A stretch of DNA of 64,000 bases from Diplonema papillatum. Lineage: Eukaryota > Euglenozoa > Diplonemea > Diplonemida > Diplonemidae. The notes under the pieces are model-generated. The model did not search any database, was not told the DNA's origin, and saw nothing but the letters and a program-made list of their open reading frames with translations. Position numbers and translations under genes: made by a program. This document shows positions 1 to 64,000 of this stretch, piece by piece. The stretch's first letter is position 1. Every line of letters begins with the position of its first letter. The stretch lies in NCBI GenBank assembly GCA_030068145.1, contig JAPJBO010000947.1, forward strand, positions 22,541 to 86,540. Reading direction: 5' to 3'.

Positions 1-690
1 GGACAGCTGGCCTACACCAAGGCCCTCTCGGCCTCGTTTGGGGCGATGGGGTTCGAGAATCACCCCCTGAGAGTTTTGGCCAAGGCCCTGCGCGGTGGCG
101 GTGCGGCTATCCCGGACAGCCAAGCGACGCCGCTCGAGAAGCAGAAGCTCGTGTCTCACGCCAGGCTGCAGCAGCCGTCCGTTCATCTTGCCCTCCTCGT
201 CGCGTGGAAGACGGCATCCCGTTGGGCGGAGGTGGCGGATCTTTCGTCCGCCCAGTTCCTCTTGGTGACGCAGAAGGAGGTGATCGTGGACTGGTTCCAG
301 ACGCCGAAGGGGCGGACGCACGATCCTTTCAAGGCGTCGCGGTTCGCGGTGATCCAGGGGCCGTTGACGACGGAGATCGCCATGTTGTTCAGGAAGTGCG
401 CACCCTTCGCACCCCTGACAAGGCTGACGACGTCGGCGTTGGACTCTCTGTGGGGTCAGTCGGTGCAGATGCAGGGGTACACCGCGCACTCGATCAAACG
501 CGGCGCAGTGAAGCACCTCTTGCCGTTGCTGACCAGCGGCAAGCTGTCGCCGCACCTCGTCGATCGGCTGACGAAGCACGAGGAGGAGGGAGGTCCCGGG
601 ACGCTTTCGAGGACCACACTCCGGTACGCCGGGGGCGACGTGGACCTTGCCAGGGCACTCGAGACCGGCAAGGTGACGAGGCACTTGTGA
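1..690 (+). CDS. Tyrosine recombinase of retroelement 1, 5' partial
   Basis: This is the C-terminal catalytic part of a lambda-integrase-type tyrosine recombinase, the enzyme that would insert the circular cDNA of the element. The frame is open from base 1 and runs to TGA at 688-690, so the ATG at 46 is internal. The complete homologue at 43940-45034 aligns throughout. Catalytic boxes are visible: the first Arg in TASRWAEV, the H-x-x-R box in HSIKRGAVKHLL, and the nucleophilic Tyr in LRYAGGD near the end. The next frame (RT) overlaps it in the -1 phase. Confidence 0.85.
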   Translation, partial: GQLAYTKALSASFGAMGFENHPLRVLAKALRGGGAAIPDSQATPLEKQKLVSHARLQQPSVHLALLVAWKTASRWAEVADLSSAQFLLVTQKEVIVDWFQTPKGRTHDPFKASRFAVIQGPLTTEIAMLFRKCAPFAPLTRLTTSALDSLWGQSVQMQGYTAHSIKRGAVKHLLPLLTSGKLSPHLVDRLTKHEEEGGPGTLSRTTLRYAGGDVDLARALETGKVTRHL

Positions 691-692
691 CG

Positions 693-2345
693 GGATACCT
701 CCGCAGTGGTCATTTCCACTCCGTCACCCGACGAGGCGGTTCGACGCGTCTGCCGCGTAGCAAGGAGGAGCGTGCCTCGCCGTTGCACGTCGCGCCGATC
801 AAGCCGATGTCGGTCGACAAGCTGCGCGCGCGGATGAACGAAGCGGCTCTCCGCCGCTTTGACGATACGTGGCAAACAACGTTCTTCCCTCGTGTTGAAA
901 CCGAGACGGTAATCGGTTCACCCTCAACCCTTCGTCCTGAACATGCGTCTTTGCTTGCCGACAACGGGATTGCCCGCAGTTCGACCGGTCCCGGCCCGTT
1001 CGCTTCGGTTCCTTTTACCGTCTTGGAAGAGAAGGACGGGGCGCTGCGACAGCGCTTCATATTGTGGACAGTGGACGGCAACCGGGCCGCTCACGAGCGG
1101 GGGTACGAGGCGCATGTGCCTCTCGGACACGTTTCGGCGTATCTGGGGGCAAGCCGTGAAGAGTGTGGTTCGACCCGCGATTTCAAGACCGGCTTTTACG
1201 CGATCGAGATTCCACCGGAGTCGCGTCACCTCTTCCGCTTCGCTGATTCCGGTGGCGGTTGGTGGGAACTTCTGCGGCTTCCCATGGGACATTCGTGTGC
1301 ACCTGAGATAATGCACACGCTGGCAGCCGTGGCGGGCGGGCACGCGGATTACGTGCTACCGCAGTTTGCCGAGCGGGATGTCACCGTCGATATATGGGTC
1401 GACAACATCCGATATGCCGGGAAAAGGTCGGCGGTGCAGCTCGCGACCCGAAGGCTGGACCAGACCGCCGCTGATTGCGATCTGACGTGGAAGCCCTCCG
1501 ACTCGCAGACGGCGGCCACGCGGTATGAGTTCATCGGGGTCGATTGGGACCATGTTGCTCACCGTGTTGCAGTCTCGCGGAAGCTACGCCGGAAGCTTAT
1601 GGAAGCGCGTTACACGCTGAAGTCGTCGCCAACAATGCGGGCCTCCGAGCTCGAAACTCTTGGTGGTCGTTTGCTGCATGCCTCTGCAGTCGCTGGAATC
1701 TTTCCAGGCTCTTTTTGGTTTGCGCTTAAATTCTTTCGGCGCGTTACGAATTCGTTGAACCGGGGTGCACGACTCCCCTCTGATACGGTGGAGGTGTCTC
1801 CCTGTGTGCGATTGTCCCTTCAAGAGTGGATTGACTCGGTGTTAAAGCCGAGGGCCATCCCCGTTCTGCAACAGTCCCCGCGCATCACGGCCTTCGTGGA
1901 CGCGAGCAAGAAAGGCTGGGGCGGTGTCCTTGTGGATTCGCGGACGATGGAAGTGACCGTCTTAGGAGGGTCGTGGAATGCTGCGGAGAGCTCGCTGCAT
2001 ATCAACGAGCTGGAGGCCATTGCATTTAACCTGGTTCTCCTTGCTCTTCCAGTCTCAATCAAAGGGGGAAGAGTGGATGTCGTAGTTGATAATACCACGG
2101 TGAAAGGGGTTGCCCGAAAGGGTGCCTGTTTGAAGAGTGCCGTGTTGAACAACGCGGTAGTCAGAGGATTGGAACGCGTGCGTTCCTTAAACTGTGCTCT
2201 TTCCGTGCGATGGGTCAGGAGTGAAGGCAACCCTGCGGACTTGCCATCACGCGTACCGCTGACCATGATTGGCGCTGATGCGCTCGATTCAATTGTACTT
2301 GCGGTGAGGCAGTTTCTCACTGGCGTTGTGGTGGATGGAAGGTGA
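693..2345 (+). CDS. Reverse transcriptase/RNase H of retroelement 1
   Basis: This frame copies the element RNA into DNA and degrades the template. It is open in the -1 phase from position 204, inside the recombinase gene. The first ATG after the overlap is at 807, but residues encoded just upstream (TRLPRSKEERASPLHV) are conserved with the second copy, so translation probably enters by -1 frameshifting or from an upstream start. RT landmarks are LPMGHSCAPE and the catalytic WVDNIRYAG, where the usual xxDD is VDN. RNase H landmarks are FVDASKKGWGG, HINELEAIAF, VVVDNTTVKG and GNPADLPSR, with all acidic residues kept. No methylase domain is seen. The stop codon overlaps the first base pairs of the terminal repeat. 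Confidence 0.88.
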   Translation, partial: GYLRSGHFHSVTRRGGSTRLPRSKEERASPLHVAPIKPMSVDKLRARMNEAALRRFDDTWQTTFFPRVETETVIGSPSTLRPEHASLLADNGIARSSTGPGPFASVPFTVLEEKDGALRQRFILWTVDGNRAAHERGYEAHVPLGHVSAYLGASREECGSTRDFKTGFYAIEIPPESRHLFRFADSGGGWWELLRLPMGHSCAPEIMHTLAAVAGGHADYVLPQFAERDVTVDIWVDNIRYAGKRSAVQLATRRLDQTAADCDLTWKPSDSQTAATRYEFIGVDWDHVAHRVAVSRKLRRKLMEARYTLKSSPTMRASELETLGGRLLHASAVAGIFPGSFWFALKFFRRVTNSLNRGARLPSDTVEVSPCVRLSLQEWIDSVLKPRAIPVLQQSPRITAFVDASKKGWGGVLVDSRTMEVTVLGGSWNAAESSLHINELEAIAFNLVLLALPVSIKGGRVDVVVDNTTVKGVARKGACLKSAVLNNAVVRGLERVRSLNCALSVRWVRSEGNPADLPSRVPLTMIGADALDSIVLAVRQFLTGVVVDGR

Positions 2346-2749
2346 CCTCGCCCAAGCTCGTTTCCCCGGGTTAAGGCAGTCACTCAACATTCCCTTGCGC
2401 TAGTGATATCAGTTACAAAGACGTGTTCTTACTTCTCCCTTTCTTCTAGGCAGTTCTCGTCAGACAATACGAAGAGCAGAAACTCTCACAGTTTCACTGA
2501 GGGAGTTGATGCACCACGAAAGTCGATTAGAGAACTCTACACAGCCTTCAGGGTGTGGTTGGTTCAAAGAAACAGTCAAGTTTTCCCACCCTCCCTAACC
2601 CCCCGGTGACCTCGCCCAAGCTCGTTTCCCCGGGTTAAGGCAGTCACTCAACATTCCCTTGCGCTAGTGATATCAGTTACAAAGACGTGTTCTTACTTCT
2701 CCCTTTCTTCTAGGCAGTTCTCGTCAGACAATACGAAGAGCAGAAACTC
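2341..2749 (+). repeat. Split direct repeat terminus (B1-A2-B2) of retroelement 1
   Basis: The 145-bp block at 2341-2485 recurs, apparently base for base, at 2605-2749, separated by a unique 119-bp block at 2486-2604. It begins GGTGACCTCGCCC and ends GCAGAAACTC. Placed directly after the RT/RNase H stop, this is the B1-A2-B2 half of the A1-[genes]-B1-A2-B2 split repeats known for PAT/Ngaro/VIPER-type YR elements. The matching A1 copy (of 2486-2604) should lie at the left end, outside the window. Confidence 0.75.
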
Positions 2750-3164
2750 CTTACCATTGATGGGGACACCTCAAAATGCGGTGGAAACAATTTACCCTTG
2801 ATGGGGACACCTCAAAATGCGGTGGAAACACTTCACCCTTGATGGGGACACCTCAAAATGCGGCGGAAACACCGTACCATTGATGGGGACACCTCAAAAT
2901 GCGGTGGAAACAATTTACCCTTGATGGGGACACCTCAAAATGCGGTGGAAACACCTTACCATTGATGGGGACACCTCAAAATGCGGTGGAAACACTTTAC
3001 CATTGATGGGGACACCTCAAAATGCGGTGGAAACACCTTACTATTGATGGGGACACCTCAAAACGTGGTGGAAACACCTTACCATTGATGGGGACACCTC
3101 AAAATGCGGTGGAACAATTTACCCTTGATGGGGACACCTCAAAATGCGGTGGAAACAAAACGCC
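2750..3164. repeat. 41-bp minisatellite, about 10 units
   Basis: Ten head-to-tail units of 41 bp carry the core GATGGGGACACCTCAAAAT. Units start with this core near 2759 and recur every 41 bp to 3127. Differences between units lie mainly in the ACACCTTACCA/ACAATTTACCC segment. The array abuts the last base of retroelement 1. Small reading frames across it are repeat artefacts. Confidence 0.9.
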
Positions 3165-3165
3165 C

Positions 3166-3545
3166 GGTGGGGGGGGGTTTGCAAGAACGTGCTTGGAATG
3201 GATATGTGCTCAACACCGCACTGGTCCCGTCTGCGCCGTGTTTCGGTCCTTTAAGCCACGGACACATAAGGCGGACCATCATCAGCGTGGAACCTGAGTG
3301 TCTGCAGACAGGACTGCGGTGTGAGTCTGGTTTGTCAGGCGGCTGTTCGTAGCTCGTCACAGCCAGGACCACCCGTGCTACTAGAGCACAGGCGAATCCG
3401 TCACGGGGAGAAGGCCCCTACAACCGTGTCTGAGCAATCAGTTAAAAAACTCAGGGCACTCGCCCTGATGGTGACTGCGACTCGCTAGGCAGCACTGACT
3501 TGTCTTCTTTTTACGGTGGCAATCTGCGAAGTAAACTCCGCAGAG
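3166..3545. repeat. Dispersed repeat family B, longest copy
   Basis: A G-run is followed by TTGCAAGAACGTGCTTGGAA and about 350 bp ending around TCTTCTTTTTACGGTGGCAA. The first 150 bp recur nearly unchanged at 3676-3835 and 35626-35760. A diverged full-length copy is at 23890-24215 and a short fragment at 62397-62440. Every copy starts next to a G-rich run. No coding capacity is recognised. It could be a non-autonomous retroelement. Confidence 0.7.
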
Positions 3546-3675
3546 CACAGTGGACATGGGGTTGCCGTGTGCAGCACCAATGGTTGAAGTACCAAAAGGG
3601 AAAAGAGTGCGAGGAAGTTATCCTGCGTGCTGAGGGCAGCAAGTCGCGTTACGCGAAGTACCCTACTGGAATGGG

Positions 3676-3835
3676 GGGATTGCAAGAACGTGCTTGGAAT
3701 GGATATGTGCTCAACACCGCACTGGTCCCGTCTGCGCCGTGTTTCGGTCCTTTAAGCCACGGACACATAAGGCGGACCATCATCAGCGTGGAACCTGAGT
3801 GTCTGCAGACAGGACTTCGGTGTGAGTCTGAAAAA
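3676..3835. repeat. Dispersed repeat family B, truncated copy 2
   Basis: Starts GGATTGCAAGAACGTGCTTG and matches 3180-3325 almost perfectly through GTGTCTGCAGACAGGACT, then breaks off at a run of A and a long poly-G tract at 3838-3869. Confidence 0.75.
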
Positions 3836-3837
3836 AA

Positions 3838-3868
<31 letters not shown>

Positions 3869-3869
3869 C
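3838..3869. repeat. Poly-G tract, about 30 G
   Basis: An essentially uninterrupted G homopolymer follows AAAAAAA at the broken end of a family B repeat. Similar tracts lie at 23893-23924, 41318-41333 and 52262-52280. Lengths of such runs are often unreliable in assemblies. Confidence 0.85.
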
Positions 3870-3929
3870 TTCGACCTTTTGCAAAATGGCTGACACCACC
3901 GGGGATTTTCCCCGGTAAGGTGAAAATGT

Positions 3930-4335
3930 GACCTCCCTTATATGTCCGACATATTTTTCGATGTTCGACATACTTTCAAATACCTCTTATATGCCCGACA
4001 TATTTTCAAAATCCCCTTGCATGTCCGACATATTTTCGCGGATGATGTCCGACATATTTTCAGGATTACCCTAGTATGTCCGACATATTTTCAAGTTACC
4101 CTTATATGTCCAAGGTGTAATGCCCTCACATCCCGGTCATTTCGGTCCAAACTTGGGGTCCACATTTGGGTCCAACATACGGACATATAAGGGACATTTT
4201 GAAAATATGTTGGACATATAAGGGTAAGGTCAAAGATGTGTTAGGCATATAAGGGGCATTTCGAAACTACGGTGTCAAAATGAAAATATGTCGGACATAT
4301 AAGGGGGATTTGAAACTATAGCCGGACATTTAAGG
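3930..4335. repeat. Inverted pair of short tandem arrays with palindromic core
   Basis: The left arm (3940-4115) has about six units built on TATGTCCGACATATTTTC. The right arm (4165-4335) has about five units of the reverse complement, GAAAATATGTCGGACATATA, separated by about 50 bp of single-copy sequence. The core TATGTC-C-GACATA is itself a palindrome, so hairpins can form within a unit and between arms. No gene is seen. It resembles the subterminal repeats of a DNA transposon or a fold-back element. Confidence 0.7.
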
Positions 4336-4473
4336 TAGTTTGCCCTTTAAAGTATGTTCATTTCATCTTCGAATGGCATCACGCGCTTCATTATTTTCTT
4401 CACGCAGGGATCACCCGGCCTCGTTTGGTTTCGTGTTGGCATTGGACGCTGCACAGACCGGCTCTCGGCATAC

Positions 4474-4644
4474 CTGAAAATGAAAATGACCCTTCTGCTG
4501 AGCTTCTGTGGATTCCTCATAGAAGCACTCCGTCTTGTGCGGACCGACGCGGAGGGTGAGGCCTGTGTAGCTGATGGCCCGCCCAGCATCGCAGGCAGCG
4601 GACAGCACCAGGAGGCAGAGCGCGTGTCTTGTGTAAGGCAGCAT
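4474..4644 (-). CDS. p24/TMED-family cargo receptor, exon 1 only
   Basis: p24/TMED proteins are type I membrane proteins cycling between ER and Golgi in COPI/COPII vesicles. This 57-residue exon has an ATG at 4644, a hydrophobic signal peptide (ALCLLVLSAACDA) and the start of a GOLD domain with the conserved pattern GPHKTECFYEE followed by GHFHFQ. It ends at a good donor, CAG|GTATGC, in phase 0. The rest of the GOLD domain, coiled coil, membrane span and KKxx-type tail should lie downstream on the minus strand (below 4474). That stretch holds only repeats and a retroelement, so the gene is either truncated or has a very long intron. Identification rests on a short exon. Confidence 0.6.
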
Positions 4645-4920
4645 TCTTCCTTTTTTTTCTCCTCTTTGTGTTTGTGTTTGTGCGTCTGTGCTCCCGCCTC
4701 CGCTTCCCCTTCTTCAACCTGAGGTCGTATTCCAGTGGGTGGTGCAGAGTGGCGGAAATCAAAGTCGTGGTGATGCTGCGTTTCCCGGCCCATACGTAAC
4801 AATTGATGTCACCCGTCGATCAACCGGAGTTGAGCCGAGGGGAACAGTTGTTTTGCCTTTCTGGATGGAATGAGGAAACTGTTGGAGTCGTTTTCTTATG
4901 CTATCCAGAATATTTGGTAA

Positions 4921-5092
4921 TGATCCTGCTGCAGGTTCACCTACAGCAACCTTGTTACGCCTTTTGCTTCCTCTAACTGAGGACTATCCCACAGCCAATC
5001 GGTAGCAACGACGGGCGGTGTGTACAAATGACAGGGACTTAATCAGTGCAAGCTAATGACTTGCGCCTACTAGGCATTCCTCATTCAAGAAA
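4921..5092 (-). rRNA. 18S rRNA 3'-end fragment (antisense), probably pseudogenic
   Basis: Read on the minus strand, it contains GTACACACCGCCCGTCG, GTAACAAGG and the 3' terminus GTAGGTGAACCTGCAG...GGATCA, so it is the last part of nuclear small-subunit rRNA. Only about 170 nt are present. Between ACCGATTGG and TTAGAGGAAG only about 20 nt remain, where helix 44 normally has about 100. The near-universal AAGTCGTAACAAGG reads AAGGCGTAACAAGG. These losses favour a decayed insertion over a working gene, although a divergent rRNA cannot be excluded. Confidence 0.8.
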
Positions 5093-5310
5093 TACTCGAG
5101 GGGCTGCCTTGTGCTTACTTCGAAGGAGGCCAGAGGGGGAGAAACAATACAACTACAAAGTGGGTCTTTTTTGTTGAATGCTTACGCCCGCCACTAAACC
5201 CAGATTCACCTGTGTTTCGTGTGGGCTACAGCACATTTACCTCCTTTGATCTTTTGCAGCTGGCAGCCTCCTCAAGTATTTCCTACAAAGCAGGTGCTTA
5301 TACAAGAGAA
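5091..5310 (+). repeat. SINE-like dispersed repeat (family A), copy 1
   Basis: Head AAATACTCGAGG, then ACAATACAACTACAAAGTG, CGCCCGCCACTAAACCCAG, CGTGTGGGCTACAGCAC and tail CAGGTGCTTATACAAGAGAA. The same order of blocks recurs at 22395-22550 (closest match) and, diverged, at 6724-6900, 53385-53655, 56915-57130, 16229-16560 and 34196-34470, usually with an A-rich tail. No coding frame. The size, tail and dispersion fit a SINE; no tRNA-like promoter was identified. Confidence 0.65.
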
Positions 5311-6723
5311 TAATTGGGAAGCAGCACAGAAAAGCGATCGAAAAGGTCATTCAGTACAAGTCTTGTGAAACGGAGAGAAGAAGGACAAGTGACTTGGCCA
5401 AATCAAAAAAAAAAAAAGACTGAAAAACAATAGAAATTAAAAAGAGGGGGAGGGGAGGAGGAAGGGAACAGCAAAAACCAAGGGGAACAACTCAAGGTCT
5501 TTGAGCACAAAATCAGAGGAAGAAACAAGAAGAGATAAATTAAACTAAAGCGTGACGGGCACATCTAAGCCGGAAGCTGCATCGCAACGTTGATATTCAG
5601 TGTTTGAAGTTAGAAACATAAAAGTTGAGAATGGCCCCTTCCGATACAACCATAACATCCGCGATTCGTCCACGTGCAAGGTGTTGCCACAGGTCACCCA
5701 CTACAGGCTGCAAGATCCCAAGGACTCGCTAGACCCAAGAATGGAGGCCAAGGATGAGAGCTTAACTCGTCACAATCTGCTCACATGTCTAAAGTTTAAT
5801 GCTCATGACAGTGAACATCGTGGCCACAATGTCCGACCAAGACCTTGAGAGTCTTGCCAACCGGTGAGCTTTTACTTTGTTTCAAGGAAACAAGGAATCT
5901 GCAAGCTTGATGAGAGCTGAACACCGTGGCCACAAAGTCAACCCAAGACTTCAATAAATCGAGGCAATCGGGTATAATTCAAAAGAAAACGGAAGAAAGG
6001 GGGGCGGGTAAAATGGAAAAATGGTTGTGAGCGGGCATGTTGCAGGGCTAACGGCCGGCAGTATTTTCTCTGTTCGTCGTTTTGAGTCGAACTTCTAGAT
6101 ACGTAAAAACAGCAGCTGCCGAGGACGAGGGTTGTCAGAAGCGAAGGACCTCGCATCCGATGAAGCGATCAAAGTACAGAGCAGAGGTTCGACCAGGTGG
6201 TCGTGTTTCCTCGCTTCTGTGCTCCTGCGGTGGCAGCCAGGTTGGTCGGCGCTCACCCCTGCGCCCTCAAAGCAAATCATACACAACGATAACCGCTGCC
6301 GTGTATAGTGAACAATCGCGTTGTTGGCCATCATTCATGGACGAAAAACAGGATGACAAGGTTCGAGGCTGCGGTGGCTTCTGGATAAAACAAGCCGCGC
6401 ATTCTTGTTGTTGATGATTCGAGCAGCTCAAAGCAACTCGAGACAAATCGACAGCCAGAACAGCGTCTGCAAACCCTGCGACAAGGAGGCAAGACCCACC
6501 AGACACTTGAAGACTTGAAGCCGCCAGCCCCAACAAAAAGGATCCTTGCGTTTCTCGCCACCATCACGCTCCTCCATAGACTTGCCGACCGCCATGCACC
6601 CTTCTAATACTCGCGAGCCTGCCTGAGGCTTCACGGCCGACGACGAGGTGGATAGACGAAGAATGTAAGGGCTTTACAAAGGAAAGTGGGTTCGACGAAT
6701 CACTACTTGCCGGAAGCAGTGGA

Positions 6724-6900
6724 AAACAAAATACTCGGCCGCCCGGTGCTTTTTCCGACGGAGGCTAGAGGTAGATAGTCGGGCTCTGGCGCCCGGCACC
6801 AAACCCAGACATACCTGAGCTTCGTGTGGGCTACCGCTCTTTCCTCCTTCGAGACTTTGCAACTGGCGGCTCGAGTATTTCCCTGCATAACAAAAAGGGG
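6724..6900 (+). repeat. SINE-like family A, diverged copy
   Basis: Shares GGCACCAAACCCAGACATAC, CGTGTGGGCTAC, GCAACTGGCGGC and CGAGTATTTCCCTGCATAACA with the other copies and ends in AAAAA. Confidence 0.5.
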
Positions 6901-7884
6901 GGCGCAGGGACGCCTGAGGAGTCGGGACTGCGCACGAGAACTATGTCTCAATGCGCGGGAAGTGCCGACAACTACAAAGTCACGGTTTGACTGCAGTCTG
7001 TTGCTGGGGAGGAAAGTCTTCGTTTGTGGGTGGCGTGGGGGAGTTCGTGGGAGGGAGTGACGAACAGACTGGTTCACCGACTGCTATTATGGGAAGTGGG
7101 TATCCAACAGGAGGTTATCGGGATCTTCAGTGCCCAACCAAGTCCGAAAGTCTTTTGTTTAAGTAGCCCCTGCGGTCTTTGTAGCCACCGGTCAACAGTT
7201 TTCGTAAGCCAAGGCAGTCCGTTGGACCTTTTGCAGATCGGGCACAAGAAGGTGCGTTGGTTATCCTTCTTAGAACCCGCCGGAGTTCGGTGAATCCCCT
7301 CGTCAACACCACCCAACGACTGTGGCACGCCTTGCACACTGCTGGGCTGGCAACAGGCAGCGTGCACAACCGTGTCTGGAAGGTGAGACGAGAGGTATCG
7401 GTTCACTCTGCCAAAGCACAATACGAAAAAGCCCTTCAGACCGTAAACCGTGAGCCACAGCACCAGACAATTCTATGCAGCCCGGGGGATAGAGGTGGAC
7501 CTGATAGACCGTGGTGACGTGGCTCTCGTTTCCCCTGGTGGGTGTGTGTGGGAGTGCGTGTCAGTAGCTCCGTGAGAGGACTGCGCACAATCTAGCCAAG
7601 ACTATTCAACATCAACAGATTGCGGTTTAGGAACGAAAGGGATGCAAAAAAGAAGAGAGAAGGAAAGGGAGAAAGGAATAGGCAAAGAAGTAGAACGACC
7701 CATCAGGACTGTTGAGTCCGAGCGCGTTGGCTGATTGATAGAAAAACATGTTAGTTTTCATTAGTCTGTTTCTATTTTTCTTTGCTGTGAGCCTGTGACT
7801 GCTTTATCCTTCGCTCTTTTTCTCGCAAAAAAGGTTTGTTCAATCTCTGACTCCGGTTCCTGTTTTTGTGGACAGAACATGATT

Positions 7885-7985
7885 TTTCCACCTGCCCGCC
7901 GACTTTTCTACACTGCTTGTAGGCTACTTTTCTTCACTGTGGGCGGACTTTTCTTCACTGTGGGCGACTTTTCTTCACTGTAGAC
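7885..7985. repeat. Short tandem repeat, about 20-bp unit
   Basis: Four to five imperfect units of GGCGACTTTTCTTCACTGTG. The last units are nearly identical, the first ones (GCCGACTTTTCTACACTGCT) diverged. Confidence 0.7.
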
Positions 7986-8496
7986 ACTTTTGGTTTTCCG
8001 TCACAATTCCGACACAATTCCGGCACTTCCAACACGATCTCAGGGGTGAGGATGCCAAAGACAAAAAAAGATTTTGCGAAACTCGCCGCCGAAGCTCGGG
8101 AAAACGAGTTGCTGGGCACGGCGAGCCAGGCAAAGTACGAACAGCGCTACACTGGCCTGATCTCGTGCACGAGAACCTTGCGCCGGATCTGGGCAAAGGA
8201 CCCAAAGGTCCTGTGCCACAAGCCGTGCCCACGGTCGTGCACAACATTACAGTAGGCAGCGGTGCCGTACTGAACTTCAGCACTCAAGACGCATCCAGGT
8301 GCAGCGTTCATTTAACACTGACTCGTGCTCTTCTTCGAGTAGATCAGTGTGCACTCCAAACCCTTGTTTCTTCTTTCATCACAGATCAGGCGTACGCAAA
8401 TACGGCATCTGTCGCATCGTTCTTGTCCCTAAAAGTAGCCTCTCGCAGTGTGTCAAAGTCGTCTGGCAGGTGGAAAAGCCATCTTCTTGCCTCGAG

Positions 8497-8601
8497 AAGT
8501 TGTTTTCTTGCACTCGAGTTTTCCGGATTGCCACTCGGGCCCCCCCCACCCCGGGGGGCCCTCGTGGCAATCCGGAAAACTCTCGTGCAAGAAAACAACT
8601 T
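8497..8601. repeat. Fold-back inverted repeat, 49-bp arms
   Basis: The arm 8497-8545, starting AAGTTGTTTTCTTGCACTCG, is matched by its reverse complement at 8553-8601 with about four mismatches around a C-rich loop. The cruciform or hairpin would be very stable. It could be a small fold-back element; no target duplication was recognised. Confidence 0.75.
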
Positions 8602-9370
8602 TTCTCTCGGGCAAAAAATAGCTATTCATAAAGTCAATAATACCCTGCAGCTGTTGCCTGGGACTTTCGAGTAGTAAGCCGCAGCGTGTCAAGTGAGTCC
8701 GCTGCCCTGTGGCTACGTGTCACGACGGGATTGTGCACAGCACAAGCACGAAGCCTTTGATTGGGGATCGACGGCCACTCGACTCTGGCTCTGCTGTGAG
8801 CTGTGTCCCAATAATAGGAACTCCGCGAGACACTGCGAGGACCTTTGGAGCACAAGAGAAGTGTCTCGCAAAACTGCTGTTCTTGGGCAAAGCATCTTGC
8901 ACTGAACGCAAAAGTCGTTGCCAATCTGCCGGGTTCGTGTTTGCGTGGCCTTGCCTCCAGCTGTACCTGTCCAGTTTCAAGGAAACGAAAAAGAGAGAGA
9001 GAAGGAGAGCGAGGTCAGAACAAATGCGTTCAGGAGCACAAAAAAAAACTGGGTTTTAAAAACCGGGATCCTGGGCTCGGGCGCCTGCATTTGTCTGACG
9101 TTCTCGAGTATGCGGTTGTGACTTGTAACGTATCGGAACAGCAAAATTATTCGTCTTTCGTTCGATGGCGCCTGCGCTTTGCGCACACACTACCGGGGGA
9201 GAGTGCCGCAACGCGCTGAACCTCGTCTTTCCGTACATGCGGATACACAGACACACGAAGGGCAAGGGGAGCTACGCAGGGCATTAGGGAATGCTGAGGC
9301 TCGATGGACGGGCAAAGGGGGATGCGACAAATTCGGACTGCTGTGCCCGTTGCTCACGGGGCAAAGATGG

Positions 9371-9410
9371 GGCGAGAGCGAGAGAGATAGAGATAGAGAG
9401 AGAGAAAGCT
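9371..9410. repeat. GA-rich microsatellite
   Basis: Imperfect (GA)n/(GATA)n run, e.g. GAGAGATAGAGATAGAGAGA. Confidence 0.8.
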
Positions 9411-10249
9411 GACGCATCACATCGCATGAAGTCTTCACGAGGACACCGATCTCGTTCACACCGCGGCCGTCAAGAACTCTACTGTGCTTCGACTGCAGGT
9501 GGCTCCGAAGGGAACTCGCTCACGGACTCGCTCTGCATTGTGTGTGTGTTTTTATTAAAGAGACAAAAGGGGGCTGCTTGCAGGCATTCAAATAGGGCTT
9601 CGGAAACCCGAAGTTGATACACGAGCAAAGAGCACCTATGTAGTTGTTGCTATACGTTGTCCGCCTTGAGTGTGTTGCAAGATAGCCGCCTACCTATCTG
9701 TGTTCTGTCAACCAGAGGCTTTCAACTTGGGAGACCTATGGCTTGGTTAACGCTGATGATTCAACGCAGTTGAGGAGAGCTCTCAGAGTACGCTGCGCAT
9801 GCGAATTCGTTGGATTCATGTTACGAATACATAACAATAAGCGAACGAAGCGTGAAGGAACATACCGTTAGTGAGCTTATCGTGGTAACGGCGGTTGCCA
9901 GCGGGAATCTGTGCAGTGTTTTTCGAGTGAAAGGTCGCTTGATGGGGCTTTGTGCAACCGACGGTAAACGCTGTTCCGATAGTACTATCTCTCGGTGGCG
10001 TTTCGACAACTAGTAACGTTGCAGCCTACTGTGGGCTTGGAGGTGCCTGTGAGTGCAGCACTTACATTCGGATCTTCATGGCCGGCAATCAATGCGTGTG
10101 GCAACGTGTCGATGAATACTACTGGGAAACACAGCGCATGAATACCATCACTGGCATCACCAGCGCACTGCGCGCTGTTAAAAAACTGCATCGCGAGTTG
10201 GACATGCAGACAACATGGGGACGTGGTGCTCAGTTGAGAGAGAGACGAG

Positions 10250-12145
10250 TTAGAATGCAGAGACCATCTCTCCCCCCCTACTACTACTACAGATGAAAAG
10301 TAATTCGGCATACCCCGGGAAAATGGAAGGCGACTCAGGGTTGCTGTTGGTGGCAAACTGGAAGCTGCAAGGCGAGATCGACGGAATCGTCGAAAGAGAC
10401 ATCGAGTGGAGCTTCGGGCCCCAAGAAAGGGGATCCCGCGGGGATGGAGACGGGGGCGGGTTGAGTTGCTGGGTCCGAGCCGCAGTCGACGGAGACACGC
10501 AGTCGGTCCACCAGCTGACGACTTGGTGCTTGTCCACTGGCGCGCCGCTGGTCCAAGTTGTCGGATCGAGGAAGTTGAAGCCGAGGGGCACCACGCATTT
10601 TCCGGTCGAATACTCGCTCGCGACGTGAGGCCCCGCGGCGCAATGCTGAGCACGCACGCTCAGCGGCAGCCTCGCATGCGGCGGCGGCTTCTTCCGCCTC
10701 CGGAGCACCAACCCTTGGTGGTGCTGCTTCTCCGCCCGAACGCTGGTCAACGGCGAGCGGACCTCGCCGTCGGAGGTCGTCGCTGTGTGCGTGCCTTCGG
10801 ATTCTGCCAAGCTTTTCGTCAGGAGAATCGACACGTCCGCATCTTCGGAGCTTTCCCTGCTCGCGGGGTTCTGCTTCTGCTTTCCAGCCGCGGTTGCCGG
10901 CTGCGCGTCTGCGGGTTCGGGTTTAACCGGCACGTCGTCGGCCGGCAGCGCCTCTGTTTCGTGAGAGTCGTCAGCCGCCGGAGCTTCCAATTCGAGTTTC
11001 TTGGCTGGGTCCTCTTGCTCTTCGGTCGGACCGAGCTTGAGGTCGTCGTCAATACTTTCGGTTGCCTGTGCCGGCGTCGGAAGAGGACCGTCCGAAGGGG
11101 AGGTGTCAGAAGAGAGGGCGGTAGAAGAAAGGACGGGGGTCACCTGCTGGGACAGGGACATCGGCTCGGTGTGCGTCGGCGACGGAACCGCGACGGGGTG
11201 GGACTGGTGGAAGGGCTGCTGGCAGAGCGCCGCGCCGAGGTGCTGCGCGTCGTCCCCAGCAGCGGGGGCCACCGGCGGCCTCGACGCCGCCGCCGACGCG
11301 GGCTCGCGGGCGCCGGGACCGTCGTGGTGGGCGGCCGGCGGCGGCTGTGTGTGTGCGTACGGCGGGGCTGCCTTCGCGATCGGAGGGGGCGGGAACCTGG
11401 CGTCGCTGTGGCCCGACGCCGCCAGCCCGGGGGGCGACGAGCCCTTGCTGTTGTCGGGGCCGGTGCTGGCCGAGAAGCTGTCGACGCTGCCGATGGGCGA
11501 AGTGGACGACGCGGACCGGGCGAACACCGACCGGCCTTCGCTCGACTTCGTCGAGTTATGGTACGAAGGCAAGTCATCCCTCCGCGACAGCTTCGCCGCC
11601 CGCTTGCGGTTGTAGGAGGCGGTGTAGTACGTCGAGGTGGACCGTCCCGAGATGCACGAACTGCCCCTCGTCATGGACGAGGAAAGGGAGCCGGATTCGG
11701 AGGTGGTTTCACTGCAAAACCGGGACTTGTCCAAGCAGTTGACGCGCATGGCTTTGCGGAAAGCTTTCGCACGTTCGCCGACGGCGTCGTAATCCAGCTT
11801 GTCTACGCCGCGCTTGGCGAGCTGCTCTTCGTAGTGCTTGCGGACCCAGATCATGAGGTGGAAGAGGTCCTGCTTCTTCGGCTCGATGACGTTGGCGAGG
11901 ACGAACTCCTTGTCGACCTCCGCTTTTTGGAGCTGCTGCTGCAGGATTTTGAAGTTCTGCTCGTGGTGGTTCCGCGTCTCCGGCTGCAGGTTGACGCGCG
12001 ACAGCCCGCCGCAGCACGGGTACAGCGAGTGGAACACTTGCACCACCGCCACGCCGTTGGAGAGGTCGGACAAATTCTTGTACTCAAAGCTGAGCAACTC
12101 ATTGACCCACCCCACCAGTTCCCCCGTTATCTTCGCGCGCTGCAT
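10250..12145 (-). CDS. EB1/MAPRE-like calponin-homology protein
   Basis: EB1 proteins bind growing microtubule plus ends through an N-terminal calponin-homology (CH) domain. The ATG at 12145 opens a 631-residue frame. Residues 1-135 follow the EB1 CH domain: GWVNELLSFEYKNLSDLSNG, the hallmark QNFKILQ, then FHLMIWVRKHYEEQ and DYDAVGERA. From about 140 on the protein is low-complexity, rich in Ser, Pro, Ala and acidic stretches. The C-terminal coiled coil and EB-homology domain of typical EB1 (about 270 aa) were not recognised, so partner recruitment may differ. The last 60-100 residues look unlike protein and may be intron read-through. The gene is very GC-rich, which creates long mirror frames on the other strand. 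The family call is fairly firm; ciliary or spindle role is inference. Confidence 0.75.
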   Translation of the reverse strand: MQRAKITGELVGWVNELLSFEYKNLSDLSNGVAVVQVFHSLYPCCGGLSRVNLQPETRNHHEQNFKILQQQLQKAEVDKEFVLANVIEPKKQDLFHLMIWVRKHYEEQLAKRGVDKLDYDAVGERAKAFRKAMRVNCLDKSRFCSETTSESGSLSSSMTRGSSCISGRSTSTYYTASYNRKRAAKLSRRDDLPSYHNSTKSSEGRSVFARSASSTSPIGSVDSFSASTGPDNSKGSSPPGLAASGHSDARFPPPPIAKAAPPYAHTQPPPAAHHDGPGAREPASAAASRPPVAPAAGDDAQHLGAALCQQPFHQSHPVAVPSPTHTEPMSLSQQVTPVLSSTALSSDTSPSDGPLPTPAQATESIDDDLKLGPTEEQEDPAKKLELEAPAADDSHETEALPADDVPVKPEPADAQPATAAGKQKQNPASRESSEDADVSILLTKSLAESEGTHTATTSDGEVRSPLTSVRAEKQHHQGLVLRRRKKPPPHARLPLSVRAQHCAAGPHVASEYSTGKCVVPLGFNFLDPTTWTSGAPVDKHQVVSWWTDCVSPSTAARTQQLNPPPSPSPRDPLSWGPKLHSMSLSTIPSISPCSFQFATNSNPESPSIFPGYAELLFICSSSRGGEMVSAF

Positions 12146-13022
12146 TGAGCTGGCGACCAGAGCATGGTCGGTGGGTGGCCGGAGAAAGACTGCTGGCTAG
12201 GAAGGCAGACCTTCCGTTTCTGCTTCCAGCCTCAGCCCTCTCTTGTCTCTTTGTCCTTCCAGCAAGCTTTGCGGCGCAATTCTAGTCGCACGCAGTCTTT
12301 CTCCGGGGATGGGTTGATGTGTAGGATTTCCTCTTGTGTTTTGCGGTATGTGTTGATGCGTTTGCTTTTTTGCTTTCTTCTCTCGTCCTGGTGATGCATT
12401 GTTGTTAACTTGGGAGATATGCGTTGAAAGGAAACAGGTTGAAGCCCTCGTTCTAGCAGGCACGGAGCAGGGCCACGCCGAAACGAGCCATGAGAGTGAA
12501 CGTTCTCAGGAGCCTTTTCGCTTTACAAACTGTTGTGATGAATGCAGACAACTCGTGAGTTGGAAAGAGGCACCGCTTGCTCGATGCGCCATTACCATGC
12601 CATACCATGCCATCGCTCGCTTTCAAATGGTCGTTTGTTGTTGGAATCAGAGGAGATGAAAAGGAGACGGACTAGCATCGGTCTGGCTACGCAGGGTTAC
12701 CATCGGCGCAAACGAACAAAGGCGTGTTTTCGAAGCGACAGCGGCTGCTGACTGGAAAGCCAGCAATACCTGCAGAGAAACGGCTGGTTTTGTGATGATC
12801 GCGGCACGGGTCTGCCGCTGCGTTGGGCAAGCGTATCGTGTGTGGAACGCTTCCTGACCCGTTCATTATTTTGGTGCTGACATGTCAGCCTTTGGCTCTC
12901 TCTCAGGTTTGTCGCGCAGACGGCACATTCCGGCGCCGCGACGTTCGAACACGGGCCCGTCGGTAGATGCAGGGCTTGCTAAAGAAGAGGAAACTTGCGA
13001 GCAGCTCCACACAAGAACAATC
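12146..13022. other. Upstream region of the EB1-like gene, no gene seen
   Basis: No domain-bearing frame, RNA gene or clear repeat was recognised. It presumably includes the promoter and 5' UTR of the minus-strand EB1-like gene. Confidence 0.4.
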
Positions 13023-14106
13023 AACTCCGGTGCACCGGCGGCCCGCATCTCAGCGTCTAGCTCCTCGGCTTTGTCCGCCTGCTCTGCCCGCTGGGCCAGA
13101 TCCTAGCTGCCCAGACAGGCTGCTGCTGACTTTCGGGAAGCGGGGCACGGAGCGTGGAATAGACCTGGGCACGGATGCTGACCCTGGTTTCGAGGCCCAT
13201 CTCGATGCAGCAGCTGCACGTCGATCGCTGCGAGGCAGTCGTCGCTCGTCGTCGGTCGGCAGCACGTTAGCGGCGAGAGCCGCTCTCAGCTCCGCCAGCT
13301 GCATCAACCTGCCTGCTTTGGCCACCAACTCTGCGCACCAAGAGTCACACTTTCGCTGCAGCTGAATTATATTGCTTCTACAACTCCGGTGCACTGCAAC
13401 GGCGCCCGCATCTCAGCGTCTAGCTCCTCGGCTTTGGCTGCCTGCTCTGCTCGCTAGACTCGGGGGCCAGATCCTAGTTGCCCGTTGGCTTTCGGAAAGC
13501 GGGGCACGGAGCGTGGAAGAGACCTGGGCACGGTCGCTGACCCTGGTTTCGAGGTCCATCTCGATGCAGCAGCTGTGCATCGATCTCGCTGCGAGGCAGT
13601 CGCCGCTCGTTGTCGGTCGGCAGCACGTTAGCAGCGAGAGCCGCTCTCAGCTCCGCCAGCTGCACATCATCAACGTCGCCTGCTTTGGCCCCCAACTCTG
13701 CGCACCAAGAGTTACACTTTCGCTGCAGCTGAATTCTGTTGCTACTACAACTCCGGTGTACTGCAACGGCGCCCGCATCTCAGCGTCTAGCTCCTCGGCT
13801 TTGGCTGCCTGCTCTGCCCGCTAGACTCGGGGGCCAGATCCTAGCTGCCCGTTGGCTTTCGGGAAGCGGGGCACGGAGCGTGGAAGAGACCTGGGCACGG
13901 TCGCTGACCCTGGTTTCGAGGTCCATCTCGATGAGCAGCTGTGCATCGATCTCGCTGCGAGGCAGTCGTCGCTCGTCGTCGGTCGGCAGCACGTTAGCGG
14001 CGACAGCCGCTCTCAGCTCCGCCAGCTGCACATCATCGAGCTCTCCTGCTTTGGCCACCAACTCCGCGCGCCAAGAGTCACATTTTCGCTGCAGCTGAAT
14101 CCTGTT
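13023..14106. repeat. Tandem triplication, about 360-bp units
   Basis: Three head-to-tail copies start with AACTCCGGTG at about 13024, 13383 and 13749 and end near CGCTGCAGCTGAAT. On the minus strand each copy encodes a protein-like stretch including QLAELRAA(L/V)AANVLP and ERRLPR. Copy 3 (13748-14106) reads through to IDAQLLIEMDLETRV, but the other two carry an extra base in the CAGCTGCTGCATCG segment that shifts the frame. A further helical-looking segment (RAEQAAKAEELDAEMRAPLQ) lies in another frame of the same unit. The array may be a decayed repeat-containing gene or exon duplication. No family was recognised. Confidence 0.65.
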
Positions 14107-15252
14107 GCAACTGCCGAACCTGCTGCTCGCACTACTCCCCGCAGTGCTCGCCCAGCTGCTACCGCTGCCGCTGCTTAGCACGGATTGGCTCGAAAGCCGC
14201 CGTGCCATTCCACTCTTTTTCCCCTTTCCGGTAATTCCCCCGTGCGGCTGCGCTTTGTGTTCGTATTGTGTGTTGCGTGCGCAACGTCGCAAAGTGCCGC
14301 GGGACTCGCGGGGAGATGAGTTTGGGAATGTGCAGTGAAAGTGCGAGCACCCAAACCCGATCCCCGAGCCCAGAACCGAACCCAAAACCGAACCTTCCAG
14401 AATCAAATCTGGAAATCAAAACCGAAACCGAACCAGTGCCCGATAGGAAACCGAACCCAGAACCGCGGAGGACGGTGGGCTAACAACCCAAGGTGGCAAC
14501 AGACGGAATCTTCTCCACATTACATCACGCAAGAATGGCTGATTCATACATGAAGCCATCAACTGTCTTTGTGCCCACAGGAAGCGCTAACTGAACGCAA
14601 GGACCTTCAGAGAAGCCCACGCAACGGAGCAGGCGGCCACAAGTAGTTTCTGTTCTAATCCCTCACACCGAAGTGATCGTGAGTTGCCTTAACGAAACGA
14701 ACCTTGTGGAGCTGAACTTAGGCTGATAGGTTCCAACAAAAAGTTAAGATGAACTTATCGAGATTGAGCAAAAAGTTGAGTGTGTTTGAGAATGGGCACA
14801 ACTTTAAGTACGTGTACTTCCGCCAGCGGTTTGTTTCCCCGATTTTTGGACCCAACTTTTGGACCAAATCTTGGATCCAAATTCCTGTTATCCGTCCAGC
14901 GTAATTGTCGTCCAGGTTACTGACTGTGAGAAGGACATGCTGTCAATTCTGTATGAGTGCGCGATGCAGTTTACCAGCGAGCCGGGCGACGAGGAGAGTT
15001 TTACTGAAACTCCCCGATACTGCCCGATTTTGATTTTGGCGGGAAAAATGGGGCTGCCGGTGGGTGGGCAGGTGGGTGGATGGGTGAACAAGTGAGCTGT
15101 GTACAGGTGTGCAGGTAGGTGTGCTAGTGTGTGTGGGCCTTTGAAGCGTGGATAATGCCTCTCGCGCTGCTCCCCTTGAGGTTCCTGAAAGCGCCGCCGC
15201 AGGGCCAGGGAGGCTGTTCGGGGGGGTCACCACCCACCGTTCGCGGGCTTCG

Positions 15253-16050
15253 TTACTTCACTGCCCCCGGCTCTCCCTGACCTTCGTCATCCCGGGGGAG
15301 GGTTCCACGGCCATCCCCCCCGCGCGGGGAATGGATTGTTGCCGTGCCGCGGGTCCTTCGGTGCGTCGCCCGCTTGTGTCTCGCCCGTGCCTTCCACTTC
15401 TCGCCGCTGTGTTGCCACCCCCGTGGGTAGTGGGCCTGGGGGGGCCGGAAGCAGCCGGTCAGGACGCTCGCCTTCTCCCAATGGTCGCCCCGTCCTTTGT
15501 TTGCCATCTTTTTCGGCACGTACCGCATGGCGGTGATTTCGAACGCCCGCATCACCACTTCTTCGAAGGCCTCCCGGTTGTTGTGGGCCTTCTACAACGT
15601 TAGCACCGGTCAGCACAGCGGAGAAGGCATGCGGTAGCTTTCGCTCCGTACTCGCTGCTCTCATCCTTGCTGCTGCGTGATGCAAGATTGATGGTGCGTA
15701 AAACGTAGAAAGGCCATGCAATCATTCTCGTGTGTATGCCACAAACTTCTTCGTGACGCCTCAGGACGTTGGACTTGAATGTGAAAACGGGTAAACGGGG
15801 AACAAAGGGGCAAGGGTAAGCGAGGGGTAAAATACGGTGTTTTTCTCGGGATCTTCGTCGTATACGACAAATAATTAGGGCGGGCAGCGGCTTCACCAGC
15901 TTTATGTCGCAAGAGACAACATTTCCTGGACCCAGTTTCATCAAACGATGAAGACTCCCTTCATGGGTTACCCGAAGACGTACGTCTGCAACGGCTTCCC
16001 CAATTTTCTCTCTACTTTTTGTGGATTCAAGACCGAAGAAGATTTCGATG
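15253..16050 (-). CDS. Putative gene fragment of unknown function, two exons
   Basis: Two pieces join in phase. The upstream piece, about 15984-16050, encodes IEIFFGLESTKSREKIGEA and ends at donor GAC|GTACGT. The downstream piece, 15253-15591, follows acceptor TTGTAG and encodes KAHNNREAFEEVVMRAFEIT, then MRYVPKKMANKGRGDHWEKA before a basic low-complexity tail and stop. The sequence looks protein-like but no family was recognised, no start codon is identified, and the exon limits are guesses from splice signals. Confidence 0.3.
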
Positions 16051-16228
16051 AACAACCCACTGGGAACTGCCTCTCGTGCATGTTTTCATGCTGACTCTTT
16101 GTTGAATGAGGAAACAAGAGAGAGGAAGCGAGGGAGGAGAAGCGAACAGGGGGAGCAAGCAGGGGCGGGAAACGGTCCGGAAAGGTTCTCTGTCCCTGCG
16201 TTATTCTTTTTCAGTTTCGAAGAAAGTC

Positions 16229-16560
16229 AAGCGGCGGATCCTCCTCCCCGCAGAAAATACTCGACGTAGCTGCTTTGACTCCGAATGGAAGGGAAGAAAT
16301 ATAGAGGTAGAGGCGCAAACATGCAATACAAACACAATTTCACTTGTTCTTCGCTTACACCACCTGTGTTGTTTTCTCACACAGGGCTTTTGACCTGTTG
16401 TGTTTGTGTGTCTTGTCGTGTAGGCGTAGACCCGCATGACTTCACGTCCGTTTTTAACACGTGGTTCGGTTGTCACAGCACTTGGGACCCCTTCAGTTCT
16501 TTGTCTGGCAGCTTTTGTCGAGCATTTCCTTCCAAGCTGGCGCTTGTGTAATAAAAGGAA
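16229..16560 (+). repeat. SINE-like family A, long diverged copy (pair with 34196-34470)
   Basis: Begins ACTCGACGTAGCTGCTTTGA and ends GCGCTTGTGTAATAAAA. The copy at 34196-34470 shares nearly all blocks in the same order, including CCGAATGGAAGGGA, TTCTTCGCTTACACCACC and CAGCACTTGGGA. The tail region (GAGCATTTCCTTC...GCTGGCGCTT) matches the tail of the other family A copies. Confidence 0.65.
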
Positions 16561-18775
16561 ACGACAGCAGACGGGATTTTTATTTGTTTGACATCCGGTC
16601 CGTCGTCCCTTTCCTTCATGCTTCCGAACGAGGGACACGAGAACCCGGGGGCGGGGACGATTCGAGTATTCTGTAGTACTCCACCAGTGCTGCAGTACAG
16701 CACCGGTGGAGTCCAGCCTCAGACGCTGGAGCTGAAGCTGGAGTTAAAGAGCGGGTGCCGCGCCAATTTTTCGAGTGTACGGTTCCACGTGTTTGGCTGT
16801 AGCACACCGGGTCTTGGGGCACTCTTTCACTCTAACTGCTGAGGCTGGACTGCACAATTGCGGCATACACCTCTCTCTGGAGGAAAACCATAATGTAACG
16901 TCTAAGCAGGGATTCTTGTTCACTTTCTTTCGGTGGGGTTCGTCAAGTGGCTTGTTGTTTTGTGCGACGGGTGTATTTTTTGGACTGCTCCGGAAATGTC
17001 CTTTTCGGTACAAAGTTAAACGATTTCTCGTGTGATCATCTAACAATTTCCGTCACGATCCATTTGTGGAGTATCAGACAGGTTTCGTCCCCCAGCCGAC
17101 CGAGGCTGCAGAGAGTCACAACGCTGCTGATGTTCAAAATGGGTGGATCGGGGGGGGGAAGAGGGGCTGACTTGTTGTGGATATGGCTTCATAAGAAAAC
17201 GCAAATACGAAGGGTAAGAAATGGTAATCGTGGTAAACTTTCTTTTTGTTCCTTTTACGGCTATTCTCTCCTTTTATGCGTCTTTTGCTCTCTATTGCTG
17301 GGAATACCGGTATTCCTGGACTTTTGGTGCTGAAGGAAGGGATGAATCCGTTCACTTCACCCCCCACGTGGCGCTCGAAATGTTGCGGACATGTCCGTCC
17401 GTCTTACGGGAAGGGCGAGGGAGGTGTCGCTTTCAGATTTCGGCGGGTGTCTTCGAGACGACTCGCTTGCAGTGGCGTGAAGTCGAATGGGTCGTTCTTT
17501 CTTCATTCACGGGAAGCACGCGCAGTTTCGTTCACCGGGTGCGTGGGCCAATGCTTCGGAGAAATGCAAAAGAGACGGTTGCTGCGGTGGGGGCACCTTT
17601 TTCGTCGACTTGCCACAAATACTGCAGTTTTTTTCTCCCTTGTTTCTCTAGTTTCTCCCTACCGTGTCTCTTCACATAGGGATGAAGCGCGTGCGAACTC
17701 GAGTAACCATCGTTCACTCAGGCGACCGCCGCAGCGCAGATGCAGTGTATGCTGGCAGGCTTTGTCATTAGCCGTGGCAACTGTATTGTGGCGCCAGGGA
17801 AGAGGTCGCCCGCGCGTGGTGTCGGCTACCGCCAATAACTGGACCAGATCCAAGAACAAGCCATTTTGGCTTCCACGACACTCCCCGCACAAGAAATCAA
17901 AGATGATAGGTCCAGGGGCCGTTTCGCGAAGGAAAGTTCCGTGAGGGGGTCTTCATGCAGAAAGCAGTGTGAAACCGGTTCGATATCCTCCAAAAAGCGT
18001 TGATCCCGAAGAGAAAACTGATGACAGGGAGGAAGAACTGAACAGAAGTATCTACCCTGTGTCATCTTCAGGTAAGGAATTCATGATCAACCACCGGGCG
18101 ATCGACCTTAGCGAAACACTGTTTGTCAACAAAAAAGAAAGACTGCAGAAGGGAGGGAGTGGTGCAATAACATCTTTGCCTGCGTGCCTCGCCTGCTGCA
18201 TGCATAAATCAGCGATGACCGATGCCAGGCAACCCCGTCATCGGTGTGGGCTGATGCGTAGCAAACAGGACGGGAAAACATAACCGAGCCGGTCCACCCT
18301 AGGCTAGGACCTTACTGCTGCACCGTGCAAGCATTACGTTTCGGCGAGAACGTCCGTTGATCATCCACTTTCCGTAAGACGTGAGAAGGTGCAACTCAGC
18401 TCTGATTGTGACGTTCTCGGCCGGATCTCGAAGGGCTCAGCTTCGTTTTGTTTCTGCCCATGGTTTCCTCATGGGCATTTCTTTCTGCTCACGCAGCAGC
18501 TGTTTCCTCCCCTCACCATGATCAGATCGTTGGGGGAAGATTGTGGGGGAGTTACATTTCATGGCCCCGCTGCCCCACCTCCACGGGCTGGACGGCTTGC
18601 CAGAGTGCGTCCTGGTTTGGGTCGCACGCTTACCCCCCGCGCTAAACCCAGATTTACCTGTGTTTCTAGCGTTGTTTGTGTCGATATTTTCAAGTCTCCG
18701 GTTGACCGTAGAGGCTTGAGGTGGGAGGAGGGTTGAAAAGAGTTGAATGAGAAGGTGGCTAGTTTCGTGTGGAGA
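16561..18775. other. No gene recognised
   Basis: Several frames of 60-230 codons occur on both strands but show no domain, consistent composition or splice-linked conservation. A family A fragment (CTAAACCCAGATTTACCTGT) lies near 18642-18662. Nothing else is supported. Confidence 0.4.
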
Positions 18776-20527
18776 TCACACAAGAACCATCAACAAAAGC
18801 GCGCAAAGCGAAAGAACCCACTCGCTGGGTACTTCGAGGGAACCCACCTCCTTCATTATTCTTATTGTAGGGAAGATCTCTCCGTGTTTTATGGGCGTGG
18901 CTTCGCCACACACTTCGTTCACACGCTCGACCAACGAGTAGTTGTTAGCGATACTACTTCTGTTGAACACGAGCAGGTTCTCCGGGTCCCAATACCCTGA
19001 ATCACCGGTAGGTTGGCAGAACATCACCCCGTGACTGGGGTTTGACTCGTTGTATCCAACCGACTGGTCAGTCCTCCTTTTCACACCAGTAACCTCGGTG
19101 CATTCTCGTATCGAGGCCGGGTAGTGCAGCGAGAATGCAAAGCACATCTCCGTCTGCGTTGAGAGACCCCCGGTGACTGTTTCGTTGGCACGCATCGTGT
19201 CGTATGTGCACCAGTGCCTCATTGAGTCACCAGGCATGAGCTTGAACTTGTCTACAGAAGCCCGCTGATGGTTGAAGTCGTATCTCTTCCAAGTCAGATC
19301 TTTGATCACCTTTCCGTTCCGAATGATTTCCGTCCCGCTGGATCTGCCGTACGAGTGCATGTGTTCAACTGTCTGCACAATCGTGATACCATCCTTCGGG
19401 ATCAGGTGCTCCAAACATTCACCTGGACACATCCTATCAAAAAAGAATGCTTTGTGTCCAGGATCGATCTTCAGAAGCTCAATTGGCCCACCGATTAGCA
19501 TCGTCCCCAAATCATGCTCCCGCAGCTCATCCGTGTAGGCAAACGAGATGCGTGTCCGGTCCACAATGCCAGCCTTCGCCGACGGGTTGTCGAAGTGGGC
19601 CTGCAGCGCGAAGTACACAGTCCCATCTTTTCCAAACGGGAGCCCTGCTTCGAGTGGGGCGTAGAAGTCCTCCAGGCCCGGTGACCACCCGTAGTACATG
19701 GCGCTGCAGAACCGATCCATTTCCGTACATGAACCACCCGGGTGTGGGCGCGTGCAGGCGAACACCACCAAGTGATGCAGCAACTCTGAGTCCGGAGTTA
19801 CCGACACCTTCACCATGTGGTAGTTCTTGTCGGCCGGGGCGGAGAACGGTGTGCACCAGTAGGTTGTATCATCCGTGGGGACAGTGTAATCCGTTCCATT
19901 CAGGTCCGTCACGTTCGCTGTGAAGATCTGGGTCCCTGCGGGCTCAACGACAGCCACCTCCTCAAACAAGTTTACAACGCGTGTGGTGCGAATGTTGTGG
20001 TACCCGAAGGTGTGACTCCGTCCTCCTGCGAAAAGCATGTTTTGTAAAGAGTCGAAGAGCTGGACGTCAAGGTCATCCAGCCTTTCCAGACTGTTGCAGT
20101 CCCTGCGCAGCCTCCTGGTCCCCACCCACCATGTGTACCCACCAGACGAACCACCTTCCAGCAGCTCCACATTCTGCTCCGCATCCAGAGAGGGCATCAC
20201 AAAGTCATCGGCATATCTATCCTCCAAAACAAATGCATCACCATTGGCGGAGTCAAATCTGCCCACCATGATGTCGGCCCCCTTCATCGATCCACTGGAA
20301 CTCAACCCGAATCCCAACCATCCATCGACCTTCCCGATGGCGCCAATTTTCAGAGTGTTTCCTGCCTCGTCCACACTCCAGTGCAGCGTGAACCACTCAT
20401 ATTCATTGCAGCGCTGGAACTCGCCCCGTGTGAACAACGTTGACCCGGAGGGTCCTTCGAAGCATTTCGGATTCGTCTGTGCACTCGCGAGCAGTGCGAA
20501 GGTCACAGCTAGTAAGCATCCGCGCAT
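18776..20527 (-). CDS. DOMON / copper type II ascorbate-dependent monooxygenase
   Basis: A member of the dopamine beta-hydroxylase/MOXD1 family, which hydroxylates small substrates using two coppers, ascorbate and O2 in the secretory pathway. The start is set at ATG 20527 because it places a signal peptide (RGCLLAVTFALLASAQT) first; an in-frame ATG lies 25 codons upstream. The protein has 583 aa. DOMON domain at about 20-165, then the two monooxygenase domains. Copper ligands are visible: HH (about 251-252, LHHLVVFAC) and QAHFDNP (about 311) for one site; HMH (389, 391) and Met461 (TEMCFAFSLHYP) for the other. A C-terminal hydrophobic stretch (WVLSLCALLLMVLV) suggests a membrane or GPI anchor. 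It reads as a single intact exon. Family is firm; the substrate is unknown. Confidence 0.9.
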   Translation of the reverse strand: MRGCLLAVTFALLASAQTNPKCFEGPSGSTLFTRGEFQRCNEYEWFTLHWSVDEAGNTLKIGAIGKVDGWLGFGLSSSGSMKGADIMVGRFDSANGDAFVLEDRYADDFVMPSLDAEQNVELLEGGSSGGYTWWVGTRRLRRDCNSLERLDDLDVQLFDSLQNMLFAGGRSHTFGYHNIRTTRVVNLFEEVAVVEPAGTQIFTANVTDLNGTDYTVPTDDTTYWCTPFSAPADKNYHMVKVSVTPDSELLHHLVVFACTRPHPGGSCTEMDRFCSAMYYGWSPGLEDFYAPLEAGLPFGKDGTVYFALQAHFDNPSAKAGIVDRTRISFAYTDELREHDLGTMLIGGPIELLKIDPGHKAFFFDRMCPGECLEHLIPKDGITIVQTVEHMHSYGRSSGTEIIRNGKVIKDLTWKRYDFNHQRASVDKFKLMPGDSMRHWCTYDTMRANETVTGGLSTQTEMCFAFSLHYPASIRECTEVTGVKRRTDQSVGYNESNPSHGVMFCQPTGDSGYWDPENLLVFNRSSIANNYSLVERVNEVCGEATPIKHGEIFPTIRIMKEVGSLEVPSEWVLSLCALLLMVLV

Positions 20528-20602
20528 CTCGAAAGGAAGGAACAACGTCCCTGCTATTAAGTGGGGCACCGAGCTTGAAGAAAAAGGGATTGTGTATGGC
20601 AA

Positions 20603-21383
20603 CGCGTGAAGTGTGAATAAGAGATTGAGAGAGACATGGTGGTGAAACGCGCGTTACGCTTCCGGTATGATATACGCGCGTACGAAAAAAGTCAGTTGCA
20701 CGTGGCTCGACGTCGAATCACTTGCGATCATGTCCTTCGGCCCCTATACACCGCACAGTCGCGGGAGGCTGATAGGGTTTGGCTGGTGGCTGTCTTGGAG
20801 TCAGCGGCAAACGGGCTTCTGCTCAAGTCCTCCGTTGTCACTTCGACACGCAGTCAAAAGAAACCCGTTGTGGTGCCTCTCTAGAGCAAGTGGCAAATCG
20901 TGGTACTTGTCGCCAACCCTCGGTGGGAAACAAAAGGTAGGAAGTGAGGGTCGACGGAGGCGGCAGGCTCCGCGAGGAAATGAGAACTCGGGAACCTCTT
21001 GCCTCCAGTCTTTCCGCCGTGTTGTTCTTTCGCCCTTTCTGTCGCAATGGGTGGGCTCCCACTTCAACACCTCAGCAGGGCCTTCTACAGGACAAGATGG
21101 GCCCCCGCGGACTCGTGGTCCTTACCGGGACGTACCCCGGAGGAGGAGTGCTGGCATCAGGGACACAACACCCAGCCCCCTTCTCTGGCTGAGCGTTGGG
21201 TGCTTATTGCGGGCCAATTACAACACCTACACACGTTTATTGCGGTCTAAATCTATAGTTAACATTTTGCTTGAGTTTCCGGGATTTTGAAGCCGCCGGG
21301 TGACCTTGGATAAATGGGTTCTTTCCAGGTGACAGGTAATGTGGGGGGGTGGTTGTTTCTTCGTTACTATTGTCGGCTAGACG
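20603..21383. other. No gene recognised; repeat fragment
   Basis: No supported frame. At about 21255-21325 the pattern TTGAGTTTCCGGGATTTTGA and GATAAATGGGTTCT matches the head region of the family A copy at 53430-53480. Confidence 0.4.
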
Positions 21384-22307
21384 CTAATCAACGAGTTCCG
21401 CCCCGCTGGGGGTAAAGCACTGGAGGGCTCTCCAATCGGAACCGGCGCACTCGGGCAACTTTGCCCCTGCGGCCAAGAGTCGGTCTACGACGTTTTGGTG
21501 GCCGTTTCTGGCGGCGAGCGAGAGAGCGGTCAGGCCGGCGCCGTCCTCGATCTCGAGATCCGCACCGGCATCCAACAGGGCCCCAACGATTGCATCGTCG
21601 CCGACGCCGCTGGCCTGCATGAGGGCGGTCGTGCGGTTTGCGACGGTCAGGTTCACGTTCGCCCCGACCTCCAACAGCCGCTTGACGAGCTTACCGTCTC
21701 CGCGCACAGTGGCGAACATGAGAGCGAAGTCTTCGCGGTGATCGACCGCGTTCACGTTGGCACCACCCCTCACCAGCGTCTCGACCACGTCCGCGTTGCC
21801 GATATCGCAGGCGATGAGCAACAGGCGCCCTGAGCGCCCCTCCCAGTTGGGGTCAGCCCCGGCGTCTAGCAGTTGCCACACGATGCTCAGAGCTTCCACG
21901 ACGACGGCTAAAACGAGAGCCGGCCTGTCACGAAGGTCCAACGCTTCCGTGTTGGCTCCGCCGCTCAACAGCACTTCGATCACGGCTCCCACGTTCGGCC
22001 GGTCGGTGTTCCTACACGCCTCCAGGAGCGCTGTATCTGCTGTATTTCCGTCCACAGCGTTTGCATCAGCGCCGGCCCTCAACAGGATGCTGGCAACATC
22101 AGCGTGCCCGTTGCGACAGGCCTGCAGGAGCGCAGTCAGGCCGGGGTTTCCTCTGTCGGTGGTCGGCAAGCGGCCTTCGACACCGGCGCCGGCAGCCAGC
22201 AACCGGCGGACGACGGCTGTGTGGCCGCTTCCGCTGGCTGCAAAAAGAGGCGTCGCGCCGCTGGAGCAGGCGGTGGGCCCTTCGAAGCCGCCCCATTGCC
22301 CGAACAT
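21384..22307 (-). CDS. Ankyrin-repeat protein
   Basis: A 307-residue protein made almost entirely of ankyrin repeats, which mediate protein-protein binding. The ATG is at 22307. About eight repeats of roughly 33 residues can be seen, with typical cores such as TPLFAASGSGHTAVVRRLL, TALLQACRNGHADVASILL, LLIACDIGNADVVETLV and TALSLAARNGHQNVVDRLLA. No signal peptide, membrane span or catalytic domain was found. It ends shortly after the last repeat (SGAELVD). The partner and role cannot be inferred. Upstream exons are possible, since the frame starts close to a repeat boundary. Confidence 0.85.
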   Translation of the reverse strand: MFGQWGGFEGPTACSSGATPLFAASGSGHTAVVRRLLAAGAGVEGRLPTTDRGNPGLTALLQACRNGHADVASILLRAGADANAVDGNTADTALLEACRNTDRPNVGAVIEVLLSGGANTEALDLRDRPALVLAVVVEALSIVWQLLDAGADPNWEGRSGRLLLIACDIGNADVVETLVRGGANVNAVDHREDFALMFATVRGDGKLVKRLLEVGANVNLTVANRTTALMQASGVGDDAIVGALLDAGADLEIEDGAGLTALSLAARNGHQNVVDRLLAAGAKLPECAGSDWRALQCFTPSGAELVD

Positions 22308-22394
22308 CGCGGTTGTTTGGTTGTTTGGTAAGTTCCCCTATTTTCCGACAATTTACGTGGGTGTCCCCACGTTCTGTTTTGGGCGAAAACTTTG

Positions 22395-22550
22395 TTGACA
22401 ACGTTGTTGAACGCTTGCGCCCGCCACTAAACCCAGCTTTACCTGTGTTTCGTGTGGGCTACAGCACATTTACCTCCTTTGATCTATCGCAACTGGCAGT
22501 CTCCTCAAGCATTTCCTACAAAGCAGGTGCTTATACAAAAAAAAATCGGA
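22395..22550 (+). repeat. SINE-like family A, copy closest to 5091-5310
   Basis: Shares CGCCCGCCACTAAACCCAG, CGTGTGGGCTACAGCACATT and GCAGGTGCTTATACAAAAAA with the copy at 5180-5310 at high identity and ends in a nine-A tail. In both places an antisense rRNA fragment lies within about 130 bp. Confidence 0.7.
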
Positions 22551-22679
22551 CAGCCAGAACCGTTTAGAGGGACATCGAAATCCAGAACAAGTCTCGCCTT
22601 CCGGATCGTCCTTGTCAGCCAGAATAGGCAGAAGACAGACGGTAGTTTCTCACGTGATTCGTTCGCCTTCGTAACACTC

Positions 22680-22910
22680 ACCTCATGTGCCTTCTGCGCC
22701 AGGGGTCCACTTTAAACCAGGATTCCACAATGAAGTATCCTCCAGCGCGCCTTAGTGTTTGAGAATAGGCCGAGGAAGCAATATCCCATAAGCCTCCAAT
22801 GATTCGCTTAACCTGGCGTAACTCCTGTTGTGGTTCTAGCTATCCTGAGACGTCGGGGTGAACCAGCTACTAGATGATTCGATGGGTCTTTACTTGCTGA
22901 CCGGTACGTG
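22680..22910 (-). rRNA. 28S rRNA internal fragment (antisense), probably pseudogenic
   Basis: On the minus strand it contains ATCTAGTAGCTGGTT, CTCAGGATAGCT and CCTATTCTCAAAC in the order and approximate spacing of a segment of domain II of nuclear large-subunit rRNA. Only about 230 nt are present. The usually constant CCGAAGTTTCCCTCAGG is shortened to CCGACGTCTCAGG. The rest of the 28S gene is absent from the flanks. A decayed insertion is more likely than a functional piece; a fragmented rRNA gene is the alternative. Confidence 0.75.
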
Positions 22911-23194
22911 AAGAAGGCCCACTTGGAGTGCAGCCTGCTCTTCTTTCAGAAAGAAATCATCCACTCTTGCAGGAGGCAATGCGGAGGCCAACTTGGACCC
23001 AGGTTCTGGGCCTGCCCTTGTATCCCTGGTCCAAACTTCTCACACAAGGCAAAGCTCACACTTGAACTCCGCGCTTTGCAGAAGGTGTAGTAGTGGGGAG
23101 GGCTCTGTCCTTTTGGAAAGGGCCCCGCAGAAATAAATCGAGCTTCCCATCGGGGATGCGGAAGAGACGGGGTCCGCCCCATCTTCCCGACACA

Positions 23195-23285
23195 GGCAAC
23201 ACCACACAACTGGCAACACCACACAACAGGCAACACCACACAACTGGCAACACCACACAACAGGCAACACCACACAACAGGCAGC
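23195..23285. repeat. 16-bp minisatellite
   Basis: About five imperfect units of GGCAACACCACACAAC with CAG/CTG alternation at the junction. Confidence 0.85.
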
Positions 23286-23889
23286 CAATATCCGGTGCTG
23301 TCAGTAGCATCGACACAAACGCACGCACGACGAGCATTGATTCGCGCGCCAAGGTAGCGCGAGGGCCACCCAGCGACGTAGGCTGCTGCCACTTTAGCTA
23401 TCACAGCGGATGACACAATGAGTCACGTTTAAGCGCACAACCTGCGCAGGGGTCCCTCGCACACTGCTGTGGAAGCAGTGCGGATACCGCTAACTGTTCT
23501 TTCCAGCTGCCGGTGCCAGTCGGAGCGTCGCTCATCGTCTTAAATGAGGGTTTAAACACTCGGCGTTGGCCAGGCATAGCAATCTATGTGCCAGCAACTC
23601 GGTCGATATCAGCCGTGATGACATGACCGAGTTCTGCTAAGCACGCGCGGACTACGGTTGGCTCGGGCACAAAAGTGAACGAAGGACTGAAACACAGCGA
23701 ATCTCGGTCAGGGTTGGCAGAACTGGTCAAAAAGAGGCCTCCCTCACGCGAAGGAAGAAATGGAGAAGCGGCGACGCTCCGTGTGATGGACCCCGACGGG
23801 GGGCAACGTCACCGCGTCGTCTGCGCGCAGGAATAGTCGTGCCTCGGCTCTTGGGACGGCGTGTGTACGCTCTTTCTTCTCTTTCTCGC

Positions 23890-23892
23890 CCA

Positions 23893-23925
<33 letters not shown>

Positions 23926-24215
23926 GCGAAGATGCAAGAACGCGCTTGCAATGGTACGTGCTCGGCACCGTGTCTTATACACCGTGCTCCGGACCGGACA
24001 GAGACCATTTCTGCCGACAGGACACAGCGACGTGAACCTGGTTTTGCCGGGAGGCTGTTGGTAGCTCGTCACAGCCAGCGACGAGAATGCAAAAGCAACC
24101 CGGTCTAGAGTAAGCCTCCCTGCAACTGTCTCTGCAAAAAAAACTAGCCAAGAAGCTGCGACTGACTAGAGCGCGTCTGTCTTCTTTTTACGGTGACGAT
24201 ACGAACACGAACGGG
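23890..24215. repeat. Dispersed repeat family B with 30-G head
   Basis: A poly-G tract (23893-23924) leads into GCAAGAACGCGCTTGCAATG and then the later blocks GGAGGCTGTTGGTAGCTCGT and GTCTTCTTTTTACGGTGACG, matching 3180-3520 in order at lower identity. The G tract sits exactly where G-runs precede the other copies. Confidence 0.65.
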
Positions 24216-24551
24216 GGGTGGGGGGTCTGTCCTGTCTTTAGCTCCGTTCCCTTCCGAGCACTAACAAGAGGCCGAGTCAACTATTCCCAATAGTCGCTGC
24301 CTTTGCCGAAAGAAACAGAATCAGGAGACCTCTTTTTCAATGCAGAGCGCATGGGATGTTGGCCGAAAAGAAGAAGAAATCATGATTAGCGATGCGGCGG
24401 GTTCCCCGCACGAAAAGCAAAAATACCAAAACAAAAAAGAAGAACCGCTGGGATAGGGTAAAGAAAGAAGGGGCCCGCGCCGGAAATCTGCGCACCAGAT
24501 CTCTCACGGACGCCTTGAATCTGTAAACCCAGTTCGCATTGCATACGGGTC

Positions 24552-24640
24552 GGTCCGCCCTACCAAACTCGGCCATTCGAGAGGCAACCCTGGTCTGCTC
24601 ACGAGCTTCATGTACCAGGGTGTACTTCCGGGCGGCCTTT
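24552..24640 (-). CDS. Possible isolated coding exon, unknown function
   Basis: The stretch encodes RKYTLVHEAREQTRVASRMA followed by EFGRADRP and ends at a GTATGC donor like those used in SNRPA1, TMED and the TSNAXIP1-like gene. No family was recognised and no partner exons were found, so this may be chance. Confidence 0.2.
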
Positions 24641-25168
24641 TATCTATCTATTGTCCTCGCCGCCGGATTTTCCCCCATGCTCGGTGAGAGGATCAACAAC
24701 CGCGTTGTGACCAATGAGGCGGGAAGAGGGTGAAGGGCACGCAGCTTCGTCCCCACCCCCCGGCACGCCTTTGCGGACCAGAGTTTGCAACTTGCTCCGG
24801 GTAAAAATGGGGCACGCGCCGAACTCTGTTCTTCTCCTGTTTCCGGGGCACCTGTCAGAACGAAGCTTGGCGCACATCTGTGACACACAAGCGGACGTAC
24901 ACGCGTAGCTCCGCACCTCGAGATCGTGGTCGGAGTCACAGGCAGGTGCTCTGAGCACAAGCAGTAGACGGCCTTGCTGAAGGCGCTACGACTAGTGCAC
25001 CGGCGGTAGCTGTGAGTGTGTTTGTGGGTGGAATTCAATGATAGGTGAGACCTGAGTGAGTGTGCGTATGTGAGAGTCTGAGTCTATGGTTCGAATAGGT
25101 AAGGTTTGAAGCGGAGTACAGCCCCTTTACCACCTTCACCGGTCGGGTTGAGTTTCCGACTTGCTGCT

Positions 25169-26659
25169 TTAGGGTCCTGGTGACACGTCTCTGAAGGGTG
25201 TGAGGCGGGATCCTTCAGGGACGAACATAGTGTGGGAGGTTGCCAGCTGCGTCGCGTGTCTGCTGGTGTGGCCTCTGTGGCCGAAGCGAGCAAAAAGGAA
25301 CAAGACGACAATGCTTGTCAATGTTTCATGGCCTCCCCACCCGAAAGAAAGGGGTACGTACCCGCTCTTCCTCGATCTTTTTGATCTCGTCCAGGGACTT
25401 GGCAGAAGCGATCAAGTCGGCGATCTCCTTCCTCTCCGCGTCTGTCATGTCCCTGGGCCCGGGCGGCGCACTGCTGCTGGCGACGGCTGCGGCGCCTGCG
25501 TGCGACTTCACCGGACGGCCGAACTGCTTGAGGGCCCGCTCCCGCTCTACGGGCTTCACCTTCTTGAAGTCGAGGTGCTTCAACGCCGGCAGCCGTGCAA
25601 TGACGTACGGGCGGTAGTCAGGATGCTTGGACACCAAGTTGTCCAGCAGAGTGAGGCGCTGCAGGGACGGCAAGTCCGCGAGTGGGGCGAGGTCTTCCAG
25701 CTCCCGGAGTCTATTGCTGTTCAGCACCAGGTTTTCGAGGTTGGGAAGGTACGTTCCGAGGCCGCCCGCCATGCGCTGCACGCGGTTCGTGTGGATGATC
25801 AGCGTTTTGCATCGCTTCATCAGCGGGAAGTTCCCAAGCGTGGCGATGTCGTTGTCGCTGAGATCAATCTGCGAGGGTTCGGTTCTCTTGGCGGTGCTGT
25901 TTTGGGAGCCAGCCCATAGATTCGCGGTTTGATTGAGTCGGGAAAAGTGCCTGTGCTGGCGCGGACTCTTTGCAAAGAGGCACAAGCCGGGCCTGCAGTG
26001 CATGACGCACAATTCTCTCTTCTTTTTCATCTGCACACTCCGTGGTGATTCCGTTGATCTACTACACCAGTACTGAACAATGGATGCAAAGCAATTTTGT
26101 CGGCAGTCACCTAGCAGCGGTTACTCCGTCTTTCAGCCCGGTCAGGTCCTAATCGTCGGAGGAGTGCAGGAGTGGGAAGAGTAGTTACGAAGGCTCCTTC
26201 GATGTGATTTGGTAGTCGAAAAGCACCACGGCAGCAGAGAATTAGTCCTCCAACGCGGGGAACCTCTGCTGTCCGTGTCAGAATTCAGCGAATTGACGAG
26301 TTAACGGAAATGCATACGGAGTCGAATCCATCTTCAAGGATACCCAGGTTCTCGATTTCCGGGATGCGGTTGCCGCGCAGGTCGACCTGTTTCATTTATT
26401 TATTTTTTGTTGACCTTTTTGTAGACCGAAGGCTCGGTCTAAGAACTCCGGGTTGATTGGTTCGCCTCTCAGCATGCACCGCTGCGCACATCTGTATTAA
26501 CGGTGAAGTCCCTTCAATCTTGGAGCGCAAGTTCACGCTGTAATGAAATGCAGCAAAGGAGTGTAAAGCTGGAAAGATCGCAAAACAAACCTCTCGCTCC
26601 TTCAGGGGGTTCGTGTACTTCGCACATTTCGCCGCCAAATCCACGGTGAGGCGAACCAT
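25169..26659 (-). CDS. SNRPA1: U2 snRNP protein A' (four exons)
   Basis: U2A' is a leucine-rich-repeat protein that, with U2B'', binds stem-loop IV of U2 snRNA in the spliceosome. The coding order is 26659-26591, 26386-26318, 25868-25362 and, less surely, 25246-25169; all introns are phase 0 with GT-AG ends. Exon 1 starts MVRLTVDLAAKCAKYTNPLK. Exon 2 gives VDLRGNRIPEIENLG. Exon 3 gives IDLSDNDIATLGNFPLMKR, LILN-type LRRs, the LRR cap HPDYRPYVIARLPALKHLDF and a helix ending SLDEIKKIEEER. The tentative last exon adds 25 residues. The total of about 240 aa compares with about 255 in animals. Introns are 204, 449 and about 115 bp. The reading frame continuing upstream of exon 3 to 26036 is intron. 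Confidence 0.88.
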
Positions 26660-28034
26660 CGGGTTCCTGGACAACCCCCCCTGTGCGTTATGATGAAAGC
26701 CGCTCAATTTCGGAAGTGAAATGGTGCATTTTAAGTAACGTGCAGGGGACTCTTCGCGCAGGCCGGGATTGGAACTTCCGTTCAGACGACAGAGAGAGTA
26801 ATTCTACGCAACACAGGCTCTGTTCCTTGGACTTACGACGACGACTGGGTCCAAGCCTAGTTTCACACGAGTCGATACCTACGACCAGGTCTGTCTGTGT
26901 CGTCTCGGGCTAACGTATTTACGTTAGTTCTGCTCGTCTGAGCATGTGTGTGAGATTCCGGGTTGGTGCATCCAGTCCTTGAATCACCTATCTGGCCACC
27001 AGCTCAGAAGCGGGCATAGGTTGTAGCACGTGATCCGACACAATTTGTTTGGCCGCATAGGTCTGCCACTGGTTGCTCTTGCGCGAATGGAGGGAACAAA
27101 ACGCCGGGGGAAGGATAGATTGTTGGAACACCTTAAGAAATGTGTGCACACGACGGCAACGCCGAAAGTCATGGCGGGGGGGTCTCGCGGGGTCACGCCT
27201 CTGGCCTCAAACGACGCACAAAGAACCTCTGCTTTTGCACAGCCGTGCTTCGGCGAGCGTTCTGCTGCTGTTTGCCGGCACAGCCGGATTTCTTTCTGAA
27301 ACAGCAACGCCCTGTCTGTATTTTGGACCCTGGTGGCGTGCGTGGGACATTACTGCAGTGCCGCCTACGTCTTAGCTTTCTCAGTTTGTCCTGTTGTTTC
27401 TACTAGTAGTCCCCCTGGAAAGGCTAGCAGTGGCTTTAGGCGAGCCGTGATTGATTGAAGAGAGAAACCGACGTTGTCGAGAAGGAGACAACCTTTTTTT
27501 GAGATGCCTTCGCATTGAACGCGGTGTGGGAAGTCATTGGCAGGCCAATGGAGTCACGGAATTTCGGTAAGAAAGGTGTTGCAATTGAGCGACCTGGTCG
27601 AAAAAGACTACATGATGCTGATGCTTTGGGAGACGCGCAAGCGACAATGATTCTGACTACGATGGCAATGGAAGCTTTGCTAGCCATAGAGTTACTACAA
27701 TATTATATATACCGGTAGATGACAAATGAACTTAGCGGGCTGTCACTGTCTGTACTGGTCCCGCCTGCGCAATCATCACAGCGGTGGAGAAATCAGTTCA
27801 AGCGCGAGAAAACAGCTGGAGTAAATATGACTTGCTTACGGCAGCCAAAAATGCTTCGTCTTCGACTTAAATGCGCGCACGAATGGACCAACGAGATTCC
27901 TTCTGTCCCTTATTTGTTTATCTGCAAGCAGCCGTCAAGGAACGGACTTAAAACTGCCAGCGGGGAAAGAAGACCCCGTTGACTTTGACTTGGTGCAGTG
28001 AGCCTGGGGCTACAGCACTTGAGTCAAAAACACA
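26660..28034. other. No gene recognised
   Basis: Short frames only, with no domain. It includes the presumed SNRPA1 promoter (just above 26659) and the 3' flank of the transporter gene. Nothing repetitive was recognised. Confidence 0.4.
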
Positions 28035-29531
28035 TCATGAATCTTCATCGATGACAGTTCTTGGAGGAACACTCGCTTCTTCTTCGTTGGATGACTCCAC
28101 TTCGACAACAAACCTGGCCGCCAGCACAGCGCCAATGAAAACGGCAATCGAAGCAGACAGGAAGAGCCATCGCAAAGGATTGGACAACACAGCGCCAAGG
28201 ATACCGGCGATAGTAGCCGTCACAATCTGGGACACGGGAATCGTTGCGTTCATTATGCTAGTGACCAAGCCCATTCGCGACGGCGGTGCTGCCTTCATAC
28301 AAAGCAGCTGTGCGTTGGTGAGGACAACAATGTAAGCGACACCCATCGGCATTAGGCACAGCACACTGAACCAGCCTTTGGCAAAGCAAGAAAGGCCCAG
28401 CGTCACGCTCGAAAGGATCATCGCCACGATGTACGTCTTCTTGACCCCGTGTCGGCGATTGGCTGCAGGGAGCACCCACGACGCGGCGCACCCGCTGAGA
28501 GCTTGCGCCATCAGCCCCGTCATCGCAGTGTGCAGCACCGAGTTCGTGCCGGGCAGCGTCGCGGTCAACCCGACCCATTCCGTCCAGTAGAAGTTGTTCG
28601 CCATGAACCCGTACCAAGCGAAGCACTGCACCAGCGTCAACGTCCCGAGCACCTTCCAATCGATCGGCTCCTTCACCGACGGCACGGCTGCAGGCTCACT
28701 CTCGCCACCACCACCTTCACTCGCATCAGTCGCGTCCTGGACCCCCCCGAGCGGCACACAGTCTTCCGCGGTTACCGCAGACACCGTTAACTCGACAATA
28801 CTCGCGTTCGATTCACTGACTGACACCGCATCACCGGAGGCGGCGCAGGAGAGGCGTTCGGACAGCTCTGCCTGCTGGTGGTCCTGCCTCGCGCGGGAGC
28901 TGCGGAGGTAGCGGATGCCGAGGAACGTGGCGGACGCACCGCTGGCGACGATGATGAGCCCGGTGAGCGACAGGAGGCCGCGGAAGGTGCGGACCTCGCC
29001 AGAGCCCGCGAAGAGGGGCACCTTCGCGATGGGCAGCGCCCCCGCGAACAAGGCGAGGGCGCGGCCCAGCGTCTGCGCCAGCGAAAACCGGTTGTGCAGC
29101 GCTTCTTCCGCCTCCGGCGCGTCGGCGGTCATGTCCGAGATGAAGGCGCGGGCGGGGATGAGCAGGCAGTCGTGCGACACGTCGAGCACTCCGAACCCGA
29201 CGAACGCCAGCACCGCTGTCGGGACCTTGCGGCCCCCCAGCAGGACTTCGGCCGTGACCAGGGTCAGGATGCCCAGCAGGGACGTCACGCAGAGGCCGAC
29301 GATCAGCGGGATCCGGCCGCCGATGGAGCAGCGGGTCTGCAGGCGGTCGCTGAACTCGCCGAGGGCAGGCTGCAGGAACACCGCCACCACCGGGTTCACC
29401 GCGAACACCAGCGCCGCCGTGCTGAAGCTCACGCCGAGGTGGTCGACCAGGTACGGCACCACCACAGACTCCCCGGCCGCCCACGCGAACTCGACCGCGA
29501 ACCCCACAGCATCCACCGTCAGCGGCAGCAT
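28035..29531 (-). CDS. Major-facilitator sugar transporter, SLC45/GPH-like
   Basis: A membrane carrier of the glycoside-pentoside-hexuronide/SLC45 branch of the major facilitator superfamily, whose known members move sucrose or related sugars with protons. The start is set at ATG 29531 (MLPLTVDAVGFAVEFAWAAG), giving 498 aa. The frame stays open upstream only through a G/C-rich minisatellite. About 12 hydrophobic spans are seen, in two halves split by an acidic, Glu/Ser-rich loop (about 220-290). Family motifs: GEFSDRLQTRCSIGGRIP after span 2, matching the GxxSDR..+.GRR.P pattern, and DVSHDCLLIPARAFISD after span 4, matching the Dxxx(N/D)xxxxPxRAxxxD signature. It reads as one exon. Substrate is unproven. 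Confidence 0.8.
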   Translation of the reverse strand: MLPLTVDAVGFAVEFAWAAGESVVVPYLVDHLGVSFSTAALVFAVNPVVAVFLQPALGEFSDRLQTRCSIGGRIPLIVGLCVTSLLGILTLVTAEVLLGGRKVPTAVLAFVGFGVLDVSHDCLLIPARAFISDMTADAPEAEEALHNRFSLAQTLGRALALFAGALPIAKVPLFAGSGEVRTFRGLLSLTGLIIVASGASATFLGIRYLRSSRARQDHQQAELSERLSCAASGDAVSVSESNASIVELTVSAVTAEDCVPLGGVQDATDASEGGGGESEPAAVPSVKEPIDWKVLGTLTLVQCFAWYGFMANNFYWTEWVGLTATLPGTNSVLHTAMTGLMAQALSGCAASWVLPAANRRHGVKKTYIVAMILSSVTLGLSCFAKGWFSVLCLMPMGVAYIVVLTNAQLLCMKAAPPSRMGLVTSIMNATIPVSQIVTATIAGILGAVLSNPLRWLFLSASIAVFIGAVLAARFVVEVESSNEEEASVPPRTVIDEDS

Positions 29532-29639
29532 TTTTCCTCGCTTTTCTTTTTCTCTTTTTCGGATCCCTGCTCCTCCCTCTCCGCCCCCCCCCCCGCCGCC
29601 GACGCTTCGGGCGGCTTTTGGGAGGTTCCTGTACGCGAG

Positions 29640-29838
29640 ATCCTTCTTCTTCCTTCCCCCCCCACATCTTCTTCCTTCCCCCCCCACATCTTCTTCCTTC
29701 CCCCCCCACATCTTCTTCCTTCCCCCCCCACATCTTCTTCCTTCCCCCCACATCTTCTTCCTTCCCCCCACATCTTTTCCTTCCCCCCCCACATCTTCTT
29801 CTTCCCCCCCCACATCTTCTTCCTTCCCCCCCCACATC
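29640..29838. repeat. C-rich minisatellite upstream of the transporter
   Basis: About ten units of CTTCCTTCCCCCCCCACATC (18-20 bp, differing in C-run length). It starts about 110 bp upstream of the transporter ATG, in the presumed 5' UTR or promoter. It creates a spurious Gly-rich N-terminal extension in the transporter frame. Confidence 0.9.
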
Positions 29839-30685
29839 CAACTCTTTGGACGCGGGGCGTGCGTTTACTCTTGCGTCCAGTTATGGGGCAGTGGCGCGTG
29901 CGCATGGCCGAGCGGGTGCATGGCAAGGGTCTTGGCAAGACGCGCCAAAAGTCTCGCACTGTTCTTAAAGGGTGTGAACACACGACGAGAAATGATCTCT
30001 GGTCGTTCCAAAACCTGTCCAATAAGCCCCAGATCTCTCCAAAAGTATTTTCTCTTCCCAGGGCTGAACGCGTGATGGATGCCCCGTCCGCTCTTTAGAT
30101 TAGTCAGATCACATGTCACAATCCCAGTCCAGGATTCAAAGGCTGAATCGAATACTGGCTGATGAATTCTGCGTTTCAAAAAAGACAATAGTTGAGTTTG
30201 CAAGGACTTCCCTGCGAGCACGAAAACGCAAGAGCGGTCTGGCAACTTGTCGAACTGTGGGAACAGCAACAAGGTGCAAGCATAAGGGAGAGACTAGTGT
30301 ACCTTGCGTTGTCGAAGAACAAGTTTTCTTATGGCACACGTCTGCCGTCATGCAGAATGGATGTGCGATACACATCATGCAAACACATGAAGCGGCTCTT
30401 CAGTCCGTGTAGACGACCTACTTTGCTGCTCCTGTGACTTATTTTGATGCGCCATACACTTCAGGCAACACAAAAAGCATTCATCACTCTGGATAGAAGT
30501 GTCGCATCGTTGTTGCTCCAGAAGTGCTGATTTATGTTGAGGAACTGTGTCCTTGCTCATCATGAGGAGTCTTCCGTTCATTCTCCTCTCCTCACTTCTG
30601 GTGGCAGAGGTACTGTGTTCGTTGCTCTATCCACAAGCTCATTCTTTCCCGGGAGAGCTGCGGCAAACGCGGCGACTGTTCCGTG
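29839..30685. other. No gene recognised
   Basis: Intergenic stretch between the transporter promoter side and the end of the TSNAXIP1-like gene; no supported frame or repeat. Confidence 0.4.
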
Positions 30686-33600
30686 CTACTCTGTCAAAGA
30701 AGCATGGCGGCTGAGGACCATGCTGGATCGCGGGCTGGGTGCTCTACTCGGTGAGGCACTGTGTGGGGATAGCTGAGTGCTACTCTTGTCGGAAGCGCCG
30801 GAGTCGTTTGTAGGGGAAGGCGGAGCAGGGGGCTTGATTCTGCGGTTGACAGGATGCCGCTGCAGTCGCTTGATGACAGTCATCATGTCTGCTGTCACCG
30901 TGTCGCTTCGAGTACCACTGCCTGCCGGATCGCCTTCTTGTACCGGCTTCGCCAAACGGGGTTCTCCTGCAAACGCTCGATCAACCGCGTCATCGATAGC
31001 TTCGGGATCCAGCTCGCTGTGCATTGATGAAAGTCTTCGTGCGAAACTAAATCTAAACCTCGTGCATATGTCACATGCTAATCACAGATGCCGATTAGGA
31101 TGAGAATGATGACGAACCACACGCTCAAGGGCGGAAGCATAAAAGTGCGGACGTATGCCTAACTAATACCAGTCAATACTCGATTCTGCGACCAAAAAGG
31201 TGCAGTCATTGGACTTCCAGTCTTGCCTGCATCAAGACCTATCAACTATTGAACGCGTACGTGCCCAGACATCTGTTGTGCAGTTGGCGCGCGAGTCACC
31301 AGCCATCCAGCAGAGTACAATGCTGAAGATTGTTGTTGCTGTGTAGGTGGGTGGCATACGGATCAATTTGCAGGAGAGCGGCTCTGAGCTCCGTGTCGTT
31401 CACAGTTCCCTCAGAGGTGCCGCATGTGGCGATGGCGTCGGAGAGGGAGTCGAGGTAGAGCTGGCGTTCGACGAGGTTCTGCTTGCGGAGAGTCTCTGCA
31501 AAGCTACTCAGGAGGCATTCGTCGTATTCTTCGAAGAGGTTGACGTACAAGACCAGCCCGTTCTCGCTCCTGCTTTCCCGCAAGGCCGCTCTGAGGCGTT
31601 CGACACGGTCCTCCGGCTTGGTGGGAAACGCAGCTACCATGCAGCTCAGGATGTCTTCCATGTCCAGCACTCCTGTCTCCGCCGCATCGTACTGCTGCAG
31701 CATTTCTTTGAGCTGCTCCAACTTCGAGGTTTCGGTGTACCAAACGGATTCGTCGACGTTGCCTTTCATCACTTGTAAGAACAACGCGCAGATGGGGTCG
31801 TCGGCGTACTTCTCGGCGGCGTACCACATGTTGTGGACCATGCTCACCTCCCGGCTCGCGCCGTACTTTTTGTTGATGAAGACGGGGAAGTAGGCCTCGG
31901 CCGCGGCCGGCTCCGGCAGGGCCGCCTTTTCATTCCAGAACTGCTTGATGTGCCTCTCGACGCCGTCCTTCGTCACGTTCAGGTTCTTCACTTTGCCGGT
32001 GTGCGCCAGGAACGAGGGCGCGGCGCCGGGGCCCAGCCCGACGAAAAACTTGCGCACTTGGCTCTGCTCGACCTTCTGCGACTCGTTCTCCATCTGCAGC
32101 ACACGCTGCTTGGCCTGCGCGAGTTGGTGCGCGGCCGCGACGGCCGTCGCAGCCGTCGACTCGTGTGCGGCGAGCTCCACCAGCGGCCCGACGCCCCAAC
32201 AGGGCCTCGGCGTCATCGCTCCCGCGGACACTTCCAGCGCCTTGTGCCGCTCGCTCAGCGCCGTCAACTGCCGCTGCGCGGTCTCGTGGCCTTCCCGCGC
32301 CGCAACCAGCTGTTCCTGTGTGCTTTCCAGCTCCTGTCGCAGTGCGGTGGCGTCTTCTCGGTCTTCCTGCCCGTGCTGATCGTTGTGCACCTTTCTTTCC
32401 AGCTTCGATACTTGCCTACGTGTGGGTGCACACATTTTATTAGAGCTAATGTTCGCTGGAGATTCCGAGATCGTAGGGATCTCCGTGTGACCTTTGTCAA
32501 ATGGTTCTCTTAGAGCAAGTAAGGGCTACGTGGGTGCGGGTTGTTTCTTTGGGGTACACTTTCTTCATCATGAGTAATGGCAGCCATGTCCGAAGCGGAC
32601 TGACGAGGCGGAGAGGAAATTAGCAAAGAGCAAACAAGAAGATGCGAGTTGGCGGCCATTTATGCCTACGAAATCGTCGCAATATTCTAGTTCGGTTTGC
32701 TTTTCTCACCACGCGGGTCAGATCGACCAGCTCCAATCGCAGCGGCTGAGCTACCGGTAGCGAAAGAAGTCACATACTTTTGCAAATAAGACTTGACCTC
32801 CTCGAGGTCGGATACCACTTCGTGCAGCTCGTTGTTCTCCTTCAGGACTGAGTGATAGGTGGCCTCCACGCGTGCGCCGTGCGAAGCAAGCGTCTCCAGC
32901 TGCCGCTTGAGAGCATACACCTCCCTTGACTTCAGCCGAAGCTCCTCCTTGTGCAGCACGTCGCCTTCCGCCATGCATCGGCGCAGGCCAGCGATCGTCT
33001 CTGCGTCCTTGGCCGCAGCGCTGTCCCTCTCCGCGAGCATCGACGCGAGGAACTCGGCGTACGAGCTGTGCTCCGCGAAGATCCAAGCGAGGAGCGGCCG
33101 GTACGTCCGGAAGGAAGACGCCAGCAGCTTCGCGGTCCTCCGAAAAACCATCAAACGCTCCGAACGGTAGCTGAGCATGCTCCGCCCCGCGTCGGAGGAG
33201 GGCGGCGGCGGGGGGGGAAAACCCCCTTGCGGCGTCGATTGGCCTGCCGGCGGCGCTCCGGCTGCGGCCGGCTGCTCGTTGGGGGCGGTTGCTTCTGTAG
33301 ACTCGGTTTCATCTAGCCCAACCAGGAGCCGTGTGGTGCGGGCTTGCGGCGACATCCTTTCTTGCTCGTCTTCCTGAATTTCCCTGCACGCGATCAACGA
33401 GTTGAAGTCGAGCAACTCATCGCGCGGCATGGCAGTAGACAACAGGTTGGGCAGCATCTTGTACTGGGAGTTCAACTGCGACAGGTTCTTAATCGCCACA
33501 TTCTCCAAAGACGTCAACATCGGCGGCTTGTGCCCTGAGTTGACCGTGGTCAGTGGCTCGTCAGCCATGCTGCCCAACGGGCCGTGGCCCCATGCTTTGC

Positions 33601-33844
33601 CTTTGCCGTTGTCGTCGATCAGATGCGCCGTTCCGCTTGTGAACAGGTCGTCTCTCGTCTTCGCCAGCAGCCGCGCCGACGTCAACACATCCAGCGCCTG
33701 GTGCTTCTTGAACCGAGAGGCCGGCTTTATGGCCCGGGCCTGGGTCGACCGCTTCGGCGGCGACGCCGGCTGCGGCTTTTTTGCGTTGGGGTCGGCTTGG
33801 AGCGCATTCTGCAGGTAATCGGGAATCAGCTTCGAGTCGATCAT
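30686..33844 (-). CDS. TSNAXIP1-like axonemal/ciliary protein (three exons)
   Basis: Translin-associated factor X-interacting protein 1 homologues are coiled-coil proteins linked to cilia and sperm. The coding order is 33844-32778, 32415-31360 and about 31046-30686, giving about 827 aa. Exon 1 (ATG 33844; another in-frame ATG at 33904) has a Pro-rich linker and then the N-terminal family domain (LLASSFRTYRPLLAWIFAEH and a long coiled coil ending EEVKSYLQK). Donor AA|GTATGTG and acceptor TAG|G restore the coiled coil as LQKQVSKLERK. Exon 2 carries the C-terminal family region: FLAHTGKVKNLNVTKDGVER, MWYAAEKYADDPICALFLQV, VWYTETSKLEQLKEMLQQYD. Donor CC|GTATGC joins to LSSMHSELDPEAIDDAVDRA. The last acceptor is 31046 or 31034; both keep the frame. 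Intron 1 carries a family A fragment. Confidence 0.72.
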
Positions 33845-34195
33845 GCAGAGTATGCGGGGCAGAAAGCGAGGGAAAGGCGGACAGCGAGGGCGGCGCTGTG
33901 GCACAAGTGTTCAACCTCTGTTTTGTTCGGTGACGGGGGTAGCGGCTTTTCTTTACGCGCCCCTTGCTTGTTCCCCCGTTTTCCTTATGCTGGTGAGACC
34001 ATGGGTGAGGGAGGAATTGCTGAACAGTCTTCCGATCGTTTTCTAGTCCACAGAGCAAACGAGCCTGTTCTGCAATGCGAGTCGTGTTCGTCAAGTTGAA
34101 CTTGTTGTACTTCTCACTCTTTCGCCGTGGTCGTCCTCCGCTGTGCTGTAGCCTTCCGGCTCAAGCTTCTTGCTTTGACCTGCCACTTGCAGTCG

Positions 34196-34470
34196 CCTTG
34201 AGATATAAATACTCGACGTAGCTGCTTTGACTCCGAATGGAAGGGAGGAAATATAAGGGTACGGGGGAAACAAGACAAGCCCAACCTGATTTGTTCTTCG
34301 CTTACACCACCGTGTTGTTTTTTCACTCAGGACTGCTTTCCCTGTTGTGTTTGTGTGCCTTGTCGCCCGTTCAATACGTGTTCGGTAGTTACAGCACTTG
34401 GGATCCCTTCGGTTCTTTGTCTGCACAGCTTCGAGCATTTCCTTCGAGCTGGCGCTCATATAAAAAACAC
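34196..34470 (+). repeat. SINE-like family A, long copy (pair with 16229-16560)
   Basis: Shares ACTCGACGTAGCTGCTTTGA, the same internal blocks and a GCTGGCGCTCATATAAAAAA tail with the 16.2-kb copy. Confidence 0.65.
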
Positions 34471-35625
34471 TCCACGGATCATCCCGGTCGCATCCAGGTG
34501 CTGCTCTGCCGCGATTGAACCAGCTGGAAGCTTGTTTCCACAGGCCTCAGCCGCTAACAAACCGGTGAATGTTCGCTTGTCTCGACGGTGCTTGACCACC
34601 GTTGACCACTTCCCCTCCCGACGCGGTGCAAGAACAGTCACGAAAGAAAAAGCAGAGCAACGGCATGGCTGAGTTGCCTCGCGGCAAGGTTAACGAATCA
34701 TTCGCGACGCCGCCTGCCTGAAGGCGGCGAGCATCAGCGAATTTACAGCAGAGACAAGAACGGGTGGTGTTGTGTAGTAGAGACCCTTCGCACAGAACGC
34801 CAAGAACGTGGAAGCTACGTATCGACTGATGCGTGGGGGCCTTTGCAGAGAACGGTTTATGTGTGGGCCCATCTAGTTTCGGAATGACAGTATATCTAAA
34901 GCCAAAGGTCATGCGTGTTGCTTCTGGCGAAAGACGTGGCGTACACTCTCAAGCTATCAATTTCCTTGTGATCGCGTGATCCTTTGACTACAATGGTCGG
35001 CTCGTCGTTGATGACAAGGCCTCGTTCCCCTCTTCTTTGGGCGGTCTTTTCCGCATACCGGGCGTGGCAAGTTATTAAACTCGTTGTTTTCAGTGATTCG
35101 TTTGACCCTCAACTGGACCCCCGGGGGCGCAGGCAGAGCGACCATATGAACCGCCAGGAATACACCACCACAACGTTCGATCGGGCCCATAGGGGGTGAA
35201 TTGGCTCAAACGACGCAAAATAACTTTTTCGAGTCGTTCGCGCTGACGCACGACGAGCAAGCAGGTGTAGAAGCGCAAGAAGCCGAAGCCGCAGCAGCCG
35301 CCTGCGAACGAGGGGCGCACACCAAAGCACGTCCAGATCATAGCGGTCTGTGATAGCGGGCTCTACCTGGGGCTTCAGGCGCTGAAGGCTCGTGTGGATG
35401 AAAGCCACACGAGTCCAGCTCCTACACCTTCTTCTCCTTGTCAGGATTCTGCCAGTTTCCGTAAGCGATGGTAAGGATCGAGTTGACCTGTGTGTGCGTG
35501 TGTGAGGCTTAAAGTGGGTTACGTCAGAAGCGAAGTATATTCCACTTGTCACTTTCACCAGTAGACAGTAGATCTTGAGTTTCCGACACGGCTTTTGGGC
35601 CTTGTGACACCTCTCCGAACGGTGG
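34471..35625. other. No gene recognised
   Basis: No domain-bearing frame was found. The missing 3' exon of the LicD-like gene could lie here, but no convincing candidate was seen. Confidence 0.35.
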
Positions 35626-35760
35626 GATTGCAAGAACGTGCTTGGAATGGGTATGTGCTCAACACCGCCCCGTCTGGTCCCGTCTGCGCCGTGTTTCGGT
35701 CCTTTAAGCCACGGACACACAAGGCGGACCATCATCAGCGCGAAACCTGTTTTTCGAACG
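35626..35760. repeat. Dispersed repeat family B, copy inside the LicD-gene 3' region
   Basis: GGATTGCAAGAACGTGCTTG through AAGGCGGACCATCATCAGCG, near-identical to 3180-3290 apart from a short CCCCGTCTGG insertion. It lies about 80 bp downstream of the LicD exon donor, i.e. in the presumed next intron. Confidence 0.75.
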
Positions 35761-35839
35761 GTGGGAGGGGTGGGATCGTTCCAGCGAAGGATACAGCATG
35801 GAACCAACGGTTCCTAGCCGTGGAGGTGGGGCGCAATAC

Positions 35840-37003
35840 CTTGTTCGGGCAAAGAACGGTGAAGTCGTAGAATGGGCACGGCTTGAGCGGAAAGACGAGC
35901 GAGAAGTTGTTGCGCCTCTGGTTGGTTCCGTCGGTGAACCAGATCTCGAGGTGCGAGTCGCCGACCTTGCGCTTCTTGGCCCAGTACACCCACAGCATGC
36001 TGCGGCCGTGGCGGTCCTGTTCCCAGGCGTGCGGCAGCCGCCCGCCGGCGGCCGCGTCCTGCAGCGCCTGCTTGATGCGCTTTTTGTCCTCCTTCTTCGC
36101 GAACACGTCGATGTCCGTGTCCCACGGAATGACCGTCCCGTGCCCCCTCCTCGCACCGAGCAACGTCCCGTCTCCGAGCCACATGTCGATCCCCGCGTCG
36201 TACAGGGCGGCGAACGTGTTTTTCGTCACCTCCCGCATCTTCCGATGCTCAACGCAGCACTTCCTGTAGCTCCTGTTGCTGTTCACGGCCTCCGGGTAGT
36301 CCGGCACCGTCGCGTTGACAGACGGAGCCGACCAGAAGAGGCATTCTGGGGTCACCGAGGGGCAGGTCGATATGTCCTCCGACGGGTAGCTCGCCCAGAT
36401 GTCCTTCTTCTCCCAGTTCTTCCACGTCTTCCGCACGACGTTCCGCAGCTGCTTGAGAAGACCCGCGTTCGGGACGAGGGTCGTGTAGTAGTCGTGGATG
36501 TCGTCGAAGCGCTGCTTGGTCGCCCACGCCGGCAGCTCGCCGACAGTCGCAGGCCGGGCGCCTGCCTTCACGAAGGAGCCGGGCTTCGTCGGCGTCGGCG
36601 GCCACGCGTCTTCGTCTTCTGCAGAGACGAGGGCGCCGGCTCTTCCGGCGGAGGCGTCGGCGGCCGCAGCTTCTTCTTCGGCTTCCCGCAAAAACTCGCT
36701 GTCGGCCGCTTGGTTCAGCTTCGGGTCGACGAGGCGCTCCGCGCCTCCGGCGGCCTTCGCGGCGCGTTCGGCGCGCACGAGCTTGCGCACGAAGGACTGC
36801 AGCAGCGCCGACGCGTCCGCGTCCATGCTCGCGAGGCCATCGAAGTCGCCGTCCTCGTACTGCCGCGCTGCGAGCCTCCACTGCGACAGCTCCGTTTCCA
36901 CGCGGTGCACACTCGGCAGGTGGATGTCGACTGTACGCAGGCGGGTGAAGATGCCCAGCACGGCTAGTCCGACGACCACGAACAACCACCTGATGAGCTT
37001 CAT
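35840..37003 (-). CDS. LicD / fukutin-related-type transferase, 5' exon(s)
   Basis: LicD-family nucleotidyltransferase-fold enzymes (bacterial LicD, animal FKTN/FKRP) transfer phosphocholine or ribitol phosphate to glycans, usually in the Golgi. The ATG at 37003 starts a type II membrane protein with an N-terminal anchor (IRWLFVVVGLAVLGIFTRL), an Ala/Glu-rich stem and a LicD core. The signature WLGDGTLLGARRGHGT then PWDTDIDVF spans about 275-301 and includes the DxD metal ligands. The exon ends at CCN-AAG|GTATTG (residue 388). The frame continues 34 codons into intron, so the C-terminal part of the domain is in an unidentified downstream exon. Upstream Cys pairs (CPSV...ECLF, KCCVEH) suggest an extracytoplasmic domain. 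Confidence 0.8.
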
Positions 37004-37021
37004 TCAGTTGTGGGTACTTTC

Positions 37022-37052
37022 GTTCCCCACCATACACACACACACACACACC
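37022..37052. repeat. (CA)n microsatellite
   Basis: About 11 CA units just upstream of the LicD-like start codon, in the presumed 5' UTR or promoter. Confidence 0.9.
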
Positions 37053-39060
37053 TGAGCTCACCTTTTTTTTAGTACGGTCGTTAACTTCTTTTTAATTTTC
37101 CCCCGTCAAACCCGTCAACAGCAAGTGGCGAGCAACCCGCACAGGGGGGGTGGGCTGCTCCTTCGTTGGCAGGTTCTCTGCTATTCTGGATGTTGCTGCG
37201 TCGTTTTCGGATTTCTGTTCTCAGTTTTTCAGAGCCGTGCGAGTGTCGAAAAACACTCTGGTCCCAGTGTGGGTTAAGACCGTCCTGCTCGCCACGCCAA
37301 GACTTAACCGAAGTGGTTTTCAAGCAGCATCTCAAACCCAGGCTATTTTCGGTTTGGCCTCGTCGGCAGCGGACCCCCCGGTCCACGGCTATTTCTGGGC
37401 CGAGTCCCCTGCCGGTCGCTTTTTCTTGGTTCAGGCTTGCCTTGGTGTGCGTACCCTAGGTGCGCGTACTAATTGGTAGCGGGCTTCCTTGCCTGTTTGA
37501 GCTTTGTGGGTGCTCCGTGTTTGGTGGGAATTCTTTAATGCATACGGCACCCTTGTGGCAAATCGTTGATTCCTTTTAGCTGCGATCTAGCAGGGACCAG
37601 CGCCGGGAGCAGCGTGTTAGGCTGCCTTCAAAGCCTGCAATTTTCATTTTGGATGCTTTTTGTAAATGAGAAGGGGATGAGACAATAACTCGACAGAGAG
37701 ACCTTCCGTGCCGCGATGCCAGTTGTATGCGGCACCATCAGCACGATTAACCAAGAGGAAGGAGGTCTTGTCTTAGTGAATGTTTGCAATTTGTAGGCCG
37801 TACTTTCAACTTCCTACGTTATGCTGCCTGCTTCCCGGCCCTTGGAAGTGCAATCTGGACGTTTTTACTCATGTGAATTTCCCCATACATCACCAGGTGC
37901 GCATGGATGGTGCGTGCCTTCGGCTACCCTGAGCAACGCACTGTGCACACTCCGCGTCTACGTTACAGCAGATGGAACGCGTTTGTCGTCAGTTCAACGC
38001 CAACCGAGAGCTCTGTAGGCAACCAACACCTTACTCGTCAGCGAATTCAAACACCGCCCGGTTTTCGTTGGTGGTGTGTATGCGGCGCCCCTCGAGTGAC
38101 ACTGCAACAGGCTTCGTCCGAAGATGTCTCATCGGAGACTGGAAGAGAATTCTCGTCGAATTCTACCAGATCTACAACCCCATCAAGACAAGGGATATCG
38201 ATCCTCGATGAGTTCGAAGGAAGGTGTGCGCTTTCTTCCTTCTCGTAGCCTCGTGCCGTGCTTCTCACTGGTCCAGTACCAATACGCCAAGCCCAAAGCT
38301 CGGTTGAGCCCAGTCTCGGGAGCTAAAAAGCGGGTGCCACACCAGCTTCTTGTGACGTCTCCACGCGTTTTGGTCGGAACACGCCCGATTTTCGGGTGCG
38401 TCTCGTCGTTAACACCACTGGACTCCACTGTGTAGAAGACTTCGAAGACCGTTGCAGATCACACAAGGACGCTGTGTGGTGCTGGCTTCGTCCTTCAAAG
38501 ATTGACACAACTCGATGCTTGTGCCAAGTGATGATCCGCCAGAGTCGGCCAAGCTGTGTTCTACCTTGACGGCTTGGTGGCCTCCTACGGCAACCCGAGT
38601 AGATTCTTCAGACTCTTTTTGAGCCAGAAGTACGTGCGTGACGTGCTGAACTTGTACGGGAAAAGGTGAGGGTGCGGGTACGCTTCGAAGTCGAATTGCG
38701 TCTGTTTGTATGTTGTATGCCGTGCCGACTGAACACAATTGCACCTCACGTTTTCGCCAAGCCGCAAGAGGAAAGGAACAAGAAGTCCGTTCCCGCCGAA
38801 AGGTTTTCTCCGAAAGGTTTTCTCGTCCATGTGGAGCACGCCATGAGTGTAAGCAACAGAAGCTTATTGCATGCTTGTTTTTATTTTGCGTTCAACTCCG
38901 GAACCCGCGGGGAGGACGGTACCTGAAGCACGCAAAGCAGGGCGAGCTAGCTGTGAGCGCATCTCCAGCTCTTGCCTTGCCGGTGTCCAAAGGGGGGGTC
39001 TTTTGAACCCTCGGCTTTCAAGGTTCTTGCATCGTTCCCCTGTCCGAAATTATAGCAAAC
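37053..39060. other. No gene recognised; may hold further gamma-carboxylase exons
   Basis: The gamma-carboxylase-like gene leaves its third recognised exon at a phase-0 donor (39061|), so at least one more exon is expected here or the gene ends by another route. No matching segment could be identified by eye. Confidence 0.35.
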
Positions 39061-39307
39061 CTGTTTCAGGATCCACGGCTCCCGGACGCCGGGCGGCTGG
39101 GGCGGCAGCTGCCTCGACAAGTCGAACGACGAATTGACAAACGGCTGCTTTGGGGTGCCATTGAGAGCACACCACACGTCGGCGAACACGCGCACCACTT
39201 TCTTCGGATCCTGGATGTCCTCTTCGCGATCGGTCGTCTCGAGGCTGTTTTTGTGTTTGGCATCTCGCGGGTGGCACGGCGAATCAGCAACCTGCTCATC
39301 GGGATTG
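39061..39307 (-). CDS. Gamma-carboxylase-like gene, exon 3
   Basis: The 247-bp exon lies between acceptor GCAGAG| and donor AAACAG|GTTTGC. Joined to exon 2 it reads KFRNPDEQVADSPCHPRDAK, then VFADVWCALNGTPKQPFV, NSSFDLSR and PWILKQ. This matches the HTTM-family pattern after the membrane domain (human GGCX: FDIWVSINDR followed by a DPRVD-type motif and a W-x-x-P-L end). Asp-Pro is replaced by Asn-Ser here. The phase with exon 2 (2+1) supports the join. Confidence 0.65.
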
Positions 39308-39970
39308 CTCTGCTTTCATCGGCGGTTTTCAGAAATGAGTGCGATCTTATACACAGTTTTCAGAATGATGTGCTCAAACGGGCGTCCGTCTGCTCTTTCA
39401 AGACCGAACGACACGTGGAATCTGAGGGCAAGTCTGGCATTATTCACGCTACAAGAACATACGCAGATGTGACCAACTAGCGGGCAACATGCAGGCAAGC
39501 CGCTGCTTACGATACATACTGCCGACAGCGCCTTTTCGATGGCCACACGCGTAAAAGTAAGCAGTGCATACTACTGATCTAAGCTAGCGCCGTGGTGTTG
39601 TTTCAGCTTATAGGCGCTCCTGTGTAAAGACGTTTCAGTTCAGCAGTGCGAGACAGAGAGGCGGAATTCTACTTGTGGGAAGCGGGGTGTTCCTCCCGTC
39701 CGACGACAATCTCTCCAAGCACATGGTTCTTGGGTGGTGCTCATGAATTTGATGTGTCCAGTATTCCCGCACTGTGAGGTACCGGCATAGGAAGAGGTAC
39801 ATCATCCCGCAGTTCACTGTAAAGATCACGAGCACACTGAACGCCGGGAGTGACGCTTTTCAAGTAAGTCGGGGCTTTGTCTTCTGATCGACAGGCGTGC
39901 GTGCGATGACGCTTCGGCTGTGCACCTATTCGCCGGCAAGTGGAAAAGAACACAATGTAGAGATACACAC

Positions 39971-40074
39971 CGGAATTTGCTCAGCCGCGTGTCGGTTCCC
40001 GTTTCCAGCGCCTTTTCGTGGTTTTTGCGAACCTTCCAGCAAAGCTGCCGTACGTACGTGGCCAAGGTGCCAAT
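39971..40074 (-). CDS. Gamma-carboxylase-like gene, exon 2
   Basis: The 104-bp exon between acceptor CCGCAG| and donor TTCCG|GTGTGT encodes IGTLATYVRQLCWKVRKNHE followed by KALETGTDTRLSKF. Joined after exon 1 (QLKK, phase 0) it continues the family segment corresponding to MLKQYATCLSRLL in GGCX. Only position, phase and weak similarity support it. Confidence 0.6.
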
Positions 40075-40197
40075 CTGCGGGTAAGTGTTTTCGTACCCTC
40101 CCACTGCTCTCAAGGGAAACCACCCCCTGGGCAGGACACTACAACTAAAAATTGGTATTTCACGTTGAACGCTATCGCCCGGCACTGAACTCTTACA

Positions 40198-41308
40198 GGG
40201 GGGAAAATGTTTCTTGGGTTTGAAGAGCGCGTGGTGCTTGCACCACTGAGGCCAGGTTATTTAACCGCGGATTTAGTGAAGGATTGTTCAGGAAACGGTC
40301 GCGAGCGAAACCCGACCAGGTAACGACCATTTCACTGTCTTCTTTGTTTTGTGATGCGAACATCACGAGGTGCTGTCCGAAGACACCGCCCACGTGAGCA
40401 CTGTTAAGCAGCGGTTGCCAGATACTCCCGTAGCACCTATTCACGGGTTTGCAGGGGTAAAAAGGAAGCCCGGGTTGGGGAGGGTGGTGGGTTTGGTGCG
40501 TAGTATTCTTCTTTTTTTGTTCTTTCTCGGTTCTGGTGGTGCTGCTCCTTCCTTCTCGTCCTGTGTTGGGTTACGACTTTTTTTGTTCTTTATCGGTTCT
40601 GAGCGTTTCCATATGCCTTTTCCTGCTTTGACATGCAGTCCCTTCCAAACTGTACCTCTCTTGGTGTTCGGGGGTTGGGCCGTATGGTAACGTCTCGGGA
40701 AACGAAGTTTGTGGCGTCACAAAAGCGACAGGTTGCCAAAGCAACCGGGTGCCGAGCTTAAGCAAGGCGTTTGTCAATGGAGAACCAGTCCTGTGCCGTT
40801 TTAGGGCCGGCAGGTCTCAACGGGGGGAAAATGTTTCTTGGGTTTGAAGAGCGCGTGGTGCTTGCACCACTGAGGCCAGGTTATTTAACCGCGGATTTAG
40901 TGAAGGATTGTTCAGGAAACGGTCGCGAGCGAAACCCGACCAGGTAACGACCATTTCACTGTCTTCTTTGTTTTGTGATGCGAACATCACGAGGTGCTGT
41001 CCGAAGACACCGCCCACGTGAGCACTGTTAAGCAGCGGTTGCCAGATACTCCCGTAGCACCTATTCACGGGTTTGCAGGGGTAAAAAGGAAGCCCGGGTT
41101 GGGGAGGGTGGTGGGTTTGGTGCGTAGTATTCTTCTTTTTTTGTTCTTTCTCGGTTCTGGTGGTGCTGCTCCTTCCTTCTCGTCCTGTGTTGGGTTACGA
41201 CTTTTTTTGTTCTTTATCGGTTCTGAGCGTTTCCATATGCCTTTTCCTGCTTTGACATGCAGTCCCTTCCAAACTGTACCTCTCTTGGTGTTCGGGGGTT
41301 GGGCCGTA
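40198..41308. repeat. 487-bp exact direct repeat (40198-40684 and 40822-41308)
   Basis: Two copies, identical as far as can be read, start GGGGGGAAAATGTTTCTTGG and end GGGGTTGGGCCGTA, spaced 624 bp start to start with 137 bp between. This is either a recent tandem duplication of a 624-bp unit whose second copy is cut short, or a TRIM-like element with long terminal repeats: the spacer begins TGGTAACGTCTCGGG, which resembles a tRNA-complementary primer site, and GGGGGGAAAA resembles a polypurine tract before TG. The purine run precedes both copies, which argues for duplication. Confidence 0.85.
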
Positions 41309-41317
41309 GGGCCGGGG

Positions 41318-41333
41318 GGGGGGGGGGGGGGGC
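41318..41333. repeat. Poly-G tract
   Basis: About 16 G directly after the second 487-bp copy, followed by three AATACAAC motifs. Confidence 0.8.
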
Positions 41334-41908
41334 TAAATACAACTTTCTTGGAATACAACTACCGCCGCTGAATACAACTACTGTTGTTTCCCCCTAGTTT
41401 TTTCTCGTTGTTCCGTTTGTCTTGGAATAGTGCTGTTTCATTGGAGATCTGCACTGTTCTTGTTTCAGTGAAGCCTCTGAGATTGATTAGGGCTCGCTGC
41501 GAGTCGGCGGTTCCTCTTTGGACTGGATGCCGAGGGCCTGGGCCGGAGGAAGTTCGTCCAAACCTCTCCCACTTCCTCCGACGAAAAGCTGGCCTCCCGT
41601 CGTCGGCACGAACCCAGCCTGGGGCCCAGGTCACTGCCAGGTGAGATGGGGGAGTCTCCCAGGGGTCCTCGCCGGTTGCGGCGCACTCGCCCCTTCGTGG
41701 GGGGGAGGTCCCGCCGCTTCCGATTCGGGCTTGTCCGATTCCGAACTAGAGTCGGACTTGGAGTCCTGAAAGGGTTCCAGGGTGGGTTCACGCTCGAGTC
41801 GACCCTGTGGCTGTAACGCCGCTGCTTCTTCCAGATCCAGTGAAGGCCTGCACGACAGCGCCGCTCGCGGAGGAGAGGTCCGCCTGGCCGGCAGCTGTGT
41901 GGTGGGAG

Positions 41909-42025
41909 TCAATTGCCATTATAGTCCGTGTTTGCTTAGATTTTGCCATTATAGTCCAGGTCGCTTAGATTTGCCATTATAGTCCATGTTTCCTTAGATT
42001 TTGCCATTATAGTCCACGTTGTTAG
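41909..42025. repeat. Minisatellite near the 3' end of retroelement 2, about 31-bp unit
   Basis: Four units of TTGCCATTATAGTCC plus a 12-18 bp variable part (e.g. ATGTTTCCTTAGATT). The array lies about 240 bp beyond the RT/RNase H stop of the minus-strand element. Confidence 0.85.
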
Positions 42026-42263
42026 ATCTACAGTCCTGTCCGCTGCTACCAAGAATGCCTTGGCGCTTCACTTGCTGAGTTCATCATGAACTGCGCTACT
42101 GCGCTTCGCGTGCGCTTCACTTGATCGTTGCATTTCTCAGAATGCTTCTGAAATCCACTCATTGCAACAAAGAAAGGGGAAGAAGAAACAGGGTTTCACG
42201 TACGATGGGGTAACCCCCTGAGGTAGCCACTGATTTTGTGAGTGAACAGGCTAGCCCAGGAAG

Positions 42264-43937
42264 TCACACCACCAGACCCATATCGCCAGTAAGAAAACTC
42301 CTTACCGCAAGTGCCATGTCGGCCAAATTCGCATCGGTCAAAGCCGACACCGGGACCCGCGACGGCAGGTCGGCGGGATTCCCCGCACTCTTTACCCAGC
42401 GAACAGAGACTGAGATGTTCAGCCCGCGCAGATGCGCGAGCCCCTTCACGACTGCGTCATTTAAGACTTGCGACCGCAGACATGAACCCTTACGGGCAAC
42501 ACCTTGTACCGTCGTGTTGTCCACGACCACCGTCACTGCACCGCCCTCGTGCGCCGACGTCACCGACGCCACGCAACGCTCGAACGCCAGGGCCTCCAAC
42601 TCGTTGATATGGAGCCTCTTTTCCTTCCGCGACCATCTCGAACCCAACACTTCGATCGCGTTCGTAGCGACGTTTACGACGACGCCGCCCCATCCATCTA
42701 GACTCGCGTCAACGAAAACGGTCAACGCTGGCACTCTAGCCTCCACCGGCATGCTACGGCTCCCGAGAACGGCTCGAATCCACATTTCAAGCAACCGCTG
42801 CACACCGCCGGAAAGACGAATCGTCTGATCGACCGCCTTCTCCCCCCGATTGAGGGCGTTCGTCAAGCGCCGAAGGAACTTCAGAGCGAAGTAATACTCG
42901 CCCACAAAAACGCCGACGATCGCTGACGCATGCAGCAACCGCCCTCCGAGCGTCTCCAATCCCGAAGCAGACATCGCGCCCGTGCGCACTTCTTCCACGT
43001 CCCGTGCGAGCTTCTTGGCCAGCTTCGCCGATATGCCCACCTTGTTCTTCGAGTGGTCCCAGTCCACCCCGATGAACTCGTATCTCGAGCTCGCTGTCCG
43101 GGTGTCCGCTTGCTTCCACGTCACCTTCGCCTGTGCCGCCAAATCGTCGACAATCCGAGTCGCTTCGAGAACCTCCTTGCGCGATCCGGCGTACCGAATG
43201 TTGTCGACCCAAGTGTGCACTGTGAGCGTCGACGGCACTGCGTGTTCCTGCTTGACGAAATCGGGGTGCCCGGCAACGGTCGACGTCAACGTGTGCATTA
43301 ACTCGGGTGCACAGGTGTGGCCCATCGGCAACCGAGTGAGCTCCCACCATTCATCGGCGTCATCTCTGAACCGAAACGAGCCACGCGCGCTGTGCGGAAT
43401 CGCAACACCGTAGAACCCGCAGCGAAAGTCACGCGTGGATCCGCATTCCGCGTGCACCGCTGACAGGTATTTGCTGACGTGCTCCAGCGGTACCGACGCC
43501 TTGTATCCGTCGGCCTCAATCGCGTTGTTCGCTTCGAACGTCCACAGAATGAACCGCTGTCGCAATGCACCCTCCTTCTCTTCGATGACCGTGAATGGCA
43601 CGTTCACTGAACTTCCAGGCCCACGCGCCCTCCGAGCTATGCCGTGAGCTTCCAGCTCATGCGCATGACGTGCTTGCAACCGCGAATCCCGACGAGCCGT
43701 TGACGCAGCAGTATCCGTCGTCGCGCCAAATGTCCGCCGCCACGTCTCATCGAACCGAATCCTCGTCACATCATTCATCCGCTCTCGTAGGAGCGGTACG
43801 TCCATCGGTGGCACACTATCAACATGCAGCGGCGCGGCCTTCTCCTCGTCCGTCTTGGGCAAGCGCGTCTTTTTCCCCCGCTTGAACAGCGAGTGCTGCT
43901 GCCGGACAAACCGACCCAGGTCCAACGGGTCCCTGTT
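42264..43937 (-). CDS. Reverse transcriptase/RNase H of retroelement 2
   Basis: About 557 residues counted from the recombinase stop. The frame is open for a further 1.4 kb upstream in the -1 phase of the recombinase gene. Conserved with copy 1 from TRLPKTDEEKAAPLHV on, before the first ATG (PPMDVPLLRERM), so the true start or frameshift site lies upstream of that ATG. RT motifs: RLPMGHTCAPELMH and TWVDNIRYAG, with Asn in place of the second catalytic Asp in both copies. RNase H motifs: FVDASLDGWGG, HINELEALAF, VVVDNTTVQG and GNPADLPSR. No methyltransferase domain is visible. Confidence 0.88.
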   Translation of the reverse strand, partial: NRDPLDLGRFVRQQHSLFKRGKKTRLPKTDEEKAAPLHVDSVPPMDVPLLRERMNDVTRIRFDETWRRTFGATTDTAASTARRDSRLQARHAHELEAHGIARRARGPGSSVNVPFTVIEEKEGALRQRFILWTFEANNAIEADGYKASVPLEHVSKYLSAVHAECGSTRDFRCGFYGVAIPHSARGSFRFRDDADEWWELTRLPMGHTCAPELMHTLTSTVAGHPDFVKQEHAVPSTLTVHTWVDNIRYAGSRKEVLEATRIVDDLAAQAKVTWKQADTRTASSRYEFIGVDWDHSKNKVGISAKLAKKLARDVEEVRTGAMSASGLETLGGRLLHASAIVGVFVGEYYFALKFLRRLTNALNRGEKAVDQTIRLSGGVQRLLEMWIRAVLGSRSMPVEARVPALTVFVDASLDGWGGVVVNVATNAIEVLGSRWSRKEKRLHINELEALAFERCVASVTSAHEGGAVTVVVDNTTVQGVARKGSCLRSQVLNDAVVKGLAHLRGLNISVSVRWVKSAGNPADLPSRVPVSALTDANLADMALAVRSFLTGDMGLVV

Positions 43938-43939
43938 CC

Positions 43940-45034
43940 TCACAGAAACACAGTGACCTCCGCCGTTCTTAGCACGCGCGCCAGCGCCACCACGTTGTTT
44001 GCGTACCGCACCGTCATCTGCGCCACGGTCGGGTCCACCTCGTTCTTGTGCTTGGCCACCCTGGATATCAGGTGCTCTGGGAACGGAGCTCCTAGGGACT
44101 TGGCCTCCAGCAGGTGGTCGACTGCCCCCCTCTTGATGCTGTGTGCCGAGTATCGGCACATCCGAAGCTCGCCCGCCCACATTCTCGCGAGCTGCGCTGT
44201 CGACACCGACGTCAATTGGCGGAAGTCCCCCGCGCCTCGTACGAGCATCGCGATCACGTTCGTCAACGGCCCGCAGATAACCACCAACTTGCTCACACAA
44301 AACGGGTTCCTGGTACGACCCTTCGGCCGCACTCCCCAGTCGACTATGACTTCGTCGTCCGTCACCAGAACAAAGTCTCTCCGCGTCAGCATGCACACAT
44401 CGGCCCAACGCGACGCCGTCTTCCACGCGACGAGTGTCGCCAAACGAACGTGCGACACCTGGTCCATCGCCCATGAAAGGAGCGTGTCGCGCGGAATCGA
44501 CTCCGCCTGCGACAGCGGGATAGCTGCACCAGCACCACGGAGAGCAGACGCCAACGTTTTCAACGGCTGGCTGTTGACCCCCAAATGGCCAAAAACCGCC
44601 GCCAGCAACCGGGAGTACGCCAGCATACCCTGGGGTTCCACCGAAGTAGCCATCACGAACAGGACAGCCGTATCCGGGTTGAGGCCCATACCTTGCGCAC
44701 TGGTCCACGCCTGGAATCGTCTCCACAAATTGCGTCGATCGTCCACCGTCGATTCCGCCCAAGCACGACCCACCACCTGGTGCAATCGGTCGCGTGCTTC
44801 CGACACCGTCACGTCTCTCTCTCTGTGCCTCGAAGCAAGAGTCCGCGTGACCGCCACGCCCGTCTTCGATGCCACTAAATCGAGAACCGCTTGGCCGACG
44901 ATCGACGCCGCGCGCGACTGCTGTGTGAGAAGCCCTGCCTCCCCGGCTGAGAATCCGCGAAATGGCGAAGAGTTGGTTCTCGCGCTCCTTGGTGAAGGGG
45001 CGAGAGCCTGAATTGATTGTGCGCCGGGGATCAC
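43940..45034 (-). CDS. Tyrosine recombinase of retroelement 2
   Basis: A complete 364-residue recombinase that would integrate circular cDNA without an endonuclease. The N-terminal SAM-like DNA-binding part is at about 80-180 (WAESTVDDRRNLWRRFQAW). Catalytic residues: Arg209 in TASRWADV, His298 and Arg302 in HSIKRGA, and Tyr344 in MTVRYANN. The start codon at 45034 lies 235 bp after the gag stop; the spacing leaves the real start open. It overlaps the RT frame, which is open in the -1 phase throughout. Confidence 0.88.
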   Translation of the reverse strand: MIPGAQSIQALAPSPRSARTNSSPFRGFSAGEAGLLTQQSRAASIVGQAVLDLVASKTGVAVTRTLASRHRERDVTVSEARDRLHQVVGRAWAESTVDDRRNLWRRFQAWTSAQGMGLNPDTAVLFVMATSVEPQGMLAYSRLLAAVFGHLGVNSQPLKTLASALRGAGAAIPLSQAESIPRDTLLSWAMDQVSHVRLATLVAWKTASRWADVCMLTRRDFVLVTDDEVIVDWGVRPKGRTRNPFCVSKLVVICGPLTNVIAMLVRGAGDFRQLTSVSTAQLARMWAGELRMCRYSAHSIKRGAVDHLLEAKSLGAPFPEHLISRVAKHKNEVDPTVAQMTVRYANNVVALARVLRTAEVTVFL

Positions 45035-45268
45035 GCTCCTGACGGCTGCTAGGACTGACTCGGTCTCCTCCTCGAGAGAGACCCTTCGAAACCCGGGAAG
45101 AGGGAGGATGCCGGACGCGAGGATCGACCGACGGAGAACTGGCTGCGCGTCCGGAAACGCGCGATGGGAAGATGTCGCGGTTGGGGTTTGAAAATTGATC
45201 GGGGAGGGAATGGGATGGATAACTGGCCCCGCGGGTAACGTCCCGTCTGTCTGCCGGAAGGACGCCAG

Positions 45269-46369
45269 TCACTTTCCCCCGGGCATACCGTTTCCCCGTG
45301 CATAAGACCAGTTCTTGCCACCCTTTCCACCCTTGTACCTCCTCGGGGCGGCGTCCCACTTTGCCGTGCGGCTCCGCTCCTTCTCCATGTCACCCTTGAC
45401 CTTCGCCATCGTCCGATCAAGAACGTCCTCGGCCGCGGTCTCCATCTCCCGCAGCATCCTGCCGCGGGGCACCTTCTCGACGCACCACCCGTGGTGCAGG
45501 CGGACTTCCAACAAAAGCTCGTTCCCGAGCCGCACCAACTCCTCGTTCGCCGTCCAACCCGCTGAACCGGCGGCTACGCCCAAGATCCACGTCCTGAGCC
45601 TCTCGAAGGCACCTTTCAGCGCTGCCCCTCCCGGCGCTGAGACGTTGCCCGCCACGTACTCTGACTGCAAGTCACGGACCAGGCCGTGCGGATCGGCCGC
45701 CGCAATCTCCGACCATTCGCGAACGTCTTTGAGGCTGTACCGAGCCGGGTACCCGACCTGCGGCCCCGGTCCGTCAACCCCCGCCGGAATCCCAAGCTGG
45801 GCCTGCAGCGTCGCGATCGCCACCTTCTGCTGTTCCACGACGCTACACACCTGCTGTAGCATGGCAGAGAGACTGGCTACCCGCGGGTCCTCAGCCTGCG
45901 GCTGCGGCTGCGACGTCGATTGCTGTTCCTGTGGGCGCGGCTGCTGCTGCTGCGGCGGTGGAACGCCCTTCGCCGCCATCGTTACGCCAGCGGGAGCTGC
46001 GGCCAACGACGGCGGTGGTACTGCGCCCGCTTTGCCCAACACTTTCTGGCACGCCAACTTCACCCTTTCTTCGTCCTCTTCGTTGGCCATCATAAGCACG
46101 GCCAGCCCACGTGGGAGGTCAAACCCTGCGACGTTCGCCGCCTCTGCACCAATTGCCTCCACCAAAACTGAGAGCACCTTCTCTTTGACCGCCTCGCTGC
46201 ACGAACCAAAGACCGCCCCGCAGAATCTTTCCATGTCCTTGACACGAAACTTCCTTTTCGCAGGCGGGGCATCCAGAAACGTCCGCGTCCAGGCGTCTTT
46301 CAATGCGGCGGGGAAACGATACTCCCACTTCTCTGCGTTCGGAAGCGGCGACTGCTGACTGTCCGGCAT
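45269..46369 (-). CDS. Gag-like protein of retroelement 2
   Basis: First frame of the element, taken as the capsid-like protein by position. ATG 46369 (MPDSQQSPLPNAEKWEYRFP) is chosen because upstream residues are encoded by a 15-bp tandem repeat; 366 aa. Features: a helical N-terminal part, a Pro/Gln-rich linker (PPPQQQQPRPQEQQ, about 155-185), a short coiled coil (VVEQQKVAIATLQAQL) and a basic Gly/Lys-rich C-terminus (RRYKGGKGGKNW) that could bind RNA. No CCHC zinc knuckle is seen. No sequence family was recognised. Confidence 0.65.
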   Translation of the reverse strand: MPDSQQSPLPNAEKWEYRFPAALKDAWTRTFLDAPPAKRKFRVKDMERFCGAVFGSCSEAVKEKVLSVLVEAIGAEAANVAGFDLPRGLAVLMMANEEDEERVKLACQKVLGKAGAVPPPSLAAAPAGVTMAAKGVPPPQQQQPRPQEQQSTSQPQPQAEDPRVASLSAMLQQVCSVVEQQKVAIATLQAQLGIPAGVDGPGPQVGYPARYSLKDVREWSEIAAADPHGLVRDLQSEYVAGNVSAPGGAALKGAFERLRTWILGVAAGSAGWTANEELVRLGNELLLEVRLHHGWCVEKVPRGRMLREMETAAEDVLDRTMAKVKGDMEKERSRTAKWDAAPRRYKGGKGGKNWSYARGNGMPGGK

Positions 46370-46469
46370 AATCGTATAATGAATTTTAGACTTTGTGTTG
46401 CTAAAACCCCAGTGACCTGCTGTTTGGTCGTTACGCTGAAACATTCCCACGATGAATCGTAAGATTTTG

Positions 46470-46715
46470 GGCAAGTTTGAGACCCAAGTTAGGGACCCAA
46501 GTTGGGGACCCAAGTTGGGGACCCAAGTTGCAGGAGAGAAAAAAGGAATGCGTGGATGATGAATGCTGCTGGAATATCAAAAGGCGAGCATGAAAAGTAA
46601 GAATGAGCTTTCACGCCAGTACGGACCCAAAGTTGGTCCAAAATCCGACCCAAACTTGGACCCACAAATTTGAACCCAAAACTTGAACCCAAAACTTGGA
46701 CCCAAAACTTGGACC
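46470..46715. repeat. Degenerate GGACCCAA-TTG tandem repeats upstream of retroelement 2
   Basis: 46480-46530 has four 15-bp units of GGGACCCAAGTTGG. 46620-46715 has about seven units of the related ACTTGGACCCAAA. Isolated similar motifs occur near 14835-14880 and 4140-4170. They lie just 5' of the gag start. Confidence 0.75.
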
Positions 46716-47506
46716 CATGTGGTGGGCCTCGTCGGCCTCGCCGCTTGTGGCGGCGGGGTCAGCCTGGGCGCCGTCTGCGTGTCCGGCCTGCTCGACTCAT
46801 CCCTTGCGGGCCAAGTTGCGGCGACAAAGCCGGTCTGGACGGCGACCGGGGGTCCGAGTCCGACGGCTGACTTTTTTCTGACTCGGAAAGAAGTACGAAT
46901 ACAACCGGTCTGAGTCGGACGACTGCGAAGTATGAAATGCTGCTCGAAATCTGCTCCCTTTGTACAGGGGCATGGAAACCCACGGTTGATTACATAACGC
47001 AAAACAGTTGTATTCGAAGACCACGTTCTGCCACGAACCTGCATTTTGAGCTTGACGCTTTGAATACAACGGGCGCTCGTTGTATTTAGCCCCCCTGTAA
47101 CTATGTGTTGCGAGTGGGTCGCAGCATGCTTCTTCCTTTGCGATTTGGGTTCTTGTTGCGTGGGACTCATCGGCATGCTGACGAGCACCACACATGCCAG
47201 CCTCTCGCTACGTGACTCCGGGGCACTCTTGGCGCGCTTTTGTCGCAGTGCAACTCGCGTCGCTGCAATCGTTGCTCTCTCTAGTGACACATCGTAACAA
47301 TAATTGGTGTCTGATCCTCGCTTCCTCGATTTCACCGAGCGGCACGCCGGGAAGCGGCTTTCGTCAGGAAGCTGAGTTGGCGGGAGGGCGCGAGAAGCGG
47401 AACCAGAATCCGAATCGGTCAGAGCCAACGCCGGTATGACTTGTGATTCAGAACGGGCGGGCCTACAAAGCATGTCTTTGGGCAAGAAAGGGAACGCTTG
47501 ACACAC

Positions 47507-49825
47507 CTTCTTCAACTGATGCTGGTGCAGGTACACAGGCACTTCCCACTGCGAGCCGTTCATGTTGTACGTATGACTGTAGCCCAGGGAATCGTGGACT
47601 ATTGTAAGCGTGCCATCACAGCTCTTGTGCCGCGACATCATGTGCCAACTGAACTTGCGACCGTGTTCGGTCCAGTGTACTTGTTGATCAGACTCCATGT
47701 GGTAATACCAGGAACGGAGTGGGTATCCGAACTCGAAGACGATGACGAGCAGAAGGAAGAAGACGAGGATGTAGCGGTAAGCACGCGAGTACTGAGGCAT
47801 GATACGCGGCTTCGGTGGGTGAAGGATTCCGTTCGGCTGGCTGTACCATGACTCGTGTTGGTGCAAGTTGTAAACGTCGTCGACGTATGGATGGAACGTG
47901 TCAAGGAGCAAGCTTCCGACACTGCGAGCCGTTTTTCGGACAGTATGCTCTAGCACTGGCATTCGGTTCCACGTCAGTTTGTCAGTTAAACCTGACAAGT
48001 ACGTGCCAAGTTCGCGGATCCTACGACGGCACGTATGGGTCTCAACGAGCAATGGAATGGAACCGAGCATCATCCAAGGGAAGACGCCAATGTTAAACAT
48101 CATCATGTTGGCCGTGTTGAACAAGACAAAACCGAGCAGCGCGATGATGCGCAACGGTGTGTGGCAGACCCAGAGAGGGCCTGTCAAATCGTACAACACC
48201 CCTCCGTAGGACATGAATAACACGCAGAACTCGCCGACAAACCATGTCGGGGCGTCGTGCATACCAGCGCGCATGACATGCCCGCTCATCCAGTCGTTGT
48301 TCATCTTCGCGACAAAGCCGTAGAAAAAGACGAACAGCACAAACCCGCGCATGAGGAAGTAGTGCAAGTACGGGATCGGAGTCACCTTCGGTGCATCTGG
48401 TGGCGCCGACGACGCACTCGCAGCGCTTACTTGATGTTCCTCTTTGCCCGTGGATGCGACAGGCTCGTTTTCAGCAGGAGGCTGGGCCGCCTTCGTCGAC
48501 CGGCGAAAAAGTGCCGACAGTAAACGAATCGGGTCAAAAACAAGCGCCTTGTTTGCGTCCACTACGAGGAAGATAAATCCGACGCAGAACATGAGGTAGT
48601 AGTGATTGTTGTAGTGCGTGGCCTCCACGAAGAAGTGCCACACGTAAGTAACAGTGAACACCAAGCTGCTCAGGCGGTATGGCCAGCCGAGCATGAGGAA
48701 GAACCCAGCGGCGGCCATGGCGTAGTACATGTAGTAACAGTAAGGGGCAGGAAGGTCCGGTCCGAGGAATTCCATGTAATCGTACTTGAAGCGCATGTCC
48801 GCTTGCACATGGTCGCGGGTGACTCTCCCATTGTTAAGATTCTTGATTGTTGATTGACAGACGAGGAAGCCGAAGGCGCAGCGGAACATGGCAAGAGGCA
48901 AAGGGTCTGTGGCAACGAACAGCCAATCTTGCATGCCCATCGTAGCACCACCGACGCCGAAGGGAAGCCAGCTGAAGGGAGCGAGCCAAGAACAAATGGG
49001 CCACGGCTCGTACTCAACCCATGAGCTCAATGAGCTGGGACGGTGGTTGAACGTGCACTGAGTCGCAAACTGTATGAGCGGGAGAGGGTCCTTTTTGGTG
49101 CCCATGCTCCACTCCTCCGGGACTCTCTGCTGGAGCTGCTGGTGCATCTCGCGGCAGCCAAACGATTCAACGCAGATGCTCTTCTCGTGAAACTCGGCAG
49201 CAAGGGACCGGATGATGAGAGGCACCGAGTCCGCGCCGGCCTTGTCCTCGAAGACGCGCAGGCTTTTCTTGGGCAGCAGCTGCTGCAGGATGGCGGCGTT
49301 CTCCCTGTGGTCGCGGCCCACGACCGGACCGGACAAGACGACAGTCAGCACCGGCAGCCGCCATTTCGGCTCACTCCGCGGGGGCAGCATCTGCAGGTGG
49401 AGGACGACGCAGGCGAGCTCCTCCGGGCTGTGCGCGACCCACACAATCTTCGGGACGCGGTACTCCTTCGGCACGTCCCAGCGCAGCAAAGAAACCAGGG
49501 CCAGCAGCGACCAGTCGTGGACGCCCACGTTGTAGACGAGGTAAGGAGTCACATCGCTGGACTGCAGCAACTGGTACCCCTTCTCCCGTTCCACGAGCGC
49601 GTGCACCTCGACGTCGACCGGGACGATATCACCCACCACGATGGGCCCAGCCAGCACCGGTTGTTCGCCCCCAGTTGAGATCAGGTTAGCCCGGATCCAC
49701 TTCCCTTGCACTTTAAACCATCGGTGCAGCCCAGGACACTGCGGTGCCGGGCCCTTGCACTGGATGCGCAACAAGCCCCTTTCGACCGACTTCTTCTCGA
49801 CCACCCATTCGACGCTCTCAGACAT
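47507..49825 (-). CDS. Vitamin K-dependent gamma-carboxylase (HTTM) homologue, exon 1
   Basis: GGCX-type enzymes carboxylate glutamates in the ER using reduced vitamin K; many protist and bacterial HTTM relatives have unknown substrates. The ATG at 49825 opens a 773-residue exon ending at donor AAG|GTGTGT. Residues 1-250 form an unrecognised soluble domain. 300-700 form the HTTM domain with membrane spans around 305-325, 365-425, 485-505, 560-595 and 685-702, and the family-typical THYNNHYYLMF at 403-413. Residues 715-735 (WTEHGRKFSWHMMSRHK) match the post-membrane FSW-MM-R motif of GGCX. The frame continues 309 codons past the donor, through odd repeat-coded residues; that part is taken as intron. 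Exons 2 and 3 lie at 40074-39971 and 39307-39061, beyond a 7.4-kb intron filled with repeats. Confidence 0.8.
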
Positions 49826-50235
49826 ACTGCGCCGCTTTCAACCTCCCGTGTGTGTTCTACCACGCAGCCTCCGGGAGGCACCCCGCAGGCGGTTCGCGAT
49901 TGTTGGCTCCTTTTCTTTTTCTGAGCAAATCTGAGTGGGGGTTTTTAACCCGCCCGTGCCTTGCACGTTTGGTGTGACTGCCCGCCACTAACGCAATAGC
50001 GCGCATGAAACCGGGGAAGACTTAATGGGTGTCCTTCCGGCGCGCATTCTTGCATACGGTAGGCACCCTCACGTGGAGCACACAACGAGCCAGGTGGCAA
50101 TACTCGGTACCCGGAGGCCGAAGGGGGGGGATGAAACAGTACAACTACGCACGGGTCTTAGATTATTGGGGTTGATTCGTCTACCTCTGCAATCGCTCAG
50201 GATCACCTTCGGAAAGAAGACTGGTACTCACGTAC

Positions 50236-50499
50236 AAAAGGTTCCTTCACAACCTCACGGTGGGATCTTCCCGCGCTGCACGCGGTACTCGCCTTCAAGA
50301 AGCCATGCGCCTTTGTAACTTCTCGACTGCAGAAAGCGTACTCTCTTCCGTCTTCGGGCTCTGTTGGCACGATATCCCGGCACACGTTCTGCCAGGATGG
50401 GTATTGAGGGATGTCAGCAATGTCCATGAACGGCACATACACATTCCGCGATTCACCCTTCACCGATGAGATCGTCAGTTCGTTACGGACAACCGTGCA
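50236..50499 (-). CDS. Possible coding exon of unknown function
   Basis: An 88-codon segment lies between acceptor CCCGCAG| and a strong donor TTTT|GTACGTGAG, phase 0 at both ends. It encodes CTVVRNELTISSVKGESRNV, then YVPFMDIADIPQYPSWQNVC and further hydrophilic residues. The composition is protein-like, but no family was recognised. It could be a 5' exon of the gamma-carboxylase gene 410 bp downstream or belong to a separate gene. Confidence 0.35.
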
Positions 50500-53384
50500 C
50501 TGCGGGTGGAATCCGATTTATGTTGGCCTACCGTCAAAAAAAAGGGCGCAAAACGAAAGCAGGTTGGTGTCTCGCAGAAACCAGCCATTCCTTTTTTATA
50601 GCTTTATTGCTTCTTTTCTCTCTCGCTCTTTTGGGGATTCGAAAAAAGTCTTCACTCTTTTCTTTCTCGCCTGTTTCGCATATTCATGCTACTTTTTTTT
50701 CGTTGAGGATTTTAAACTGGAACGCGTACGGAACGGATACTCAGGAAGCAGAAACTTGGAGAAGAAATATGGCGTCATGCGGCATTGAGGCTGGAGAGGG
50801 AAGGGATCCAGAGACAGGGGAGGGTTGGCGGGTTGGGGTAAGGGGCGGAGGGGGTGGGTGGATACAAGTTACAATAACCTTTGTCTTTAATTTTTCCCCC
50901 ATTGCTTTCTGCAGGGCTTCCTGGGAGGATCAGGTGGCTACCGGCGGTGTGGCCATATTGTGGTATAGCTCGCGCCCGCCAGCCGACCCTGTGAGCTAGT
51001 GCTGAAAGACTAACTATGAAGAAGATACCCGAAGAAGTACGAGGGTTGGTCCCGGCCCTAGGTAAGCCTGCAATCTGCCGTTTGAAGAGGGACACCTGAC
51101 TTTTCAGCACGGAGCTTCCGACAACAGGGAGGAGGCAGTGTTGAGCTTTGCCACGCAATTGTTGTCCAGGTCAGGTTCGCGGATTGGTGGACCCTGAACT
51201 GTGTCGGCGCCTTCTGCTGGTAGGGACCTCCAACTTCAGAAGTGCTACTCTCCGGCACCGATTGGTATCCCCCCAAGCACGTTTGCGCTAAATTCCGAGT
51301 GTTCGCAGAACGCCGTTTCAGACTCTGCTCTGTTCACTCCAGCATCAGTGTGTCTCGAAGACGGGTCGCAACTCACGGTCACTCAGAGAGAATCAGGGAA
51401 GCAACACACGCAGCAGGAAGGTGGGGGGAGGCGAGGGAAAAGGGCTAACAGAACAGCTTGTGTGCTCTTGGTCGTGATGGGGCCGAGTTACGGGTGTCTC
51501 GGCCTACGGAGCGTCGCTCCTCGGTGCTCTTTAGTAAGGCACATGGGTTTGGTGGATTGGTCTGTCCTGACATTCACGTCGCATCTTCGGCCTGCCGTGA
51601 GCCTGAAATAAGATGGGTAGAATGGGGTCCGAGCGAGAGCAAATGGTCCTAACTCGAAGAACTACATGGGATGGTGGGAAGGGGGCGGGTGGGAGCGGAG
51701 ATGAAGAGAAAACACGAAGACGCAATGCGGGCATAGAAGGAATGGGAAAAGAAATGCGAATCTCGGGAGTGAACTGAAGGAGAAAGAAAAGCTGCCGGCA
51801 AAAGGCTGGGGGAAAAAAAAGCTCACACGAGAAAGCGGCGGAAGGAATTGGAAAACAAAAAAGAAAGGCGTACAAGAACTCGAGAGGAGTCACAACACAA
51901 AAGCAGCGGACGTGAGGGTTGCCTCCCACATTTCGGGAAGCCACACAAAACGCGACAGGTGTAGTCAAATATTCCCTGCAGTACCTGCATACGCTCAAGA
52001 CCGTGCTCAATCAACCCGTGTCATATCTGCTTTTGTACTTCGGGTCTCGGGGAAAAGGAGAGAGGACCCCTATCGTATACCGCTTTCCCCCTCTCCCGTA
52101 CTCCTGGCAACACACACTTAAGCACGGATGTTGCATATTTTCAGAAAGACGGAAAAAGAGCCATGAAAAAGGAAAAAAGAACGTCTCAATATTAAAAAGA
52201 GGAGGGGAAAAAAAGGAAGTGAAGCTCGCTAGACTAATAAGAGGTGCTTTTTCGATTTCTACGGGGGGGGGGGGGGGGGGAGGGGAGAGGGCGGTGGGAC
52301 GCTGGCACAACGCCGCAACCATTAGTGCTTGAGCAAAGAGTGGCAGGGGGGTGTGAAACGAAAGTGCAGTGGCGACAAAATACTCGGAAGCGGCGCCCCA
52401 GTGCAGATTTCGGTGCGGGGTTTGTTGCAGCGCACATCCTCCCCGCTGGAATTTGCGACCGGCGTTGTCCCTCGAGTTTTTGGTGCAAAAGCAGGCTCGT
52501 GTCAAAAGAAAAATGAAGAACGCCGAAAATCGGGTTCGTCGGCAATGGTGCGGTGCGGTGCGGGCTGCCGCGATAACAGGGCATTCGATGCATTTTCCGT
52601 GCTAGAGACCCGCCGGCACCTATACTGCAAACGGGTTTGCGGCAACAATCTTGGCGATTGGCACCGCCTGCTGACTTTAATGTTGTGTGCTAACACTGTA
52701 GCTCGTATCCCTGGCAATGACTGCGGGGCATTTCGCAACGCCCTGAGTTATGCATATAAGTCGAACCTTGAGTGCGTGGGTTCCTCCGAAGAAAGGTCAT
52801 CACACTGCCCTGAGATATGCACGTTGCACCAAAACGACGAATCCATGCGCCGGTGACCAAATCGGGAGTCCAGTCTCAATGAAGAAGAGACAGGCCCGAG
52901 TGAGAATCCCTGAACGCCGTAAAACGAGACTCTGCGAGGCGGTGGACGAGCAAAAAGGAACTGGCAGGTAGTGTGAAAGGAAGAGGGGAGGGGTCGGGAA
53001 CTTTCCACGTTTCGGCCGCGCCCTCCACAAGTTCGGAGCCCGGATCCTCTGTGTGGTGAGTGGAAACACAGCCCATCCACACATTGTCCGGCGACAGCCA
53101 GACCCCCTTTTGAATGAGGCCACCGACGATCAGCATCGAACTGATCAACCGTGATAAATGATGGTTTCTTCTTGGAAAGAACCCGTCTGCACGGGCTCGG
53201 TCTCGGTCTGCTGTGGGCGCCATCTCCAAAACAGCGGTGCTTCACGCCGAGGCTGCTGTGTCCCCTTTGGAGTCAATTTACACTACCTTCCCCTTCTTTG
53301 CCGAGGTCGGACCTGTAAAAGATCGGCACCAACTCTCGCGTTCGTCATGGGAAAAGAGAAAAAAGGACCCCTCTTTCACTTAAC
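50500..53384. other. No firm gene; one weak exon candidate
   Basis: A poly-G tract lies at 52262-52280. A minus-strand stretch at about 53008-53142 encodes MLIVGGLIQKGVWLSPDNVW and THHTEDPGSELVEGAAETWK before a GT, which looks protein-like but is unidentified. Otherwise nothing is supported. Confidence 0.35.
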
Positions 53385-53655
53385 GGCGTTTGAAATGCTC
53401 GGGGCCGCCTGGTGCTTATTCAGAGTTAAAGTTCGCTTGAAATTCCGGGGGTGTTAGGGTCGTGATAAATGGGTTCTAGCTTCTGGTGGAGACAAACAAT
53501 ACAAACTACAGAATGTAGTCTCTTTTTCTTGCACTACACCCAGAGTTTACGCGCCGCCTCGTGTGGGCGCAGCGCGTTTCCTTCCCCCTCGTGATTCGCA
53601 ACTGGCGGCCTCGAGGATTTCCTTCGAAGCGGGTGCTTATTCAAAAAAGAAAAGA
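53385..53655 (+). repeat. SINE-like family A, longest 5' extent
   Basis: Includes GATAAATGGGTTCTAGC, ACAAACAATACAAACTACAG, CGTGTGGGCGCAGCGCG, GCAACTGGCGGCCTCGAGGA and tail GCGGGTGCTTATTCAAAAAA. It shows that the block order head-to-tail spans at least 220 bp. Confidence 0.6.
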
Positions 53656-54354
53656 AAAGGGAATAGTTGAGTCGCAGCTCCTGTCGGAGATTTCAGGGGA
53701 TTCGAGCGAAAGGGTAGGGTACGTTCGGCTTTCTGACTTCCGCGAATCGTGAGCAGTGCAAACTCCGGGGAGGTCGAGTCACTATCCCTGCAGAATTTTG
53801 CATACTTTCAAGAGGAAAACGCATAAGAAGAAGGATGGTTCTTCAGGTGTATTCCGTCGTAAACCGGCCAACCGACAACGCCTGTACAACCTCATCTGAA
53901 TAACAAAAAGCTAAAACCGACTGGAATGCTAATTTAGCCCCCAGCTTTCAGCGGGCTGGTGTTTGCTGCAAGGACCTTTTGTTCTTCGCGGGTTTGAAAC
54001 GCTGCATTCTTTCGAAAAACAGCGCTTCCGGTGAGCACCGAGGTTTCTTTCTGCGCCCGTTGTCCCAAGTTCCTCGCCGGGGAAACCCTCCCCCCCCCCC
54101 GCAAAAAGATACGAAAAGCGGAAAGAAGCTCGAGAAGAAGGAGAAGAACCGGGAGAAATAACAACACAAAAGAAAATGAGCTTTGTTTGGTTCCGATGAT
54201 CTTACCTGCGGCGCGCACTCCTCTGCCCCCCCAGCGCATGTGTCTTCTGAAAACGAGAAGGGTGTGTGGGGGTCGGGTTTGCGGGTTCTTGCAGGGGATC
54301 GTGTCAGCGCGAGTGGGGCGGGGGGGAGGGGTGTGCTACGGCAAGCATGGGGAA

Positions 54355-55357
54355 TTAGCCGCAGCAGCCCTTCTTCTTTGCCTCAACGGGCTTCTTTGGT
54401 TGAGGCTTCGGGGCCACCGGCTTCGGGACGGCTCTCGGCTTCGAGGAGTTGAAGCTCGACTGGATGGTGCCCATGCTCGTCCGCGACTCTTGCTCAATTT
54501 CGTTCCGCTTCCTCTGCTCTTCTGCTTCGAGCGATTCGCGCGCCGCCTTGTCGCGGGCCGGCTTGTCTGCCAACCACTGCGCGTATCCTTGGTTCAGCTT
54601 GCGGAGGGCGTCTGCCTCTTTCTCGAGCGCTTGTTCTCCGCTCTTCAGTTCGAGCGAAAGCGCGCCGTACACTTGGTCCATCTCCTGCAACAACGCGCCG
54701 AATCCCTTCAACTTCAACAGGTCGTCGCCGTTCGCGTTCTTCTCCGCCGTCATCGATCGTTCGATGTTCTGCACGTAGCTGTTGGGCACATACAACTCAC
54801 CCCGCTCGTTGGTTTTGTCGACGGGACAGCTGTTCATCACGTCTTTGCGGTGGCTCAAGCCGACTGCGTAGGCGTACTTGCCTTTCCACTGCAAGATGGC
54901 GGGGTCGACGCCCGGGACGTCTGTGGGTGCCGGCGGCATCGGGCTGTCGGAAAGGCCGGCGGAGTAGCAGTCCTGGATGTAGGCGCCTTCCTTGGACAGC
55001 AACTGCGTGAAAGTGACCTTCGAGTCCTTCCCGTCGTGCAGCATGCCTCCGGCCACGGCCGAGTGGGGCTGTTTGTAGTACGCCGCGCCTGCGTTCGCGG
55101 TGTAGCCGCTCTGCCGGCACAAGTCTTCGGGGTCCGCGTCGGCGCTTTCTTCTGAGGTCTGCAAGCCTTCGTTCATGCCGGTGTACGTTGCGCAGCTGCG
55201 CACTTCTGTGCGGTCGGCATCTTTTGGGCACGGGAGCATCTCTTCGACGGATGGCCCTTCGAACAGAGATGACTCCGCTTGGAACCCAGCCGCTGATGTG
55301 AAGGCAAGAGACGTCTGCGCAGTCGCCAACACCGAGCCGTTGTAGCGCCGAGCAAAC
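54355..55357 (-). CDS. Protein of unknown function, last exon
   Basis: The exon begins after acceptor TACCAG| at 55357 (no ATG nearby; the first in-frame start-like codon is GTG at 55332) and codes for 333 residues to the stop. It starts FARRYNGSVLATAQTSLAFT, contains several spaced cysteines (MLPCPKDADRTEVRSC, EDLCRQSG, IQDCYSAG, VMNSCPVD) in the first 180 residues, then a long helical segment (about 200-285) and a Pro/Lys-rich tail ending KKKGCCG. The C-terminal Cys pair could be lipidated, but that is speculation. No family was recognised. The 5' exon, which must end in phase 2, was not located. Confidence 0.55.
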
Positions 55358-55459
55358 CTGGTAGTCGTGGGTTTTTGTCAATGATGGAAGCCCGTTGCCC
55401 TGCATGGTGTCGTACCCGTCTGCACGGCGTGGACCAGACACTTGCACGGAGGCAGCCGA

Positions 55460-57276
55460 CTAAGGGTGGATCGCTTTAGCATCCAGTATCGGAACCGCTG
55501 CATTAAGCAGGTCGAGTTGCTGAACTCATTTCCACTGCTGGCTTCCATGGACGTCGTTGTCGGGATGAAACAACATGCGGGAAAGCCGTCCGGGTATCGA
55601 ATCGGGAGGTCAGTGAATAAATCACGCGTTCCTGCTATCCTAAATCGAATCCGGGTCCGAAAGACGTGTCGCTGGTCGGACCCCTTCGAATTTCGCCCAT
55701 CCTGCAAAAGCAATGTCATACCCAAGAGAATGCGCCGCACGGTGGTCGGCGGTGTTGTAGCCACGGCTGAGAGGCTTGCCGGCCATACCACCAAGGTAGC
55801 ACTCGCGAAGCTCTGCACGAAGCTTCTTCTCGGCTGCATCGTCCCAGCCTTTGCTGGCGAACTCTACGTCGAAGAGGCCCGGCGGTGTGACATTCGTCTG
55901 GGCTTCGAAGAACCTCATCAGCTGGTACAGCTGTGGAAGTGTTGGTGTGTTACGTTCGCTAGGAAGGCGAATTGGGAAGCCGGGCGGCAGGAGGGCAAAT
56001 AACAGATGCTCGTTCAAAATGAGGACCTGTGGGTGAATTTGTAGCGTGTGGTGCACAACTCAGTATCGGCGTCGTCGCCGACGGTCCTCATCACCTTCTG
56101 CTGCCGTCCATCCTGACACCCTCTCCTTCTTCTCTCCGCCGACGCGTATTCCGCAGCCCCCGTCCACCGTCGCGTGCTCGCCCGCCGACGGTCCTCGTCA
56201 CCTCTCTGGGTAGGCGCTGCACACCCTCTCCTTCTTCTCTCCGCCGACGCATATTCCACATCCCCCGTCCCACCGTCGCGTGCTCGCCCGCCGACGATCC
56301 TCGTCACCTTCTGCTGCCGTCCATCCTGACACCCTCTCCTTCTTCCTTTCTTCTCTCCGCCGACGCATATTCCACAGCCCCCGTCCCACCGTCGCGTGCT
56401 CCCCCCCGCCGACGCGGTCCCGGCGCCTTCGTGTGAAACCCGAGTGGGCGGGGGTCCTTCTGGCCCTACCCACCGCCGATCAAATATGATCGTCAGGTTA
56501 ATCCTCTCCCAAAACACGCTACCAGCTGTTCTCTTTCGTGTTTACAATGCATTGCTACAACAAAGAAAACGCAAACCTTGCGAAGCTCGTCCTTGTTCTT
56601 CGCGTGGGCGTCAGAGTATTGGAGAGGAGCCGGCTTGACCTGCAATAATTTGGGGTCGCTGATGGTGGTGGAGGTGCTAAATATGACTTGACGGTCAAAG
56701 GCTTGATGATTGACAATGAACAGCATCCGATTGGCGCTTTAGCGATCCAACGAGCAAGGGAGTAGGAATCGTCTCCAGGTTTTGCGGTCTTGCTTGTGTG
56801 CACACATCACGCTGTGACTCTTTTGTAGTGAAAAGCTTCCCAAATAATCGCTTCTTCACATAACAGCGACAAAAAAAAAGCCAGCGTCAGGCTGTAAATT
56901 CGATTTCGTGTGCTCAATCGATTGGATGCACACTACGCTGGAATATCCGAGGCCGCCGGGTAATTTTGACGGAAGCTAGCAAGACGGGTCTGTTGCTGTT
57001 GAACGCTCATGTCAGGCACTAAACCCAGGCTTTCCCTGTGATCGTGTAGGTTGCAGCGTTATTCCTTCGTGATGTGCAACGCAGTCTTCTGGGTATCTAC
57101 AAAGCGGGCGTTGGTTTGTACGTGGGGACCTAGCCTGGTGACCGTCGTTTGGCCGATCTCCTAGTTTACAGATTTGATGAATAAAGACTGGGTAGTACCT
57201 CACGTTGCTTCCGCTGATCGGCGAGGTGCGACTCCTCGAAGTCCTGGAACCCTTGAACTTCGTTCTCGGCCGTCAT
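55460..57276 (-). CDS. Small protein of unknown function, four exons reconstructed
   Basis: Coding order 57276-57199, 56639-56577, 55930-55682 and 55519-55460; every intron is phase 0 with GT-AG ends. The product is 149 aa: MTAENEVQGFQDFEESHLAD..., VKPAPLQYSDAHAKNKDELR..., LYQLMRFFEAQTNVTPPGLF... and QLDLLNAAVPILDAKAIHP-stop. It is mostly helical and charged, with a conserved-looking centre (SKGWDDAAEKKLRAELREC, RGYNTADHRAAHSLGYDIAF). No signal peptide or membrane span. Intron 2 contains a 115-bp tandem array. The continuous phase and sharp change from intron to protein-like sequence support the model, but no homologue was recognised. Confidence 0.45.
56060..56440. repeat. Tandem repeat, about 115-bp unit
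   Basis: About three and a half units built on CTCCTTCTTCTCTCCGCCGA and CACCGTCGCGTGCTCGCCCG. The array lies in intron 2 of the small four-exon gene. Confidence 0.8.
56915..57130 (+). repeat. SINE-like family A, diverged copy
   Basis: Contains CCGAGGCCGCCGGGTAA, CAGGCACTAAACCCAGGC, TGTGATCGTGTAGGTTGCAG and CTACAAAGCGGGCGTTGGTT in the order of the other copies; it lies in intron 1 of the four-exon gene. Confidence 0.5.
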
Positions 57277-59699
57277 GCAGGCGGCGCTGTTGTGAGTTGT
57301 GTTCAGCTCAAACTGGCTAGTGCAAGTCGTGTGGTGGTTGTGAACTCGCAGGATGTGCCGCGGACCGGCGCCGGAATATTTCCGGAGTTGGGACTTGCAA
57401 TGAAACGAAGTAACGGACAATCAGCATCAACTGGTCAGCAGGTAGTGTAGGACAGGGCATCCTGCGAAAGTAAGCGTGTGAAACCTTCGGCATGCCGCCT
57501 CTACCTCAGCCACTCTTTCGTAGCCAATGTGTCCACCGACAGACGTGCTGCGACACCGGGAAGAGAACGTAGAACATACCCGAGCTTCGCGGTGAGAATC
57601 TTCCGCATTCCGGCCTCGGACAGGGGGGCACAGGGGGACTGCCCTTGAACTTCGATCCAGGCTGTGAGAAGGTTTCCGTATTATCTCAATGCTCGAGCTT
57701 GTCTCGGACACCCATTTGAGAACAGGAGAAGAAGGGCGGAACGGTTGACTCTTACACGGGGACCGGTCGACTATTCTGGGGGTCGGGGATTGCGGGATGG
57801 GGATGTCTGAAACCCCGAGGGGTGATCTCACTCTCTTGCATACCAATACAATGCAGGGAATAGTTGAGCTGCAGCTCTTGACAAAGACAGATGGGTGTCA
57901 ATCACCGAGAAAAGGAGAGCCGTGAGGGTTAAGTAGTGTATAGAAGCCTCCATAGATGCCCCCGGGTGGGTATATTGGGTAGTATACCAGGTACCCATCC
58001 CTTAAATCCCTCATGGGGGCATTTCTTGGGCCGGCGTGCTATTCTGGAGGTATTTGCAGAACCTCAACTGAAATGTGGACCGCATCCAGCAGCTACAGGC
58101 GTGACAGAGTTGCCTACGTCGTGAGCTGTCAGGGACAGTGACCTGGAGAACTTTGATATGGTTGCATGGCATGGCATGGTTCTGAATCAGTGCCAGTCAT
58201 CCTGAATGATAATCGCGTACGCTTTCCAATCGTTGTTCAGAGTGTCGAAGAACACCACATCACTTTCCATCAAAGCTCGGTATGGCCCCACCCTGCTGTT
58301 TCATCCAACCAGGCTTGGGGGTACTCCTGCAAAACCTCGCTTGGAGTGTCCGCTATACTGTCGTGGTCTGCCAATTATTCAGAAGCCTAGTAGAAACACC
58401 TCGCATATGTTGCTTCTCAGCGTGCTGCTTCAGCTCATCCAATCAGCCTTTTGTCTGTTTCTGCAGTGGTCGCCACTAACTTTGACTTCGCAGCTTTCGG
58501 GGTCCCTTTAGAGCTGCTGGCCCGCAGGTCAACAGAATCCACGTGACACGCAATGCGTTTCGTCGAGATCGGCTGAGGCTGACAATAGAGTCAGTTGTGG
58601 CCGCACCTCGCTCGTTCACAGAAAGTCTTCTGTGTCACTGACGTGGCCGACGATCTGACCCAAAAACGTCCGAATCCATTCTCCACAAAGTCAATAGTCA
58701 TCAATACTGGGTTTGGGTATGGTGACACAAATTGTCAACGCCGCGGGATATTGTGATGCTATACCCTCCAGAACTCGTATTCTGAGGAGGAGAGCTGCCT
58801 TCTTCTGAGCATAGAACCCGGTTTCGCCTCAGAGGTCGCCACATGCACAGCATCGTACTTGCCAGAATATTTCTGCCCAAACCCTCACCCCTGGCATCGT
58901 CTCATATTCCTCTCTTTGTATAATCGGAGGTCCTGAAGTCCCACCATTTTGCCTTGGGCCCGGGGAGAGGGGAGCAAATACTGCGCAGGATACAAGCCAC
59001 CCTGGGATGCTCCTCAAAAACCGGAGTAATTCTGAGAGTTCCTGCAGGAAAGGCAAAATAAAAAATGGACCCCACGATGAGTTCTGCCGGGTTTCTGCCG
59101 GGTTCTTGGCGACTTCTTACCGACTTTCTACCGGGGTCTGGATCACACCATTTGCTCTTCGCTTTTTCTCACGGACGGGGGGGGTCGGTTCTGCTTTTGG
59201 CTCTGTAGGTTCTCCCGACTCCCCAAATCGGTTAGCACAAACTCAAGAGGTCTAGTCAACTATTCCCTGCAGTATTAGCATAATTTCGATAAGAAAGTCG
59301 GCAAACTACGAATCCGTAACCTCGGAAAAGGATTGGCCTGGAGATATCCGTACAGGTGTAGGTTCAAGCGCTGCGAGTGGGTGCTACCCGCGGCTCGGAT
59401 CCTTCCTTGTTGCTTCTCCAGCCGTGAGACTGTCTTTTCCAAGCCCCCAACGTAGATACGGTACGGGCTGCTGCATATTTTCACACCGATCACTTTCACA
59501 AAACAGCCACGTTCCACCCCCGATCCTCGTGTGACTTCTGAATAGTTTGCGAAGAGCTCCGGTATTCGTGTCCGTGGCTTGGAATATTTTAGGGAAACTT
59601 GCAGATATATGCGCAGAAAACTGCAACTTTTTGTGACATGCATACGCAAAATGCAGTTTTTTTTGCAAATATATGCATACCCCCCCGTGTTTAAGATCG
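57277..59699. other. No gene recognised
   Basis: Only short frames without domains. Minor tandem CGGGTTTCTGC-type sequence near 59085-59140. Nothing else is supported. Confidence 0.4.
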
Positions 59700-59775
59700 C
59701 CCCCTCCCCCCCCCGTGTATAAGATCGGTTTTTTTGAGAAATGAGGGCGATCTTATACACGGGGGGGGAGGGGGG
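59700..59775. repeat. Perfect-stem inverted repeat
   Basis: The left arm ends CCCGTGTATAAGATCG at 59727. The right arm starts CGATCTTATACACGGG at 59748 and continues into the complementary G/A run. Stem about 26 bp, loop about 20 bp. The loop-plus-right-arm sequence GAGAAATGAGGGCGATCTTA recurs, slightly changed, at about 39332-39352. Confidence 0.75.
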
Positions 59776-59867
59776 TGGGGTCCCGCGCAGCGGGAAAGTT
59801 TTTTTTTTGGGGGTGTTTTTACTGTTGGGGGGGGATTTTGGCCCCGCGCAGCGGGATTTTTTTTTCG

Positions 59868-61473
59868 GAGAAAACCATAAGGGAAGCACTTAAGTCGGGA
59901 AAATATTTATCGGAAACTGTTTCCGATAAATATTTTTTTTGTTTCCGATAAATATTTTTTTTGTTTCCGATAAATATTTTTTGTTTCCGATAAATATTTT
60001 TCTGTTTCCGATAAATATTTTTTTGTTTCCGATAAATATTTTTTGTTTCCGATAAATATTTTTCTGTTTCCTATAAGTATTGATCACTTTGACAGTAGGT
60101 TCACCTACTTCGTCCCGTGGACGACCGCGACGAAGCCAAATACGATCGTTTTTCTATCTAGTTTCGGGTCGAAAGCCTCCCCAGCAAAGGCTGTTCAATT
60201 TTCAACACCAGATACGCAAACCTTTTCGAATGCAGCACACGGGTATCCATCAAGTGACATCTAACTATCTGGTTGCATTGAGCAGTATCCGGATCTGAAA
60301 GCTGAAGACTTTGTACCACTTCACCGCGACAAAGGTCACGAACCGGGTTCGGCTTACACTGCAGTTGCAGTAAAACTGCGTCTTGCGCACGAGCGCGGAA
60401 ATCCGCCACCCACCATTCGGCTAGATATTGCAAGAACACAACTGCAAAGCTTACTACAAACGGATAGTGTTACAAAGGCGAACGAATCATGCGAGAACCT
60501 ACGTAGGGGCCCCTCAACAGCTTTCAGAACGGCAAGTCAAGAAAAGGATAAGTTTGCACATTCTACTTCCGTCTGATCTGCATGTTCCCCAGTTCTACCC
60601 TTCGTTGATCTGTTGTGTGTATTCGCAACGACTTCATCCGGGTCCTATGCGGCCCCAATACGACAAAACTGCATGCGGTCCTGACCAGGTAACATCCTCC
60701 TACCTGAAAATGTCTAACCACGACTACGGATTTGGTGCCATCGAGGCAGCCATGGAGTGTAAGTATGCCAACGGGGCTTAGTAGTATCGGGGCTGCCGTG
60801 CATACTAGTTCCCGTAAAATATTTGTTTCCCTTGACTTGTGCCATGTCGGACGGTAGGATTTTCCGCGTCAGCCTCATTTCAATCCTGGAGACAAAAGCA
60901 CTCACACAATAAAGAGAGAGTAGCCCATTTCACGGGCCAAAACTGCCTTTGTTGCAGAAATCGGCAACAAAGGCAAGCGATGACAGAACAGCGCACACGA
61001 AGACGACCGGCTCTGAAGAGACCCGCGCCGCAAGCTGCGCGAGCAGAGGGTGCCAAGCAAACCACGAAGGAAGGCGAGGAGATTCAGATGGCACAGCAGG
61101 ACGCCCGCGAGGGATCACCGAGGTCGAAAGACAGAAAAGGGAAAGCAGGCGTGGCCGGCTTGAAAAGCTGCAAGCGCGGAGAAGGCACAGGTACAGAGCA
61201 GTCCACATGCAGACGAGCAGTGAAGCGGCCCACATCACAGAGGTCTATCACACTGGCTCCGGATTACTTAGGGTCCTCGCAAAATCCAATGAAATTGCTT
61301 GCCCAATGGGACTCCCCTTGGTCACATTTCGCACTGGGGACTAGTCCCCAGGAACCCGTATCAAAAATATTTATCGGAAACAAAAAATATTTATATCGGA
61401 AACAAAAAAATATTTATCGGAAACGTTCCGATAAATATTTTCCCCACTTAAGTGATTCCGATATGGTTTTGTC
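59868..61473. mobile_element. Non-autonomous inverted-repeat element with subterminal arrays
   Basis: About 50-bp imperfect terminal inverted repeats at 59868-59917 and 61425-61473 share AAAACCATA, CACTTAAGT and GGGGAAAATATTTATCGGAA. Inside the left end (59918-60075) are about eight units of GTTTCCGATAAATATTTT. Inside the right end (61363-61424) are three units in inverted orientation. Subterminal motif arrays of this kind are typical transposase-binding regions of DNA transposons. The interior (about 1.3 kb) has no recognised transposase. A 239-codon frame from 60839 crosses the right end and is not convincing. No target-site duplication was identified with certainty. Confidence 0.65.
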
Positions 61474-61823
61474 TCTTTTTTTTCTGGGGTACTTTTTCTC
61501 CGAAGGGGAGAACGAAGAAGTCATTCAGTTCAAAAGATTTCACGCAAGCACTTGAAGCCCTTCCGCGTTTGCATTCTGTAGTGGAGGCTGGGGTATAACC
61601 ACGTCTCGCGTAAGTCCCTACTAGTATCAGCAGCCTTTTTATCTTCTTCTTTTTCGCGCTTCGCTACGTCTTTCAAAGCGAGTCAGCTTTTCATCACTGC
61701 TGCACGCACATGTCTGTCCTCTTCGCTTCTCATTTTTGGGTCAAACCCCTATGCTAACGCAAAACCATGTCTGCGTACTCCATCATGAGTTCGTAGCCTC
61801 TTCAGCTTGCCGCCGCAGCTACC

Positions 61824-62230
61824 ATGGGGGGGACTACGGTGACATACTCCCGTTTGACAACGTGCACAATATGCAAAGAGTCTTCACGAGCATCGCCGGC
61901 GTCAGAACCGTTCCTGATGCTTGAACTCAAAAACAGGGAGAAGCCCTACACCGAGTCAGTTGAGGATCTGATAAAGAAAGTGCAAAACAAGAGAGCAACC
62001 AAAGTGGACGACTTCCCCTGTAGCACCTGTAACAAAAGGACCGTTGGATTTACGAAGGAGTATTACACATTTCCAAAGCAAATGGATGTAACACTGCAAC
62101 GAGCACAGCTATCGAAAAAAACACGCGAAGAAATAAAAATACCAGCCCGCACCCCGATCCGACAAACCATACTGATCGGTGAAGACTCCTACACGGTAAA
62201 AGGCTTCATTTCAGGTCATTACTATTTTAG
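61824..62230 (+). CDS. Ubiquitin-specific protease (USP) fragment
   Basis: Part of the catalytic domain of a USP-type deubiquitinase. The frame contains a zinc-ribbon-like pair, CTICKESS and FPCSTCNKR, with USP spacing between (FLMLELKNREKPYTESVEDL), followed by the FTKEYYTFPKQMDVTLQRA region (finger/palm, K-x-x-x-x-x-P-x-x-L-x-x-x-L-x-R pattern) and SYTVKGFISGHYYF, which resembles the end of the YxLxAxxxHxGxxxxGHY box with part of the H-x-G segment missing or in another exon. The N-terminal Cys box is not visible upstream. Frame limits are arbitrary. It is either one exon of a split gene or a pseudogene. Confidence 0.5.
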
Positions 62231-62396
62231 GCGGTGGATATGGTGTGGGTGTACGACCCACGCTCGAATACTGTTCCGCGGGTTCGTCCTGCCGCTGTTG
62301 TGCACGCAGCAACAGAATGGTGGACACAACAGGTTGCCGAGAAGAACAAGTGAATGGGATAAGCATGGCCCGAAGTCTGGGGTGTGATGGGTGGGG

Positions 62397-62440
62397 AATT
62401 GCAAGAACACGTGTTTGGAATGGGTATGTGCTCAGGGTGT
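62397..62440. repeat. Dispersed repeat family B, short fragment
   Basis: AATTGCAAGAACACGTGTTTGG followed by GGGTATGTGCTCA matches the head of the family B copies and stops after about 40 bp. Confidence 0.55.
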
Positions 62441-63232
62441 GATGGGTGGGGGAGGGGGGAACAACGGAAGAAAGGGCCATGTGGCATAGAGTGCTGAATT
62501 CAGAGGAGGTAAGACTACCTTCCACCCGTGTGGGCATCGCGCATGTGGGCATCCCTTCTGCGTGCATCGGCGAACCTTGCATGCACAGGGGGCAGGTCTT
62601 CTTGTCAAGCTTCTCAGCATGAACGTACAGCAGGTGTTGTTCGATGGACATTGCGTTGTGCATTCGCAGGTGACTGTAGGGCGGTGGTGTGCGTCGTAGT
62701 GTGCGAAGAGGCCGTGGATTCGCGTGTAGCTCTTCTGGCTGATAATACACCCGTGCTCGCTGCTCTCGTTTTCAGGGTCGGTTGTGCTGCTGTCCGCATC
62801 GTCATCCTCCTCCTCATCGGAAGTCGGGTTGTTGTGCCACGGCTTCTCGTTGCAAATGCAAATCTTGAGAAGAACACCTTCACGAGCAGGACTGCTACGA
62901 AACTTCTGTCCCCATCGTTCAGTTCTCCGGCATACGTGGGCACCCAAACCAGCCCTTCGGAGGCGGGCCTCCAGGTTTTCTGCGGCTTGCTTCCACACCG
63001 TACTTCGTGCAGTGATGCACTTGCAAAGAAATATGGTGTCGTACTGGTACAGGTGTGGGAGGGGATTGCGACACGCGGGCGCGAGGTCAGGCGCAAACCC
63101 TCGCGGCGCGCTTCGCTTCGTGTCCAGGCTCTTGAGGTGCTTTGTCTGCAGCTCGATTTCCTGGAAGTCTCGTTCCATTGTCTTCTGGGACGTGCAGGCG
63201 GACCACCTTTTGCGCTCACCGTTCATCTGCAT
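62432..63232 (-). CDS. Cys-rich reading frame of unknown function
   Basis: A 266-codon frame overlapping the end of the upstream frame (63216-63893) by a few bases. It has a charged N-terminus (ERKRWSACTSQKTMERDFQE), a segment YDTIFLCKCITARSTVWKQA, an acidic patch (TSDEEEDDDADSS) and a Cys-rich end (CECTTQC, CACKVRRCTQKGC). The tail runs into the family B fragment, so the true end is probably earlier. No family was recognised. With its neighbour it may form one gene, possibly transposon-derived. Confidence 0.35.
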   Translation of the reverse strand: MQMNGERKRWSACTSQKTMERDFQEIELQTKHLKSLDTKRSAPRGFAPDLAPACRNPLPHLYQYDTIFLCKCITARSTVWKQAAENLEARLRRAGLGAHVCRRTERWGQKFRSSPAREGVLLKICICNEKPWHNNPTSDEEEDDDADSSTTDPENESSEHGCIISQKSYTRIHGLFAHYDAHHRPTVTCECTTQCPSNNTCCTFMLRSLTRRPAPCACKVRRCTQKGCPHARCPHGWKVVLPPLNSALYATWPFLPLFPPPPPITP

Positions 63233-63893
63233 CCTCTTCTACCCGACTAGCATCCGGAAGTGTCCGGATCATGAGCCATAGCATGCCCTTCACATCGTGC
63301 AAGGCTGGTGTGATGACATGCGCTGGTTCCGTGATACGGGCAGCAATGTTGCAGTGGAAGCCCTGCGCATGCATTTCCTGGATGCTAAGCCGTTTGCATC
63401 TGTGCAGGTGTGCCAACCGCGTCTCAATGCAGGTTGCACAAAAGGCACTTCGGTGCCCGCCACCGCCCACGCCTCGAAAGAGCGACCACAATTCTGCGTG
63501 GTCACCACCAAACACAAATCGACTCAGAGGAATGATTGCATTGTTCTTGCGGAACGTACTTTCCTGAATAGCGCTCAGATGCGGCAGGCAGCTGAAGATC
63601 CACCATGAGTGGAAGGCAGGCTTCCGCTTATCGCACTCAGTAAGAAACCGCGTCGCCTTGAGGTCCCCGGACAGTCCAACAGCAAGACGCTGCCTCCCTG
63701 TTGCCCCACGGAAGGCGTTGCCTGGTTTGTACGCGTCCATTGTCACAACCACTGCGGGTGGGCAGCCACCCTGCTCCAGTGGAAACTTGGACAGCAGGAA
63801 CGAAATTGCCTTCGGGGTATCCCCGACCAACTCGTCGGCCATCGCCTTGAACCCTGCTTCGCGTGCAGCAAGGGTGTTGTAGGACAGCCCCAT
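63216..63893 (-). CDS. Putative transposon-related protein, Cys/His motifs
   Basis: The frame starts at ATG 63893 (MGLSYNTLAAREAGFKAMAD), 225 aa. Segments such as RLAVGLSGDLKATRFL, FVFGGDHAELWSLFRG, FCATCIETR and PALHDVKGMLWLMIRTLPD resemble the G-D-x-x-x-L, C-x-x-C and P-x-L-H patterns of poorly described transposon-encoded proteins. This is a weak pattern match. An in-frame stop lies just upstream, so the frame is probably a 3' piece or an exon. Confidence 0.35.
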   Translation of the reverse strand: MGLSYNTLAAREAGFKAMADELVGDTPKAISFLLSKFPLEQGGCPPAVVVTMDAYKPGNAFRGATGRQRLAVGLSGDLKATRFLTECDKRKPAFHSWWIFSCLPHLSAIQESTFRKNNAIIPLSRFVFGGDHAELWSLFRGVGGGGHRSAFCATCIETRLAHLHRCKRLSIQEMHAQGFHCNIAARITEPAHVITPALHDVKGMLWLMIRTLPDASRVEEDADER

Positions 63894-64000
63894 GGTCCAG
63901 GCCAAGTTCGCTATTAATTAGCGAGCCCAGCTGGGCACACTGACGCATAGACATGCCGAATCGCATTCTGTTCTCTGCAACGATGCCACCGATAGCGCGC

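Follow-up and report, generated by a model that had tools for sequence, protein, structure and literature searches.

VIPER elements are known from Trypanosoma cruzi and other kinetoplastids, and TATE elements from Leishmania braziliensis, other trypanosomatids and Bodo saltans; diplonemids are the sister group of kinetoplastids. Among other retrotransposons with a tyrosine recombinase (YR), Ngaro and PAT place the YR after the reverse transcriptase (RT). The relevant passages of PMC5146736 describe VIPER as a 4390 bp element with a gag of 446 aa and overlapping frames for a YR of 335 aa and an RT/RNase H (RT/RH) of 942 aa. The split repeats of VIPER and TATE are laid out as A1 / B1-A2-B2, and PAT and Ngaro also have split direct repeats (PMC6681497). 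For DIRS1, a passage of PMC3266345 locates the YR catalytic domain at the 3' end of its overlap with pol, and the same source mentions that the YR of PAT can be inverted. Conserved RT residues of TATE and VIPER are said to be often mutated (PMC12440569). In the excerpts of the literature considered here, the VIPER/TATE anatomy is described from kinetoplastids only. For Diplonema papillatum, ORFs resembling TATE have already been reported, in passages that file TATE under DNA transposons and present no anatomy (PMC10161547).

Two YR elements were identified in the window, which is the whole stretch of 64,000 nucleotides analysed here (Table 1). Both probably represent the VIPER/TATE type of YR retrotransposon, hosted by a euglenozoan that is most likely a diplonemid. 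This likeness was judged by anatomy; the sequence comparison was made with DIRS-type references. In both copies, the YR lies ahead of RT/RH and the two share a strand (minus in copy 1, plus in copy 2), which confirms what a sequence-only reading had proposed. The gag-YR-RT/RH order is complete in copy 1, where the first ORF has no Pfam match and is called gag by its position alone, and YR-RT/RH is visible in copy 2. The coding span of copy 1 covers 4106 bp (46369-42264, minus). Its RT/RH frame is open over the entire YR, with the RT and RH domains at about 43670-42350. As far as visible, the RT/RH frame contains 0 stops across the YR in both copies, and synonymous simulations kept it open in 0 and 2 of 2000 cases for the two copies. 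Across the YR, translation in the RT frame gives residues with just 24% identity between the copies. Overall, the copies are 51% identical in the YR and 54% in RT/RH, so the YR-first order is not a single recent rearrangement that was then duplicated. The copy-to-copy differences at codon positions 1/2/3 were 0.384/0.315/0.651 in RT/RH and 0.434/0.333/0.561 in the YR, a pattern as expected for constrained coding in both genes. No match to a methyltransferase (Dam) was obtained in either element, and 0 inverted pairs of at least 20 nt (exact seed 12) were detected in 38000-50000.

Table 1. Positions of the features of the two YR elements in the window.
Feature	Position	Strand	Remarks
Copy 1 ORF1, gag-like	45269..46369	minus	366 aa; ATG at 46369; stop TGA at 45271-45269
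Copy 1 ORF2, putative YR	43940..45268	minus	442 aa, stop to stop
Copy 1 putative YR catalytic residues	R 44410-44408; K 44323-44321; H 44143-44141	minus	
Copy 1 putative YR catalytic residues, continued	K-R 44134-44129; H 44050-44048; Y 44005-44003	minus	
Copy 1 ORF3 frame (RT/RH)	42264..45389	minus	1041 aa, stop to stop; -1 frame
Possible -1 slippery heptamer G GGA AAC	45290..45296	minus	gag frame; inside gag/RT overlap
Copy 1 3' region, B1 candidate	42017..42263	minus	no repeat partner found
Copy 2 putative YR	1..690	plus	catalytic positions as in copy 1; 5' part beyond window edge
Copy 2 RT/RH frame	3..2345	plus	open across visible YR; RT/RH domains at about 945-2270
Copy 2 B1 repeat	2341..2485	plus	100% identical to 2605-2749 over 145 bp
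Copy 2 A2 candidate	2486..2604	plus	by position between B1 and B2 only
Copy 2 B2 repeat	2605..2749	plus	145 bp

The DIRS-type references comprised three elements from bacterial assemblies (L166, L167 and L168), all of which read gag-RT/RH-YR, opposite to the window copies. Among the YR calls in these references, Pfam backs that of L167 alone, with a match under the cut-off (E 6e-5). L166 (E 0.0022) and L168 (E 4e-6) gave sub-threshold Dam matches, and L167 gave none. No further DIRS references were found in viral contigs. RVT_1 of Pfam matched neither window copy, and homology was judged through profile comparison, by which the window RT/RH is homologous to the DIRS-order RT/RH (hhalign, E 3.8e-13, probability 97.9%), with a score of 105, whereas 60 shuffles reached at most 24.9. 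The RH of copy 1, in which the active-site D-E-D-D is present, scored 26.6 bits against RT_RNaseH when excised alone, above the Pfam cut-off of 24.8, and 22.5 to 23.8 bits within a longer protein, below it; the RH of copy 2 alone reached 23.8 bits, also below the cut-off. RT motif C reads W-V-D-N in both copies, so RT activity is not certain. The hepadnavirus RNase H profile PF00336 ranked third for the isolated copy 1 RH (E 0.09) and was absent among the copy 2 matches; a link between the RH of VIPER and that of hepadnaviruses has been published, and the copy 1 match may be a faint echo of it. In the RT tree, the window pair falls outside the three DIRS-type elements (bootstrap 93), on a long branch and with RT identities of 16-24% to these references. 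In the RH tree, the LTR outgroup falls among the DIRS-type elements (75), at odds with the RT tree, which makes the RH tree useless for placement. No relatives of the window RT/RH were detected in viral contigs, plasmids, phages or bacterial genomes, in searches that reach mainly close ones, and neither RT/RH nor RH matched PDB sequences.

Both copies appear to carry the YR signature, and the YR identity taken alone is weak. Compared with a profile of 65 bacterial and phage YR sequences, the copy 1 YR gave an hhalign probability of 19% and a score of 29.5 (P 0.0012), exceeding all 60 shuffles (maximum 20.7). In this alignment, the box I R, the K and the first H are in register; the second H and the Y lie beyond its end and were placed by eye. 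With hmmsearch, E values of 0.17 and 0.68 were obtained, with decoy ORFs ranked in between, and a PHROG integrase matched the copy 1 YR at E 0.32 only. No match was found to Phage_integrase (Pfam) or to any NCBIfam integrase, the three DIRS YRs yielded no significant match (score 20.2, shuffle maximum 23.6), and no YR relatives were confirmed in viral contigs. Five matches to PDB sequences (E 0.81-0.98), all to flavivirus-type envelope/polyprotein chains, were taken as chance. AlphaFold models of RT/RH and YR were unusable, with pLDDT of 37 and 36.

At the 3' end of copy 2, a B1-spacer-B2 arrangement was observed, in which B2 is likely the right end of the element and the spacer would correspond to A2. 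Any A1 partner would fall beyond the window edge, so the arrangement could be a plain local duplication. A 41-bp minisatellite begins at 2751, abutting this right end, and a 30-bp minisatellite at 41913-42016 adjoins the 3' region of copy 1. An insertion preference for minisatellites was rejected, the right end of copy 2 being the only defined boundary. In copy 1, no split repeats were found (best 5'/3' match score 31 versus a shuffle maximum of 33), nor did its B1 candidate have a repeat partner. Taken together, the gene order, the ORF overlap, the copy 2 repeats, the absence of a methyltransferase match and the position outside the three DIRS-type references bear out the VIPER-like label originally given to these elements.

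Regarding the host, all Pfam-matched host ORFs in the window (8/8) lie on one strand. SSU and LSU rRNA are present as fragments that fit the description of D. papillatum in passages of PMC10161547, and the SSU 3' end is of trypanosomatid type. Its 14-mer GGTGAACCTGCAGC was found in 13 papers of the literature searched, 13/13 trypanosomatid by title, a sample biased by primers in print. The 17-mer made of GGTGAACCTGCAGC and the next bases of the window had no occurrence in the literature searched, and an SSU 33-mer had none in viral contigs. No spliced-leader motif was found within the window, and no polypyrimidine tract stood out upstream of the start codons of gag and eight host ORFs (nine in all), with a mean of 12.6 versus 11.8 and 11.9 in random positions. 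By these indirect signs, the host is most likely euglenozoan, and more likely diplonemid than kinetoplastid. The sequence-only reading had called it non-kinetoplastid on the basis of putative cis-spliced genes; that conclusion is compatible with the evidence, but the argument is misleading, as GT-AG cis-introns are reported in D. papillatum too, along with trans-splicing and unidirectional gene clusters (passages of PMC10161547 and PMC12621601).

A dinoflagellate host, or another lineage with unidirectional genes, in which the elements would be horizontal or convergent, is very improbable. Unidirectional gene arrays occur in dinoflagellates too, according to the abstract of PMC11071213; the titles associated with the SSU 14-mer and the rRNA fragments matching the D. 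papillatum description speak against such a host. It is also unlikely that the copies form a separate, undescribed YR-first clade to which VIPER/TATE is no more closely related than DIRS or Ngaro, and which reached this order independently. Such a clade would suit the low RT identity to the DIRS-type references, the long branch, the unusual motif C and a VIPER/TATE comparison made by anatomy alone, yet the anatomical traits agree with VIPER/TATE where testable and the host apparently comes from the kinetoplastid sister group. The TATE-like ORFs already known in D. papillatum (passages of PMC10161547) speak against it as well, and leave the earlier suggestion of a possibly undescribed YR clade unsupported. 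The least credible alternative is that of ordinary DIRS, PAT or Ngaro elements with a YR relocated by rearrangement. Homology of RT/RH to the DIRS-order RT/RH and the split repeats of PAT and Ngaro (PMC6681497) are in its favour, while the order and overlap are common to two copies as divergent as these. Moreover, L166, L167 and L168 show the opposite order, the window elements have no methyltransferase match, and the RT tree places the pair outside the DIRS-type elements rather than nested among them.

The YR ORF of copy 1 starts directly after the gag stop, in the frame of gag, and its first Met is residue 194, already within the domain. Since the frame is shared and no ATG stands ahead of the domain, the YR may be made via read-through of the lone UGA after gag, and RT/RH would arise through a -1 shift somewhere within the 120 nt over which the gag and RT frames overlap. 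This combination is the likeliest expression route for copy 1, as inferred from one copy. The slippery heptamer has a chance of 0.14 by synonymous shuffle and 0.029 by codon shuffle, and is a lead only in view of the former. The possibility that gag and YR were once a single ORF, with the TGA as a fortuitous nonsense mutation of a copy in decay, is a serious one, somewhat short of an even chance; it concerns expression only and fits the VIPER-like reading too. The shared frame, the single ORF in two Bodo saltans TATE copies (PMC6681497) and the lack of detectable split repeats in copy 1 are consistent with it, whereas no stop interrupts the remainder of the YR and RT/RH in copy 1, and both copies show coding constraint.

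As VIPER/TATE-type elements, the copies would have their RNA translated to Gag, YR and RT/RH protein, and RT/RH would copy the element RNA. The split direct repeats (A1 ... B1-A2-B2) would let the DNA ends anneal and close a circle, which the YR would recombine into the genome, no integrase being needed. We infer transcription, circle formation, integration and present activity of the elements within this scheme.

The window elements most likely extend a known family rather than found a new one, because the host looks diplonemid, a sister group of trypanosomes and their relatives. If true, structured copies in a diplonemid would date VIPER/TATE to the ancestor shared by diplonemids and kinetoplastids, and the group could be studied in a free-living host. 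A more specific proposal, tentative and on balance doubtful, is a diplonemid-specific sister clade of VIPER plus TATE, with a YR-first order that predates the diplonemid/kinetoplastid split, two recoding steps at the gag end (UGA read-through and -1 shift) and a WVDN RT. The DIRS-type references resemble the window elements in their homologous RT/RH and a YR-like ORF, and differ in their gag-RT/RH-YR order, an intact YIDD (3/3) and a sub-threshold Dam match (2/3). Unlike in DIRS1, the window YR catalytic domain does not follow RT/RH. As for the inverted terminal repeats of DIRS-like elements, the repeats visible at the copy 2 3' end are direct, the 5' end of this copy being outside the window. 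Ngaro and PAT have split direct repeats, as described in the literature, whereas the window YR lies ahead of RT/RH on one strand in both copies. With TATE, the order, a gag without a recognised domain and, as far as visible in copy 2, the repeat plan are shared; no telomeric insertion was seen, and the copy 2 right end abuts the 41-bp minisatellite instead. VIPER differs in its host, that of the window elements being probably diplonemid, and in the WVDN motif C of both window copies. Like VIPER, the window elements have a gag-like ORF followed by overlapping YR and RT/RH, no methyltransferase, B1-spacer-B2 at the copy 2 3' end and a similar size (consensus of 4390 bp versus the copy 1 coding span).

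The two elements share a layout in which the tyrosine recombinase (YR) precedes the reverse transcriptase/RNase H (RT/RH). The sequence-only reading had described VIPER-like gag-YR-RT/RH elements here, and its coordinates and gene order are confirmed by the ORF layout of both copies, the minus-strand copy 1 and the plus-strand copy 2, whose 5' end is cut by the window edge. Between the copies, residue identity is 51% for YR and 54% for RT/RH, with differences most frequent at third codon positions. Upstream of the copy 1 gag lie two arrays of a 13-bp minisatellite (46472-46530 and 46647-46717), and a single-ORF gene resembling vitamin K-dependent gamma-carboxylase (46577-49837; HTTM, E 1.3e-44) adjoins copy 1 on the same strand.

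Coordinates of the retroelement and rRNA features in the window
Feature	Position	Strand	Remarks
Copy 1, three ORFs	46369-42264	minus	gag-like, YR, RT/RH frame
Copy 1 gag-like ORF		minus	366 aa
Copy 1 YR ORF		minus	same frame as gag, directly behind gag TGA
Copy 1 RT/RH frame	45389-42264	minus	open throughout
Copy 2, later part of element	1-2345	plus	YR, then RT/RH
Copy 2 repeat B1	2341-2485	plus	
Copy 2 spacer			119 bp, between B1 and B2
Copy 2 repeat B2	2605-2749	plus	identical to B1
SSU rRNA 3' end	4918-5500	minus	
LSU rRNA fragment	27764-27886		weak, 31 bits against cut-off 50

DIRS-type references came from a scan for a DIRS motif in contigs of bacterial genomes. This returned three loci (L166, L167 and L168) on short contigs, 3.8-4.5 kb long, in bacterial assemblies, probably representing eukaryotic contamination. 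All three contain RVT_1 (E 5e-17, 1e-18 and 3e-16) and have the order gag-RT/RH-YR, with gag assigned by position. Only the L167 YR is Pfam-backed (E 6e-5, below the cut-off); those of L166 and L168 were assigned by motif, and both loci show Dam-like matches below the Pfam cut-off. The outgroup, L169, is an LTR retroelement deposited as a Wolbachia plasmid (5.3-kb record), whose annotated genes encode retropepsin, RT and RNase H and in which an integrase-like segment was recognised by eye; it probably originated from the moth host.

Pfam gave no RVT_1 match in the window elements. Excised alone, the copy 1 RNase H scored 26.6 bits against a Pfam cut-off of 24.8, and that of copy 2 fell below it (23.8 bits). 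In profile comparison, the window RT/RH aligned with DIRS-type RT/RH over 352 columns (E 3.8e-13; score 105, with 24.9 the highest of 60 shuffles), and two decoy pairings scored 17.0 and 16.1. In this alignment, motifs A to C of the RT are paired, as are the first three acidic motifs of the RNase H; at motif C both copies read WVDN, versus YIDD in all three references.

Phage_integrase was likewise without a Pfam match in the window elements. Against a profile built from 65 recombinases of bacteria and phages, hhalign gave YR a probability of 19% and a score of 29.5 (P 0.0012; best of 60 shuffles, 20.7), with the box I R, K and first H in register and the alignment ending ahead of the second H and the Y. 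The hmmsearch signal was weak (E 0.17 and 0.68), the window YRs ranking first and fifth among 605 window ORFs, and profile comparison with the three DIRS-type YRs was not significant.

An RT tree built from six sequences (LG+G4, 200 bootstraps) grouped the three DIRS-type elements in a clade (bootstrap 93), leaving the window pair and L169 outside. This topology speaks against nesting of the pair among the three sampled DIRS-type elements, and bears on that point only. The RNase H tree was discarded as placement evidence because the LTR element fell among the DIRS-type ones (bootstrap 75).

The surrounding features match the published D. papillatum genome description well, if indirectly. Among 96 window ORFs of at least 150 aa, 88 were counted after leaving out 8 in or antisense to the elements; of the 43 on the minus strand, 8 had Pfam matches (E 0.001 or better), two of them below Pfam's own cut-off, and of the 45 on the plus strand none did. 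According to PMC10161547, D. papillatum genes run in unidirectional arrays and about 41% contain introns, most of them GT-AG; its 28S pieces are scattered, and over 60 ORFs are similar to ORFs of TATE, MULE or Helitron. The LSU fragment is consistent with scattered rRNA pieces. A 14-mer from the last SSU helix occurs in 13 papers of the open-licence literature searched, all of them on trypanosomatids as judged by title; a 17-mer extending it with the window's next bases was absent from the same literature. A test for a splice acceptor signal at start codons and a spliced leader search gave nothing in the window.

Several repeats were also observed. A dispersed family (3172-3329, 3673-3830, 35621-35749, 24010-24078 and 62388-62434) shows stretches 81-99% identical; some copies lie close to long poly-G runs (3838-3868 and 23895-23924). 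A 300-bp pair (40191-40490 and 40815-41114; 99% identical, spacing 624 bp) has further short repeats behind each member. Since two miRNA models match 59697-59778 on both strands below their cut-offs, this stretch is perhaps a near-palindromic hairpin.

A single in-frame UGA stands at the copy 1 gag/YR junction, and no ATG precedes the YR domain. Where the gag and RT frames overlap there is an in-frame GGGAAAC heptamer, whose occurrence is within chance (0.14). Together, these signals suggest that YR would be made via read-through of the UGA and RT/RH via a -1 shift in the overlap. A nonsense mutation separating gag from YR is a fair rival explanation of the same UGA. For the 3' end of copy 2, the B1-spacer-B2 arrangement corresponds to the 3' half of the published VIPER and TATE pattern of split direct repeats (PMC6681497); it may instead be a plain duplication, because the 5' repeat A1 would fall beyond the window. 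A search of copy 1 found no split direct repeats.

Apart from the sentence in PMC10161547, none of the open-licence literature matches listed described a diplonemid VIPER or TATE element; PMC8004069 mentions VIPER and diplonemids in its reference list only. The RT/RH frame has zero stops across YR in both copies, and in synonymous simulations 0 and 2 of 2000 versions stayed open; the residues it encodes there are just 24% identical between copies. A plan of gag followed by overlapping YR and RT/RH is common to the window elements and T. cruzi VIPER (4390 bp), for which an excerpt of PMC5146736 gives a gag of 446 aa and overlapping YR (335 aa) and RT/RH (942 aa).
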